From Hirsutella rhossiliensis (taxonomy: Eukaryota; Ascomycota; Sordariomycetes; Hypocreales; Ophiocordycipitaceae), in the NCBI RefSeq assembly GCF_020360975.1, contig NW_025408669.1:2790001-2854000 (forward strand): a stretch of 64,000 bases of DNA. Reading direction: 5' to 3'. Below are positions 1 to 64,000 of the stretch, one piece after another. The notes beneath the pieces are model-generated. The model had not been told where the DNA came from and did not search any database. It worked only from the letters and a program-made list of their open reading frames with translations. The position numbers were made by a program, and so were the translations under genes. The stretch's first letter is position 1. Each line of letters starts with the position of its first letter.

Positions 1-1299
1 TCATGTGCGCTCTTTCAGGCATCTGCATCTCATCGCGATCCACGCCTTGCCGTGTGACGCAGCAGCGTCATCTGCGACAAGTCCCCCCTGGGCCCCTTGG
101 CCACGAGGGTCCAGCGACGTTTGATCGCCGGCTGCTGTTGGTCCCAGGGCTTCGGATCCGGACGGAACCGCCTGTCGCTTAATTACATGCCGTATCGCAC
201 ATGCGTACCTAGGCGTCAAAGGCGGTTTGTCGCCGACGGACGAGTCGGCTGGCGCAGAAATGATGCTTCGTGCTTTCGGTTCTTTATGAGCGCAGGGCAC
301 TGTTCAGTGCGGATAGCAGCCTTCTCGCGCCCGCCATCCATAACCCCATCCCAGTCCCCTTGCGAGCGATATTTAATTATAAGTTAATCATAAGCACTCG
401 TCTTATCGTACCAACCAAAGACCGGGTGCAAAGGGAGAAGCAGCCTTGGGCCAGGGGCCAATGAGGCCCCCTCCCCATTCCCCCCTGTAGCCAGTAGGCG
501 CCGAACTGGTGTGCCATTCTACGCAGATATCCCGTTATCAAATCGTAAGTGCTGCTGAAAGCCAGGCCCACTGCTGTTGCCGGTGCCAAAGTTTAACAAA
601 TACCTGGCTACGCCTAGGTGGATACCTTGCCCAATCAGTCGCCAGCCACCTCGGCCGTTTCCCACTGGCCCGTCTCGCTCAATGTGCGATCTGCCGAACC
701 TCCATACTGTACAGAAACTCCCCATCCTCCTACACCAGCCAAGAGAGCAACCCCCTTGTCGAGCCACCCCGGTCGTCTCGTCAGGGGCCTCATGCGCAGG
801 CGCTCCGCATCTTTTGCTCCTTCTCTCGAAAGCCAGGCGGGCCTCGCCGTCGTCATTGTGGCCACCCAACACATCAATCGCCCCTCCCTGCATCGCATCC
901 TCCGAAGCCTCGGTCGCCCGTCAATTTCGTCCAACCCGTCTCCATCCAGCCAGCCTCTCCCCGCGCCGCCCCGTCGGCAGCTGTCTTCGGCGCGTCAGCG
1001 GGTGGCCTCGGTTCCCCGGCCACTTCCTGCGAGCCCCATCGTCGTCAACCTGCCACGCCCAGCCCCATTTCCCACACCGTTGAGCACCTCGCCCACGGCC
1101 CTTGGCGCGTGGCCACGGCTACATCTGGCCACATCCTCCAGCTTCGACTCGGCACCTCGACCCGAGCAGATCTTCCCCGGCTGTCCATAATCCGGCCTCG
1201 ACTGGCACGCCCTTTGTCCAATATGCCAGCGGCCTCGAGCCAGCCCTTTGTCGCCTTCTCCTCTTTGATATAGCCATCCCCTGTTGGCCCCCGCTCACA
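1..1299. other. Upstream region of the formin gene, no gene seen
   Basis: No open frame here resembles a known protein, and the overlapping frames on both strands are low-complexity Pro/Ser/Arg translations of GC-rich DNA. A short AT-rich patch lies near 368-400. The last 600 bases are C/T-rich on the plus strand, as is common for fungal promoters and 5' leaders. A plus-strand frame is open from about 1102 into the formin, but nothing in the added 66 residues looks conserved, so I treat it as leader. Confidence 0.5.
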
Positions 1300-4200
1300 A
1301 TGTCGGCCGCCGACAAGTCGAGGCAGTCCTCGGGCGGCCGCTCCATCTTTTCCCGAAACAAGAACAAAGACCGGCGGACGGCGGACACCGACAACCTCGA
1401 TGCCATCAGCACCGTGAGCTCACGCTCTTCGCGCCACAAGCGAGACTCGTCCAACGTGTCCATGGACGCGCCCGCCTCGCCTGACGCCGGAATCAACACC
1501 ATGGCGGGAGTGATAACGTCAATCCCCTATGACAGCGTTCCGGCCGGCTCTCGATCTCCGATCCCCGTCGAGTACTTGCCAAAGCCCGACCAGATGCCCG
1601 TGCGCCGAGAACCCCTGCCGCATCATCTTAACAAGGGCGGCGGCGATTTTCACCAGTATCCTTCCTTTGACAACTCGCCTTCCCCCGCAGGCTCTCACGC
1701 CTCGGCAACACGGTCCATGCTGGGCCCCTCCAACGTCACCATGGCTTCGACGGGGCGGCAGGCCCAGATTCAGCACTGGGGCGCCTCACGCGGCAGCATG
1801 GCCAGCACCTCCAACGGCTCGCGCTACGACTCGTACATGGCCCCCAACGGCCGAGCTTCCGCCGATGGTCAAAGCATCTACTCCCTCTCAGGTAATCAAA
1901 GCCATGACCAGGCGAGAATGTCACGCTCATCACAAGCAGCCATGCCTACTGCATCGTCGCAGAGCTCTTATGGTTCCCACTTGTCGCCTCGAGAGTCGAG
2001 TCGAATGACCAGGTTCCCCGGGCCCGCGCCCAATGCCCACGATGGCTTCTACTTCCCCAAGCCAGACGACGACCACGTGGTCGAGCAAATGTTTTTGCAG
2101 CTCATGCAGAAACGAGGCTGGCACAACCTCCCCGAACAAGCGAGACGGCAGATGATGGCCTACCCGCCCCAGAAGAAGTGGACTCTGCTACACCAGGACC
2201 GCCTCACCGAATGGCAAGGGGAGCAGAAGCGCCGGCAGACAGCCCGCTCGAACCAATACGCAGCGCCCGACGTCACCACGTACTCGGACGAGGAGGGCAC
2301 GCCGGAATGGTATGTCCGGAGGGTCATGGAAGACAAGCTCGACTCCAAGGGCATGGGCAGCCTAGAGGTCAATCTCCGGACGCAGCAGATAGGCTGGGTC
2401 AAGCGCTTCGTCGAGTGCCAGGGCCAGGTCGCCCTCGTGACTCTGCTGCTCAAGCTCAACCGCAAGACGGCCCTGGGCCCGCCCCAGGACAATCTCAAGG
2501 CGGAGAAGAAGCTGGACCGCGAGTACGACATTGTCAAGTGCCTCAAGGCGCTCATGAACAACAAGTTTGGCGCCGACGATGCCCTGATGCAGCAAAAGGT
2601 TCTTTTGGCGCTGGCGACCTGCCTCATCTCGTCGCGGCTCACCACGCGGAAGCTCGTCAGCGAGATTCTGACCTTTTTGTGCACGTGGGGCGAGAACGGC
2701 GAGGGTCATCTCAAGGTGATACAGGCTCTGGACGAGGTCAAAGCCCAGTCTGGAGAGAACGGCAGATTCGACGCTTGGATGCGCCTGGTGGAAGTCACCG
2801 TCGACGGCCGCGGCAAGATGGGCAGCCTGGTTGGCGCCAGCGAGGAGCTCCGAACCGGCGGCATTGGCATGGAGAACCTGCTCATGGAATACGCCGTCAC
2901 AACCCTCATGCTCATCAACATGATCATCGACTCGCCTGAGCGGGACGTCCAGCTGAGGGTCCATATTCGGGCCCAGTTCACAGCATGCGGCATCAAGCGC
3001 ATCCTAACCAAGATGGAGGGGTTCCAGTACGAGCTCCTCGACAAGCAGATTGAGCGCTATCGCACCAACGAAGTCATCGACTATGAGGACATGCTGGAGA
3101 GGGAAAACAGCAGCATCAAGGATAGCATCGAGGGTGAAATGAAGGACCTGAATGACCCCGTGCAGATTGCCGACGCCATTCAACAGCGCATCCAGGGCAG
3201 CAAGGCTCAGGACTACTTCATTTCCGCACTCCAGCATCTCATGCTCATCCGCGCCGGCGACGGCGAAGAGCGCCTGCGAATGTTCCAGCTCGTCGACTCC
3301 ATGCTCAGCTACGTGGCCATGGATCGGCGCCTGCCCAACATGGACCTCAAGCAAAGCCTCAACTTCACCGTCCAGAGTCTGTTGGACAAGCTGCACACCG
3401 ACTCGGAAGCCCGACAGGCGCAGGATGAGGCTCTCGAGTCGCGGCAAATCGCAGAGGCCGCCATGGCCGAGCGCGACGAGATGCGGGCCCGGCTGGAGCT
3501 CGGGGCGGATGGGCTCGTGGCCAAGATGCAACGGCAAATCGATGAGCAGGCGCGCTTCATCGAGGCGCAGAAACGGCAAGCCGACGGGCTCAAGGCGGAG
3601 CTGGACAGCCTTCAGGCCCTCAGGGCTAAAGAGGCGCAGAGGAACGAGCTCGAGACGAGAGAGCTGTATCTCATGCTCCGGGATGCCCAGGATATCGCCG
3701 CGTCCAACGCCGTCAAGGGCAGCGTCAAGGCGGGGGTTGCCAACGAGGTGCAGATGAAGGGCATCCTCGACAGGGAGCACCTCCTGGAGCGTCTCCAGAT
3801 GCAGCTCGAGCGTCAGAAGACGCAGTACAAGCTCGAGGGCAGGGCCTGGGGGGACAGAAACGGACCTTCCGATCGGTTGCGCGCTCTTCGGGAAGAGATG
3901 GACGGCGAGAACGCGGATTCGAGCAGCGGCCCAGGCACCCCTCCTCGGGACTTTACAAACAGTGTACTTGGCAGCATCAGCCGTCAGACGAGGACCTCGC
4001 GGAGGCCGCGACTCGAGCAGACGGAAGGCTCGGGTGACGAGACCATCGAAGAGGGCGACGAGACGGAAGGCGACGAAGGCGTCGTGTATGAGCGCCCGCG
4101 AATCGTCAAGATGAAACGACCAATCATCGATCCCAAGCAGCAGGCCGGACTGGTCAATGAGATTGGCTCGAAGATCAAGAGGTACGAGGGCAGCGATTCC

Positions 4201-6493
4201 GAGGAAGGCGATGGCGTCACGACGGGAACGTCCCACCCAAGCATGGAGTCGTCATCGACACCTATTACACCCGCAGAGAATGAGACTCCCAAGATCGAAG
4301 TCAGCGAACCGACTGCCAGCGGTCCCCCGCCGCCGCCTCCTCCGCCGCCTCCACCTCCCCTTCCACCTGGCATGGGCGGTGCTCCTCCACCCCCGCCTCC
4401 GCCTCCGCCACCCCCACTGCCGGGCAAGGCCTCAGGCGGCCCTCCGCCTCCCCCACCGCCGCCGCCGATGCCCGGCAACTTGTCTGGAAACTTCTTGCCG
4501 GAAACGCCCACCTTCAGTGCATCGCCCGGCATCGGCTTGCCCGTTGTGCGGCCCAAGAAGAAGCTCAAGGCGTTGCACTGGGACAAGGTCGATACCCCTG
4601 AGACCAGTCACTGGGCCGCACATGCGCCGACGGCGGAAGAAAGAGAGGAGAAGTACAATGAGCTCAACAGAAAAGGCATCTTGGACGAAGTGGAAAAGCT
4701 GTTCATGGCCAAGGAGATCAAACGACTCGGGACTGGTGGCTCCAAGAAGGACGACAAGAAGCAAATCATATCTGCTGATCTCCGAAAGGCATACGGTAAG
4801 CTCCTCAGCAGCCCCCTCGTGCGGAGCATCGCTCAACTGACTTTGTCTAGAAATTGCGTTGGCCAAGTTCTCTCAGCACTCGGTCGACAAGATTGTCCAG
4901 ATGGTCATTCACTGCGACAAGGACGTTTTGGACAATGCCGTGGTTATGGATTTCTTGCAAAAGGACGACATGTGCAATATCCCCGATAACACGGCAAAGC
5001 AGATGGCGCCGTACAGCAGGGACTTGACTGGGCCAGATGCCAGCCATCAAGCCAGGGAAATGGACCCTGCGGAGCTGACGCGCCAGGATCAGATATACCT
5101 TTACACGGCGTTTGAGCTTCACCATTACTGGAAGAGCAGAATGAGGGCCCTGGCGCTAACGAAGAGCTTCGAACCTGAGTACGACGAGCTGAGCGAGAAG
5201 ATCCGCCAGGTGGTGACGGTGTCGGAGAGTCTTAGGGACTCGGTGTCGCTGATGAACGTCCTCGGGCTTATTCTAGACATTGGTAACTACATGAACGACG
5301 CGAACAAGCAGGCCCGAGGCTTCAAGCTCAGCTCTCTGGCCAGGCTGGGCATGGTCAAGGACGACAAGAACGAGTCGACGCTGGCCGACATGGTTGAACG
5401 GATTGTGCGAAACCAGTACCCCGAGTGGGAAGGCTTCGGCAACGACATCAACGGGGTTGTGACTGCTCAGAAGATTAACATCGAGCAGCTCCAGGCCGAC
5501 GCGAAGAAATACGTGGACAACATCAGGAACGTGCAGATGTCCCTGGACTCTGGCAACCTGAGCGACCCCAAAAGATTCCACCCGCAGGATCGCGTGAGCC
5601 AGGTGGTGCAAAGGTGCATGAAGGATGCGAGAAGAAAGGCAGAGCAGATGGAGCTCTACCTGGACGAGATGATGAAGAGCTACAAGGACATCATGGTGTT
5701 TTACGGCGAGGACCCCGCGGACGAGAACGCCAGGAGGGACTTTTTCGCCAAGCTGGCCACCTTTGTGACGGAATGGAAGAAGTCGCGGGAGAAGAACGTC
5801 CAGCTGGAGGAGATGAGGAAACGCAACGAGGCGTCCATGCGACGGAAGCACGCGCAACCCAAGGCCAGCAGCGTCCTGACGGATGGCCCGTCCACTCACA
5901 CCAACACTGGGGCCATGGACTCGCTGCTTGAGAAGCTGCGAGCGGCCGCGCCACAGGCTCGGGATCAGAGAGACAGGCGGCGGCGCGCGCGTCTCAAGGA
6001 CCGGCACCAAGTGCGCGTGGCGTCGGGCCAGAAGGCCCCTGACATCGACGAGATTGCCGAAATCGAGGTGGTCTCGCCGAGCAAGGAGACGACGATTGAT
6101 GAGGAGGGGAGCTCGACTAGCCCCGCGCTCACGTCTCCCCGAGAAGGCGAGGACGACGTGGCAGACAGGGCGGCCGCCCTGTTACAAGGCATGCGGAGAG
6201 GAGACGAGGGAGACGGCGACGACCCCGACAAGAGAGAGAGCCTGCGCAAGGCAAGGAGGCAGACTGCCGAGGAAGAGCGACGGCTGCGACGGAGGCGGAG
6301 AGAGAAGGCGACGGCCAGCCAGCTGGAGGAGACTGTAGAGAGCGGAGCAGTCGGAGAGGAAGTCCGCACGCCAACCACAGACACAGCTCACTCGGAGGAA
6401 GAGAGGAGGGGCGAGGAGGAGGCGGCAGCTGCAGACGAGGACCCGGAGAGTGCAGCAGGCGAGCAGCCCGAGGTCAAGGGTCAAGAGAAATAG
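1300..6493 (+). CDS. sepA: Formin, SepA/Bni1 type (actin nucleator)
   Basis: Two exons, 1300-4795 and 4851-6493, give about 1712 residues. The 55-bp intron (GTAAGC...TCTAG, with an ACTGAC branch site) restores the frame inside the FH2 domain. The ATG at 1300 was chosen for its CACA-ATG context and because the Ser/Arg-rich N terminus of fungal formins follows. Domain order: GTPase-binding/FH3 region about residues 250-690; coiled coil about 700-850; FH1 with three polyproline runs about 1008-1063; FH2 starting near 1086 with the LHWDKV signature; and a C-terminal autoregulatory DAD with MDSLLEKL at about 1521 followed by an Arg-rich patch. In the family, FH2 nucleates unbranched actin, FH1 feeds profilin-actin, and Rho binding to the GBD releases DAD inhibition. 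The role is hyphal tip growth, septation and polarity. Length matches SepA/Bni1. The tail after DAD is very Glu/Arg-rich. Confidence 0.95.
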
Positions 6494-6901
6494 GCTTGCT
6501 CGTCGCTCGAGCGTTTGGAGCGGCGGGCACGAGCGAGACTTGTGTGCAGTACGTAATGTCTAGCAACTACATAGCACGGGCAGGGCGCGGGAATCTGTTT
6601 GGCGGATCTGGATCGAGGAGACGGGCCCTGCGGGGGGCGGTGATTTACTTGCGACCCTGCGCGCGACAGAGACAGAGCTTATACCTTTGTTCATTGCTGA
6701 AAACCGTTGGCTTTAGTTCTGTCTAAGTGTATGTGCAGCTCGCGTTCCGCGAGCGATGGGTCACGTTCTGCCTAGCAAATCTTTGACGGCATCAACGAGC
6801 TTGATGAAGTGGCTGTGCTTGGATATATGTACACGGTTGTCAAGGGGTGCATGTCTGCGGCTCTGGTTGGCCCCTCAAAAAGCTCCTCTCCCCGACGCCC
6901 A
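6494..6901. other. Convergent 3' region between the formin and snRNP genes
   Basis: About 400 bp holding the 3' ends of two convergent genes. I see no conserved reading frame and no RNA gene. Confidence 0.5.
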
Positions 6902-7735
6902 TTACCTGGACGGACTCAGTGGGCGGTTGAACCCCCCCTGGCGATTCATGTACTGCCGGTATTCCGTCTTCTTCTCCTTGCGGACGGCGCCGACGTCGTT
7001 GCCGGCAATCTTCTTGCCCTTTGTGGAGCCGAAGCCACCAATTCCCATCATAGCTTGCATGGCGCCGAGGCCCGGATCGACCTCGATGTCATCATCGTCG
7101 TCGTCGTCGTCGTCGTCGTCTTGCTGCTGGGTTAGGGCGCTTTTGCGACCTGGGTCGTGATGCGTGGCTGCGGGGGGGGTTTGACGGTGGCTGGATCGAG
7201 GGGACGGGCTGCGGTGTAGGTGGTGGTGGCTGTTGTTTGGGGAGGTGCCGACTCTGGTGTCGTTGGCGTCTTGAGGGCGGGCGCGAGAGGGGAGGGCGGA
7301 TGGGGGAGGCTGAGGCTGAGGGCTGCTGGCTTTTCGAGGGGATGCGGAGCGGCGGCGGCGGCGAGGGTCGGCGTCCTTGTCTCGGTCGGCGTCGTCCCGT
7401 CGCCTGTCACGACGGTCCCTATCGCTATGGCGGTCCCTATCGTCGTGGCGGTCCCGCTGCTGCTCTCTGGCCCGGTACGCGTCTCGCTCCCTCTCCCCCT
7501 CGCGGCGGCCCCCGTCACCACGACGATCTCGATGCGGCCGCGTGTCGACGGGGGACCTGGAGCGATTTGCGGGGCCACGGCGCTCGCGCGACCGCGACCG
7601 GTAGCCTCTGCGATCTCTGGGGTCGCGGGCCCCTCTTTCGCCGTCTCGGTCTCGTGCTTGTCTGTCGCGACGGGGGTCGGCGTCGTCCCATCGCTGGTAG
7701 CTGCCGGGGCGGCGACTGCGACGTGGGTCGCTCAT
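6902..7735 (-). CDS. SNRNP27: U4/U6.U5 tri-snRNP-associated 27 kDa protein homologue
   Basis: Single exon, 277 residues, ATG at 7735. The N-terminal half is an arginine-rich RD/RE/RS low-complexity region typical of splicing factors. A poly-Asp tract of about 11 residues follows (around residues 208-219). The C-terminal 50 residues carry the conserved core of the SNRNP27 family: MMGIGGFGSTKGKK, then a segment ending EYRQYMNRQGGFNRPL. The human protein is part of the U4/U6.U5 tri-snRNP and acts in the nucleus around spliceosome activation. This copy is longer than the human one because the disordered N terminus is expanded. The gene is convergent with the formin and divergent from the glucosidase I gene. 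The C-terminal match is strong; the functional role is by homology. Confidence 0.88.
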   Translation of the reverse strand: MSDPRRSRRPGSYQRWDDADPRRDRQARDRDGERGARDPRDRRGYRSRSRERRGPANRSRSPVDTRPHRDRRGDGGRREGERERDAYRAREQQRDRHDDRDRHSDRDRRDRRRDDADRDKDADPRRRRRSASPRKASSPQPQPPPSALPSRARPQDANDTRVGTSPNNSHHHLHRSPSPRSSHRQTPPAATHHDPGRKSALTQQQDDDDDDDDDDDIEVDPGLGAMQAMMGIGGFGSTKGKKIAGNDVGAVRKEKKTEYRQYMNRQGGFNRPLSPSR

Positions 7736-8242
7736 TTAGTCCGCTCGCTGTCTTCTATTGCTTTGGTTCCTCCTTTTCGGGTTGTTTGGGTCGCAGGGGA
7801 GGGCGTTGGGGGTGTGTTCGGTGTCTGGTGTTGAGGTTGATCTGGTGGTGGTTGGTGGGAGAAAAAAAAGCCGAACTGCATCGACAGAAGGTAGACGGTG
7901 GTTACTTGTGATGATGGCTGCCGCTGCTGCACGCCACAGCAGGGGTGCTGTGGGGGAGAGAGCGTGCTGTGGTGGGGGGAGTCCCCTGTGATTCGCTGTG
8001 ACCTGTTGCTGCACCACCCCAAGCTCCCTCATCCGGCACCGTCTGGGGGGAGCTCCCCTCGCGTCGTCACTTGGGCTAGTCAAGGAGATAACGTGGCTTC
8101 GACACGTCCGGTACCTGCATCCGCCAAAGCTGCGTTCGGTCTCAACTTCGTCGCCACCCTCTCTTGGCCCTGCTTCTGCTTCGACATCTACCGAGCTCAT
8201 GATAGCCTGAGGCCTGAAGCCCGAACCGCCAAGTCCCGCGCA
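7736..8242. promoter_or_regulatory. Divergent promoter region, snRNP27 / glucosidase I
   Basis: About 507 bp separate the two divergent start codons, so both promoters must lie here or overlap the genes. I see no clear TATA box and no other gene. Confidence 0.5.
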
Positions 8243-10896
8243 ATGGCCAGACTCGCCCCATTGCTCGCGGCAGCCGCAGCGCTGGCTCTCTGCGTCTCTG
8301 CCGCGGGAGATGCGTCGGTCTTGACGAGCGAAATCAGCCGCCTCAACAACCAGAGCCTGTTCTGGGGGCCCTACAAGCCGAACCTGTACTTTGGCGTGCG
8401 GCCCAGAGTGCCCAAGAGCTTGTCGACGGCCCTCATGTGGGCGAGGATGGAGCAATACACTGACGTCAAGGACGGTGAGTTATGTCGGCCCTCTGCACCA
8501 TAGGCAATGCTGAGTCCGACGTCGTGGCTAGGGCTCCGATACACCTGCGAGCAAGGGGGGGACATGCACGGCTACGGCTGGGACGAATACGATGCCCGGA
8601 CTGGCGGCGTGCAATCTATTCACGACAAGGGCAACAACATCGACATCACCACGTCCTTTGTCAAGGTCCCGGGCGGCAGTCACGGCGGCAGCTGGGCTGT
8701 CAGGGTCAAGGGCAGACCCCGAGACGACGCGCCGGAAAACCTGAAGACGACCGTCTACTACTACATTGCACAGGAGGGCGGCGGCGAGCTTGAGGCCGTG
8801 GGCGAGGGCACCGACCTGGGCTTCGAGGGCGATGTCGCCTTCAAGGGCAGCTCGAAGCCCTTGGGAGACTACAAGATTGTCGTGACCAAGGGAGACGGCC
8901 GCCATCCGACGAGCGACCATGAGCTGTCGGCGAGGCGCCGAGGCGACACGACGCTGGTCGGCAGCCAACAAATCGCCGACGACCTCCTCTGGCAGGGCAA
9001 GGCCCTTCTCTACCAACAGATGCAAAAGGCGTCGGCTTACGTCCAAGAGACGTATGGCATCGACGATGCGCCGCCGCCTTGGCAAGTCTACCGAATCGAC
9101 CACAGTCCGGGCAAGGGCAATGTCCACATTGTGCAAAAGACGTTTGAGGGGCCCTTTGAGTTTGACGTCATCTTCTCGTCGGCGTCAGCAGGCAAAGAAC
9201 TGACGGTCGACGACGTCAGCCGAGAGATCAAGGGGACCTCTGCATCCTTTGCCGAGCGCTTCTCGCGCGTCTTCGATATCAAGGCGCCGTTCAAGGCCGG
9301 CCAGTACAAGGCGTTTGGCAAGAGCATGTTCTCCAACCTCCTCGGGGGCGTAGGCTACTTTTACGGCGAGCAGCTCATCGACCGGTCATATGCGAACGAG
9401 TACGACGAGGAAAACGAGAACTTTTGGGTGGATGCAGCCGAGGCCAGGGCGCGCAAGGAGCAGAAGCTTGAGGGGCCGTACGAGCTCTTGACCAGCGTCC
9501 CGTCGAGGCCGTTTTTCCCGCGCGGGTTCCTGTGGGACGAGGGCTTCCACCTGTTGCCCATTGCCGACTGGGACCTGGACATGACGCTCGAGATTATCCA
9601 GAGCTGGTACAAGACAATGGACGACGAGGGCTGGATCCCGAGAGAGCAGATCCTGGGGGCCGAGGCGCGGAGCAAGGTGCCCGAGGAGTTCCAGGTGCAG
9701 TACCCGCACTACGCCAACCCGCCGACGCTTTTCCTCGTCGTCGAGGACGTCATGGGGCGGCTGCGCAAGGCCAACGGCAGCCAGCCGGCGACGAGGGAGA
9801 AGCTCGGGCCGGGCGAGACGCTGTACACGGCACACCTCGACAACGTGGAGCTGGGCGAGGACTATGTGCGGCGGCTGTATCCGCTGCTCCGACGGCAGTA
9901 CGACTGGTTCCGCAAGACACAAAAGGGAGATATCAAGTCGTACGACCGCGAGGCGTACTCGACCAAGGAGGCGTACCGGTGGCGAGGCCGGACGGAAAGA
10001 CACTGCCTAACGAGCGGGCTGGATGACTATCCCCGTCCGCAGCCGCCGCATCCGGGCGAGCTGCACGTGGACCTCATGTCGTGGGTCGGGCTGATGACCA
10101 AGTCGCTCATGAGGACGGCGGACGCGCTCGGCATGTCCGAGGAGGCGGCGGAGCTCAGGCAGAAGCTGGATGCGATTGAGCACAACCTCGACGACCTTCA
10201 TTGGTCGGACAAGGAAGGGTGCTATTGCGACGCGACGATTGACGAGTTTGAGGAGCATAAGCTGGTCTGCCACAAGGGTTATGTGTCGCTGTTCCCGTTC
10301 CTGGTCGGGCTGATGAAGCCGGAGGACCCGAAGCTGGGCAGGGTTCTGGAGCTGCTGGGTGACGAGAGCCAGCTCTGGAGCGCGCATGGCATCCGCAGCC
10401 TGAGTCAACGGGACGAGTTTTACGGCACCGACGAAAACTATTGGAGGGGTCCGGTGTGGATGCCGATGAACTACATGGCCGTGACGCAGCTTCACGTAAG
10501 GCTGATCTCCCCGTGTCCAGCCCCCAATCGGTTGCTTTCCGTTGCAGAGTATTTTCCTTTTGATGTTTCGCTACCCCTGAATGCTTCGTGTTGGCGGATC
10601 TAACAGTTTTTTCTTCTCCCGCCCTGCAGAGCATCGCCACGAGAGACGGCCCTTTTCGAGACAAGGCGCGCGGGCTGTACACGAAGCTGCGCAGGAACCT
10701 GGTGGAGACGGTCTACAGGAGCTGGGCGGAGACGGGGTTCGCGTGGGAGCAGTACAACCCCGAGACGGGGGCGGGACAGCGGACGCAGCACTTTACGGGG
10801 TGGACGAGCCTGGTGGTCAAGCTGATGGCCATGGAGGAAGTGGCCGGGGACGGACGAGACGGACGAGACGGACGAGACGGACGAGACGAGCTGTGA
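8243..10896 (+). CDS. CWH41: Mannosyl-oligosaccharide glucosidase (ER glucosidase I, GH63)
   Basis: Three exons, 8243-8474, 8532-10495 and 10630-10896, give 820 residues. Introns are 57 bp (GTGAGT...CTAG) and 134 bp (GTAAGG...GCAG, with CTAAC branch site), and both junctions keep the frame. Residues 1-21 form a hydrophobic signal peptide. The GH63 N-terminal domain starts with the SLFWGPYKPNLYFGVRPR motif and includes CEQ..DMHGYGWDEYD. The C-terminal catalytic domain includes RGFLWDEGFHLLPI, EGCYCDAT and NYWRGPVWMPMNYMA. The enzyme removes the outermost alpha-1,2-glucose from Glc3Man9GlcNAc2 in the ER lumen, the first trimming step of N-glycan maturation. The protein ends in four GRD units and RDEL, an HDEL/KDEL-like retrieval signal. 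Yeast Cwh41 is instead membrane-anchored, so this form may be a soluble luminal enzyme (inference). Confidence 0.95.
10852..10887 (+). repeat. 9-bp coding minisatellite, GGACGAGAC x4
   Basis: Four perfect copies of GGACGAGAC encode the GRD repeats at the C terminus of glucosidase I. The repeat sits directly before GAG CTG TGA and thus supplies the Arg-Asp of the terminal RDEL. Confidence 0.9.
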
Positions 10897-11411
10897 GCGT
10901 GGAGTAAGATTCGGCCGAGCAGGCGGAACGATGATTGCCGGGCCCCAGGCCAGGGCAGGCCATGCCAGGCCAGGAGGCAGGGTCCGGAGGATTTTTTGTT
11001 TTTGTTTTGGAGAGAAAATAGAGTCATTGGCACTACTGTGTGTGCTCACGATGAACCAACAAGGCGAGCCAATGGGGACTGCAGGCCGGGGCCGTCGAGT
11101 CATCGCCTGCCTGCCTGCCTGCCTGGACGCACGAACAGGCTCGTGGCTGCAGCGGCTCAGCGGCCAGGCAAAGGTCGGAGGTAGGTACGGATTCGGCAGG
11201 CCTTGTCGGGGTCTGGGCCCTGCCGGCCGGTGCCATGTTTTGTGTCTGTGTCCGTTGTGTGCTGACGCTGGCTTTTTGTTCAAGCCCTCGGCTAGGGCTG
11301 ACCTGACGGCTGCAGACAGGCAGTCGACGACGACAGGCAGTCGACAGGATCAAGGGGCCCCGGCTTGGTAGCCCTTGCTATGAAGAGGAGTGTAAAAAGG
11401 GCGAGGGCGAA

Positions 11412-11605
11412 GTGTGTGTGTAAGTGTGTGTGTGTGTGTGTGTGTCTATTTTGGTCACATACACACACATACAGACACACATACAGACATACATATATAT
11501 ACACACATATATACACACATACATACCTTACATACCTACATACATACATACAGTATTAACATACATACATACATACATACATACATACATACATACATAC
11601 ATACA
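11412..11605. repeat. Compound microsatellite, (TG)n then CATA/ACAT arrays
   Basis: A (TG)n tract at about 11412-11445 is followed by ACAC/ATAC-type sequence and then a CATA tetranucleotide array (about 11520-11605) interrupted by CAGTATTAA. Confidence 0.9.
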
Positions 11606-12507
11606 CTGCGGCGGCGGCGCCAGCAGCAAGGCACACTACACACACCAGCCAGCAGCAGCAGCCCGCACCACGACGGACACACGACGGGGCCCTCGGTCTC
11701 GCCCGTGGTTGGCCCTGCCCGTCGACCGGGGGCCAATAAACACGCCCTGTCGAGGTGTCGAGGGGGGAGGCGGAAAAAAGGGGAGGGTAGCATGACGTCG
11801 GGCCAGGGGTCCAGCTCGCGTGGCGGGCTGTGTGTGTGAAGGAAAAGAGGAATGACGGGGAGGGTTTCCGCGTCCGGAACGCCGGGACCGACACGTTTCT
11901 GCTTCCTTTGTTTCCGCCCCCCGCCCCCCCCCCCTACCCCGTCCTAAGCGCTTCCTTCTAGAATGGTGAAGAAGAAGAGCACTGTAAGGCGGCCAGGGGG
12001 GGGGAGCCGGAGGATGGAGGATGCGAGTGGTCGGCGAAAAGAGGGTGACGAGAACACAAGAACTGGGACATGGGAGGGGGGAGGTGTGTGCATGGGCAAA
12101 CGGTTGGTCCGGGGGGTTTTTTTCTTTTCTTTTGGATGCTGCCTTTTCTGCCTCGTCTCGTCTTTTTGGCTCCTTTTTTCTTTCGCTTGCCCGTCTGACT
12201 CTGAGATAGCCCGGCGCTGGGCCAGGGGCAGCAGCTCTGTCGCCGAGGCCGGGGCTGAGACTGTACAGTGCATTCTTACATACTCGGGACAGTAGGCGCG
12301 CAGTACTTGCAAGGAGCGGTAGGCGGCAGCAGCCAAGGCACTTGCTTTTCGTACCAACTGTACATGATACAACGTACACGTACACGTACATGGTATGGGC
12401 ACATAATTACAGCAGTACTGTAGGGGGCCAGGCCCTTTTGCTCATCAACAAGGAGAGGGAGAGCGAGAGATGGCTCGCCTTGCCTCGCCCATCCCATCCA
12501 CTCTCGC

Positions 12508-12553
12508 CCATCCATCCATCCATCCATCCATCCATCCATCCATCCATCCATCC
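12508..12553. repeat. (CATC)n microsatellite
   Basis: About eleven tandem CATC tetranucleotides with no interruption. Confidence 0.9.
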
Positions 12554-12883
12554 ACCCCTGCGACGCGCCTCCTGTTCCTGCTGCTGCTGAGGCCTTCAGC
12601 TCAGCCCTATGCCGCACCCCGAGGCTACCGGGACACGGGGCCAGGGGAGGGGGGGTGAGCCCGTTTTCTTTTCTTCGGACGGACGGCCGAGTTAGGGGTT
12701 GCGTGGGTGCTGGTGGTGCTGGTGGCAGCAGCAGCAGCAGGGGAGGGCAGCGTGGTTCCTATTCTCGGCTGCCGAGTGGCTTGGGTCGTTGCCTTGATGA
12801 TGATGATGCTGCTGATGCTGATGACGATGGCTGCGCGTTGCGGCGAGGAGCGAGAGTGTGTGTGTCTGCGTGCGTGCGCAGCT

Positions 12884-12890
12884 TATAAAA
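12884..12890 (+). promoter_or_regulatory. TATA box upstream of small ORF
   Basis: TATAAAA lies 231 bp before the ATG at 13121. A long C/T-rich then CA-rich stretch lies between, resembling the leader of a strongly expressed fungal gene. Visible motif; use is inferred. Confidence 0.5.
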
Positions 12891-13120
12891 GGGTCGATGG
12901 CTTCTCGCCACGTTCTCGTCCTTTTCTCGCTCCATCCCCCAAGTCAAGCGTCGATTCATCAAGCCTTGCTCTCTCTCCAGCCCCCCTTTCCATCCACCCA
13001 CTCCAGCAATACACACACACACACGCACCTCGCTCAAGCATCCAACTCTTCGGCCCTCACACCTTGCAACACCCCCCCAAAGGGAAAAAGAAAACCAAGC
13101 TCCCAAACAAGAAAGAAGAA

Positions 13121-13255
13121 ATGGCTGCTTCCTCCTCCTCCTCCTCCTCCTCCTCTTCGGCTGCCCCCGTCGACTACGGCCGCTCGGGATACAACGTCGT
13201 CCGCGGCGGCGGCGGCGGCGGCAACGACGGCGGCGACGGCGAGGACAAGCGGTAA
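13121..13255 (+). CDS. Small Ser/Gly-rich protein, unknown
   Basis: A 44-residue ORF: Met-Ala-Ala, ten serines, then PVDYGRSGYNVVR, a glycine run and an acidic-basic tail. It is preceded by a TATA box and a long C/T- and CA-rich leader, and the ATG context (GAAGAAATGG) is good. The YGRSGYNVV segment is not simple repeat and may be a real conserved core, but I cannot name the family. The gene could continue through an intron, because GTAACG overlaps the stop codon, but I found no convincing next exon. It may also be a chance ORF over a (TCC)n and (GGC)n repeat. Confidence 0.4.
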   Translation: MAASSSSSSSSSSAAPVDYGRSGYNVVRGGGGGGNDGGDGEDKR

Positions 13256-13864
13256 CGGCTTCGCGCTGCCGGCCGACGAACACGTCGCCTTGTCTTTTCC
13301 CTTCTCCTTCTTCATTCGCCATTCACCATAATCGAAAGACAGCCTCACAAAAAATACACTTCGTCAACTTGCTTTCATCGGCATCGGATTCAGCAGCACA
13401 AGACGCATTTCACGGTCCCGGTCGGGGGTTTTCTCCCCTCTTTCTTTTTTTTTTCATTCTGTTTGATAGACGGCGTCTCATCTTGGAAGGCATCTGGGCA
13501 TAGACAAGTCTCTTGGGGACGCAGCGGGGGGATCAAAAAAGGCATAATAGCATGCGGACGGACCACATACATCAAGAAGGGGGGACGGCAACAGCATCAT
13601 GCATAACCTGGAGTTGGGATAAACACAAAGAGACATTGCCTCTCACCGAGGAAACAGAAGACTGGGCAGGGGAGTAGTTTGCATTCACTTTCGTCAGGGC
13701 CAGGCATGGAGACGCCAACAGCATGCGAGGCTCTCTCCGCCGTGGCATTTTAGAATTGGTCTTTTAAGAGCCATTGCAGAATCAATTTCTTTCTTCCTCA
13801 CACTTGAAGCAGCGTCCATGCTCCCGAGGAAATATCGTACAACCTGGCCGTGAGCCTTGAGTCG
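13256..13864. other. Intergenic region between small ORF and mss1
   Basis: Presumably the 3' untranslated regions of the small ORF and of the convergent mss1 gene. I see no reading frame or RNA gene. Confidence 0.5.
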
Positions 13865-15784
13865 TCACTTGCCCACGCAAAACCTATCAAGACGGTTAGA
13901 CCAACGACTCGCCCTTGTTTTTTCACCTCGTCTCAGGGCAGACGCAAACGCCGTCTTCACGCTCAACTTACTTCTCAAAGACGACGCCGAGCACCTCCTC
14001 GACGTCCCCGGCCTCGCCCCTGCCCGTGATGCGCGCCAGGCAGCCGGCCGCGTAGCGCAGGTACTCGGCCGCCAGCACCACGTCCGGCTCGAGGCCGTCC
14101 TCGTCCGGGCCCGCCTCGGCCATGAAAGCCTCGAGGTGGTCCCGGCACTGGGCCAGGAGTTGCCGCTGCCGCTCCGTCACCCCGACGAGGTCCTGCAGGT
14201 GCGCCGGCATGTCCGTCATGCGCGAAAAGGCCGCCGCCAGCGAGTCGACGAGGCCCTGGATACCGCCCGGGTCCGCGCTGCCGAGCACCCGAGATTCGCC
14301 TTGCTGGCAGGAGATGGCTACGGGCTCCGTGGCGGCCAACGCTGGGCTCCGTTGGCAGAGGGTTTCGCGGAACCCGGCCAACAGCGCAGTCAGCGTGGCA
14401 TCGTCGACGGAGTCTCGCTTGTTGACCACAACCAGACGGGCATCGGCCTCGGCGGCAAGGTCGAGCGTCTCCAGGTCGTAGTGTAGAAACGGCCCTTGCG
14501 CACCGGTCTCGACCGACGCGAGAGCCACGACCACGTCCGACTCTTGAGCCTTGCACCTTGCCCTCCGGATGCCCTCGGCCTCGACGGCGCCAATGGCCGC
14601 GCCGTCGTCACCCGAGGCCGTGGATCGGAAGCCAGCCGTGTCGGCAAAGGCGCACAGGTACCCGCGCACGTCGAGGCTAGCCTCGACAATGTCTCGGGTG
14701 GTGCCGGCCTCGCCCGACACAATCGACGCCTCGCGGCCAACGACGAGGTTCATGAGAGAGCTCTTGCCTACGTTGGGCGGGCCCAGCAGGGCAATGCGGA
14801 TGCCGTTGCGCAGCAGCTCGCTTCGCTGGCCGGCCAGCTCGTGCATGCCGATGGCGTGCACCATGTCGGCGACCTGCCTCGTCACGTTGGCCAGGAGGTG
14901 CGACGGCGACTCGTCAAAGTGCTGGTCCTCGGAAAAGTCAATGAGCGCCTCAATCTCCCCGCGGGCCAGCAGGAGCTGCTGACGCCACGCCTCGTAGGTG
15001 CGGCCCAAGGCGCCGGAGCTGCCCCTGACGGCGGCACGTCGCTGGTGCTCCGTCTCGGCGGCGAGGGTGTCACCCAGCGCCTCGATCTGGGCCAGGTCGA
15101 GGCGGTCATGGATAAAGGCGCGCTTGGTGAACTCGCCCGGCTCGGCGTAGCGGATGCTGGCGTGGCTGGAGCGAGACCGGGGGATGGCGGCCAACACAGC
15201 CTTGACGGTGGCGGGCCCCCCATGGACGTGCAGCTCGAGAACGTCTTCGCCCGTGACGGTCCGCGGGGCCGGGAAGTAGAGCACCAGGGCCTGCGAGTCG
15301 AGCACGACGGGCTCGCGTGCCGGCTGCGGCTCAAACAGCGTGCGCACAGCCGCGTATCGTGGCCTGGGCAGCGCCTTGGCCGGACACAGCGCCCTGTACA
15401 CCTTGAATCGGAATCTGATGTCAGCGCCGGGACCGCAGCGGAGTTAACTGTGTGGAAAAAGAAATGCCAACGTAATCGTGTCGGTACATCTAAGCATGAC
15501 GGCCCTGAGATGCGGATGGCGGCGATTCCGGCTCGTCCCCGGCCCGTCGACAGCGCGTAGATGGTGTCGCCCGTGGCAGGGAAGCTGCTCGAGGCAGCAC
15601 CTCCATCATCGTTGCCAAGGCCTGGGCAACGGCTGCTGGGAGCGAGGGATGCTGCGCCGCGCGCCGTCGGCCGGCTGCTGGGGGCCAAGGCGCGCAGAGG
15701 CTTGCGCCAGACGAGACGGGGATTCGAGCTCTGGGCGACGCGGAGGCGGGCCAGTCGCTCGGGCCTGAAGCCGCGCCGGAGCAT
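13865..15784 (-). CDS. MSS1: Mitochondrial tRNA modification GTPase Mss1 (MnmE/TrmE family)
   Basis: Three exons on the minus strand, 15784-15488, 15401-13972 and 13883-13865, give 581 residues. Introns are 86 bp (GTACCG...CAAG, CTGAC branch) and 88 bp (GTAAGT...ATAG, CTAAC branch). The Arg-rich first 50 residues look like a mitochondrial presequence. The N-terminal folate-binding domain starts at DTIYALSTG.GRAGIA (about residue 73). The G domain has GPPNVGKSS (about 305), DTAG (about 353) and NKRD (about 425). The last five residues are FCVGK, the family's C-x-G-K end with its essential cysteine, and lie on the 19-nt coding part of exon 3. In yeast and humans (GTPBP3) the protein works with Mto1 to modify the wobble uridine of certain mitochondrial tRNAs. 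Without intron 2 the protein would stop just before this motif, which supports the model. Confidence 0.95.
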
Positions 15785-16163
15785 CCGACCGGGGTGGGGG
15801 CGGGAGATGGGAGACTTGTGTGGGTTTCATTCAGCGCCCGACGATGGGCTTGGATTGCGCGTCGCGTGGGGGTGAATCCCTCGTTGGCGTCCTGATGGCG
15901 GAGGAGAAAATCCAGGCGCAGCTTAGGATCGAAGGCAACGAGGCGTGCGACTGGCCTTGACTAGGCTGCTACCCTGTACCGGCCGGGGCCCTTTGTTCGC
16001 CGCCATCGCCCTCTCACGTTGCGGCATTGATGTGACCTATTTATATACACGAGTCTCGATTCAAAGATGGAAACTACTCTGAAAAATTCCTTCATCCATG
16101 CTCTCTTAATCATTCATAAAGCTAACTAGCCCTCACAGGCACCATGGTGAAGCCCGCGCCGCT
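15785..16163. other. mss1 promoter / ser1 3' region
   Basis: About 380 bp between the mss1 start and the stop of the tandem minus-strand aminotransferase gene. A TATTTATATA stretch lies near 16037-16046. No gene seen. Confidence 0.5.
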
Positions 16164-17505
16164 TCACGCCCTGGCAAACGACTCGATAAACTTGGCCAGC
16201 TTCTCGGCCTCGTCCCGCGAGATCGAGTTGTAGTTGCTCGCCCGGATGCCCCCCACGCTGCGGTGGCCCTTGAGCCCCGTCAGCCCAAGCTTGTCCGCCT
16301 CGGCTAGGAACGCTTTCTCGGCCGCGTCCGTGTCGCCGCCTCTTGTGACGCGGAAGCAAATGTTCATCCGCGAGCGCACCGACTTGTCGGGCACCACTCG
16401 GTACGCGTCAGGGTTGGCGTTGAGGGCGTCGTAGATGAGCTTGGCCTTTTCATTGGACACGCTCTCTTGCCCATCGACCTTGTCTGGGTAGGTAGCGAGC
16501 AGCTTCTTGAGGACCAGGCCGGCCACGTAGACGCTGACGCAATCAGCAACAACTATTATTCGCCACTCCAGAGCGTGGCAAGAACGGGCTGACTCACTCA
16601 AAGATGCTGAGGGTGTTGTACAGGCTGTTGTTCTTGGCGATCGTCTCGTACTGCAAGACGACCGGCGGCTGCGGCAGAGCCAGTGCCCTCATCAGGGCGG
16701 ACGAGGGCTGGGGCAACAGGCTCTTCTTGACGACGACGACGGTGATGCCAGTAGACCCCAGGTTCTTCTGGGCACCGAAGAAGATGACGGAAAAGTTGCG
16801 GACGGGGACTCTGCGCGAGAGAATGTTGGACGACATGTCGGCGACGACAATGGGGCCGCTGCCGTCCGAGCCCGGAGCCAGCGACTTGGGAAAGTTGGGG
16901 AACTCGACGCCATCAACCGTCTCGTTGTCACAGTAGTAGACCATGGCGGCGTCCTGGGACAGGGACCAGGTGCTCTCGTCGGGGATGAGGCCAAACTTGC
17001 CGTCGTTGTGCTTGCGGGCATCGCTCACAATGTTGACGTGCTCGGGGCCCAGCAGCCTGGCGGCCTCTGCGGCGGCCTTTTGCGACCAGCTGCCGGTAAC
17101 GATGTAGTCGAGCTTGAGGTCGGCATCGACGCGGCTGCGCAGCTTCTGCGTGAGGTCCGGACGATCCAGGTCCGACGCCTCGGCGTCGCCAAAGACCTCA
17201 CAACGCTTGCGCAGGACCCAGGAGCCAACGAGATTGAGGGCGGTGGCGGAGAACTGGCCGCTGCCGCCGCCCTGCATGAGCAGGACCTCGTAGTCGTCAG
17301 GGACGTCGAGGTAGGAGGCGAGGTCGGCCTTGGCCTCGTTGATGATGTTTGCGGCGAGGGCGGAGCGGTGTGAGTGCTCGGCGATGCCGAGGCCGGTGCC
17401 GTTGAAGTTGAGCAGGGCCTGGGCCGCCTGGTCGAGCACGTCGGTGGGAAGCAGGGCCGGCCCGGCGCCGAAGTAGCTGACGTCTTTCCGCTCCTTGGCC
17501 GCCAT
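16164..17505 (-). CDS. SER1: Phosphoserine aminotransferase (SerC/Ser1)
   Basis: Two exons, 17505-16598 and 16533-16164, give 425 residues. The 64-bp intron (GTGAGT...TCAG) restores IFDVYVAGLVL across the junction. The ATG at 17505 was chosen because family homology begins at once with DVSYFGAGPALLP. The PLP-binding lysine lies in FFGAQKNLGSTG (about residue 245). HRSVGGIRASNYN near the C terminus is the usual phosphate-binding end. It is a cytosolic, class V aminotransferase that converts 3-phosphohydroxypyruvate and glutamate to phosphoserine and 2-oxoglutarate in serine synthesis. Length fits fungal homologues. It lies in tandem with mss1 and diverges from the proteasome gene. Confidence 0.95.
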
Positions 17506-17786
17506 AACGAGGATGGCTGTGCCCGCGGTGTGGGCGGTGTGTGAGTCGCTCGAGGTGGCAGCAAGACGCGATCTAGATTTCCCGAGGACGATGGTCCAAT
17601 TCAGGTCATGGGATCTTTGCAAGGTGGGCAATATTTCACGAGTCAGGCCGGAGCGAAGAGGGATGGGGGAAAAGACGGCAGAGGCAGCGGACGATGGGTT
17701 GGAGTCAGAGGTTAAGTAGTCACACCGTCAGGGTTCTCTTTTCCCACCCTGTGGTCTTCCTCTGCCCCGCCAATCGCGTTGGTGAT

Positions 17787-17817
<31 letters not shown>

Positions 17818-18312
17818 CAGCGGGGAACATGCCAGCTTGAAAACGGCAATTTGTTCATCAGGGTGTTCATTGTGTATCATACGCTCCAGTCTCTGTTTGC
17901 TGTGTTCCAGTGCCATCTCATGAATCTGGCCCATCCAACGACGGCGATGTCGGTCCCATCGAAGCAACGCTGCTCAGGGTGCCGTATGGGGTACCTAATT
18001 ATTTACCTATGTAACTACTTTGAAGCAGTCAGTGCTCCTTTCAAGCAGGCGGTGGAGCGGAGCATCTACGGCATAAGCCACCTGGCATAGTCATCATTCA
18101 AGGTACCCCCGGAGCGGAGGTGCCGCCGTGCCGCTGCTAGCAGGGCAGCTCCGGCGACAGCTGCTGTACCTTGACGACGACGAAGCTTGGGGCTGCCTGC
18201 TCGCCAGTTCCACTCAACCATCGACGCCATCTCGCAACACCTCATCCCCTTCCACTTCCCGATCACTGCCGTCTAGCGATCGGAGGTTCGACCTCGTAGC
18301 CACACAGCCATC
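17506..18312. promoter_or_regulatory. Divergent promoter region, ser1 / pre5
   Basis: About 807 bp between divergent start codons. It contains a (CAG)9 tract near the ser1 side. I see no further gene and cannot point to a specific regulator site. Confidence 0.5.
17788..17814 (+). repeat. (CAG)9 trinucleotide repeat
   Basis: Nine perfect CAG units, then TAG CAG CGG. Non-coding here, in the ser1/pre5 intergenic region. Confidence 0.9.
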
Positions 18313-19227
18313 ATGTTCAGAAACAACTACGACAACGACTCCGTCACATTGTACCTGCCCTCGTTCCCTGCGTGGAGCTGGCCGCTGGAAAGCTAACACT
18401 CGCCGCGCCCAGCTCGCCCCAGGGCCGGATATTTCAGATCGAATATGCCGCAGAGGCCGTAAAGCAAGGCTCCGTCGTCGTCGGCATCGCCAGCAAGACG
18501 CATGCCGTCCTCTGCGCTGTCAAGGCACGCCCGACCTCCCCAACCGCCCTGAGCTCGCGGCATTGCTGACACGCGGCCCCAGAGAAACGCCGAGGAGCTC
18601 TCCTCGTACCAGAAGAAGCTCTTCTCCGTCGACGAGCACGCCGGCATCGCCATCGCCGGCCTCACGTCGGACGCCCGCGTCCTCTCCAACTTTATGAAGC
18701 AGCAGTGTCTCGGCCACCGCCTGACGTACGGCCGCGCCATGCCCATTCGATCCCTCGTCGACATGATTGGCGAAAAGGCCCAGATCAACACCCAGGTCTA
18801 CGGCAAGCGGCCGTACGGCGTCGGCCTGCTCATTGCCGGCGTTGACGAGCGCGGCCCCCACCTGTTCGAGTTCCAGCCGTCGGGCATGACGGAAGAGATG
18901 ACAGCCTTTGCCATCGGCGCGCGCTCCCAGATGGCGCGGACGTACCTCGAGCGCAACATCGACGCCTTTGCCGACTGCACGCGCGAGGAGCTTGTCAAGC
19001 ACGGCCTCCAGGCCTTGCGCGAGAGCTTGGTGCAGGACAAGGAGTTGACGGTGGAGAACACGTCGGTCGGCCTGGTAGGCGTCGAGACGACCCCCAAGAA
19101 GGGCATCGAGTCGTTCAAGCTGTACGAGGAGTTTGAAGTCAAGCAGTGGATCGAGAAGCTGGGCGAGGCCCGAGCCAGCGGTGGCGGCGGCGATGACGAG
19201 GGCGAGGGTATGGACGTGGACAGCTGA
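18313..19227 (+). CDS. PRE5: 20S proteasome subunit alpha-6 (PSMA1/Pre5)
   Basis: Three exons, 18313-18350, 18413-18524 and 18583-19227, give 264 residues. The N terminus MFRNNYD.DSVTFSP.GR.FQIEYA is the alpha-subunit signature, specific to alpha-6. [11 protein letters not shown] and the Asp/Gly-rich acidic tail also fit PSMA1. Intron 1 is 62 bp (GTACCT...CCAG, CTAAC branch). Intron 2 is 58 bp and starts with GC rather than GT (AAG|GCACGC...CCCCAG, CTGAC branch). Only this GC-AG splice joins HAVLCAVK to RNAEELSSY as the family requires; read-through reaches a stop after 15 codons. The subunit is part of the outer alpha ring that gates the 20S core in cytosol and nucleus and is non-catalytic. 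Confidence 0.95.
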
Positions 19228-19642
19228 AGAGCCCCATGCACTGTGGGGAAAGGGGGGACAGAATAACAGCAGGCAAGCTGAGCGTCACAAACGGCTGCTG
19301 CTGCTACCGCAGACTACGTGTACAATACAAGCTGCCCTGCAATGCAGCGCCCGTGGGCCCAGACCTGAACCCGATGAATGAAAAAAGACTCCCTAACCAG
19401 ACAAGGTGCCCGAGCTGCAGGTGGAAGATTGGCGGCTGCGTATTCTCATTGCGTCTCTATAGATCTAGACGTTTCGTACCTTTTATATAAACCCACCTCG
19501 AAGACGCCGCCGAGAAACGCCGCAGGGGAAGAGAAAGAAGGGGAGAAATGCTGTCATGTCTACGTCCATCCTGTACCACGGTGTGCATCTCGAAATGATG
19601 CCCGCCCATGTCGATTCCCACCTCAGCTCGGCACGCACGCGG
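19228..19642. other. Convergent 3' region, pre5 / LOG-family gene
   Basis: About 415 bp between two convergent stop codons. No reading frame or RNA gene seen. Confidence 0.5.
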
Positions 19643-20412
19643 CTACTGGGCCCCCCAATGGAGCTTAAAAATGGCCTCGGACACCTTGTAGTCGCGCAGG
19701 GCGCTAACGGCGTCGTCGGCGGTGGTGGCAGTGACGACAATGTCCTTGTTAGCCTGCTTGACGAAGCCCTGCTCGACGGCCTTGTCGATCCACTGGACGA
19801 TGCCGTCCCAGTATCCGTCGACGTTGAGGAGGCAGATGCCCCTGCTATGGATGCCGAGCTGGTTCCAGGTGATGGTCTCGAAAATCTCCTCCATGGTGCC
19901 GTAGCCGCCGCTGAGGGCGATGAAGCCGGAGCCGGGCGCGCCGGCAAAGACCTCCTCGGCCATGAGCTTCTTGCGCGTGTGCATGTCGGCGACGACGGTG
20001 GTGCGGCCGTACTTTGCCTGGTCGGGGACGATCTGGTTGTCGGCGTTGAGGGTCTGGTAGGTGCCGTCGCGCTCGTACTTGACGAGGGCCTCGGGGATGA
20101 TGCCGTGGACCGAGTCGGGCCCGGAGAGCTCGCAGAGCGTCTTGGCCACCTCGCCCATGAGGCCGACGGTGCCGCCCCCGTAGACTGGTTGAAGAGGTGT
20201 CAGCCCGCTTGGGGGGTGGGCGGTAGAAGAGTCACATGAGGTGACTCACCTAGGTCAATGTTGTTGGCAGCCATGGCTCGGGCCAATTGCCGGGCCATTT
20301 CCATGTGAGCCGGGCTGCTGCCGGCACTGGCTCCGCAGTAGACGCAGATCTTGGTGCGAGGGGGGCCGCCGCCGCCGAGGGCGGAGCCGTTCTGGCCCTC
20401 GTCCGAGATCAT
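19643..20412 (-). CDS. LOG-family protein (TIGR00730-type Rossmann fold)
   Basis: Two exons, 20412-20250 and 20184-19643, give 234 residues. The 65-bp intron (GTGAGT...CCAG) joins NNIDL to VYGGGTVGLMG. Family features: ICVYCGASAGSSPAHMEMA near the N terminus, the phosphate-binding YGGG..GLMG, and SGGYGTMEEIFE (about residues 145-156), which corresponds to the PGGxGTxxE catalytic motif with Ser in place of Pro. Plant and bacterial LOG enzymes cleave cytokinin riboside 5'-monophosphate to free cytokinin plus ribose phosphate; older annotations call them lysine decarboxylase-like. In fungi the physiological substrate is often unknown, so general nucleoside 5'-monophosphate phosphoribohydrolase activity is the safer label. 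Confidence 0.9.
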
Positions 20413-20794
20413 TGTGGCGGGGTGCCGAGGTGCGTGGTTGTCTCCGGACCGAGCCGCAGGGGAGAGCGATGCGACATGTACACGCAGCGTCGTCGGGGAT
20501 TCGATGCGTGGGAACCTGGAAGCGCTCGTGTTTGGAGGTTTGGTGGAGCTTCTGGGCGGGAGGGGGGAGGGTGTCGGGTGTGTCGAGGCGGGAGGAGGGA
20601 GCGGAGAGGAGGAGAGCTGCGATGACGGACGAGCGAGTCAAGTGACTAGTTGGGTAATGACGACTCGGCACGGATCAACCTCTGATTCTCAGTTTGCGGG
20701 TCCAGCAGAGAGGAGGGGCGATGAGGCGGTTGCGCGAGGTTTTAGATTTCTTCCCGCTGAATTGTCAGAGGTGGGGGAAGGGAGAGACAGGAGG

Positions 20795-20834
20795 GCGAGG
20801 GAGCGAGGGAGCGAGGGAGCGAGGGAGCGAGGGA
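20795..20834 (+). repeat. 8-bp tandem repeat, GCGAGGGA x5
   Basis: Five perfect units upstream of the LOG-family gene. Confidence 0.9.
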
Positions 20835-21292
20835 GATACGGACTTACGGAGGAGCACTACGGCGGCAATGGCGGTGGCATCATGGCATACACACACACGT
20901 AATCGCCCGGCCTACGTGTTGGACGACGCTGGAAGACGCTGCACAAGAGAGTCACGCGTTGACTGTGAGACGGCCAAGTGGTTTCTTGTGTGTTTGCCTC
21001 ATCCGACGGCACAGGTGATAACTATGCGGTGAGATGCTTTAGTTAGTCCCCCGTGTTCAGCGGCGACCGGCATCGGCTGGCTCCAAGGCTTTTCCCGCTG
21101 AACGCCCGCTTTGGGAGGGGGGCCAGGCCGGTCACGTGAGCCGCCCCGTCGCGCGTCTTGCCGAGCGTATGTACGGAGTCCAGTACAGTGCAGTGCAGTA
21201 ACTACCTACATGTACGACGGCTGGCAGTGGCTTATGGCCTGCCACGTTTTCCCCTTGCATTCCTGTGTTCCTGTGGCATGACGCCACCACGT

Positions 21293-21350
21293 GGTCCATG
21301 ATTGACGGTCCATGATTGACGGCCCTCGATGACGGCCCTCGATGACGGCC
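21293..21350 (+). repeat. Two adjacent short direct repeats
   Basis: GTCCATGATTGACG occurs twice in tandem, directly followed by two tandem copies of GCCCTCGATGACG. The two unit types are themselves related. Confidence 0.85.
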
Positions 21351-24128
21351 CGGGAGGCTGGGCTGTCAAGGCGCGCTACCAGCACTCTTTGACATGACCG
21401 GATGCGAGATTGACGCCACCGACCTTGTCATGTTCATCTCCCGATGGGCTCACCGTGCGTGGCCTTGTTGATCTTGGCATTTCAGCTGCCAGCCTTACAA
21501 TAAGGCAAATGGGTGAGTGGTGGGTACGTAATGTAGTACGTGCCAAGACGGACTGAAATAGAAGCCGATCCGCGGGCCCTACAGTATCCACCAGTACGTA
21601 CTAATTAGTATTCAGCTCTGGCGGCCTCTCTCCACTAAACCAGGCCCGGAGAGGCCAACTCAAACCTGCGTATGTATAGACTTTTCTTGAGCATTGATAA
21701 CTTAGAGTTCAACCCACTAGGATTACAAAGATCCTTGCAAGCACAACCTCGAATATGAGACGGTGATTGGCTATATCTAAAAAAAAGTAGCTGTTAACCA
21801 TTGTAGCGCGTCAAGCTACAAAATTTCTGTTAGGGGGGTATCTGATCCCGGATTATGTACATATCTATTAACCTTGATTGTAAAGACAATAGCTGACAAG
21901 CAGCTTGTACGCTTTAACGGAAAGTGCTTGAGAACAGAGGCACCTACTTGTAGTTAAATACCAGCCAGATAGGGAAGAAATGTATCTACTTCAACTGTGG
22001 TCAAATATCAGTGTCAAGGTAGGTACTCCGACTTTGATGTCATCATAGCAACGCATGTCCCCACAGGGGGTATTTGCAATCCTAGTGGGTTGTTCTTGCT
22101 TGTTTGTTTACTCGCCTGCTTTATGAAGGCGAATGCAAGCATACCAATGACTCGTAAAAGCGGGCGGGAGGCGACTGAGCTCTGGTAAACGGCGAGGGTG
22201 AAAGTAGCAAAGGGATGAGCGCGTGCGTAACATGGCGAATAAGGACCGGCGCCTGATCCACGAACAGGAAGCGCAGGCAAAAGACGGGCACAGCCACAGA
22301 CGAGCAGGCACGAGAAGGCAGGGGGAACCCGGTTGTAGGGCAGTGAGAAACGAGGGAAAACGGAAGGGACTAATGGGAGGCGAAGATAGTGTCTGATGCT
22401 CATCACCTGGGGTGAAATGCCTGCACACGAGCGTTAGCCGGAGGCTGCTGCCAGCCGCACGGGCAACAAGAAAATGCTTGGTTTGGCGGGACATGAGCAA
22501 CTCGGGGCGGAGTTGGTACGCTGGGCTGACGACGTTGTTCATGTAGGGGATCATGCATGTCTATGCAATTTCAGGTTCCAAACGACGTGCAATGCCGCCG
22601 CATTGCCAGTCAAGCAACCAGCTACGTACATTGATACGAGGTTCTTGGTTCAACTAATAACGGTCCAGACATGGTAAATCCACCTAGCCTAGCCCCCCAC
22701 CGCACGCTTTAGATTGGGCTGGAAAACTATTAGTATTATTCATCAACGAAGCGGCCGGCCATTGATTGACTCAGCCCGCTGCCACGAGAACGATACCTAA
22801 TCGCGTCCAGGTCAACATGACGCCGCATTGCTACGGTTGACAGCCTTGATCGTCGCCTTGAAGCCACTGTCTGTCTGCCGCGGGGCAAAACGAGCGCATG
22901 CTGTTCAGGGGCGTTTTGAACAGTAGCGACGAGGCCCTTGCCACGAGGGAAATCATGCGCAACCCTCAATCAAGGAGGGTTAACCGGGCTGCTCCGCACC
23001 CAGCTTGAACTCCACGTGGGCAATGGCGTGATCCTTCAATGCGGAATCCCGCATGTCCCAGCCAGAACCGCGCTAAATGAAGCTTCGGTGCCTCCTCCAT
23101 GGAGCTCAATTTCAAGGAAGGCGGCGCAAGGACACGAGGGCAGGCGTGGGTGACCCATGCAGCGGAGCGGCCTAGACATCTCTGCCTAGTCCAATGCTTG
23201 TCTCCATTTATATACCACAGCAAGCTTTTTCAGCTTCCGCCTGGCCAGTCCACGTCGCCTCGGTATCAGATACGGTTACCCAACAAGATGCTTCTTCAGC
23301 CGCTTGCCAAGTTGAGGGGCTCGCATTCGAAGCGGGACCGGTCAAGTCAGTCAGGTAGGTAGGTAGTCGTCTTTGAAAACTACTCCTAGGCTTATTTCGT
23401 ATCGCCGCCGAGATTCGCTCAGGATAACCTAGCAAGAGAGTTGAACTGGCCAAGGACGAGTTCCCAGAGCGAGCAGCATGACACATGAAATACGGGGTGA
23501 AACAGGGGTCTTCAACGCGAACCCTCATGGGCTGTTCCGCAGCCAAGTTGCCGTGCATCAGGGGAACCGTTCAAGTCGTCTCAGTTATTGAAAAAAGATA
23601 CCTCGAAAACCTTGGCGACCTTGCGTGGGTGGTGTGTGCTTCGGGTGTTATGCCTTGGCTTCTGCCCTCCTAGGCTATGTCATGGTGTCACGCAGGGACA
23701 GCCCCCAAGCGTGTCCAGCGAGGTAAACGACCTCGCGTGTGGCCGAAACATGACACAGACACACAAGAAGTGGAGTGTGCCGGGAATTACAAGTGTCGGG
23801 CCCTACCAAGTATTGTGAGGCCATGACATGCTTCCCTTGGACGCATGAATGATCCAAGAGTAGTTTATCATTAGGCCTGCGGAGCCGACACGCATAATAT
23901 GGCCCACCGAGGACGAAGGATTACCTGTTTTTCATCGCCTCTCGCTGGCATTAGTCGGTGGCACCCATTCCTTTCGCTACGGGATATATATCTCGGTTTC
24001 TTCATCATTCATTGTAACTTCACACCATCCCTGACTTCCCTCGCTATCAGTGTCCTTCGTTTCATCCCTTCACCCACATCACACCATCACCAAACAAGAT
24101 CGTCCCGCTCCAGGACTAGACAGTCATC

Positions 24129-25373
24129 ATGATCAACAAGGCATCCGTGGCCATGCTAGGTGCCCTTGCCGCCCTGCAGGGCGTCTCGGCCCAGATCAAG
24201 CCCGTCGACCAGGCCGTCAAGGACGGCAACCTCGCCAAGCAGGACGTCGAGACGGTCGACGAGATGTGCGGAAGTCTTAACGGGGACAAGTCATCGACCA
24301 AGCCATGCACCATCGAGCAGCACGAGAACGCCATCCTCGTCGCCTCGGCCAAGACCGTGTCCAAGACGGATGCGGGCGCCGCCAGGAACTGGTTTAAGCA
24401 GTGGGAGAATAGCAAGCGTCTCCACGAGGCTCGCAAATGCTGCATCCAGTGCAAGGTGGACGCTTGGGAGAAGGGGCTTCCGGCCAGCCTGACCCCCAAC
24501 TTAGCCAAATGGTGGGTCGACACTTTTTACGACGCTGGGCGATATACCAAAGCCTGGGAGGCGGAAAAGTCCGATTTCACAGCCTTGATGGATGAGTGGC
24601 AGTGGAGGAACAAGGACGCGCAAATGCCGCCTCCTACCAACCAGACTGCGGCGGAGGCCCAATATGAGCCGGCTAAGCAGTGCGATGCTCTAAATGCCGC
24701 TGTGGCGACTCCCGTGAAGCCCGAGATCGCCAACACGACGGTCGAATTCCAAACGATGCCCAAGCTCATCATGACCAGCTCTCGCTCCTCTGACGATAAG
24801 GATCTCAACGCATCGTCCAAATCCGCCGCCGAGATGGCGGATCTCAAATTCTACTGCCAGCCGCTCTACGTCACCGCCACCTTGCATGGTGGCCAGATTA
24901 GCGGTGGCGTCTTTGCCGCCCCGGCCGAGCAAGTTGAAGGATTCACGTCCCGCGTCAAGGTCAACAGTGTTCCACCCCAGGCCATTTACGAAAAGGGCTG
25001 TCAGGTCTGTTCCGGGGCCGCTCCCAAGCGCGTCGCGGTTATCCTTGGGCAGCCTCTGTCTCACGATGAGCGCGAGGCAATGACGAGCCAGATTTCCATC
25101 CGGGTCGGCGTGTCCGGGCCACGTGACCCCAATGTGCTCATGCCCATGCGAGGCGTTTCAGTCACGAGTCAAGACAGCACCAACCAGCCGCAGGTGAAGA
25201 CCGAGACCAACCAAGCCGGCACCAGCCAGCCGAAGGCGAAGGCCGGGGCCACGCAAGTCGGCACCAGCCAGCCGCAGGTGAAGGCCGAGGCCAAGCTAGG
25301 CGGCGTTTCCGGCCAGCCTTCCGTGTCGACGGTCTCTGCGCAGGTCCAAGGCGAGCATCCCTATTGCGAATAG
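24129..25373 (+). CDS. Secreted cysteine-containing protein, unknown function
   Basis: Single exon, 414 residues, ATG at 24129 with CATC-ATG context, an ATATATAT box about 140 bp upstream and a C/T-rich leader. Residues 1-21 are a classical signal peptide with likely cleavage after GVSA. The mature part has ten cysteines (including a KCCIQCK cluster, a KGCQVC pair and one in the final PYCE), an even number compatible with disulfides. Residues about 345-400 hold three imperfect copies of a (N/T)Q.GTSQP..KA unit. No transmembrane segment follows, so the product is probably extracellular. I do not recognise a domain. The position next to a decayed, AT-rich transposon block and away from housekeeping genes is typical of fast-evolving secreted proteins, but an effector role is not shown. 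Confidence 0.75.
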   Translation: MINKASVAMLGALAALQGVSAQIKPVDQAVKDGNLAKQDVETVDEMCGSLNGDKSSTKPCTIEQHENAILVASAKTVSKTDAGAARNWFKQWENSKRLHEARKCCIQCKVDAWEKGLPASLTPNLAKWWVDTFYDAGRYTKAWEAEKSDFTALMDEWQWRNKDAQMPPPTNQTAAEAQYEPAKQCDALNAAVATPVKPEIANTTVEFQTMPKLIMTSSRSSDDKDLNASSKSAAEMADLKFYCQPLYVTATLHGGQISGGVFAAPAEQVEGFTSRVKVNSVPPQAIYEKGCQVCSGAAPKRVAVILGQPLSHDEREAMTSQISIRVGVSGPRDPNVLMPMRGVSVTSQDSTNQPQVKTETNQAGTSQPKAKAGATQVGTSQPQVKAEAKLGGVSGQPSVSTVSAQVQGEHPYCE

Positions 25374-25509
25374 GTTTTGTCGGAGTAAATGTCTTTGGCT
25401 GAGTCCTAGAGGGAGGTGGCTTGATTGATCGAAGAAAGGCTAGGCTACTTGCACCTCCCTAGTTCCCCGAAACGGATGTAGATCTAAGCAAACATTTCCC
25501 TTCTCTATC

Positions 25510-27948
25510 GAATGTTCGAATAATTAACATATCAATAATCCTTATATATATATTGCTCTACTTTATAGCCCGCTTTTACGTAGTTTAGACTTAAAAATAC
25601 CTATAGGTATTTACTTATAGGCTACCTATACCTATCTACGGGCTATTTTAGGGCTACTATAAATACTTAGTAGGTAGGTAAATTTAAAATAGGTACCTAA
25701 AATATATATAGGTATATTCGGGCTACCTATAGATATTACCTATTTAGTTTTATTATATTAATCGTTTATACTTATCTTAATATAAGGTACTTATAAAATA
25801 TATTTAGGTTATATAGCTAAAAGTAGTATTAAATTAAATAATAAGATCCTATAGATATTACTTATTCTTTACCTTAACTATCCTTTTTATATTTAAAGTC
25901 TTATTATTATAGTTAAATATTCTCCTTATATCTAGTTCTCTTTATAAAGGAGGCGACTATTACTTCTATTACTATATAGCCTTTTTACTTTTTCTTATAG
26001 CTTTAAACTTATTCTTCCTAATAAAAGTTACTTTCCTTTATTTCCTTTACTTCCTTTATCTCCTTTACTTCCTTTATCTCCTTTACTTCCTTCCTTTAAC
26101 TTCTTTACTTCCTTTAACTTTCTAATTACTTAGTAAAGTAATATTAATTATATTACTATACTTATCTCTCCTTTATTAGCTTTATATTTATATTTAAAGA
26201 AAGTCTATAAAAATCTTTTATTAAATAATACCTATAAGCTATAAGTAAGTATAAAATCTCTTACTTTAATCTTAATCTTCCTTATATAGTATTATAGCCT
26301 CTTTATTAAAACGAATTCTATTAAAAGAATTCTTATTTTTAAGAGTATAAGATATCTTTAAAGCTACTTTAAGCTTATATAACTAATCTTTATACTTTTT
26401 TATAGGTTAATACTATTATTAATCTTTATATCTTAAAGAAGGATACTATCTTATATATTAAACTAAGACTATAAGATCGATAGCGTAAATCTTACTTTTA
26501 AGTTTAAGAGTTTTAGCTTAGATTACTAGTATATATTAATTTACTAGTAAATACTCTAAGCATACTTAAGTAGTATGCTACTTAGTTATATTACTAGAAA
26601 TTTCTATAAATTATTTCGTAGTTATATTCTAATAGATATTCGGCCTATTAGATCTATTATCCGTTTAACTATTATATTATTATAAAGTATAAGATATTCT
26701 TATAATCTAGATAGACCTTAACTTTATACTTACTTCTAAGAAAGTAATATCGAAATTCCTTAAAAGCTTAAATAATTATAAGGAATTCTTTATCGTAGAT
26801 AGGGTAATTAAGTTCTACGCTATATAGCTTCTTTAAATAAAATATAATCGGTCGTAGTCTTTCTTTATTATCTTTTTATCCGATTTATACTCTTAGAGTA
26901 AAGTCTAATATATTAGTTTTAAGTTCGATTTATCGTTTTAGATTAAAGGTAGTTAAGACTAGTTCTTACTTAATTATAGCCTTAATATATTTAAAAGCTT
27001 TATTTGCTTTATTATCTTATATAAATCCTTTTTCCTTCTTTATTAAGTTATATAGTAGTACTATAATCTTTCTAAAATCTTTAATAAATCGTTAATAGTA
27101 ATTTATAAATCCTAGGAAACTTTATACGTCCTTAACGTTCTTTAGCGTTAGCTATTCTTTAACTAAGTTAATCTTATCTTATTATATTTATATCTCTCTT
27201 AGTAAGGTCGTATATTTAAGGAAGTCTACTTTCTATATATAAAACTTACTTTTCTTTAGTTTAACTAGTAACTTTATATTTTAAAGTACGCGGAGTACCT
27301 TATAAACGTATTCCTTATATTCTTCTAAGGTATCTAAGAAGATTAATATATTATCTAGGTATACTACTATAAAGATATCTAAGTATTTATATAGGATATT
27401 ATTAATTATCTATTAAAAGGTAGCTAGTATATTTATAAGTCTAAATAGTATTACTAGATATTTAAATAGTCTAAATTTCGTTTTAAAGGCTATTATCTAT
27501 TTATATCCCTTTTTTATATATATTAAGTTATAGGCGCCTTTAAGATTAAGGGCTATAAACTACTTTTTACTTATAAGAATATACCCTTATATTCCTATTT
27601 TACTATAATAATTACGGTTTATTAATAAGATATCTTTTAAAGATATATAAAATCTATAAATATACTAAAATAAAGGAATAGTATAACGCTACTTACTTTA
27701 AGGTATCTAAACCCTTAATCTTTTAAAGACTTATATAATAAGTTAAATATAATAAAGAAGATTATAACGAATATATATACCTAAACTATAGAGTTTATAA
27801 ATATAAAAAAGTATAAGTATAGTATAAACGATATAATAGTATACTAAAAGATTATTAGTAATATATATAAAGGCTATAAGCTATATTTAACTAAGGAAGA
27901 ATTAATATAGAAATACTATATAAAAAATAAAAAGATACTCTAATAAAC
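25510..27948 (-). mobile_element. RIP-decayed Ty3/gypsy retrotransposon relic
   Basis: About 2.4 kb of extreme AT-rich sequence crowded with TpA, in sharp contrast to both flanks. The right edge, near 27948, is abrupt. Minus-strand translation shows reverse transcriptase then RNase H of a Ty3/gypsy element, with Gln codons turned into TAG/TAA and Trp codons into stops, the pattern expected from repeat-induced point mutation (CpA to TpA). No integrase or LTR could be recognised, so the copy is truncated or too decayed at the ends. The 26.0-26.1 kb stretch is a pyrimidine-rich CCTTTA-type repeat. Confidence 0.88.
26555..27660 (-). pseudogene. Ty3/gypsy pol relic (reverse transcriptase and RNase H)
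   Basis: Reading 27660 down to 26555 on the minus strand in shifting frames, the order of gypsy Pol landmarks is preserved: LNLKGAYNLI near 27555-27525 (family LDLRGAYNLI); FKYLVILFRLINILATF at about 27470-27420; VVYLDNILI near 27365-27335 (family YLDDILIY active site, one Asp now Asn); SFLGFINYY.RFIKDF near 27120; ELNYPIYDKE-like LNYPIYDKEF near 26810; and an RNase H end matching RKGSENGKADALSRM near 26570. Many stop codons interrupt it. It cannot encode a functional protein. Confidence 0.85.
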
Positions 27949-28367
27949 TATGAGACGGCGGATTTACCACCCGTTTGGACGGTCTCTGCCACCAAAGGTG
28001 GCGGCCAATTTGCCAGGAATCCAGAGCGAGAACGGACAAATGTATCGCCGGGCTCATCCCTCCAAGTATCTCCGATGTACTTGGCATGTCACCCATCATG
28101 CTCAGCCCGCAGAGCCACGTCGGGACGCCTCCGCGGCCCGTTTAAGCTGTGTGCCTTTCCGACACCTCTTTCTAGCCTCAAAAGAAGGAGCCACAAAGCG
28201 CTCAGAACGGTGGCGTCGCATAGGTCATACTTAAGAAGCTCTTACTCCGCCTCAAATTTTGGTAGCATCTTACCTATTACACAACCAAGCATTACTGTGG
28301 AAACTCTTTCCTCTTGCCAGCTCACGGAAAGCCGCATCCCGCTGACTTATACGATCCATTGTCAACC
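27949..28367. other. Upstream region of the DUF3435 gene
   Basis: Normal base composition resumes abruptly at 27949. About 420 bp lead to the first likely ATG of the DUF3435 gene. No other feature seen. Confidence 0.5.
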
Positions 28368-29916
28368 ATGACGCGCCGAGCACGCCATTCCGCCATCTCT
28401 TACGACTCGGACGCGTCTTACTCCCCGAGAACGAATTTGACGATGGTGGTCTCTTTGACAAAGTTGAGCCCTTCACTCGGATACGTATGCGGAGGCAACG
28501 GATGTAGAGGACTTGAACTTCGATGACGCAGACGGATTCGTCGACGCTGACGTTGAAGACCAAGTCCAGCTCTTCGGTGGCAACGTTCATCCACCTGAGT
28601 ACTACCGGGAAGCCGTTGAGAAATTCAACGAGACCGCCTACGAAGCTCAAGACTATAGCGACGGTAGTCTACTGCTCCTCGATGCCTGCGACGCACAATG
28701 GCGCCAGTACGTCACCAACGACATCATGTCCCTTATGACTCCCAGCCTCTAACATGTAATGGTCCTACCCTCAGGTACTGCGAGGTGCTGGGTTGTGACC
28801 CCAAAAATGTTTGGAGTCTGTCTCGAGTCCAGCTCCTGCGGCTTTTGTATAACTTTTTTGACTGGTCCCTCAACCAGAAGGTCGGTAAGGATGGCAGGAA
28901 AAGGCGAGGAACGAGGAAGAGCAGCTCTTTGAGCACATACTGGAAAGTCTTCCGACTCGTCTTCGAGAGAGCCACTGGAGACAAACTCGAGCCGAAACTA
29001 AATCGGCGTATGCACAAGGTACAGCCCGATCCCTCCGAATAATAGGTCACAAGGTAACCCTGCAGGTTCTCCGAGACCTCTCCAAAAAACATGACTTGAG
29101 CGACCAGAGGCGAGCGAATCGATGCATGACGATCGAAGATCTCAAGGAGCAAATCGAAACGACAATTAGCACGACAAAAAAATCGTTCAGGCTTGGGGAA
29201 CTTCGGATCCTTGCTGTTCTCTTTCTCCTTCTTCTTGCACCCGCTGGAGCTCGCCCCACATCCATCCTGCGTCTCCGGTTTGGAGACATCCGGCTCGCAC
29301 TGGTGAAAGACCCAGAAGGTGGACCGCATAATATTTTGATTCGCTTCACCTTAGCCTTCACGAAAACGTACCTCGGTGTCAAAGATGCGTAAGGACGCCA
29401 GAAACGCCGTGCTTCATCTGCTCGTAGGATATGGCGCTGACGCGAATCTAGGAAAACATTTCCTCTTCCAGAGACCTTAGCCGACCCTTCCTTGCTACTC
29501 AATCCTCACATCTTCCTGCTAGGCATTCTTTTCCGCCATCGCGCGTTCCGAGCAACAAGTCTCAATTCACCCGCACAGCTTGCCAATCTTGATATCCACC
29601 CTGAGGAGCGGAGCTACCTCTGCCGCTCAAGGACGATCTAAAAGACACATATATATTCCGACGGGCTATGAAAACCTTTACCGGCTATGAGCTATCCCAG
29701 GACAAGCCTCTTTCTTACCAGATGATTGCACAATGGATCAGAAGGGTTGGCGAAATATTGGGGTTGGAATACCCCACCATCCCCTACAACTTGCGTTATA
29801 ATGCGGCCAATGAGTTCGATCGAAGTGGTTCGTCAAGTCCTCCAATCACGATAGCCTTGTTGCTTACTCCAGCTTCAGCCGATATCAGCGAGTCGCTGCG
29901 AAATCTTGCTCTAGAC
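28368..29916 (+). pseudogene. DUF3435 (tyrosine-recombinase-like) gene, 5' part, interrupted
   Basis: The first ATG is at 28368. Conserved DUF3435 blocks appear in order: VEDQVQLFGGNVHPPEYY, NFFDW.LNQKVGKDGRKR, TYWKVFRLVFERATGDKLEP, GARPTSILRLRFGDI, GGPHNILIRFTLAFTKTYLG, KTFPLPE and PYNLRYNAANEFDRSG. Three introns are still recognisable: 28707-28774, 29019-29065 and 29389-29451. Frameshifts lie near 28430-28480 and near 29612. The arginines at 29252 (ARPTS) and 29794 (NLRY) match the two arginine boxes of tyrosine recombinases. The reading ends at LRNLALD (29916), where Helitron sequence starts; the matching 3' part lies at 50661-51572. DUF3435 includes the Starship captain recombinases, but I see no Starship boundary here. 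Confidence 0.85.
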
Positions 29917-29932
29917 GAGGGGAAGGCTCGCC

Positions 29933-29970
29933 AGCCGCGGCTCGCGCAAAGAGGCCTTTCGGAACGAAAG
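29933..29970 (+). repeat. Left terminal structure of Helitron copy 1
   Basis: Ten-base palindrome AGCCGCGGCT, a linker containing GCGCAAAGAG, then 17-bp terminal repeat GCCTTTCGGAACGAAAG. It differs at two bases from the left repeat of copy 2. Confidence 0.75.
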
Positions 29971-30278
29971 TTGGCGATGGCGACAGGAGAAAGTCGGGGA
30001 GAGGAGAGAGTTGGCGACAGGAGATAGGAGACAGGGGAAGTGAGAGGAAGACAGGAAGAAGAGTGAGATAAGAGATATGAGATGGAGATCCGGCGAGAGA
30101 CGTAGAGCATTATCGTGAGTGAAATCGAGACAGAGCGTCAGAGAGGCAGCCTAGGCCGCTGCAAGGGAGATTTTGCTTGCAAAGGCGCAAAGGGCGTGGA
30201 GAGGCGGCAGGGGTGAAGAGAGTTGTGGGTGGGTAATGCATGTGTGGGCGAGTGGAAGGCTCTGAGGATTTACAGGTG

Positions 30279-31869
30279 CTATAAGTGGTGGATATAAACA
30301 GAATAAGGAGTATATTGGAGAAGTTTTGACTGGATTGTCTTTGTGAAAAGGAGAGCAAGAGGAGAAGGAAATATCCCATTAGGGCCTTTCGCACTTGAGT
30401 TTGAGGATGATGAAACATGTTCCTTGTCATGTTGTGTTGTTTCGTTCGTTGCTTTACAGAATATTCTTGGGCGGATGTCGGGCGCGGTGCGGTCGGGAAG
30501 AGATTGACGCCGGAGGTCTGATAGGGCCAGAGGCGGATGTGGCTGGGTGATTGACTGGCTCGGTGTCCGTCTCTGAGTCTCCGGGGTCTTCGTGGGACAG
30601 AAGGAGGAAGTGTCGGATTTGGCGGGGCCTCGACTATCACAGGCGGCGACTATGGTGGAAATTTCTGGAGAAAGTCGCGGTCTCTTGGTTGGGGTTTGGT
30701 CGGGATCGGGCAATGACCGCTTTGATGTCATCATAAGGGGATCGACTGACCTAGATGCAGGCGGCGTGGGGGAGGCGCCGCTTGGGGCGGCATTGCGTTT
30801 TTTGGTAGAGGTAAACCTGGCCAACGCATCGCTATAGTCCGAGGGGTTGCCGACTGAGCCCTTGGGTGTCGTCGGCAGTAGCTGTGTCGCAGAAGCCTGG
30901 TTGGACATGGCCCTGTCAAGGAAAGTCCATGTATCGGGGACGACGATGAAGATATAGTCTTGCTCGAAGGCCGGGGCATGTGTCATGATCTGGTGATCGA
31001 GTAAGCCGGCGATTTTGCCCGTGCAGGTGAGGAGAGCGTTCGGCTGGAACTGGCTATCGCGCCTCTCGGTCATCTTCTTGCATAGGGAGGTCCAAGGATT
31101 GGCGTGAATGGGAAGATGACGAAAAGTTGAAAGGGATGAAAGCCCTTGAAGGGTGTTTGCCCGGAATCCCAGGACAGATAAAGGTCGAGAGCTGGACAAA
31201 GCCGCAACAGCTCAGCTGGTGTCGTCAAGGGCCGCAGCCGAGTTTCCATGCAGAAGGTCGCGGCCGGAACCGATGACAGGTCCCGTGAAGGAGACAATGG
31301 GTTGTATCGCTGGGAAGGCATCCGCCGAGCCGAGGGTGCGAGGATGACTCTGTGGCCATCGTCAGAGATGGTAGTGGTGACGGAGGTCTGGAGCATACAC
31401 CTACGGCTGGTAGCTGTGGTCGCGGACGATGAGAGCCGGGATGGTGTATTCTGTAATGTTGTCATCCTCCGACTCGAAGCTATCACGTCGCTCGATTTCC
31501 CACGTCAGGGCAAAGGGATGAACACGGCCGACCATAAAGAACCACTGCTCGGTCCATTCCGAGGATTATCTGTTGGTTGTATATGGAAATATTAAGGCTC
31601 AAGAAGATGCAGGTCGATGGATTGTCAGGATCTGACCGGATTGCTGCATACTCTGGAGTCGACAGCCATGAGGGCGTTGGAAGGAAGACCCTCGCTAGGG
31701 TTTCTGCGTTGAGCCCTTTGACACGATGCTCATTCTGGTAGGCGAACCTAGACGGGCAGCCGGGCTGGACAAAGGCCATCATGGACATGTCGGCGCCAGC
31801 ATTTTTCTGGCTGTCAAGAGGTTGCCGCGGGGAGGACGAGGTATCGACGTTGAGCTGGGAGGCCGACAT
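30279..31869 (-). pseudogene. Helitron-borne accessory gene, copy 1 (unknown family)
   Basis: A minus-strand gene divergent from the helicase gene. The ATG at 31869 opens with MSASQLN. The N-terminal block includes MSMMAFVQPGCPSRF, HRVKGLNAETLARVFLPTPSWL and FLSLNISIYNQ. A middle block holds LLRLCPALDLYLSWDSG and GFHPF. A C-terminal block holds QFQPNALLTCTGKIAGLL and IFIVVPDTWTFLDRA, then a Ser/Pro-rich tail with TPTKRPRLSP, a possible nuclear signal. The three blocks lie in different frames, joined by at least one likely intron (GTAGGT after SYQP, same site as copy 2) and probable frameshifts. I do not recognise the family. Close homologues lie in copy 2 and at 32.5-32.8 kb. Confidence 0.6.
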
Positions 31870-32449
31870 CGTGAGAACATGGCAGATGTGGTCACCGTGG
31901 AAGTGTAAAGGAGGGTTAGGCAGAGTAGAGGTAGGCATCCTATAAAGCAGGTTTTCTTGCTGCTCGAAAGAGGGCTCGTGGCTCGGGTCGGGGAGACTTG
32001 AGAGTCAGTGAATGCTACCTAGGTGATAGATCAGAAGCGGGGGTATGCGGGAATGAGCTGGCGAGGTTCTCGAGCAGTCTCGACCATCTGGTTCTGTGGT
32101 CGTGAGTGAAGTAGGGAGCCGGGGGTTGGAAGTTGAGTAGGGGTGATGGCTATGTTGCGAGAAGTTGGAGGTCGGCGAACGGTAAGGTTAGTGTGGGTAA
32201 GACTGCGGAGAAAGAAAGTCCAGTAGTCCCCTTCGGTGTCATCGTTGCATGGAGTAGATAGCAAAGGGGGCAATAACGAATGAGAGTGAAGGAAAGAAAG
32301 AGGTTATGGTAGTATTGCAGGACTCCCTTTTTGACGGTCGTCGGTAGTTGGATGGGCATTGCGTGCGGCTGAGCGAGGCGGGTGCCGACCGTGTCGAGTC
32401 TACTATTGGGACACGGTGAAGTCGGATATATGGGTCGACCTGAGGAGGA

Positions 32450-32790
32450 GGATGCGAGTTGGTCACGAGAACTTTCCAAGAGGGTTTGCAAGTCGAGACT
32501 CCGGTGGCTAGCGACTACAAGAGGACAGGCAGGGGGGTCCTGGCTATCGCTTTAGCATTAAGGCCGTTGATGCGACATTGGTGCTGGCGAGGGAGCAAAT
32601 CTAGAAGGGTAGTCCGGCTGCATGAGGGACGTCATGGACATGTTATCGCCGGCAGCCTTGTGGCTGTTGCTCGACGAGGCGGATTGGCGGGTATTGATGG
32701 TGAACTGATGCGCAAGGTTGGTAGGATGGTGTTGGAAGGGCTGAAGAGTATGGTTTGAAGTGTGCGGCAGGCGGTTGTCGCGGCCATCTC
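32450..32790 (-). pseudogene. Second fragment of the accessory family within copy 1
   Basis: Minus-strand pieces match the N-terminal block of the accessory gene: GDNMSMTSLMQPDYPSRFA, then in another frame CRINGLNAKAIART, corresponding to HRVKGLNAETLARV in the neighbouring gene. A frameshift separates them, and I could not follow the gene further. It implies a local duplication or a second acquisition of this gene. Confidence 0.55.
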
Positions 32791-34089
32791 CATGTGCCGG
32801 AGGTCGGCAGTGGCCAGGATTCGCTGGAGTGCGCAAAGAGAGCACGGCGATGGAAGGGTCGCTTTTGGCAAAGCCGGGTAGCAGGTCGCACGTGGAGACC
32901 AGGCGAGGCCGGGACGGTGGACGCACATAGATAGGCATGGTAACGGGGAATATAGAGGGTAGTATTGCATCGCCTCGGTACCATAGGGAAGCATTTTATA
33001 GGAAGCTATAAGGAAGAAACGCCACGGCCATGAGGGAAGTGATGGTTAGGAGCTTCCCATTCGGGAGAAGTAGCGTCGTCAACAAGCGAGACTGTCCAAG
33101 TGGAGGTGCTCCGAGCCAAAGCTTTATAGCCTGTTGCCAATTTACGGCAGTCGACGTCGAGGAGGCAGCAGCATGGCGGACAGTCCTGCAGTGAAGTTAA
33201 GCGAGGCGGTTGCTCACCCTGAAGCCTGTTCGTTGTCAGTCGGGGATGGAGAAGAGGGTGAGAACGTGAGCGGTCGGGTTCGGGGCTCGGAGATGGTGCG
33301 ACAGGAGCCGGTGTAGATGTGGTGGCAGCTTCTGAGAGGGGCCGCAGAGCACGGGGGGAGAGCCTGGGACGGTTACGAAGATACGAATCACGGGCGAATG
33401 CGGCATCAACGTTCCGGCCGATTCAGCCTAGGAAACCTGTGGTTGAAGACACCGCATGGAGACAGCACGCAGAAGCAATTGCGAGGTCGTTGCCGAGAAG
33501 ACCGCCGCGAGGCGGTTTGCGGTCAAACAGAGCACGGAAGTTCCATAATATGGTTAGCAGCGGAAGTTCCGCGCAACATCAGTCACCGGGTCAGCTTCCG
33601 AGGCCCCTGTTGCCTAGGGAACGTGGAGATATGGGGTAGCGGACTCTGATCGTCCGCCCTCATCGGCACTTTCTGCCTCAGGAGGAGATCCTGAAGATGA
33701 GGAGCAACGTGTTACGGCGGCGGCGGGCGATGTCCCGAGTGTTCATTCGAAGGAGGTACCGAAGCTTCGATCCATCCAGCCTAGGGAACCGGTATTCGAC
33801 AACTTAAGAGAAAACGGGCAATTAGCAGCAGCGATTGCGTCTGGTTTGCCCAAGCGCCGTCGGGGACGGAGTTGGCGGGTAAAGGAGTACCAGGCCGCAG
33901 GGGTGTCTCCAACGCAGCAGGTACGGCGCAGCATCCGGGGCCGTCTCCTGTGGGGGTGGGCGACGCCGCGGCAGAGCCAGCGGACGCTTCGCTGAGCGGG
34001 CGGAGGCTGCAGCAAAGGGAGGTGGGCGGCTCATCGCGGGTGGCGGCTGGGGAGCCCGTGCAGTTTGATCGGCAGCAAGAACGAGGAGA

Positions 34090-37000
34090 GTGCTGGAAAG
34101 GGCAAGGACTGAGGTCAAGGTTCGGCGTGGAAAACGTTCGCCAGCACGGCCCGGTGCCTGTCCAGTGCAAAGGGCCGGATGGCGTGTCAGGGATGCGCAC
34201 GTAGTCGGGCAGTCGTCGCCAAAGCTGCCGCATCCGACGGCTTGCGAAGAAGCGAATCAGCCACGGAGAGAAGAAATCATGGATCGGAGGCGGCCCCGGA
34301 GGCGGCCCCGGAGGCGGGAGAAGAGAAAACGTCTTCCTGGTCCGGACGAGCGCCCGAGAAAACAGATTCGGAGTGGAATCGGAAGGCAGAGGAGTCGGGA
34401 GCTGCGGGCCGAAGACCTGGCGAGTGTGCTGCGTTTTTTGGAGGAAGACTTCGCCATGAAGGAGAGGCTGTCTAACGATCAGACGTGGTGTACGCCAATA
34501 CCGCACGACAGGAAGGTGTCGACGGTGCGGGATTTTTATCAGGCGTTCCACGATGCGAGCACGTTGCCGATACGGACCTGCATGATAGCTACCGCAAGCG
34601 TACGAGAAAAGAGCTGAGGGAGATCAGATGGGATCAATGGCTGTCAAGCTGCGTGCCAGAGGGCGGCCGCTCACCATTTTCATGCCGGAGCTGCTTTCCC
34701 GAAGGCGAGCCCGTGTCGGTGTGTGCGGAGTGTGCCCGATGCCTGGCGCGCGGAGTCTGTCGCCGGCGGTCCATCTTCACACTCGCCTTGGCTGTGAGCA
34801 CATGTTCCCTGACGAGCTCAAGGGACTCACGCTGGTCGAAGAGAAGCTCGTCTCGCTCAACTCCTGCTATGGGTTTGTCACGAGATATAGCATTCCGGGC
34901 GGGCAGAGGCAGGCCGTGAGGTATCCGAGGCACGTCAAGGGCCACATCACAGTGTTTCCCAACAACGTGCAGGAGCTGGCGACCAAGGTGCTCCCGCACC
35001 CCCTTTTGCAAGCACTGGACGAGATCCACGTTTCGTGGCAGGGCGTGGAGAAGCCGGCACCGAGCGACCTGTCGAGTCTCTTGTCGGTGAGGCGGCGGGT
35101 CGTCGAGAGGGCTCTTGTTTGGCTGAAGAGGAGCAACCCCCACTACGCCGAGATCGAGATCGACGTGGCGGAGATGGAGAGTTGGGAGACCCGATAGACG
35201 GGGTGCCGGCCTTGGTGTATGATCGCATGGAGCGGAACGAGCCGTCCGCATGGGAGAAAACGCGGACGGCGCACGTTGTGCCGCCCACGGAGCGCGCCAT
35301 GGACGACGAGGGGTCGGTGGAGATCGAGGAACTCTTCGCTCTGCTCAACCAAAGGCAGGAAACGGGAGGCGAGGCTGAAGGGCACGGGCCCAACGAAGAA
35401 GGCGCGGGTCGTGATGGAGTTGGTGCTAGCCCCGATCAGAACGTTCGACCAATCAACGAGGTGACGTCTTCCGGCATGTTTGCTGGACGGACCGCCAGAC
35501 GTGGCGGATGTCGAGAAGCTGCGGTTTGCCTGTGACGCTGTTGGCGCAGGTGCCGACGACGGCCGCGCGGGCCCGAGAACGTGGGTCGGATCCTCGGTGG
35601 GGTCGAGGGCGTGGCGACGATGGCAGTGAGCCATACATTCGAGTCTCGCGGGGATGAGTTTGCCGACTCCTTTGAGACGTCCTTCTTCGCCAGAACGTTC
35701 CCGACCCTGTTCCCATTTGGCGTTGGGGACCAAGGCTGGCCGAAGAGGCCATAGCCGAGGCGGGAAGGCCCTACCAACTTGCGAGGCACCGGTAGAGCTG
35801 CTGAGGCAGGGGCGGCAGCGGAGACATCGTATCCTCCCGAAGCTTGAACCTCCGGATTTGGGCCGACATCGTGCTCCGGCGCCATGGTGGCCGGTTTGCG
35901 TTGCACCACATATTTGCATTTCTCGTCTTCAACATGGGGGTGCGGTCGAGGAACCGCCGCGTCAGCATGCTGAGTGTGGCGAGGAAGGACTTCGGCAAGG
36001 TCGAGCGCGTTGCCCGCTCGATGACCGCGCAAAGGTTAGCGGCGGCGAGGGTCGAGTTGGAGAGCTCGGGCAAGACGACCGATGAGGGCGTGAAGGAGCT
36101 TCTCAGGAGCCTCTCGCTGTACGGCCACCGGCAACCCATGTCGAGAGAGGTTCGGCTCAATATGCGGCGGAAAATCCAGTCGCTCATCGTTGGCTACGGC
36201 GTTCCGGCCATCTGGTTCACCATCAACCCAAACGACATTACGAACCCGGTGAAGCTGCGACTGGCGGCATATCGGACACGCGATCCCGGCGCGGCCGAGG
36301 AGTTCCTAGAAGGCCTTGGGAGTGCGTACAAGCGGACAAGGCTGGCCATGTCCGATCCGATGAGCGCCGCCGTATTCTTCCACCGGGAGATGAAGCTGTT
36401 CTTCGATCATTACGTGAAGGTCGGAGAAGAGTCGGTATTCGGGCGCATCGGCAAGTACTATGGCGCTGTGGAGACCAACGAACGAGGGGCGCTTCATGTT
36501 CACGGCTTGCTCTGGTTGCACGGAAACGCGCATCTCAGCTCGATGCTTGCCGACATCCACGGGGAGGATCAGGCGGCGTATCGCGAGCGAATCATACGAT
36601 ACGTCGATAGTGTCTTCTCCGAGGTAAGAATAGCTAAGACGTGTCACTGAGAACCTGAATTGCTCGTCCGATGGACAAACGGGGCCAGGCTGACGTGCAA
36701 GATAGGATCTGGATCAGGAAGGGTTCTGCGCCGTGCAAGCGGAGCGATCTGTGACGTCCGATATTTCCTCCCTGCTGGACAACACCGAGCAGTTTTCGGC
36801 CGCATTTGACGAGGAGGCCAACTTCTGTGCCGGCGCTACACAGGTTCACACGCATAGCCCGACCTGTGTCAAGTATTCCTTGGGCAAAGGAGCGCGGAAA
36901 GGAATCTATGCCGGTTTAAGTCTCCATGGAGGTTGGTCGACAAGACCGCCATCACGGCAGACGGGGTGTTGCAGATCCGGAGGACTCACAGCATGGTCAA

Positions 37001-40000
37001 TCGATGGAACAAGGCTATCGCTGTTGGGCTCCGGCACAACCACGACATTTCCTTCATTGCGACGCAGCGCAAGACCATGGCCCTTATGTATTATGTCACG
37101 AACTACGCGACGAAGGTGGAGGACCCGGTGTGGAAGCGTGTGGCGGCCGCGGCCGATCTCCTGGCCGCCTCAACGGGTGACGGCACGGCCAACGGAGGAC
37201 AGGACGACGGTGGAGGTGCTGTTGGCGATGACGCCGCCAAGGGGAACAGGACGCGACAGTTCTTGATGAGGGTGGCGAATCGTGTGTTCACGGAGCGTCC
37301 GCTATCTCAGGTCGAGGTCGTCGCTCATCTTCTTGGATATCCGGCCGAGTTCACCAACAGCAGCGCCTGGGCGTACCTGAACACATCTCTGCTGTACTGG
37401 GAAGTCTTTCGACGGTGGCCGTATCTCCGACGAGCAAGTGGCGCGGCGGCCATAGATGATACTCTGGATGAGTCGGTCGTTGTCGAAGAAGCAGGCCTGA
37501 GGATCTCCCACGTTGAGGCGTACCAGCACCGGGGAGAGCTCCTGCGAGGGCTATGCTTATACGACTACATATCGCTCGTTAGACTAAAACGCACCAGTAA
37601 GGATGAGAGCTGTGCGGCCTGGGGGGAGGTGCCCTTCGAGGATGGATGGGCGCCAGGAGACGCTGGGTCCAGGTGCTCAGGCGGCCGGGCAAGCATGCTA
37701 CCGTCTGCCTCGATGGCTACCTGAGCAAGGACTTCGGCCACAACGACGACGAGGAGTCGTGCCACCGGAGGTGTGTATAGCAACCGCCCTGCCGGCAGGC
37801 ATCATCAGAGTGGCTAACCTCCCCCCCCTTCCCCTTAAAGGGCAGCCGTGCAGCATCTTGCGCTATTTGTGCCGTGGGAGTCCTTTCTGTGCGAAGAAAC
37901 AGGTGAGATCAATAGCATCTGGGAGCGGGCGCGAGAGGCGCTGGCCCCGAGAATATCATGTCTCGTCGACAACGTGCAGCTGCTTCGACGATCAGCCGAA
38001 GACGCAAAGCGCGACGCCAAGCAATGGGCGGCCTCATCCGGCGATGGCGATTCCACGGTCGCCCACGTCGAGGAGGGCGAGACAGGCGAGGCGGGCGCAG
38101 AATTTGCAGCGACGTATCGGTCCAACAACATCGGAGACGCAACGCGCCTGATCGACGTCGTCCGAGGCGCAGTGGGCACGAATCAGGTGACGGCCAAGTC
38201 GCCGGAGCTCATGGCAATGATGCGGCAGCTCTGTCGATTCCAGCAATCGGCGCTCTGCTCAACGGCCGAGCTCGAGGCCATCGCGATTCCCGAACAAGGG
38301 TTGAGGTGCATAAGCATGCCAGGGCGGGTATTTTCCGGGGCCGCACTACCGCCGCAGGATCAGGTCAAGGCTATCAAGTCGCAGCAGATAAGTGCGTCGA
38401 GGAAAGGGAGAGAATGATCCAAGGCGTACAAACCACAGTCGCAGTCCGGGAAAGCGATCGCCGAGCTGCGTTGCGGAGGGTGATGACCGGCTTCGGGAGG
38501 ACGACGTCGAAATGACGACAGCCGACTCCGACGAGACGGCTAGCGACGCAGAAGCGGGAATGCGCGTCCAGCTTGGCCCATCGACCTCCTTCTTCGCGGC
38601 GGGCAAGGAGTTGTCAACACGGCTAACGCTGAACAAGAGGCAGTCGATCGCTTTCCTAATAATATGCCGCCAGCTCGATTTGATGCGACAAACGAATAGG
38701 GCGATGCCGGCCAGCTCTGCCAGTTCGTCGGCGGCGAGGGGGCACCGGCAAGTCGCGGATCATTGGGGCACTCGTCGAGCTGTTCAGTGGGAAGAGCCTT
38801 TCGAATCCTCTGCTGATCACGGCGACGTCAGGGACTGCCGCGGCGCAGATCAACGGCATCACGATCCACCCGCCTGCGGGTTCACTAAAGACCAAGGGCG
38901 GGCGGCGCGAACACAGCCAAGGACCTTGACGGGGTGCGGCTGACAAAACGGGCGGAGCGGTTCATCCACGGCCAGTCTCGGATGGACTGGCAGGAGAAGG
39001 ACGTGCTTGTCATCGACGAGGTGAGCATGCTCGAGCGCGGACGCTGCACGCCATAAACGAGCGACTCTGTCGGCTTCGCGGATCGCAGAAAGATTTCGGG
39101 GATCCCCATCGTCCTCTTCTGCGGAGACTTTCAGCAGTTCCGGCCGGTCCAAGAGAGGTCGATCGTCCTGCCGAGCGCGGCCATCTCGTGGGACGTAGAC
39201 AACTCGTTCAAGGCCGAGCAGCGGCACCAGCACGACAAAGCGCACGCGCTGTGGAAGAGATTCACGACGGTCGTCATGTTGAACGAGCAAATGCGCGCCG
39301 CCGGTGATCCGGAATTGCAGGGGCTGCTGAAGCGGATCCAGCAGGGTGTGCAGGACCGCACGGATCTGGACCTCCTCAACTCAGGTGCTACCGCGAGGGC
39401 AGGCGGATCCCTTGGGAGACTGGCATCACCGTGGTGACGCCGCTGAACAGGAATCGGTGGAACCTAAACATGGAGGCAAGCTTGGCGTTCCGGGTCCAGC
39501 AGCGGTCGACGATGCGCATCTTCATCTCCGAGCACAAGTGGAAGGAGGGCCTGCCGACCGAGGAAGAAGCGATCATGGTACTCAATCAAGGCGACGATAG
39601 CGCGATCCCCGTGCCGGCCGTCTTCATGTTCGTGGCCGGGATGCCGGTCGTCGTGAACCACAACACCCATCAGGGGCTGAAGTTGGTGAACGGCGCCGGC
39701 TACTCGGCGGTGGAGGTCATTGTCGACAAGGCGTCCCCAGGGCATCGAATCTCGTCCGACATGACGATCCACTTCGGGCCGCCGGCGGGGATATTACTGG
39801 AATCGGCGACGACAAAGGACCTCCACTTCGTCGGGATGCCGCCGGGCACGATCTTGTTAACGCCGATGAGCGTCAGGATACACTGCCAACGAAAGCGGCC
39901 GTGGCAGCAGAACGACGTCAGCCGGAAGGGATTGCCGTGCGCAGCAGCCTTCGCCTGCACGGACTACAAGGTGCAGGGCAGAACGCCAGAGCGCGTGGCC

Positions 40001-40273
40001 CTGGAGCTGCGGGGACACGGACGACGAAAGTCGATGGAAGGGCCGTGCCTCGCAATGCGACCCGTACAGCTTATATGTGCAGCTATCGCGCTGTCGAACG
40101 CTAGACGGCATCACGCTCGTGTCCAAGGTGCGGGAGAGACTTGGGGCAACCGAGTCCCCGAAGAGATGACCGCCGCGCAGGCCAGGCTGGAGGTGCTAAG
40201 CGAGAGGACTGTCGAGGAAGCTTTGCGTCGGTCGGATGGCGACGCTGAAGAGTCAAGGAGAGTTGTCAGGTGA
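34090..40273 (+). pseudogene. Helitron Rep/PIF1-like helicase gene, copy 1
   Basis: Order along the gene: a variable, charged N-terminal region (start uncertain, conserved part from about 34279); DUF6570 block with FPDELKGLTLVEEKL, NSCYGFVTRY, HVKGHITVFPNNVQEL and DEIHVSWQG (34.8-35.05 kb); Helitron_like_N/Rep domain with FNMGVRSRNRRVSML, PAIWFTINPNDI and the HUH motif LHVHGLLWL (His codons 36495-36503); Y2 motif YYVTNYATK (37089-37115); then PIF1-like helicase with IDEVSMLE, PIVLFCGDFQQF, VVTPLNRNRWNLNMEASLAF and TDYKVQG. Two introns are conserved with copy 2 (36624-36705 and 37771-37840). Many one-base frameshifts (first near 34586) break it. Family role: rolling-circle nicking and unwinding of the element. 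Confidence 0.85.
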
Positions 40274-40695
40274 GGTGACGAGGGGAGAAGACGGAGGCGC
40301 CGGCGGGCAAGAAGACAAGGGCACTGGGCAGCAGCGATCAACGAGGGGCGACTTAGACTTGAAGGAAGAACCCGCTAGAAAGGCATGAACGAAAAGGGCA
40401 AAGACAAAAGACGCAAGTTTTAGACACAATAAGAAAACCGGCGGACGAAAGGAAAAAGGTTGGCATTGGCATTGGCAAGGGGTAAACAGGAGTATAAACG
40501 GGGGGGAAACAGGGCAAGGCATGAGAGGGGCAAGAGAAGGCGGCAGCGACCAATGATGAGGGAGGGACGGAAGGGTCGGCGACCAATCACACGGGATCTT
40601 TTATTCCGAAAGAGGAAATAAATCAGCCAATCAGAGGCGGAGGATGTGGGGGTGAAGCAGTCTGGGGCCTTTTTTCCCCGCGCGCTAATGAAGTC

Positions 40696-40759
40696 CTTTC
40701 GTTCCTCACGGGAGAGGCAACCCAACAGGGGTTGCGCAAAGAGCCTTGAGGAACGAAAG
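40696..40759 (+). repeat. Junction of Helitron copies 1 and 2 (facing terminal repeats)
   Basis: The right terminal repeat of copy 1, CTTTCGTTCCTCA (40696-40708), is followed within 35 bp by a hairpin CAACCC-aacag-GGGTTG (40718-40734), the sequence GCGCAAAGAG and the left terminal repeat of copy 2, GCCTTGAGGAACGAAAG (40743-40759). The spacer resembles the left end of copy 1, so the elements abut directly. Confidence 0.8.
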
Positions 40760-40864
40760 TCTACACAAGGGGCAGATGTACAGAGGCAGAAAGGTAACGG
40801 CGACCAACGGGCAGTCAGGCTGGACGAAAAACACTTCCCATTTAAGAAGTTATAGCAGCGTACG

Positions 40865-42279
40865 CTATTCCATTTCCGTAGCTTTCTTATATAGGTGGCG
40901 GTTTCGAAGGGGACGGGCCGGCGAGCCCAAGCCATGGGCGACAATGGAATCGAGGGAAGAGTCCCGTAGGTCAGGACCCGGTTTAGGGTTGTCCGGCTCA
41001 TGAGCGGCGGAGGCAGCCGAAACAGAGAACGACTGGGTGGCAGAGGAGGCGGGCTTAGGGGAAGACGAGATCACCGGGGCCTTATGCAGCAGACACGGTC
41101 GCCTCGTCGCCGTATCGGCAGGCTCAGGGCAATATCGTTTCCCGGGCGGCGTAAGGTGGCCGGTCGAGGGCGAAGCCGAAGCCAAAGGTGGAGGACTGGG
41201 CGGGAGCCAGGGTGATCAAAGACAAAGAGGCAGCGCGCATGTCCTGGAAGGCCGCGGAAGCGGAGGAAGCTTGTTGCCTCTGTGGCGTAGAGAGAAGCGG
41301 TGCCATCGTGGTGACGGCGGCGGCGGCCTTGTCGAGAAAAGTCCAGGAATCTGGGACGACGATAAAGACGTTGTCCCGGTAAGAGCCCGGGGGGTAGAGC
41401 ATAACGTCATGGCGGAGCAGGCCAGCGACCTTGCCTGTGCAGGTAAAGGGGACGTTAGGCTGAAATTGAGAGTCCTGCCCAAGACGGCCCAGGGTTAGCG
41501 CGAATAGGGAAGATAACGAAGACCTGAACGGGTGGAAGCCCTGAAGGGGACCTTATTGGGCATCCCAGGAGCGACATAGGTAGAAAGGCGGACAAAGCCG
41601 CAACAGTTAAGTTGGGCGGCGTCTAGACCGGCAGTAGGTCCCGCCGCAGCGAGGAGTGGCCGGTGCCGACGACAAGGCCGGTAAAGGAAACAATAGGCGG
41701 GATGCAGGGAAGTCGCCCATAGAGGCAAAGAGCCTAGGAGAACGCTTCAGGCCCATCTTAGCCATATACCGTTCCGTCGGCACTCGCGAAGGGTCAGGGC
41801 ACGGCTTACGGCTGGTAGCCCTGATCGCGGACGGCAAGGGCGGGCATCGTATAGAGAAGGGTGCGGCCCGTGCCAGACTCCAGGCCGTCGCGTTGCTCAA
41901 CCTCCCATGCGAGCGCGTAGGGGTGGACGCGGGCATGCATGAAAAACCACTCTTCGGTCCAGTCGGAGGGATCAATAGGCTGGCCGTAGATGGAGAGGTT
42001 GAGGCTAAAAAAGACGGATGTCGGGGAATCAGCGGCATCCGATCGGAGGGGCGCATATTCCGTCGCGAGCAGCCAGGCGGGCGGAGGCAGGAAGACGCGG
42101 GCCATGGCCTCGGCGTTAAGACCCCTAATGCGGTGGTCGTCCTGGTGGGAAAATCTAGCAGGACAGTCCGGCTGGACAAAAGACATCATAGACATCTCAC
42201 CGCCAGCGCCCCTTTGGCTATCGAGCGGCTTTCGAAGGTGCGGTGCGGGCATATCGGTAGGAAGTAGAGAGGAAGACAT
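40865..42279 (-). pseudogene. Helitron-borne accessory gene, copy 2 (unknown family)
   Basis: Minus strand, ATG at 42279 (MSSSLLPTDMPAPHL). The first exon, to about 41810, includes MSMMSFVQPDCPARF, HRIRGLNAEAMARVFLPPPAWLL, FFSLNLSIYGQ, DWTEEWFFMHARVHPYALAWEV and MPALAVRDQGYQP, where a GTAAGC splice donor overlaps the in-frame stop. A later block has QFQPNVPFTCTGKVAGLL and VFIVVPDSWTFLDKA, followed by a Ser/Ala-rich tail. The three blocks match copy 1 in order and wording, so the gene has been kept by selection or common descent. Function is unknown. The TCTGKVAGLL...VFIVVPDSWTF part could be a small beta-barrel such as an OB fold, which would suit a DNA-binding helper; this is a guess from pattern only. 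Some frame changes may be introns, so pseudogene status is not certain. Confidence 0.6.
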
Positions 42280-42885
42280 AGTGTATCTGCGCAGGTCGAT
42301 AGGCCAGTCGCACGCACTAAAAGGACGGGTTCTCGGCGTCAAGAAAGGAGTAGGGAAGAAGTCGAGCGTAAACGCACTTATAGTAGATCAATAGTGGTAT
42401 GGATTCGCCGGGAAGAGCGAGGAGCCTTGCCGCTGTAAGTAAGCAGACGTCAAAGAGATGCGTCGTGGTGTTGCGGAGCTGGGTACTGATCGGGCACCAA
42501 GGGCGACGCGGATTAAGGTGTCCGGCAGGGCTACCGGCATAGGATGCCGAAAACTAGGCCGTCGGCAGATAGGCCTGTCGATAGGTTCCAAAGGAAGCCC
42601 GGCAGGTCCGAGAGAGGAGAGGTCTAATGCAGAAAGGGGATATCAACAAGGAAGGATATAACCGTTAGTAGGAAGAATGCCAACACGGCAGAACGCCATT
42701 GCCAGGGAGCGAGACAATTTCGGGGCATATCCCGGGCGAAGGCTTCCCAATCTATCGTTCGTTTGCAGAGCCCTGCCGATAAGACAGCACCATCATGGGG
42801 GAGAATCGTAGCCGCGAGGTAAGGTCGGTGGCAGGAGAGTGCGAAACAGGGGCAGCAGCAGCGGCCGCTGCCGCGACGAGGAGGA

Positions 42886-43060
42886 TTGCGGCGGCGAGAT
42901 CGAGCGCAATGGACGAAGGGCCGAAGCGGGCGTCGGGCCACAAAGGTCAAGCAAACGCGGCACCCAGGTTCCGGCCTATTGAGGCCAAGCCGGCCGCCGC
43001 GGCCGACGAGGCCTCACGAAGAGAGCAGGCAGAGGCGCTCAAAAGAGCGTTGCCCAAGGA
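42886..43060 (+). repeat. Diverged direct repeat in the helicase 5' region, unit 1
   Basis: About 175 bp resembling 43617-43800. Both encode a block with GPKR..GH, RPIEAK and EASRREQAEAL.RA. The two units are diverged but co-linear, indicating an old internal duplication. Confidence 0.75.
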
Positions 43061-43616
43061 AGTCGGCGAGGCGGCCGGCCGCGGAGAAGGACGACGCATG
43101 TCAATGGTGCCTCCTCAAAGGGAGGGCGAGCGCGACGCTCAGCATCGACAAACGTGCGGGATATGCCTCTAATCATAGAAGCGGACGCTGTCAGATTAGG
43201 GCCGGTAAGTGCTGAGCCGGCCATGGGGGGTTTTGTGCCGTCCGTTGGCGCAGTGTTGGAGGGAGAAGGGGTTGCTCTACAAGCACCATCCGCCCCAGGG
43301 GTCTTGGTCAGGCGAAACGAAGGCCTAGGCGTCAGGGGATCTTCCGTTGTGGCCGGAGATGGCCCCGAGACCGTTCGGCCAGGCAACCTAGCGGTGGCAT
43401 GCAGCTGACTCTGAAGGGTCTTGTTGAGCGGACAACTGGCGCCGGGGAAACACGGGAGGGAGACCGACAAGTAGAAAGAGGATGAGATATCCGCTGGGAG
43501 AGCTGTCAGCACTCGCCGCAACCCATCCAGCCCAAAGAGATCAGGACGCGGCCGGGCACATCCCCTTTGGCGAGGGCGGGTCGTGCGTCGGGGCAGCGGT
43601 CGCCGCTACAACGAGT

Positions 43617-43800
43617 AGTACCGCGGACGCGAGCCGAAGTGCAACGGACGGGGGACCGAAGCGGGTGCTGGGCCACGAAGGTCGAGCGGGCCCGGCACGC
43701 AGGTTACGGCCTATCGAGGCGAAGCAGGCGCCGGTGTCCGAGGAGGCCTCACGAAGAGAACAGGCAGAAGCACTCGAAAGAGCGATGCCTCAGGGAAGCC
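43617..43800 (+). repeat. Diverged direct repeat in the helicase 5' region, unit 2
   Basis: Partner of 42886-43060. Further downstream (43.9-44.25 kb) shorter repeats encode a QSSGRL.PRP.RQA block preceded by QSI or QAI, so this part of the protein grows by tandem duplication. Confidence 0.75.
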
Positions 43801-46800
43801 GGCTAGGCAGTCGGCCGCGAGAAAATACGACGCGCGCCAATGGTGCCTCTTCAAATGGAGGGCAAGCGCGATGTTTAACAAGATTTCGGCTAGAGAATGT
43901 AAGCCAGCACTCGCCGCAACCCATCCAGCCCAGAGAGATCAGGAAGACGGCTGGACAAGGGCCCTCCTCAGACGAGGGTGGGTCGCATAGAGTCGTTAGG
44001 GGGCCCCTCGTCCAGTCAATCCGAGCGAAAGCGATGGAAGACAGAGCAGGAGGTCTGCAGTCATCCGGACGGTTATCACCACGGCCGTCACGCCAGGCAG
44101 GACAGGATCGGCCGGCAACGACACTCGGGTTATCCTCCACAGCCGTCAGGGAGCCCCCCGTGCAGGCAATCCAGCCCAAAGAGCCGGGAGATGGAGCAGG
44201 AGATACGCAGTCATCCGGACGGTTGCCACCACGTCCACCACGCCAGGCAGCGGTAGGAGAGGAGGATCGGCCGAGGCGAGTCGAGGCGGCGGCGAGATCT
44301 TCGGAGCCCGTGGAACAGAGAAAGAGGATCCGCGAGCCCGACCGAGACCAGCCCCCAACAAAACGTAGTCGACGCGGCCGTCAGAGGCAGAGGAGAAGTG
44401 AGCTACAGGTGGAAGACCTAGACAGCGTCTTACGTTATCTTGAGGAGGAATTCGCCGTAAAGGAGAGGCTATCCAACGAGCAAACCTGGTGCATACCAGT
44501 ACCGCATGAGAGGAAGGTGTCGACGGTACGACGTTTCTATCGGGCGTTCCACGACGTGGACACGCTGCCGATACAGAGGTGCATGCTATGCTACCGGAAG
44601 AGCACAAGAAAAGAGCTGAGGGAGACGGCATGGGACCGGTGGCTGTCGAGTCCCATTCCCAAGGGTGGGAGCTCGCCGTTTGCGTGCCGAGGCTGCTTCC
44701 GCGAGGGCGAGCCCGTCCCGCTCTGCGCGGAGTGTTCTCGACACCTGGCGCGCGGGGTGCTGTCGCCGGCGGCGCTGCTCCATGGCCGCCTCGGTTGCGA
44801 GCACGTCTTCCCCGACGAGCTCAAGGGCCTAACGCCGGTGGAGGAGAAGCTGATCGCGCTGAACTCATGTTATGGGTTCGTCACAAGGTACAACGTCTCA
44901 GGCGGCCAGAAGCAGACGCTAACGTACCCCAAGCACGTCAAGGGCCACATCACGGTGTTCCCGAACAACGTGCAAGAGCTGGCAACGAACGTGCTGCCGC
45001 ATCCGCTCGTCCGGGTGATGGACGAGATCCACGTCTCGTGGCAGGGGCGGTAAGGCCGACACCATGACATGTCGAGCCTCCTGTCGGTGAGGCGGCGAGT
45101 GGTCGAGAGGGCCCTCATCTGGTTGAAGAGGAACAACCCACACTACGCCGGGATCGAGATCGACGCGGCGGAGATGGAGAGCTGGGGAGACTCGGCCGAC
45201 GGGGTGCCGCCGTTGGTGTACGGGCGCCTCGAGCGGAACGAGGCGTCGGCGTGGGAGAAGACGCGGACGGCGCACGTCGTGCCGCCCACGGAGCGGGCCA
45301 TGGACGACGAGGGGGCGGTAGAGATCGAAGAAATCCTCTCTCTGCTCAACCAAGGGGGAAGCACGACGATTCGCGAGGACGACGAGCCAGAGTCAAACGA
45401 GGTAGACGAGGCGCGTGGCCAGAGCGGCGGCGAGCCTAATCAAGATGCGAAGACGATCAACGAGGTGACCTCATCCGGAATATTTGCGTTGGACGGGCCG
45501 CCCGACGTGGCCGACGTGGACAAATTGCGGTTCGCGTGCGATGTCGTCCGCGAAGGCGCAGGCGACGGCGGCACGGGCCCGAGGACGTGGGTGCAAACCT
45601 CGGCAAGGGGGCAGCTAGGGCACGCCGATGGTTCTGAGCCGCACATACGCATTCGCCGCGGGGATGAATTCGCCGACTCGTTCGAAGCCTCCTTTTTCGC
45701 AAAGACCTTTCCCACGCTGTTGCCATTTGGCGTCGGAGGGCCGCGACCGGTCGAAGAGGCAACCGTACAGTTGGGCAGAGGCACCGCCAACACGCGCGAG
45801 GCGGAAGAGGCCGGGACGCGGGACCTCTTGTCGTCTCGGAACATGAGCCTTCGGACGTGGGCCGACACGGTGTTGCGACGCCACGGCGGCCGGTTCGCGA
45901 CGCACCACATCTTCGCGTTCCTCGTCTTCAACATGGGCGTGCGGTCGAGGAACCGTCGCGTCAGCATGCTGAGCGTGACGAGGAAGAACTTCCGCAAGGT
46001 GGAGCGCATCGTACGGTCGCTGACCGCAGACGGATTGGCGGCAGCTAGAGCCGAGCTGGAGAGCACAGGCAAGACGACCGACGACGCCGTAAAGGAGCTC
46101 CTCAGGAGCCTTTCGTTGTATGGCTATCGTCAGCCCATGTCCAGAGAGCTCCGTCTCGGGATGCGGCATAGGATCTTGGCGCTCATCGTCCGTTACGGCG
46201 TGCCCGCGATCTGGTTCACGATCAACCCAAACGACATCACGAAACCGGTGAAGCTCCGACTGGCAGCGCACCGCGCGCGCGACCGAAGCGGCCGAGGAGT
46301 TTCTGCGGAGCCTCGATAAGTCATTCAAACGGGTGCGGCTATCCGTCTCCGACCCGATGAGCTCAGCCATCTTCTTCCACCGGGAGATGACGCTGTTCTT
46401 TGAGCATTACGTCAACATGGGGGGGGAGTCGGTCTTCGGCCGCATCAGCCAGTACTATGGCGCCGTGGAAACCAACGAGCGAGGATCTCTTCATGTCCAC
46501 GGGCTGCTCTGGCTAGACGGAAACACGCGCCTGAGCTCGATGCTTGCCGACTCAGACGGGGAGGAACAGGCGGCCTACCGCGAGCGAATCGTCCGCTACG
46601 TCGATAGTGTCTTTAGCGAGGTAACGGCAGGGCGTCGTAGTCATAGGCCAAGAGGACGCAGGCTGACGCGGAAACTAGGACTTAGACCAGGAAGGGTTCT
46701 GCGCCGTCCAGGCGGAGCGTTCGGCGACGTCTGATATATCATCCCTGCTGGACAGTGCCGAGCAGTTCTCGGCCTCATTCGAAGAGGAAGCCAATTTCTG

Positions 46801-49800
46801 CGCCGGCGCGACGCAGATCCACACCCATAGCCCGACATGCGTCAAGTACTCCCTGGGCAACAAGGGGCGAAAGGGCGACCTCTGTCGCTTCAAGGCGCCA
46901 TGGAAGCTGGTCGAGGAGACTGCCTTCTCATCGGACGGTGTACTGCGGATCCGCAGGACACACCCCATGGTGAACCGGTGGAACAAGGCCATCGCCGTGG
47001 CTCCGCCACAACCATGACATTTCCTTCATAGCGACGCAACGGAAGACCATGGCGCTCGTCTACTACGTCACGAACTACGCGACCAAGGTGGAGGACCCGA
47101 CGTGGAAGCGCGTCGCCGCCGCGGCGGAACTGCTGCCCGTTCTCTCGGCCGGCGGCCAGCCGGGTGCCGGGGATGACGCCCGTGGTGGCGTCGTCGGCGA
47201 CGGCGATGGAACTAAAAACAAGACGCGGCAGTTTCTGATGAGAGTGGCGAATCGGGTATTCACGGAGCGGGCTCTGTCACAAGTCGAGGTCGTCGCCCAT
47301 CTCCTGGGATACCTGAGCGAGTTCACGGGCAGCAGCGCCTGGGCGTACCTGAACGTGTCGGTGCTCTACTGGCACGTCTCCAGGCGGTGGCGACACCTTC
47401 GGCAGGAGAGCGGCACCGCGGTCGCAGACGTGTCCGTGGACGAGTCGGTCGTCGTGGATGAAGCAGGCGAACGGATCAGCTTCGCCGAGGCGTACCATCA
47501 TCGCGGACACGTCCTACGAGGCTTGTGCCTATATGACTATGTCTCGCTCGTTAGGCTCCAACGCGTCGGCAAGGAAGGGTGCTCCGGTGCCTGGGAGAGG
47601 TGCCGTTCGAGAGCGGCTGGGAGGCCGGTAGGGACTGGGTGCAGGTGTTAAGGCGGCCGGGAAAGCACGCCGTCGTCTGCCTTGACGGCTACCTAAGCAA
47701 GGATTTCGAGCAGGACGACGAGGAATCGGGCCATCGCAGGTAAGTTCGGCAAGACGGCGGGGCGAAGAGGGGTCGCGACGCGGGGGGGCTTACTGTGCCG
47801 TCGCAGAGCAGCCGTGCAGCATCTTGCTGCCCTGTTTGTGCCGTGGGAGGCCTTTCTCGGCGAAGAGCGAGGCGACATCAATGATATATGGAGGCGGGCG
47901 CGAGAGCAGCTGCCGCCGAGAACTCTCTGCCTCGTCGATAACGTTCAACTGCTCCGGCGGTCCGCCGAGGACGCAAGGCGAGACGCCAAGCAGTGGGCGG
48001 CCTCGGGCGGTGACGGGGATCCCGGCGGCGCTCTCGGCGCGGGGGAGGAGGGGGGCCAACACCCGGGGGACCACGACGCGGCCTCGGCGTACCAGTCCGA
48101 CAACGTCGGAAACGCAACGCGACTAATCGACGTCGTCCGAAGCGCGGCCGGAGCGAGCCAGATCACGGCGGATCGCGCGAGCTTTCGGGAATGATACAGC
48201 AGCTGTGCCGCTTCCAGCAATCAGCGCTGGTCTCGACCGCCGAGCTTCAGGCCGCCATCGTGAGGGAACGGGACGGGAGGCACATCGACATGCCGGGGCA
48301 GGTGTTTTCCGGGGCTGCGGTGCCGCCGCAGGACCAGGTCAAGGCCATCAAGTCGCAGCAGACATGCGCCTCTAGGGAGAGGGTGAAGATGATCCAGGGC
48401 ATACAAAGCATGGCCCCGGCCCACGGCACCGATCGTGGTGCAGCGGAGAGGAGCGTGCTGACCGGCTTCGGGGAGGAAGACGTGCAGATGACGCGAGCGG
48501 AAGCCGAGGAGACGGCAGGTAACGCGGGGGCTGGAATGGAAGTCCGCCTCGGCCCGTCGACCTCCTTCCTCGAGGCCGGGAAAGGCTTGACGACACGCTT
48601 GACGCTGAACAAGAAACAGGCGATCGCCTTCTCCATACTATGCCGCCACCTGGACTCGATGCGGCAAGGAGACGGAGGCGACGTCAGCCAGCTCTGCCAA
48701 TTCGTCGGCGGCGAGGGCGGCACCGGCAAGTCTCGCGTCATCGGAGCACTCGTGGGCCTTTTCGCCGCGAAGGGCATCTCGCCGCCTGCTGATAACGGCG
48801 ACGTCGGGGACCGCCGCGGCGCGGGTCAATGGCATCACCATCCACCCGCCTGCGGCTTCACCAGGACCAAGCGCCGGGCGCGAACACGGCGAGGGACGTC
48901 GACGGGGTGCGGTTGCCGAGGCAGGCGGAGCGGTTCGTTAACGGCCAGTCCAGGATGGACTGGCAGGATAGGACGTGCTCGTCATCGACGAGGTGAGCAT
49001 GCTCGGCGCGCGGACGCTGCACGCCGTCAACGAGCGGCTCTGCCAGCTGCGGGGATCGAAGCGGGACTTCGGGGGGATCCCCATCGTCCTCTTCTGCGGG
49101 GACTTCCACCAGTTCCGCCCCGTCCAGGAGAGGTCGATCCTGTTGCCGAGCGCGGCCGTCTCGTGGGACGAGGACAACTCGTTCAGTGCCGAGCAGCGGC
49201 ACCAGCACGACAAGGCGCACGCGCTGTGGAAGGGGTTCACGACCGTCGTCATTCTGGACGAGCAGATGCGCGCCGCCGGCGACCCGGAGCTGCGGCGGCT
49301 GCTGAAGCGGATCCGACGGGGCGTGCAGGACCACACGGACCTGGATCTCTCAACTCGAGGTGCCACCGGAAGGCAGGCGGATCCCGTGGGAGACGGGTAT
49401 CACGGTGGTGACGCCGCTCAACAGGAACCGGTGGAACCTCAACATGGAGGCGAGCCTGGCGTTCCAGATCCAGCAGCGGTCGACGGTGCGCATCTTCCTC
49501 CGAGCACAATGGAAGGACGGCCTGCCGACCGAGGAAGAGGCCATCATGATGTTGAACCAGGGCGACGACAGCGCGATCCCGGTGCCGGCCGTCTTCATGT
49601 TCGTGCCGGGGATGCCGGTCGTCGAACCACAACACCCACCAGGGGCTAAAGCTGGTGAACGGCGCCGGCTACACGGCGGCGGAGGTCATCGTCGACAAGG
49701 CGCACCCGGGCATCGGCTCGGCCGACATGGTGATCCACTTCGGCCGCCGGCGGCGATCATACTGGGGTCGGAGACGACCAAGGACTTCCGCTTCGTCGGG

Positions 49801-50636
49801 ATGCCGCCTGGCACCATCCTCCTGACGCCCATGAGCGTCAGGATCCAGTGTCACCGGAAGCGACCGTGGCAGCAGAACGACGTCAGCCGCAAGGGCCTGC
49901 CGTGCGCCGCCGCCTTCGCATGCACGGATTACAAGGTGCAGGGGGGGACGCTCGAGCGCGTCGCGCTCGAGCTGCGAGGGACGAGGACGATAAACGTCGG
50001 CGGACGTGCCGTCCCCTCGCAGTGCGACCCGTATAGCCTGTACGTGCAGCTGTCGCGGTGCCCGACGCTGGACGGCATCATGCTCGTGTCGAAGGTGCGA
50101 GAGAGGGACCTGGTGGGAAACCGGGTCCCCCGGGAGATGACGGCCGCACAAGCGAGGCTAGAGGAACTGAGCGACAGAACCGTCCGGGAGGCGCTGTGCT
50201 GGCTCGGCGACGACTTCGAATTGAATTCGCGCAGAAACAGAGAAGCCCTGGACAGGCATGAATTGCATGAATGACGTCGGACGCGGGAAACGGCCAACGT
50301 ATAAGCAAGAGACTTAAGGCAATGGACGTAACTGCCAGGCCAATCGGAGGCCAACCGGAAAGCGGAATTGGGGAATTTGAGCGGGAACGGCAACGGCTTT
50401 TCACACCCAACAGGAAGGCGGGATTCGCACAAAGGGCAAAGGGACAAGACGAAAGAGGGCAAACCTTTAGGCCAACCGGAAAGCAACCATTTTAAGACGA
50501 AACAAGACGAAAGAGGCAATTTTCAAGCCAACCGGAAAGCAGGCCGGGAGAAAAAGCCAACCAACGAGAAGCGGACAAAAGCTGGCGAATCAGGGGCGCG
50601 AATCCGGGGGGACAAAAAATCCGGGGGCATAAAGTC

Positions 50637-50653
50637 CTTTCGTTCCTCAAGGC
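50637..50653 (+). repeat. Right terminal repeat of Helitron copy 2
   Basis: CTTTCGTTCCTCAAGGC is the exact reverse complement of the left repeat at 40743-40759. It lies directly before the resumed DUF3435 coding sequence. Confidence 0.85.
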
Positions 50654-50660
50654 AAGGCAT

Positions 50661-51572
50661 CACGCCAATTCGAATCCCTTTCAGAAGCACTACCTGGGAC
50701 GGGAGGTTTGCGCGGATACTTGGGGTATTCTCCGGCGACAAAAACCACAGCAGGCGCTCATAAGGCAGGCCTGCAGCGTCGGCCACTCTATCAGCAAGCG
50801 GAGACCCACGGATCTCACAGCTGAACAAATAGCATCCGTGTCTACTGATCCTATCATCAAGCGACTAGAGCAAGACCTTCGGCATCATCGCCCAGGTTCA
50901 AAGAAGCACATGGAACTCCGCCGTCGACTGAGGAACGAGAAGCAAAGATTGAAGAGGGTGCTTAAGCAGAAGATTCGAGATGAATGGACTGCCAGACAGG
51001 CGGTGGACGACATTGAGGGGCAATTGCAAGGTATTGGGTTTGTCAAACAAGCGACTGTGAACACTCCCATTTGTCCTCAGCGACCGGCTCAAAAGCGATT
51101 GGTTGAGGCCCTCGCCGCTCCACTTGGCAACACGCTCGAAGGTCAATATCGACGGAGAGACAATGCTATCGCCGCCATCGTAGCTTATTGTATGGTCGAG
51201 GAAGGGCAGACGATCCGCGGCGCTCGAGCGTCGGTCGACTCAACTAGGCCTACTCTCATGAACGAACCGCCTATCAACAGCCCTCAACTCACGGCTCTGA
51301 TGTCCACCTTCATTAAGACAGTCACGGACAGGCCTCGAAGATGCTTCATCTGTGTCGGCAAGGCCCTTGATTTGACATCAGATGATGGGGCCGTGGAGGT
51401 TCTCATTCGCGAGTTTTACACTCCTGGAGACCTGTCCAAGCACTTCCGACGCAAGCACTTGTCGAATTTACGCGAGGGCGATGAGATTAGATGTTCGATC
51501 TGCGATTTGCCACTGGACCATATGGAGCATCTGCGGAACCATGCTCTACGAATACACGGAACAGTGTCCTAA
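50661..51572 (+). pseudogene. DUF3435 gene, 3' part, separated by the Helitrons
   Basis: The frame is open from 50661 (HANSNPFQKHYLGREVC) to the TAA at 51570-51572 with no damage. The HYLG tyrosine (codon 50691-50693) matches the nucleophile position of tyrosine recombinases. Next come KRRPTDLTAEQIASV, a basic coiled-coil-like region (KKHMELRRRLRNEKQRLKR) and two C2H2-type fingers at the end: CFIC...HFRRKH and CSIC...HLRNHALRIH. This is the usual C terminus of fungal DUF3435/C2H2 proteins and completes the part at 28368-29916. It has no start codon of its own upstream of a GTG at 50838. Confidence 0.85.
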
Positions 51573-52599
51573 GCTATGCCTTTGACCAATCGAAGTTGTT
51601 GGTCTGCAAGGTAGCAAATCGAATGTATCGCTTGGTATCTCCACGGTCAACCTGCATCGCGCGAAATCTATGTGTGTGGCTAAAGCAGTCACCTTGTTCT
51701 CAACCAGACTTCCCTAATCAGGAGAATATCCTTTCTTTTTAGTATGAGACAAGGAGAACTTACGTTCCTCGAGCTTCAGCCTTCTAGTTGACGTCCATTT
51801 TCGCGCGGTGGTGATAGAGGAACTTTTGCGGTGGAAGTGTTCCAATCGTTCTTACGAGGAATGTCGGAGTGTTAGGCTATTAGGTGTTATCAAGGACCAC
51901 CTGAAAGATCATTATAAGGCCATGTATCAGGACCTATAGTGACCTCACGTGTATGGCTAATTTGGTGCCCATGGAGTTACCCAACGGCATAAATAGGACC
52001 GTTGGGCCGCACCTTTCTAGATCTTCATAACAACTTGTGTACTTGGCTCCTACCTCTTCCAATGTGTATTGGCGTAATCGTCGTTAAACATTAATTCTGT
52101 CTTTCGCTTGAACGGCCGTCGGGCCACCTAAAAATCCACACCTAGATAAAAGGCGTGCATGATCGAGCGTCCAGCGTCCTTTGCAACAAACCAATTGTCA
52201 AGGACAACCACGTGGGCGGCATCGTATCGGCTCTCAGTCGCGGGAAGTGCATCGATCGTCAATGTGACTAGAACACAACGTAACTAAGGAACGAGCATTC
52301 TTGAAAACGTCAATTTGCTCCTCGAATGTTTGCCTGCTCATTACTTACGGCATGATGGAGGTCAATTGGGCTATCGTGGTGCCTTTAACAGTTACCTAGG
52401 GAGGCACGCAGCTATCTTACTTTTCCCCAGCAAGCTAGCGAGCAACCAGTCTGCCATGAAGGGCTGGCCGCGAGAATCCTCCCGAAGCTTCAGGATACAC
52501 GCTCAGATCTATTCCAGCCGCGCGACAAAGCAATCATGGTCTACCCTTGAAAGTTCACACTCTATTGTATTTCCATTAGCACCACCTGATCCACCTTGA

Positions 52600-52735
52600 G
52601 TAAGTACGTGCCGAACCTGAGCAGGGACTGAGCTACCCTGAGCAGGGGCTGAGCTACCCTGATCTGCCCTGAGCTGCCTGGAGCCGCCTGAGCCTGTCCT
52701 GAGCTGCCCTGAGCTGCCCTGGGTTGCCCGCTCCG
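52600..52735 (+). repeat. CCTGAGCTGC-type minisatellite
   Basis: About 130 bp of imperfect 10-15 bp units built on CCTGAGCTGC / CTGAGCTACC / GAGCAGGG. No coding role is visible. Confidence 0.8.
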
Positions 52736-53157
52736 GCGTGTGGAGCATCGAATAAGCCACTGCCAAGCGGTTGAACGAACATTGTACAGCCGCTGCATTT
52801 TTCGCAGCCGCAATACTTGTGATATCCTGGCTTACACGCGTCGCCAAGTTGTAGCGTATTTAGGAATCTGGTGTACCAGTCTACGCTTCACAGTCTTCGA
52901 TGCTGCGCGAAATACACATCGTGTAATTTTTTCCGGCCCTTCCATAATCTGCAGATACTCCCCTCTCATGCTCTTTGAACTCTTCAAATAACAAAAATTC
53001 GAGATGCGAAATTACAGTATCACGCATCGAGGAGAAAATTAACTTACCAGTTGGCAGTTGCTTGCCGTAGGTACATCTCAAGGCTTTGACCGTACCGTAC
53101 TTGCGTTCTGGCGAAAGGTTTCTACCGCCCTGTCAAGATCAAGACGCTCATTCACGG

Positions 53158-53214
53158 TGCTGCCTAAAAGGCAGCAAGCAGTTCGTAATGCCATATTAGT
53201 GATGGATTCGAACC
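53158..53214. other. Hairpin and tRNA-type B-box-like motif
   Basis: A perfect 7-bp stem TGCTGCC-TAAAA-GGCAGCA lies at 53158-53176. At 53214-53204 on the minus strand is GGTTCGAATCC, a perfect match to the Pol III B-box consensus. No full tRNA cloverleaf or good A box is present, so this is at most a relic of a tRNA-derived sequence. Confidence 0.25.
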
Positions 53215-54779
53215 TTCTAGGTGACATCGTCATCTATGCTGTGTGATGGGTTCTAATAGTGTAAATTACAGCTATGTAGTCCTCGTGCGTTTTACATTCG
53301 AGCTGAGGAAAGAAGAAGGAAAGGAAAATAGAAGGACAGAAATCCTCCAACAAAATAGACTAAGCCGTTACTGGAGCAACAGTGCTTAGACCGACAAGGC
53401 ACTGCCTTGTCCAGCAGGGCCTAGCCCGTTACATGCTGCCTAGGTGGCGACATCGCCACTCAGCCCAAAATTCCAAGTATAAGAAGCCAACTTTTCACCA
53501 TCACTTAGATAGAGAATCAAGAGTCTTTCGTTGTCCGATACACAGGGATCTTCTTCCCGATCGTTGTTCAGTCATCCACACCAACCGTGCCCCTTGTTGT
53601 GTGACCCTGTCTCTTCCGATCTGTGACTGACTGACTCACTCTGTTCCGTCCCGCAGGTCCTAACGGCCATCAGGTGCACAGCCTCTGATGCAGCTTGCGT
53701 CACTTGACCAATCATACGCGCAGCCCAGAGTTATTGATGTTCTAAGCTCCAGTTCTCATTGGTCAAAATCGCTTCTACTAAGAGGACAAGATGACGCCAT
53801 CCAGACGTGCGCCGTCTCTCGAAACATGCATGAAGTTTGTGCAAAGCCCTCCCTGCCCGGCTGAATTCTGCCTCCTCCTGGTAAAAGACCAGCTCAAACG
53901 GAAATAATACTGTAGTGTACACTATGTTACATAGTAAGCCAGTCAGGACAATAAAGGAGCACTTCGGCGCTCATTAGCTCCACAGGAGTATGAACTACTC
54001 GCGCATGTCCACGACCGTTGCCCACCAGACTTACCTGAGCCTGCTTTTGCCCAATCTAGACGCTATATTCTTGGCTCGGCGGGCGGAGAGCCGGAAAAGC
54101 CTATGTCGCAGAAGAAACGAAAAATGTCTTAACCTTCTTCTGGGCGTAGTTCACAAGCACGTTTCAGATCAACAGACAGTGTTGGAGCCGCCAAAAGCGG
54201 CAATTCTGGAGGTTGGGGTAGGTAAATAGCCCTGCCGCACCTCGAACGTCATCATCGCGGTTTGTGCCCATGTACCTGGAAGTAGTGTCGCTGAAATGCG
54301 CCCAAAAAGGACGCGGTTTGGTGACGCAAGTTGTGGCCCCTGACCATTCTCTCGCATACGTCTCCGAGACCCCACATCTCCCACCCTCGCCTTCACTCCT
54401 CTTCTCTCTAGCTCTACTTTAAAGTACTTCTGCACTATCCCGCTTCATCGCGCTCCAACCGAGCTGCTGCCACGAGACCCTCCACTACGCCCACCTTCGG
54501 GTTTCTCCATATGCCTCTAAACGCAGCCATCTCAAGAAGAGGGCGTAGTGCCTGGTACAACGCAAAAATCTGGCAGAAAAAGTGCTAAGAGAGGTGGAAG
54601 CACACTGTGGCTGCGGCATAGCAGCTCGTAGAACGAAGACGTCAGGTCATTGCTGTGTACATATTGCAACCATCTCGAGAATGTCGGGTGAAGCAGAAGC
54701 GCGATTCGGCCGGCAGTGCAATTTCATGGTTAACTAATCCTTTCTGGGCTGTGGCGGCAGCCATCCGAGAACAGGTGGT

Positions 54780-54883
54780 TTGTATGTATGTGTATTTCAC
54801 CCGGAGGATTTCTCCTATAGGGCCTAGACGTAAAAGCTACTGACATTTCAATACATTAATGCGTAACACCTTAAGCCCCACGC
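54780..54883 (-). mobile_element. 5'-truncated LINE 3' end (104 bp) with target-site duplication
   Basis: On the minus strand this is the terminal 102 bp of the LINE found at 55369-57138, ending in a short TACA tail. It is flanked by an 11-bp direct repeat GAACAGGTGGT (54769-54779 and 54884-54894), which is the target-site duplication. Identity to the 3' end of the neighbouring element is complete over 54781-54882, so the insertion is young or the pair is gene-converted. Confidence 0.85.
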
Positions 54884-54894
54884 GAACAGGTGGT

Positions 54895-55355
54895 AGGATT
54901 GATGACCTGCAGCAAAAGATGCAGGACGCTGCTGACCAACGATCTCCATGTGCAGGATGGCCCTAAACCAGGACCCCCTTAATCGCTCTATGCGCGATAT
55001 TTATCTTCCATGTGTCTAGCCGTATTAGGCAAGGGCGCCTCACACCTAGCGGTAACTTAGCTATGCGCGTTTCCCCTCTGGAAATGGCGCTGTCGTAAGT
55101 CACGATTGGTGAGGCGCACTTACACTATCGACAAACATGTCTGACATAACATAGAGGTGTCGCGAAGCCAGATACTTAGTGTCATCTGAATCATTAGACA
55201 GTAGCTCCAACTTTTCGTAACATAAGGCAAAGGCAATTGGCATCCAGAAAGTGAGGTTATCGCGAGATTTAATTACTATAACTAGTAACTTAGTAGTATT
55301 GATTACCGTTTGGGACATCTCCAAAAAAGCAAAAAGACGTGCTAGGCTAGAGAAG
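54895..55355. other. Short unannotated spacer between two LINE copies
   Basis: About 460 bp. No reading frame, repeat or RNA gene that I can support. Confidence 0.5.
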
Positions 55356-55368
55356 ACTAGATACATAA

Positions 55369-57138
55369 GACGTCACGACCAAGCCGCCCGAATAAACCGA
55401 TGTCATTTCGCTGCTAAAAAGACCATAGGATCAGGTCGGACGAACTCGACAAGAAGCCTGAAGCGAACGCCAGCTAGGCATTGAGGGGCCTCATCATGGA
55501 GACGCCGGCTGAGGCCGTGATCATGGTGGGGCGAAGCGCGTCGCCTGCGTCGACACCCGCGAAAAGATCGACACGCGTCGTGAGGCCAAGCACCAAAATT
55601 CGAGAAGCCGCGCGACAGCCCGACGATCTGGCTGAGAAGACAACACGCGCAACTAGGCTTGCAACGCGCATTGCCTCGGACGATGTCGCCATCAGTGACG
55701 CGACTGAGCGGCGCAAAGTTGCCAGCAGCAGCAGTGGCGCGAACGAAGGCCGAGCCATGCTCCAGAAAGTTCTCGAACTCTTGAGCGAGTCACGTCAAGA
55801 AACGCAAAAGCTCAGCCGAGCGATAGATGCGCAAAACGAGATCATATCCAGCAACAGCAGATGATCCAGGAAATGGATCAACAAGGGAAAGAGATGAGAG
55901 ATGAGCTTCGTCACATCCGAGCGCAGTTAGAGACCCTGGCTACGCCGCATCTTCTCTGCAGAGCAGTCCGCAGATGTCGTATGCGAGCGCTGCAGGGTCA
56001 TCGCCGACGATCCAGACAATGAACCGGGGCACCGTACCAGCAGCTAAATCGGCACGAACAGCCGTCAGCGATAGTCTCTACTGTACGGTGGACACATCAC
56101 GAGTCGAAGAAGCGAACAGGTGCCAGACGCAGATCGGCAACATCCGAAAGGCCATAGAGAGCGACATGAGAAAGAGTCAGAGGCAGGAGACTTGGAAATG
56201 CGCAGCGGTCGTGACAGACGCTCGAAACCCCGACCGGATCAAAATTTTATGCAGAGACCAAACCGAGTTGAAGCAGGTCAAGGAAGCAGCGCAGAAGACG
56301 GTAACTTCGGGAGCCAGGGTACTGAGAGATCAGCTTTACCCTGTCAAAGTCGACAACACCAAGCGTACCGCAGTGCTGGACGCCGAAGGCAACGTTCTGC
56401 CGGGCGCAGCTGAGGCGCTCGGAGCCGAGAATTACGTCACGATTGCCAAGATCACCTGGCTTAGCAACAAAGAGAAAGCCAAAGCGTACGGGTCAATGGT
56501 GATCTATGTCACCAAAGAGAGTGACGCGCAAAGACTTCTGGACGGCGTGTGGTTCGATGTTGCGGGAGAGTCCGCCTGCACCAATGTTTTTGAACGCCGC
56601 GTAGGACCGATTCAGTGCTTCAACTGTCAAGAGATGGGACACAAGGCGTTTTCATGCAAGAAGCCGCAAAGATGTGGCAGATGCGCGAAAGCAGAACATC
56701 ACCACAGAGAATGCAAGGAGACAGTGCCAAAGTGCGTGCCCTGCGGTGGACCACACGAATCGTACAGCCGGAACTGTCGGGCGCGGAACCCTGGGGATGA
56801 GACGCAGGCAGCGTCTGGCCCTTCGGGCTAAGCAGCGGAAGTGAGAATCCACTTAGGATCGATTATGGCACTAACCTTCAACAATACTAACACACAGGTA
56901 TTCGACTTCGGATTTCGACAGACCGCGCTTCAGCTGCTGAAGGTAGGACGCTGAACACTTGGAGAAATTGGCCTTCAAGCAGGCCTGTCACGGAGCGAGT
57001 AGCGGCGAGGTTGGTGTAGCGTATGCTGACCCGTGGGGCTTAAGGTGTTACGCATTAATGTATTGAAATGTCAGTAGCTTTTACGTCTAGGCCCTATAGG
57101 AGAAATCCTCCGGGTGAAATACACATACATACATACAT
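55369..57138 (+). mobile_element. Gag-only Tad-like LINE with 13-bp target-site duplication
   Basis: The 1.77-kb element is flanked by a perfect 13-bp direct repeat ACTAGATACATAA (55356-55368 and 57139-57151). It has a short 5' leader, a gag-type ORF1 with zinc knuckles, about 200 bp of 3' sequence and a CATA-rich tail, the form of a non-LTR retrotransposon. The endonuclease/reverse transcriptase ORF2 is missing: after the gag stop at 56831 only about 300 bp remain before the tail. So it is an internally deleted, non-autonomous copy that may have been mobilised by a full-length relative. Confidence 0.85.
55496..56831 (+). pseudogene. LINE ORF1 (gag-like) with three zinc knuckles, frameshifted
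   Basis: Starts at ATG 55496 (METPAEAV). It has a basic N-terminal region and a Gln-rich coiled-coil-like stretch (QETQKLSRAIDAQNEI, then QQQQMIQEMDQQGKEM in the next frame). Frameshifts lie near 55855 and near 55945. From 55974 to the stop at 56831 it is open and includes CFNCQEMGHKAFSC, CGRCAKAEHHHREC and CVPCGGPHESYSRNC, three CCHC-type knuckles in a row as in Tad-clade ORF1 proteins. ORF1 proteins bind the element RNA. As read the protein is broken in its N-terminal third only. Confidence 0.85.
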
Positions 57139-57151
57139 ACTAGATACATAA

Positions 57152-57774
57152 AGTATCCTGAGTATCCGTACCTGGGGTTGCCTCGAGCTAGTGGCGGTGT
57201 GTCACACACAATACGAGTCAGGGGTAAGCTTACAAGTGGGGGTCTAAAGACCCCCCGCCCTTGGGCTAATGATCGGCTGCAGTGAGATCGTGCTCGAACT
57301 ACCCCTGCCAATTAGTTTGGGCCGCCACGACATGACGGGGGGACAAAGACGAGACAAGGCAAGACAAAATGTGGCGCGACGTGACAGAAAGCGACCCACC
57401 TGCGCGCCATCGAGGTCGGCATGACGTCTGCGATGTTGTGTTGCAGCTGTAGTGACCCAAACACCAAACCTTGTTCCTCTCCTGAGCTCATGCAGACCAG
57501 GGCAACCATATGTACATACATATATACATACATAAATACAAGATATATATGCATGTACGTATGCACAAACATGCCTCGGGGCCGGCACGTTAAACCTTGC
57601 CATGGACAGCACGTGGCGATCGCGGCCCTGACCACCATCTCGCCGTGACGCCTAAGCCATGTTGTCTTGATACCTCAGGGTCTGACCTCGACTGGCCCCG
57701 GGCACGATAGGCGTACCTTACATAAGGAGGCGGTTCCTTTCCACGGGCCCCTACTGTACTTGGCAGCAAAGACA
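57152..57774. other. Intergenic region with ACAT/ATAT repeats
   Basis: About 620 bp, including a TACATA-rich patch at about 57512-57565. It precedes the Zn2Cys6 gene and probably holds its promoter. No gene seen. Confidence 0.5.
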
Positions 57775-60036
57775 ATGCCCCGTCGAATGCTGATACGAAT
57801 GGCTTGTCAGAGGTGCCGCAAGAAACGAGCAAAGGTCAGTCGATAGCCCACCGAAGCCAAAGCCCAAAGAGCCCCCAGTCGTCTGTCTCATCCCATATCC
57901 TGCCTAGCTGGATACTTTCACTGATTGGTTTCTCGCTCTCTAGTGTGATGATGGCCAGGCACCGTGCAAAAGATGCGACGAGGCCGGAGAAGGACGCGTA
58001 TACGACCACCCGCGACGCAAGTCCAAAGACGATCTACGGGCCGAGATCGATAGTCTACGGCGGTACAGCGAGGAGCATGACCGACTACTCCGCGCAATAT
58101 GTTCAATCAACGACGTCGAAGTCAGCAATGCCTTTATACAAGACTTGGTCGAGGGGACCAAGTCTCACCAAGCCATTCTGCAGGAGCTGGCGCACCTGAA
58201 CGGTGAAAACGGGCGTGGCTCGTCAGATGGAGGTGAACAGGAATCATCGGCGGGCTCTTCCAGCTCCATTCTCGACGAAGCCGTCTGCCCGCACTGCCTG
58301 AGCCGACTGCCGTCGCCCACCATGCACCGTTCTGCCTCGGGCTCGAGCGACCTCAGCACACTGAGCGAGGCTCCCAAGGCGACTTCGACACCGGCCCTGG
58401 CGGCTCCTGTTTCCCGTCATTGCCCTTTGACGATGCATCACACGCGCAAACCGACAGGTGGACGTGCGCCGGGTGTACGGTGGCTTCGGTTCGGCAGATC
58501 CTCGACGCCCTCCTCACCTGGGACTACCTCCCTTCTGCCTCATGTGCAAGGACCCTTCTTCCGAGACTATTGCAGCGGCTCGAGCCGGTACTGCTCCTCT
58601 GCCCTGGTAAACGCGCTCATCGCGCTGGCAACCCGGGTGGTCCACGAGATCAGCGACGAAGCGGAGAGCCCGGGCCTGGCTTCAAGTGCGGAAGCAAACC
58701 ACTTTCGACAAGGCCGAGGCCATTATCCGCAGAACCGGCCCTCGGCCAACCTCCCAGATATACAGGCCATCGGGATTCTCTCGCTCTACCAGATTACCTG
58801 CGGGCGCGAGGCCGAAGCTCAAGCGCTTGCCGACTCCTTTGCCGCTAGGATAGTCAATCTTGTCCTCAAGAGCCCTGATGGGCTCCGAGGCCGAGAATAT
58901 GCCAAAGTTTGGGCTACTTCGTACCGCGGCGCCGTGTCCCTGATTCGGTCTGTAAACCGCTTGCAGCCCCTGTTCCCGACTCCTCCGAAGCATAAACTGA
59001 TGGGATTCCGCACACAGCATACTTCGTCTCACGACGGGCCAAGTCTTCACCATGTCTACGAGTTGCAAGCTACAAGACGACTCAATATTTCTAGACCAAT
59101 CCGCCTGCAGTGCCGAGTACCTGTTTGGCGGCCAGTGCGGCAGCGGAACTACACCAGGTGAATGCATCAAGTTAGGTATACCCAGGAATTGTATCCAATC
59201 AGAGTCGCACCGTAACACGGCTGCAGACCCTGCCCTGAAAGCACGCGGCTCGCAACTGCGCAATCTACAGCTCATTCCAGCAAGAGTCTTCCAGCTCACG
59301 GAATGGGTGTACAAGCTCCTCTCATCAGCAACCCATACCCCAAACGGACGATTCGACACAGCCGAGGTCATGGCAGTGTATACCGAGTGTCTCGATTGGT
59401 ACGAAGGATTCTTCTCCCTACCCAAAACCGGCGGCAGTGACACCCCCTTTGTACTCTTTATCCAGTATGTACACAGACACAAGAACCCGGCTCACAGGAC
59501 TCGGGAGGGGGCCGAGAGACACAGAGGGGAGAAGAGACAGCATCATCCGGCTGACTGCCCGCATGTAGCATGTACTATCAGTTCTGCCTACTCTGCCTGT
59601 TCCGCCCTCTCGCCAACCTTGTCCTGGCTGATTCCGACGTCCGACCCCGCGAAATCTGTCTCCAGGCTGCGGACTCTATCCTCACCCTGTCGCAGTCCTA
59701 CAGCAGGCTCTTCACCCTTAGACGCGTCTCCCCATTCGTCCCCTATTTTGTTTGTGCCTCTGCCCTGCATGGCTTACAATTGAGTCAACATGCAACTCTG
59801 TGGCCTTGGCTGGCTCGCAACCTTTCCAACCAAGAAAGTTGTCCTTGGCGACCATCTCGGATGTTTCAAGCGTGGACGGGTTTAGCACCTATCAAGACGT
59901 GTCCCCCTCCCCGACTGCCGCCAAAGTGCCCATAATGGCCCACGCGAGCCAATTGCTGGCAGAGATGAGCTCCAACCGTCGAATGGCCTCATCCATAGAG
60001 AAGATGCTTCGAGGATATCTTACCGATTTATGGTGA
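57775..60036 (+). pseudogene. NirA-like Zn2Cys6 transcription factor, decayed
   Basis: ATG at 57775. Exon 1 ends in CRKKRAK, and intron 57835-57943 leads to CDDGQAPCKRC, the classic intron place inside a Zn2Cys6 cluster. Five cysteines are present; the sixth is Arg (GEGRVYDH; families have Cys-Val-Tyr). The fungal-specific regulator domain follows: RQILDALLTWDYLP, FFRDYCSGSSRYCSSALVNAL, IGILSLYQITCGREAEAQ, GAVSLIRSV, QDDSIFLD, FQLTEWVYKLL, ECLDWYEGFF, then intron 59465-59568 and MYYQFCLLCLFRPL, ending in a frame with LRRVSPFVPYFVCASAL. Frameshifts lie near 58535, 58555 and 59060. NirA-like factors regulate nitrogen or secondary metabolism genes. This copy looks inactive, both by frameshift and by the lost zinc ligand. 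Confidence 0.8.
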
Positions 60037-60433
60037 TGCAGAGTAGACTCGACAGAGTCTTGTTGTAACTTAACGGGTTCTCGCATCGGCCGGGGTCTTT
60101 GCGGGCGCGCTTCAGTACAAGTAGCAAGGCAATCGCCTCACCGGGTTCGAACGCCGTTGGACAAGGCAGCCACAGTGCTTTTGCTCTCTTGCCAAACGCC
60201 GAATCTTGATAATTACCCACCCATTGCGTAAGTCTTCAATATGCATACACATATTTTCTAGTCCTGTTTTACGCGTTTGACTGTACTATGCCATGGACTG
60301 TCCGAATCCACCCTTCTCTTCGATGAATCGACGGAAATATTATCAGGCTCGGAGCTCAACCGCTTCCCCCCCGTTTTCCTGTTGCCTCTGATCTGGGCTG
60401 GTGGCTTGAATGTCCAAAGAAACTGAATCGACG
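60037..60433. other. Convergent region between TF and ligase relics
   Basis: About 400 bp. Family homology of the ligase relic may extend a little into it, but I see nothing definite. Confidence 0.4.
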
Positions 60434-62482
60434 CTAGGAGATCGCCTTGATGTCCCAAGGCTTGATGACCCAAGCCAGTGCCTGTGACCTCGCAACCTCC
60501 TTAGCCAAGAATTTTCTTCCCTTCGCAATTGTCAGGTATCTCTGAGCATTTTTGAGCCATTCCTGCAGTTCGTCGAAGCTAGTGGTAGCAGTGAACGAGC
60601 GATCGCCATGTATCTTCAACACTCGTGGAAACCGTAGAGTATAGTACCGTGCATTTGCGGGCTTGTCGAAGCCAGATCCCACGAGTTCTACTATAAATGG
60701 ATGCTGAAATAACGCCTTTGGGCGTAGTCCACGGTCGGGTCCAAGACCACGTCAAAATTTGGCGTGGACTCAATGAAGGGTATTTGTGTGAAATATCCAT
60801 GTCGGTTGAGATATTGCATATGGTCTTTCGGGATGCCATGTTTGTCGATGATGTCGATGATGCGAAGTCTTGGCTTAGAATTATAACGGCAGACCTCATC
60901 TTTATTTTCCATGCATCCGATAAAAAACGACGTCCACCAGAGCTTGCCAATTCCAATCTCTTGTTCGTCCTCCGCGCTATGGTTGCCACCGACAATAGTG
61001 AAGTCGGCAGAGTCACCGAGGCCTGGAATGTAGTCTTTCTTGAGTTTGATGGATGACTTGTCGCAATCGGAGGTGAAGTAAGGTCGTTGCAACCTTTCAG
61101 CACCAGTCCCTCCCACCGTTGTGTAATGGCTCGTGCGAATAGTTCAGTGAGCCGCTCAGCAGCATTGGCTGAGGAGAATGCAACCACTTCGCGGAACCCG
61201 ACCTCGGAAAGACCAGGGTCCGGCGAACCAGAGACCGAAGTAGTCGTCGCCGCTTAGCATGGCTTTTTCTAGCGCAGACCGTGTCGTCCAGCAACAGAAG
61301 ATCGTAGAACATAATCATGAGATGTTCATTCATATTGAATGGGGTCTTGGGCCGCCCAAGGAGCCGTCCTGATCGTCTGACGTGTTTACGAATTTTGTGG
61401 AAGGGCTCGATTACCCTACTGTCGTCGTTCCATACCAGCAGCTCGCCCTCCAGTATGCATTGTTTCTTGATCCTGCAGCCTGCCGTGCCAAGGTTGAGGC
61501 TTTCTCGTAACGCGCGATGAAGGCCAATGCGGTCGATGGTAGAGTCCCTCCCACTCTTGGAGAATATTTTGATGCAGGCCTGGTTTGCTTAAGTCAACAT
61601 GAAGTTGACAGTATTCTCCATCGTATTTCCGCCCACGCTCATTAGTCTTGAGCCAGCCAAGTGGCAGCAATGCTTGATGCTCCTTGCTTTCGCATAAGCT
61701 GGCCGTTCAATCATGACTCAACCTGCGGCTGTAGGACTTTCCTCAACTCTTCCCAGGGATTTACCACGGCCTGTAGGGGTGTATTCCGGATCTCAAGTCC
61801 CCTAGGATACTTACGGCAACTTGGATTGAATTCTGAAAACGGAGGAGATTCCACAAAACGGATGAAATCTGCCCATCGCCAGTCTTTCTGGGACAGAGGC
61901 CGGATTGTAGTTTTTGATAGCATGCGAACCAGCCATTTGGCCTCAAAGCTGTTCAATCTTCGGAACAAACTGATGAGCAGATCGTCCGAGCTGCTGCAGG
62001 GTTGACGGTATTTCCGCTCAGTTTTTCTCGCAGATCAGCGGACGAGAAAGGTGAGAAGGCTGCAATCCGATCGAGCACATCGTCAAGTTCTTGCAGAGTC
62101 ACTTTCGGACCCATCCTTGGTTCGCAGTCCGTTATAGCCATAACGCGCTCAACACAAGTTGCGAAGTCCGGGCCGTTCCTGGTTTGCCATATCTGTAGCT
62201 CCTTCATTCGGGACGATCCAAGACATTGTGCTTGTTGGACAATCCTTTCGAGCTGAATTTTGACAAGCCGAAAACTCGGTCCGGCCTGCGTTCGGGAAAG
62301 AGGCATGACAAGAATGCCACGGCTTCTGACCCTAGACGTGGGATGGCTGTATCATGTTTGTCGAACCAGCCAACAAGACTGCGCACATCGAAGTCCTGGG
62401 TCTTCTGAATACTGAAAGACCTCGTGTGATTTCTTTCGAGTTCACTGAGGAGTTCACATAAGAGATGCAACGGAAATGGCAT
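60434..62482 (-). pseudogene. Fungal ATP-dependent DNA ligase domain gene, decayed
   Basis: ATG at 62482 (MPFPLHLLCELLSELERN). Blocks in order on the minus strand, in several frames: VRSLVGWFDKHD and LSCLFPERRPDRVFGL (62.3-62.4 kb); GSSRMKELQIW (62.2 kb); RRLNSFEAKWLVRMLSK (61.9 kb); RKYDGEYCQLHVDLSK, the adenylation motif with its catalytic Lys at about 61628 (motif I K-x-D-G); HLMIMFYDLLLLDDTVC (61.3 kb); RWEGLVLKGC (61.1 kb); IKLKKDYIPGLGDSADF; FVVE/SGFDKPANARYYTLRFPRVLKIHGDRSF near the end. This matches the ligase-IV-like fungal family often annotated as ATP-dependent DNA ligase domain protein. At least six frame changes are needed, most too short for introns, so it is a pseudogene. Its convergent neighbour is also decayed. 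Confidence 0.8.
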
Positions 62483-63387
62483 ATTGGCTGAATATTTGTA
62501 GTCCAGGGCTGTTCAACCAGAGGATGGCGAATGTATGACGGAATGAGTCTTAGCACAAGCTCTGGGATGAGCGGAGGGAGTCGTAATCCAACTTATAAAC
62601 GATGTCCTCCCTGCTCCATTTCCACTGAATCTATGGCCCTCGAGGCGAACTCAGACTTGTAGCATGCGGGTGGGTTGCTCCGTCTAATGACGACGTCGTG
62701 AATCTCGTCGCTGCGGCTGACAGCCCTTGCGACATAAGTACCCATTCTGCCTTGCCAAGTTATTTGTCGTGACTGGATTCGGCACCTCTAGTTCGAAGGT
62801 TAGGTGGGACTACTGACCTCGCAACGCAATAGCCATGAACGGCAAAACATGTTCACGGCTGGACGCTCGAATGCGACCTCCTTGGCATCCTGTGCCAACC
62901 CAAAACGGCTTCACGGCAACCGGCGCATGTATATTGTCACTTGATCTCTGCCCCAGCGCTATTTCCAGAAAGTAGTATCCCACTCGTATCTGCAACAAAT
63001 GCTGCGTCTCGTTGCAAACCGTACAGTACGACTAGGCTCTAGCAGACTATTGTGATCCGTTGTACTCATACTTGACAAACCCGCCAATCCCTACACGCCT
63101 GATAGGGGTTGCAGAGCATCTCAAACATCTCGTCGTAACCGATGAGGAGATTCATTTCCCTCAGCATATCCTGCCCTCGAAGGCTTCGGTCTCGTCATTC
63201 CATTGCAGCGTTATGGGTGGCTGCCGCCGTTAATCTCGACTTCAAGAAAAGAACGTCCGTCATCAGCGCAAAATGTACTCCTTCCAGCGTGGTATCGGCC
63301 CCGATTGTTTCAGACCTCCAGAGCCCTCCGGCCCTCCACCATGCTCTCTTGGGCCTTTCAACGTATACTCATGGCGGGCACTCTTGG
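62483..63387. other. Intergenic region, nothing identified
   Basis: About 900 bp with only short overlapping frames without recognisable motifs on either strand. Confidence 0.5.
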
Positions 63388-64000
63388 TTATTTCCGAGCC
63401 AGACTCGTGAGAGCTTGACTTTGTTCACTGTTTTCGCGGCTCCGCTCGCCCCTCTGGGCAAGTCTTCCGATGCCTTCCACCGCTTCGGCGACGCGCGCGT
63501 GGTTCGTCATCCAGCGCCTGCTCTGCGGGCCCATGAGGTGGCTGGTCTCGCTGCTGCTGCGGGTCCTGTTTGGCATGCCGTTTGCGATCCTTGGTGCTGT
63601 GGCACTCTGACAGACGGGTTTGGTATTGGCAAGTTGAGCTTCTAAGGCGCCGAGACGAGAGCTGATGTCGGCCAGCTGATTTCGAATTTCGCAGTGCTCG
63701 TTGTAGCAAAGGTCTCTGATCTTGCGGTCCGTCACAGCAAAGAGGCTGCCACATGTACAAGTAGTGCTCGCAGCGGCAGTTTCATTACAGCCGACATGAT
63801 CGATTCCACTGTCTGCTGGCATGTGGCAGGATTTAAGTGCCTCGTTCACATAGGTAAGTTCTTCCAATTCGATGTGACCTTCGAAAACGGGATCACAACT
63901 GGAGTCGTCGACATTGTATTCGCGAATATATTTCGGCCCGGATTGACCTCTCTCCGCCCCGGGCTGACCAGCCGGTGAGTTTGTCGCTATTTGCTTTTTA
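63388..64000 (-). CDS. Partial ORF at right edge, unknown
   Basis: The minus-strand frame is open from the right edge of the window to the stop at 63388-63390, about 200 residues, with no ATG where a start would be expected; it probably continues past the window or begins after a splice site. Visible content: an acidic segment (VDDSSCDPVFEGHIELEEL), a short Cys cluster (CTCG), a heptad-like stretch (IRNQLADISSRLGALEAQL) that could form a coiled coil, and a Ser/Arg-rich C terminus. I do not recognise a family. It may be another relic, given its neighbours. Confidence 0.4.
   Translation of the reverse strand, partial: KKQIATNSPAGQPGAERGQSGPKYIREYNVDDSSCDPVFEGHIELEELTYVNEALKSCHMPADSGIDHVGCNETAAASTTCTCGSLFAVTDRKIRDLCYNEHCEIRNQLADISSRLGALEAQLANTKPVCQSATAPRIANGMPNRTRSSSETSHLMGPQSRRWMTNHARVAEAVEGIGRLAQRGERSRENSEQSQALTSLARK

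Follow-up and report, generated by a model that had tools for sequence, protein, structure and literature searches.

A probable multi-copy Starship-like element of Hirsutella rhossiliensis with a DUF3435 captain gene split by tandem Helitron2-like units

Structure of the split captain gene

The stretch of DNA analysed here (the window) comprises 64,000 nucleotides and corresponds to positions 2790001-2854000 of contig C3 in the 81.8-Mb genome, assembled in 40 contigs, of Hirsutella rhossiliensis, a nematode parasite of the family Ophiocordycipitaceae. We found that the window contains one DUF3435 gene, hereafter the captain, in two parts (28368-29915 and 50660-51572; coordinates checked base by base) that are split by 20,744 bp, and that this gene lies at the 5' edge of a larger repeated element (Table 1). 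The 3' part carries the nucleophile tyrosine (50691-50693, 3' of the insert), the C-terminal part of DUF3435 and a tail resembling a C2H2 finger, and the 5' part carries the box I arginine (29252-29254) and a YNLR box (29785-29796), with its tyrosine at 29785-29787 and its arginine at 29794-29796. The insert thus separates the YxxR box from the nucleophile, and the original prediction, which had placed it between the two arginine boxes and the likely nucleophile, is borne out. The interrupted codon is GA|T (29914-29915 and 50660), with A to the left of the insert and T to the right; because an A is present at both ends, the insert limits are uncertain by one base.

The 5' part is not open in a single frame. 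Two GT-AG introns were inferred in it (29389-29451 and 29828-29878), the second of which is read through by the database model P0002, and single-base indels cause further changes of frame. With the inferred 51-bp intron removed, the spacing from the tyrosine of YNLR to the nucleophile is 37 residues, close to the corresponding spacing of 34-35 residues in Sanctuary and HhpA, as given in the parts of PMC12506042 drawn on here.

Table 1. Positions of the captain, the Helitron units and the surrounding element in the window
Feature	Position	Strand	Basis
5' edge and leader, 433 bp ahead of the captain start codon; edge motif CTAATAAACTATGAGACGGCGG	27935..28367	+	Homology onset, 11-locus pattern
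Captain 5' part, DUF3435	28368..29915	+	PF11917 matches, 127.3 and 72.5 bits
Helitron unit 1, about 10.8 kb, directly after A29915	29916..40707	+	Match ends; Helitron_like_N E 2e-42
Rep (Helitron_like_N) ORF, unit 1; HVHG at 36495	35844..36647	+	Helitron_like_N match, motif
Helitron unit 2, about 9.95 kb; start uncertain by 1-2 bases	40709..50659	+	Match starts, terminal repeats
Rep (Helitron_like_N) ORF, unit 2	45069..46319	+	Helitron_like_N match
PIF1-like helicase ORF, unit 2	48975..49649	+	PF05970 E 3.4e-8
Captain 3' part	50660..51572	+	PF11917 E 6.8e-15, 105.4 bits; open up to stop codon
Element body common to sister copies; continues to window coordinate 74762 (C3:2864762)	51573..64000	+	Sister alignment
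Nested element of 2.36 kb; terminal inverted repeats of 105 bp (99%), zinc-knuckle ORF 55974-56831	54778..57136	.	Repeats, ORF

Copies and homologues of the captain

Searches of the genome gave 20 matches to the 5' part and 15 to the 3' part, the window being counted in both. Both halves were present at 13 other loci, ten of them sharing 97-100% identity with the window (C8, C10, C20 twice, C19, C30, C2, C18, C1 and C5 at 5.41 Mb; the sister copies) and three, all on C5, being diverged (76-83%; C5:764298, C5:961759 and C5:2272201). The left match ended and the right match started at the same base in all 13, which excludes a chance pairing of the two parts and places the insert at 29916-50659, and both halves had the identical set of ten closest copies. 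The remaining matches were six fragments without a junction, three of 110-249 bp at 97-99% and three at 68-70%. One sister copy, that on C5 (L028, near 5411484), lacks 149 bp (29182-29330) including box I and for this reason gives two left-half matches.

Continuity across the split point was also observed among homologues. In an alignment of 27 proteins, picked from 120 listed of 153 found, 25 fitted a pattern running across the split point in one chain; one of the two others, P0088, is likewise continuous there but has Q in place of R, and P0108 is without the segment after the split point. Y253 and R256 are invariant in these 27 proteins and Y307 is at least 90% conserved. PF11917 also matched the C10 copy, which is unbroken at the split point and whose captain exon has its best protein matches in H. 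rhossiliensis (100% over 85% and 95% over 94%). These data support the earlier proposal of a single DUF3435 gene split by tandem Helitrons, since the halves abut at every one of the 13 loci and Helitron_like_N was detected in both units of the insert, and they dispose of the objection that the halves might always be separate genes, both being in one protein in at least 25 of the 27 homologues. Judged by the ten closest copies, which are the same for both halves, the second refuting condition, an origin of the halves in different DUF3435 lineages, did not come true either. The proposal that the two halves read as one protein holds in that the homologues are continuous, but for the window copy itself it must be modified, as the 5' part needs the two inferred introns and has frame changes. 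Frame breaks were present as well in both sister captains that were translated. Of the gap columns among the copies, 17 of 21 in the left half (C5 copy omitted) and 9 of 35 in the right half were in homopolymers, and the left-half gaps, being mostly of this kind, may be assembly errors.

The Helitron2-like units

The insert consists of two abutting, head-to-tail Helitron2-like units. For the first 3.6 kb of unit 1, scoring covered 40 of 240 candidates elsewhere, so that its matches number at least 40; of these, 35 begin at 29916, 3 at the fifth base and 2 later. The junction between the units was placed at 40707-40709 from 54 other listed matches of this region, of which 21 end at 40701-40720, 14 begin at 40707-40708 and two continue to 40757, the rest being shorter or displaced pieces. 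Insertion was at A|T without target duplication, the flanks being continuous in all 13 uninterrupted loci. Unit 1 starts with CGAGGGG and ends with TTCCTC, and unit 2 starts with CGGGAG and ends with AAGGCA; the ends of canonical Helitron1 elements (5' TC and 3' CTRR) are absent from both. Each unit has an asymmetric inverted repeat, of 10 bp in unit 1 (29961-29970 and 40696-40705) and 17 bp in unit 2 (40743-40759 and 50637-50653). In unit 2, an HVHG motif at 46492 lies 3' of the Rep ORF in a different frame, and a Walker-A-like GEGGTGKS at 48710 lies 5' of the helicase ORF. The helicase of unit 1 is known only through DNA identity to unit 2, and a Pfam search with one unit 1 ORF gave no match. 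The two units are 76.7% identical over 5.9 kb and therefore do not represent a fresh duplication of one another.

According to the cited portions of PMC5148889, Helitron2 and the FoHeli3-5 elements of Fusarium oxysporum resemble our units in size (9-11 kb), in encoding Rep and a PIF1-type helicase, in their asymmetric terminal inverted repeats, in being inserted at or near other Helitrons and in lacking TC...CTRR. The units differ from these elements in their terminal letters, starting with CGAGGG or CGGGAG after A and having CTTTCGTTCC near the 3' end, and in their target, which is A|T as in canonical Helitrons.

The two units may have come as a single composite insertion and not as two successive ones, a course of events that we regard as the less probable one. 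In its favour, DNA similar to unit 2 directly adjoins the end of DNA similar to unit 1 at four further places among those listed (C7:3789043, C1:6274579, C7:3387306 and C7:3268810). However, the point at which unit 1 is joined differs at each of the four (query 345, 319, 310 and 318, versus about 408 in the window), and the opposite order, unit 2 then unit 1, occurs at C19:749582-755282 (L033), in keeping with Helitrons having inserted several times, and independently, at the 3' ends of other Helitrons. With two successive insertions, a Helitron2-like element would have been copied by rolling circle into the A|T in the exon between YxxR and the nucleophile, and a second, related Helitron would then have entered precisely where the first one ends on its 3' side, probably owing to a frequent preference of these families for each other's 3' ends.

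Two further arrangements of Helitron ends were observed. At the C19 junction the 3' end is repeated, CTTTCGTTCCTCAAGGC being present twice, and a stretch of about 70 bases on C3, located beyond the 3' end of the window (L036:6062-6130), contains three consecutive motifs of Helitron 3' ends. The latter row of motifs suggests that such elements insert repeatedly at each other's ends.

The Starship-like element

Homology between the window and its sisters begins at about 27935. The edge motif is present at 11 places, each ahead of a captain, and at none elsewhere in the genome within two mismatches; the reversed pattern, used as a control, was found at 0 places. In 10 of the 11 loci this motif is 420-430 bp away from the start codon, and in the C5 copy near 5411484 the distance is 2.3 kb. 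This copy has about 1.85 kb of extra DNA between the 5' edge and the start codon. The captain is accordingly the first gene of the element, beside the 5' edge and reading inward, and the link to DUF3435 captains made in the original prediction can be widened, as the gene stands 433 bp inside the edge of a multi-copy element.

The left flanks of the window copy (25600-27934) and of the ten sisters are AT-rich repeats (GC 0.19-0.28) that do not align with one another in place, and the letters shared by the copies end at or near [AT]TA[CT]T. For 9 of the 11 edges, the stretches examined included copies of the flanking repeat that are unoccupied, with a filter applied, on the 5' side and within this one genome; none was listed for the C19 and C2 edges. 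The element apparently inserts again and again into AT-rich repeats. Immediately to the left of the AT-rich flank of the window copy there is a 414-residue ORF (24129-25373), which has no Pfam match and which, judged by eye, has a start like a secretion signal.

Measured from the edge and with nested inserts included, the shared body extends over at least 21.2 kb in C10, 26.7 kb in C20 and 27.3 kb in C18. The C2 copy, within the 20 kb compared, shares with the window only 27936-51573. The C10 copy and another copy on C3 share 96.5% identity in the final 2.3 kb that was read and are still colinear at the last base, and a C19 piece departs from both after about 740 bp. The copies in C8, C19, C30 and one of those in C20 have only 54881-55368 of the nested 2.36-kb element. 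In selected ORFs, read without introns, a search for accessory genes (DUF3723, FRE, NLR and PLP) revealed PF17111, which we take to be an NLR-type N-terminal domain, in L035:6124-6465, and a Fungal_trans match fell marginally below the cut-off; recognised cargo or Starship accessory genes were thus few among the ORFs scanned.

A large mobile unit whose first gene, next to the 5' edge, is a captain is the arrangement described for Starships in the parts of PMC12506042 and PMC12153272 referred to here, and the captain of Sanctuary is placed about 350 bp from its 5' edge, compared with 433 bp in our element (PMC12506042, in part). The inward captain, the YxxR-Y spacing, the Cre fold in a homologue and the shared body of many kb are all features in common with Starships such as Hephaestus/HhpA and Sanctuary, as is the position in AT-rich repeats at a TTAC/ATAC-like site. 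The Cre match was obtained with the model of homologue P0021, not of the window's own protein, and the model is of low confidence at stretch 344-422, which includes the YxxR box and the nucleophile. The element differs from these Starships in that a single genome has at least 11 of its edges, although some species are known to have several copies per genome (PMC12153272, as far as the cited text goes), and in that the window copy has a split captain and a missing tail; the mapping covered the 5' edge and the body.

An explanation that does not involve a Starship is that the copies belong to a 'solo' family of DUF3435 genes or to a segmental repeat that has been dispersed, the Helitrons having merely entered an ordinary repeat. 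The unmapped 3' end and the limited sharing of the C2 copy leave room for this, and solo DUF3435 genes are reportedly common (PMC12134995, from the portion cited). It is nevertheless improbable in our judgement: the 5' edge, exact almost to the base at 11 places and at varied positions in AT-rich repeats, the flanking repeat that is unoccupied elsewhere for 9 of these edges, and the body common to three copies over at least 21 kb all point to transposition of a large unit. We consider it quite probable that the locus represents a multi-copy Starship-like element with its captain split by a Helitron2-like insertion and with a second Helitron at the 3' end of the first.

In such an element the captain would be a Cre-fold DUF3435 tyrosine recombinase that excises and inserts the whole unit. 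The window copy presumably yields no functional captain, so that it would be derelict in cis, and the captains of its sisters could still act on its 5' end. Continued expression of the split gene, with the insert spliced as a very long intron or with two partial proteins made, is very improbable: the 3' part has no frame interruption before its stop codon, but the insert has the start, end and genes of Helitrons, and catalysis of the tyrosine recombinase type would not be expected from a protein that has the R boxes and lacks the nucleophile.

The window copy may have been immobilised by more than the break in its captain, because its tail is also missing. The copy ceases to match its sisters at C3:2864762, and the 150 bases that follow 74762 in the sisters are present at 15 places, on C3 only inside another copy at 3,010,460; from this distribution of sequence, the window copy seems to have lost its tail besides its captain. 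A mapped 5' edge is no more than 30 kb away at only 3 of the 15 places, so that pieces without a captain, or copies lengthened by insertions, seem to be common. With both the split captain and the missing tail, the window copy looks derelict twice over. At the same TA at which the window copy is cut off, C10 (about 1730774-1730807; L037) and C20 (about 779721-779754; L038) contain a 33-base inverted-repeat mini-insert.

Timing of the insertion and RIP

The captain of the window differs from each of the ten sisters by 4-12 substitutions in 2,310-2,459 compared sites, and private substitutions number 3 in the window copy versus 0-6 in the others (C5 copy omitted from the left-half counts). So few substitutions fit a recent split, and to this extent agree with the earlier suggestion that the gene was intact until recently, which had been based on the open 3' part; the frame changes in the 5' part, inseparable from assembly error, qualify that suggestion.

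The composite RIP index ranged from -0.28 to -0.83 in the Helitron units and in those parts of the Starship that were tested, and from +1.43 to +1.84 in the AT-rich DNA to the left of the window copy and of its ten sisters. The three diverged captains on C5 gave nine matches, each with 1-8 TAG and 0-13 TAA stops and no TGA, and perhaps represent an earlier generation of this lineage that was damaged by RIP, the stop counts being the sole basis for RIP in this case. Since the copies are RIP-negative, their flanks RIP-positive and the diverged C5 captains RIP-like, the present copies probably spread after RIP had ceased on such repeats, or no sexual cycle has taken place since. TEs in the Starship regions of Verticillium dahliae, which is presumed to be asexual, are likewise described as without RIP in the cited part of PMC12289983. 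Derelict Starships resemble the window copy in having a captain that is not intact and in being presumed immobile in cis; those described in the sections of PMC11623301 and PMC12134995 used here owe this state to RIP, captain loss or pseudogenisation, whereas in the window a Helitron pair is present and a RIP signature absent.

Biological implications

The locus may be viewed as one genomic parasite disabling another, each player being already of a known kind, and as a multi-copy Starship-like element without RIP marks that adjoins RIP-saturated repeats. A broader scenario, which we put forward as quite improbable, is that of an amplified Starship (at least 11 near-identical copies, in a lineage in which RIP has ceased to act) in which a Helitron burst makes captain-less passengers that are mobile in trans via their sisters, the population thus being limited by a second element and not by genome defence. 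What the locus offers is a base-exact natural captain mutant in the same genome as ten near-identical copies that are uninterrupted at the split point, among them the C5 copy with its separate deletion, and hence a setting for testing whether a Starship depends on its own captain and whether it can be moved in trans.
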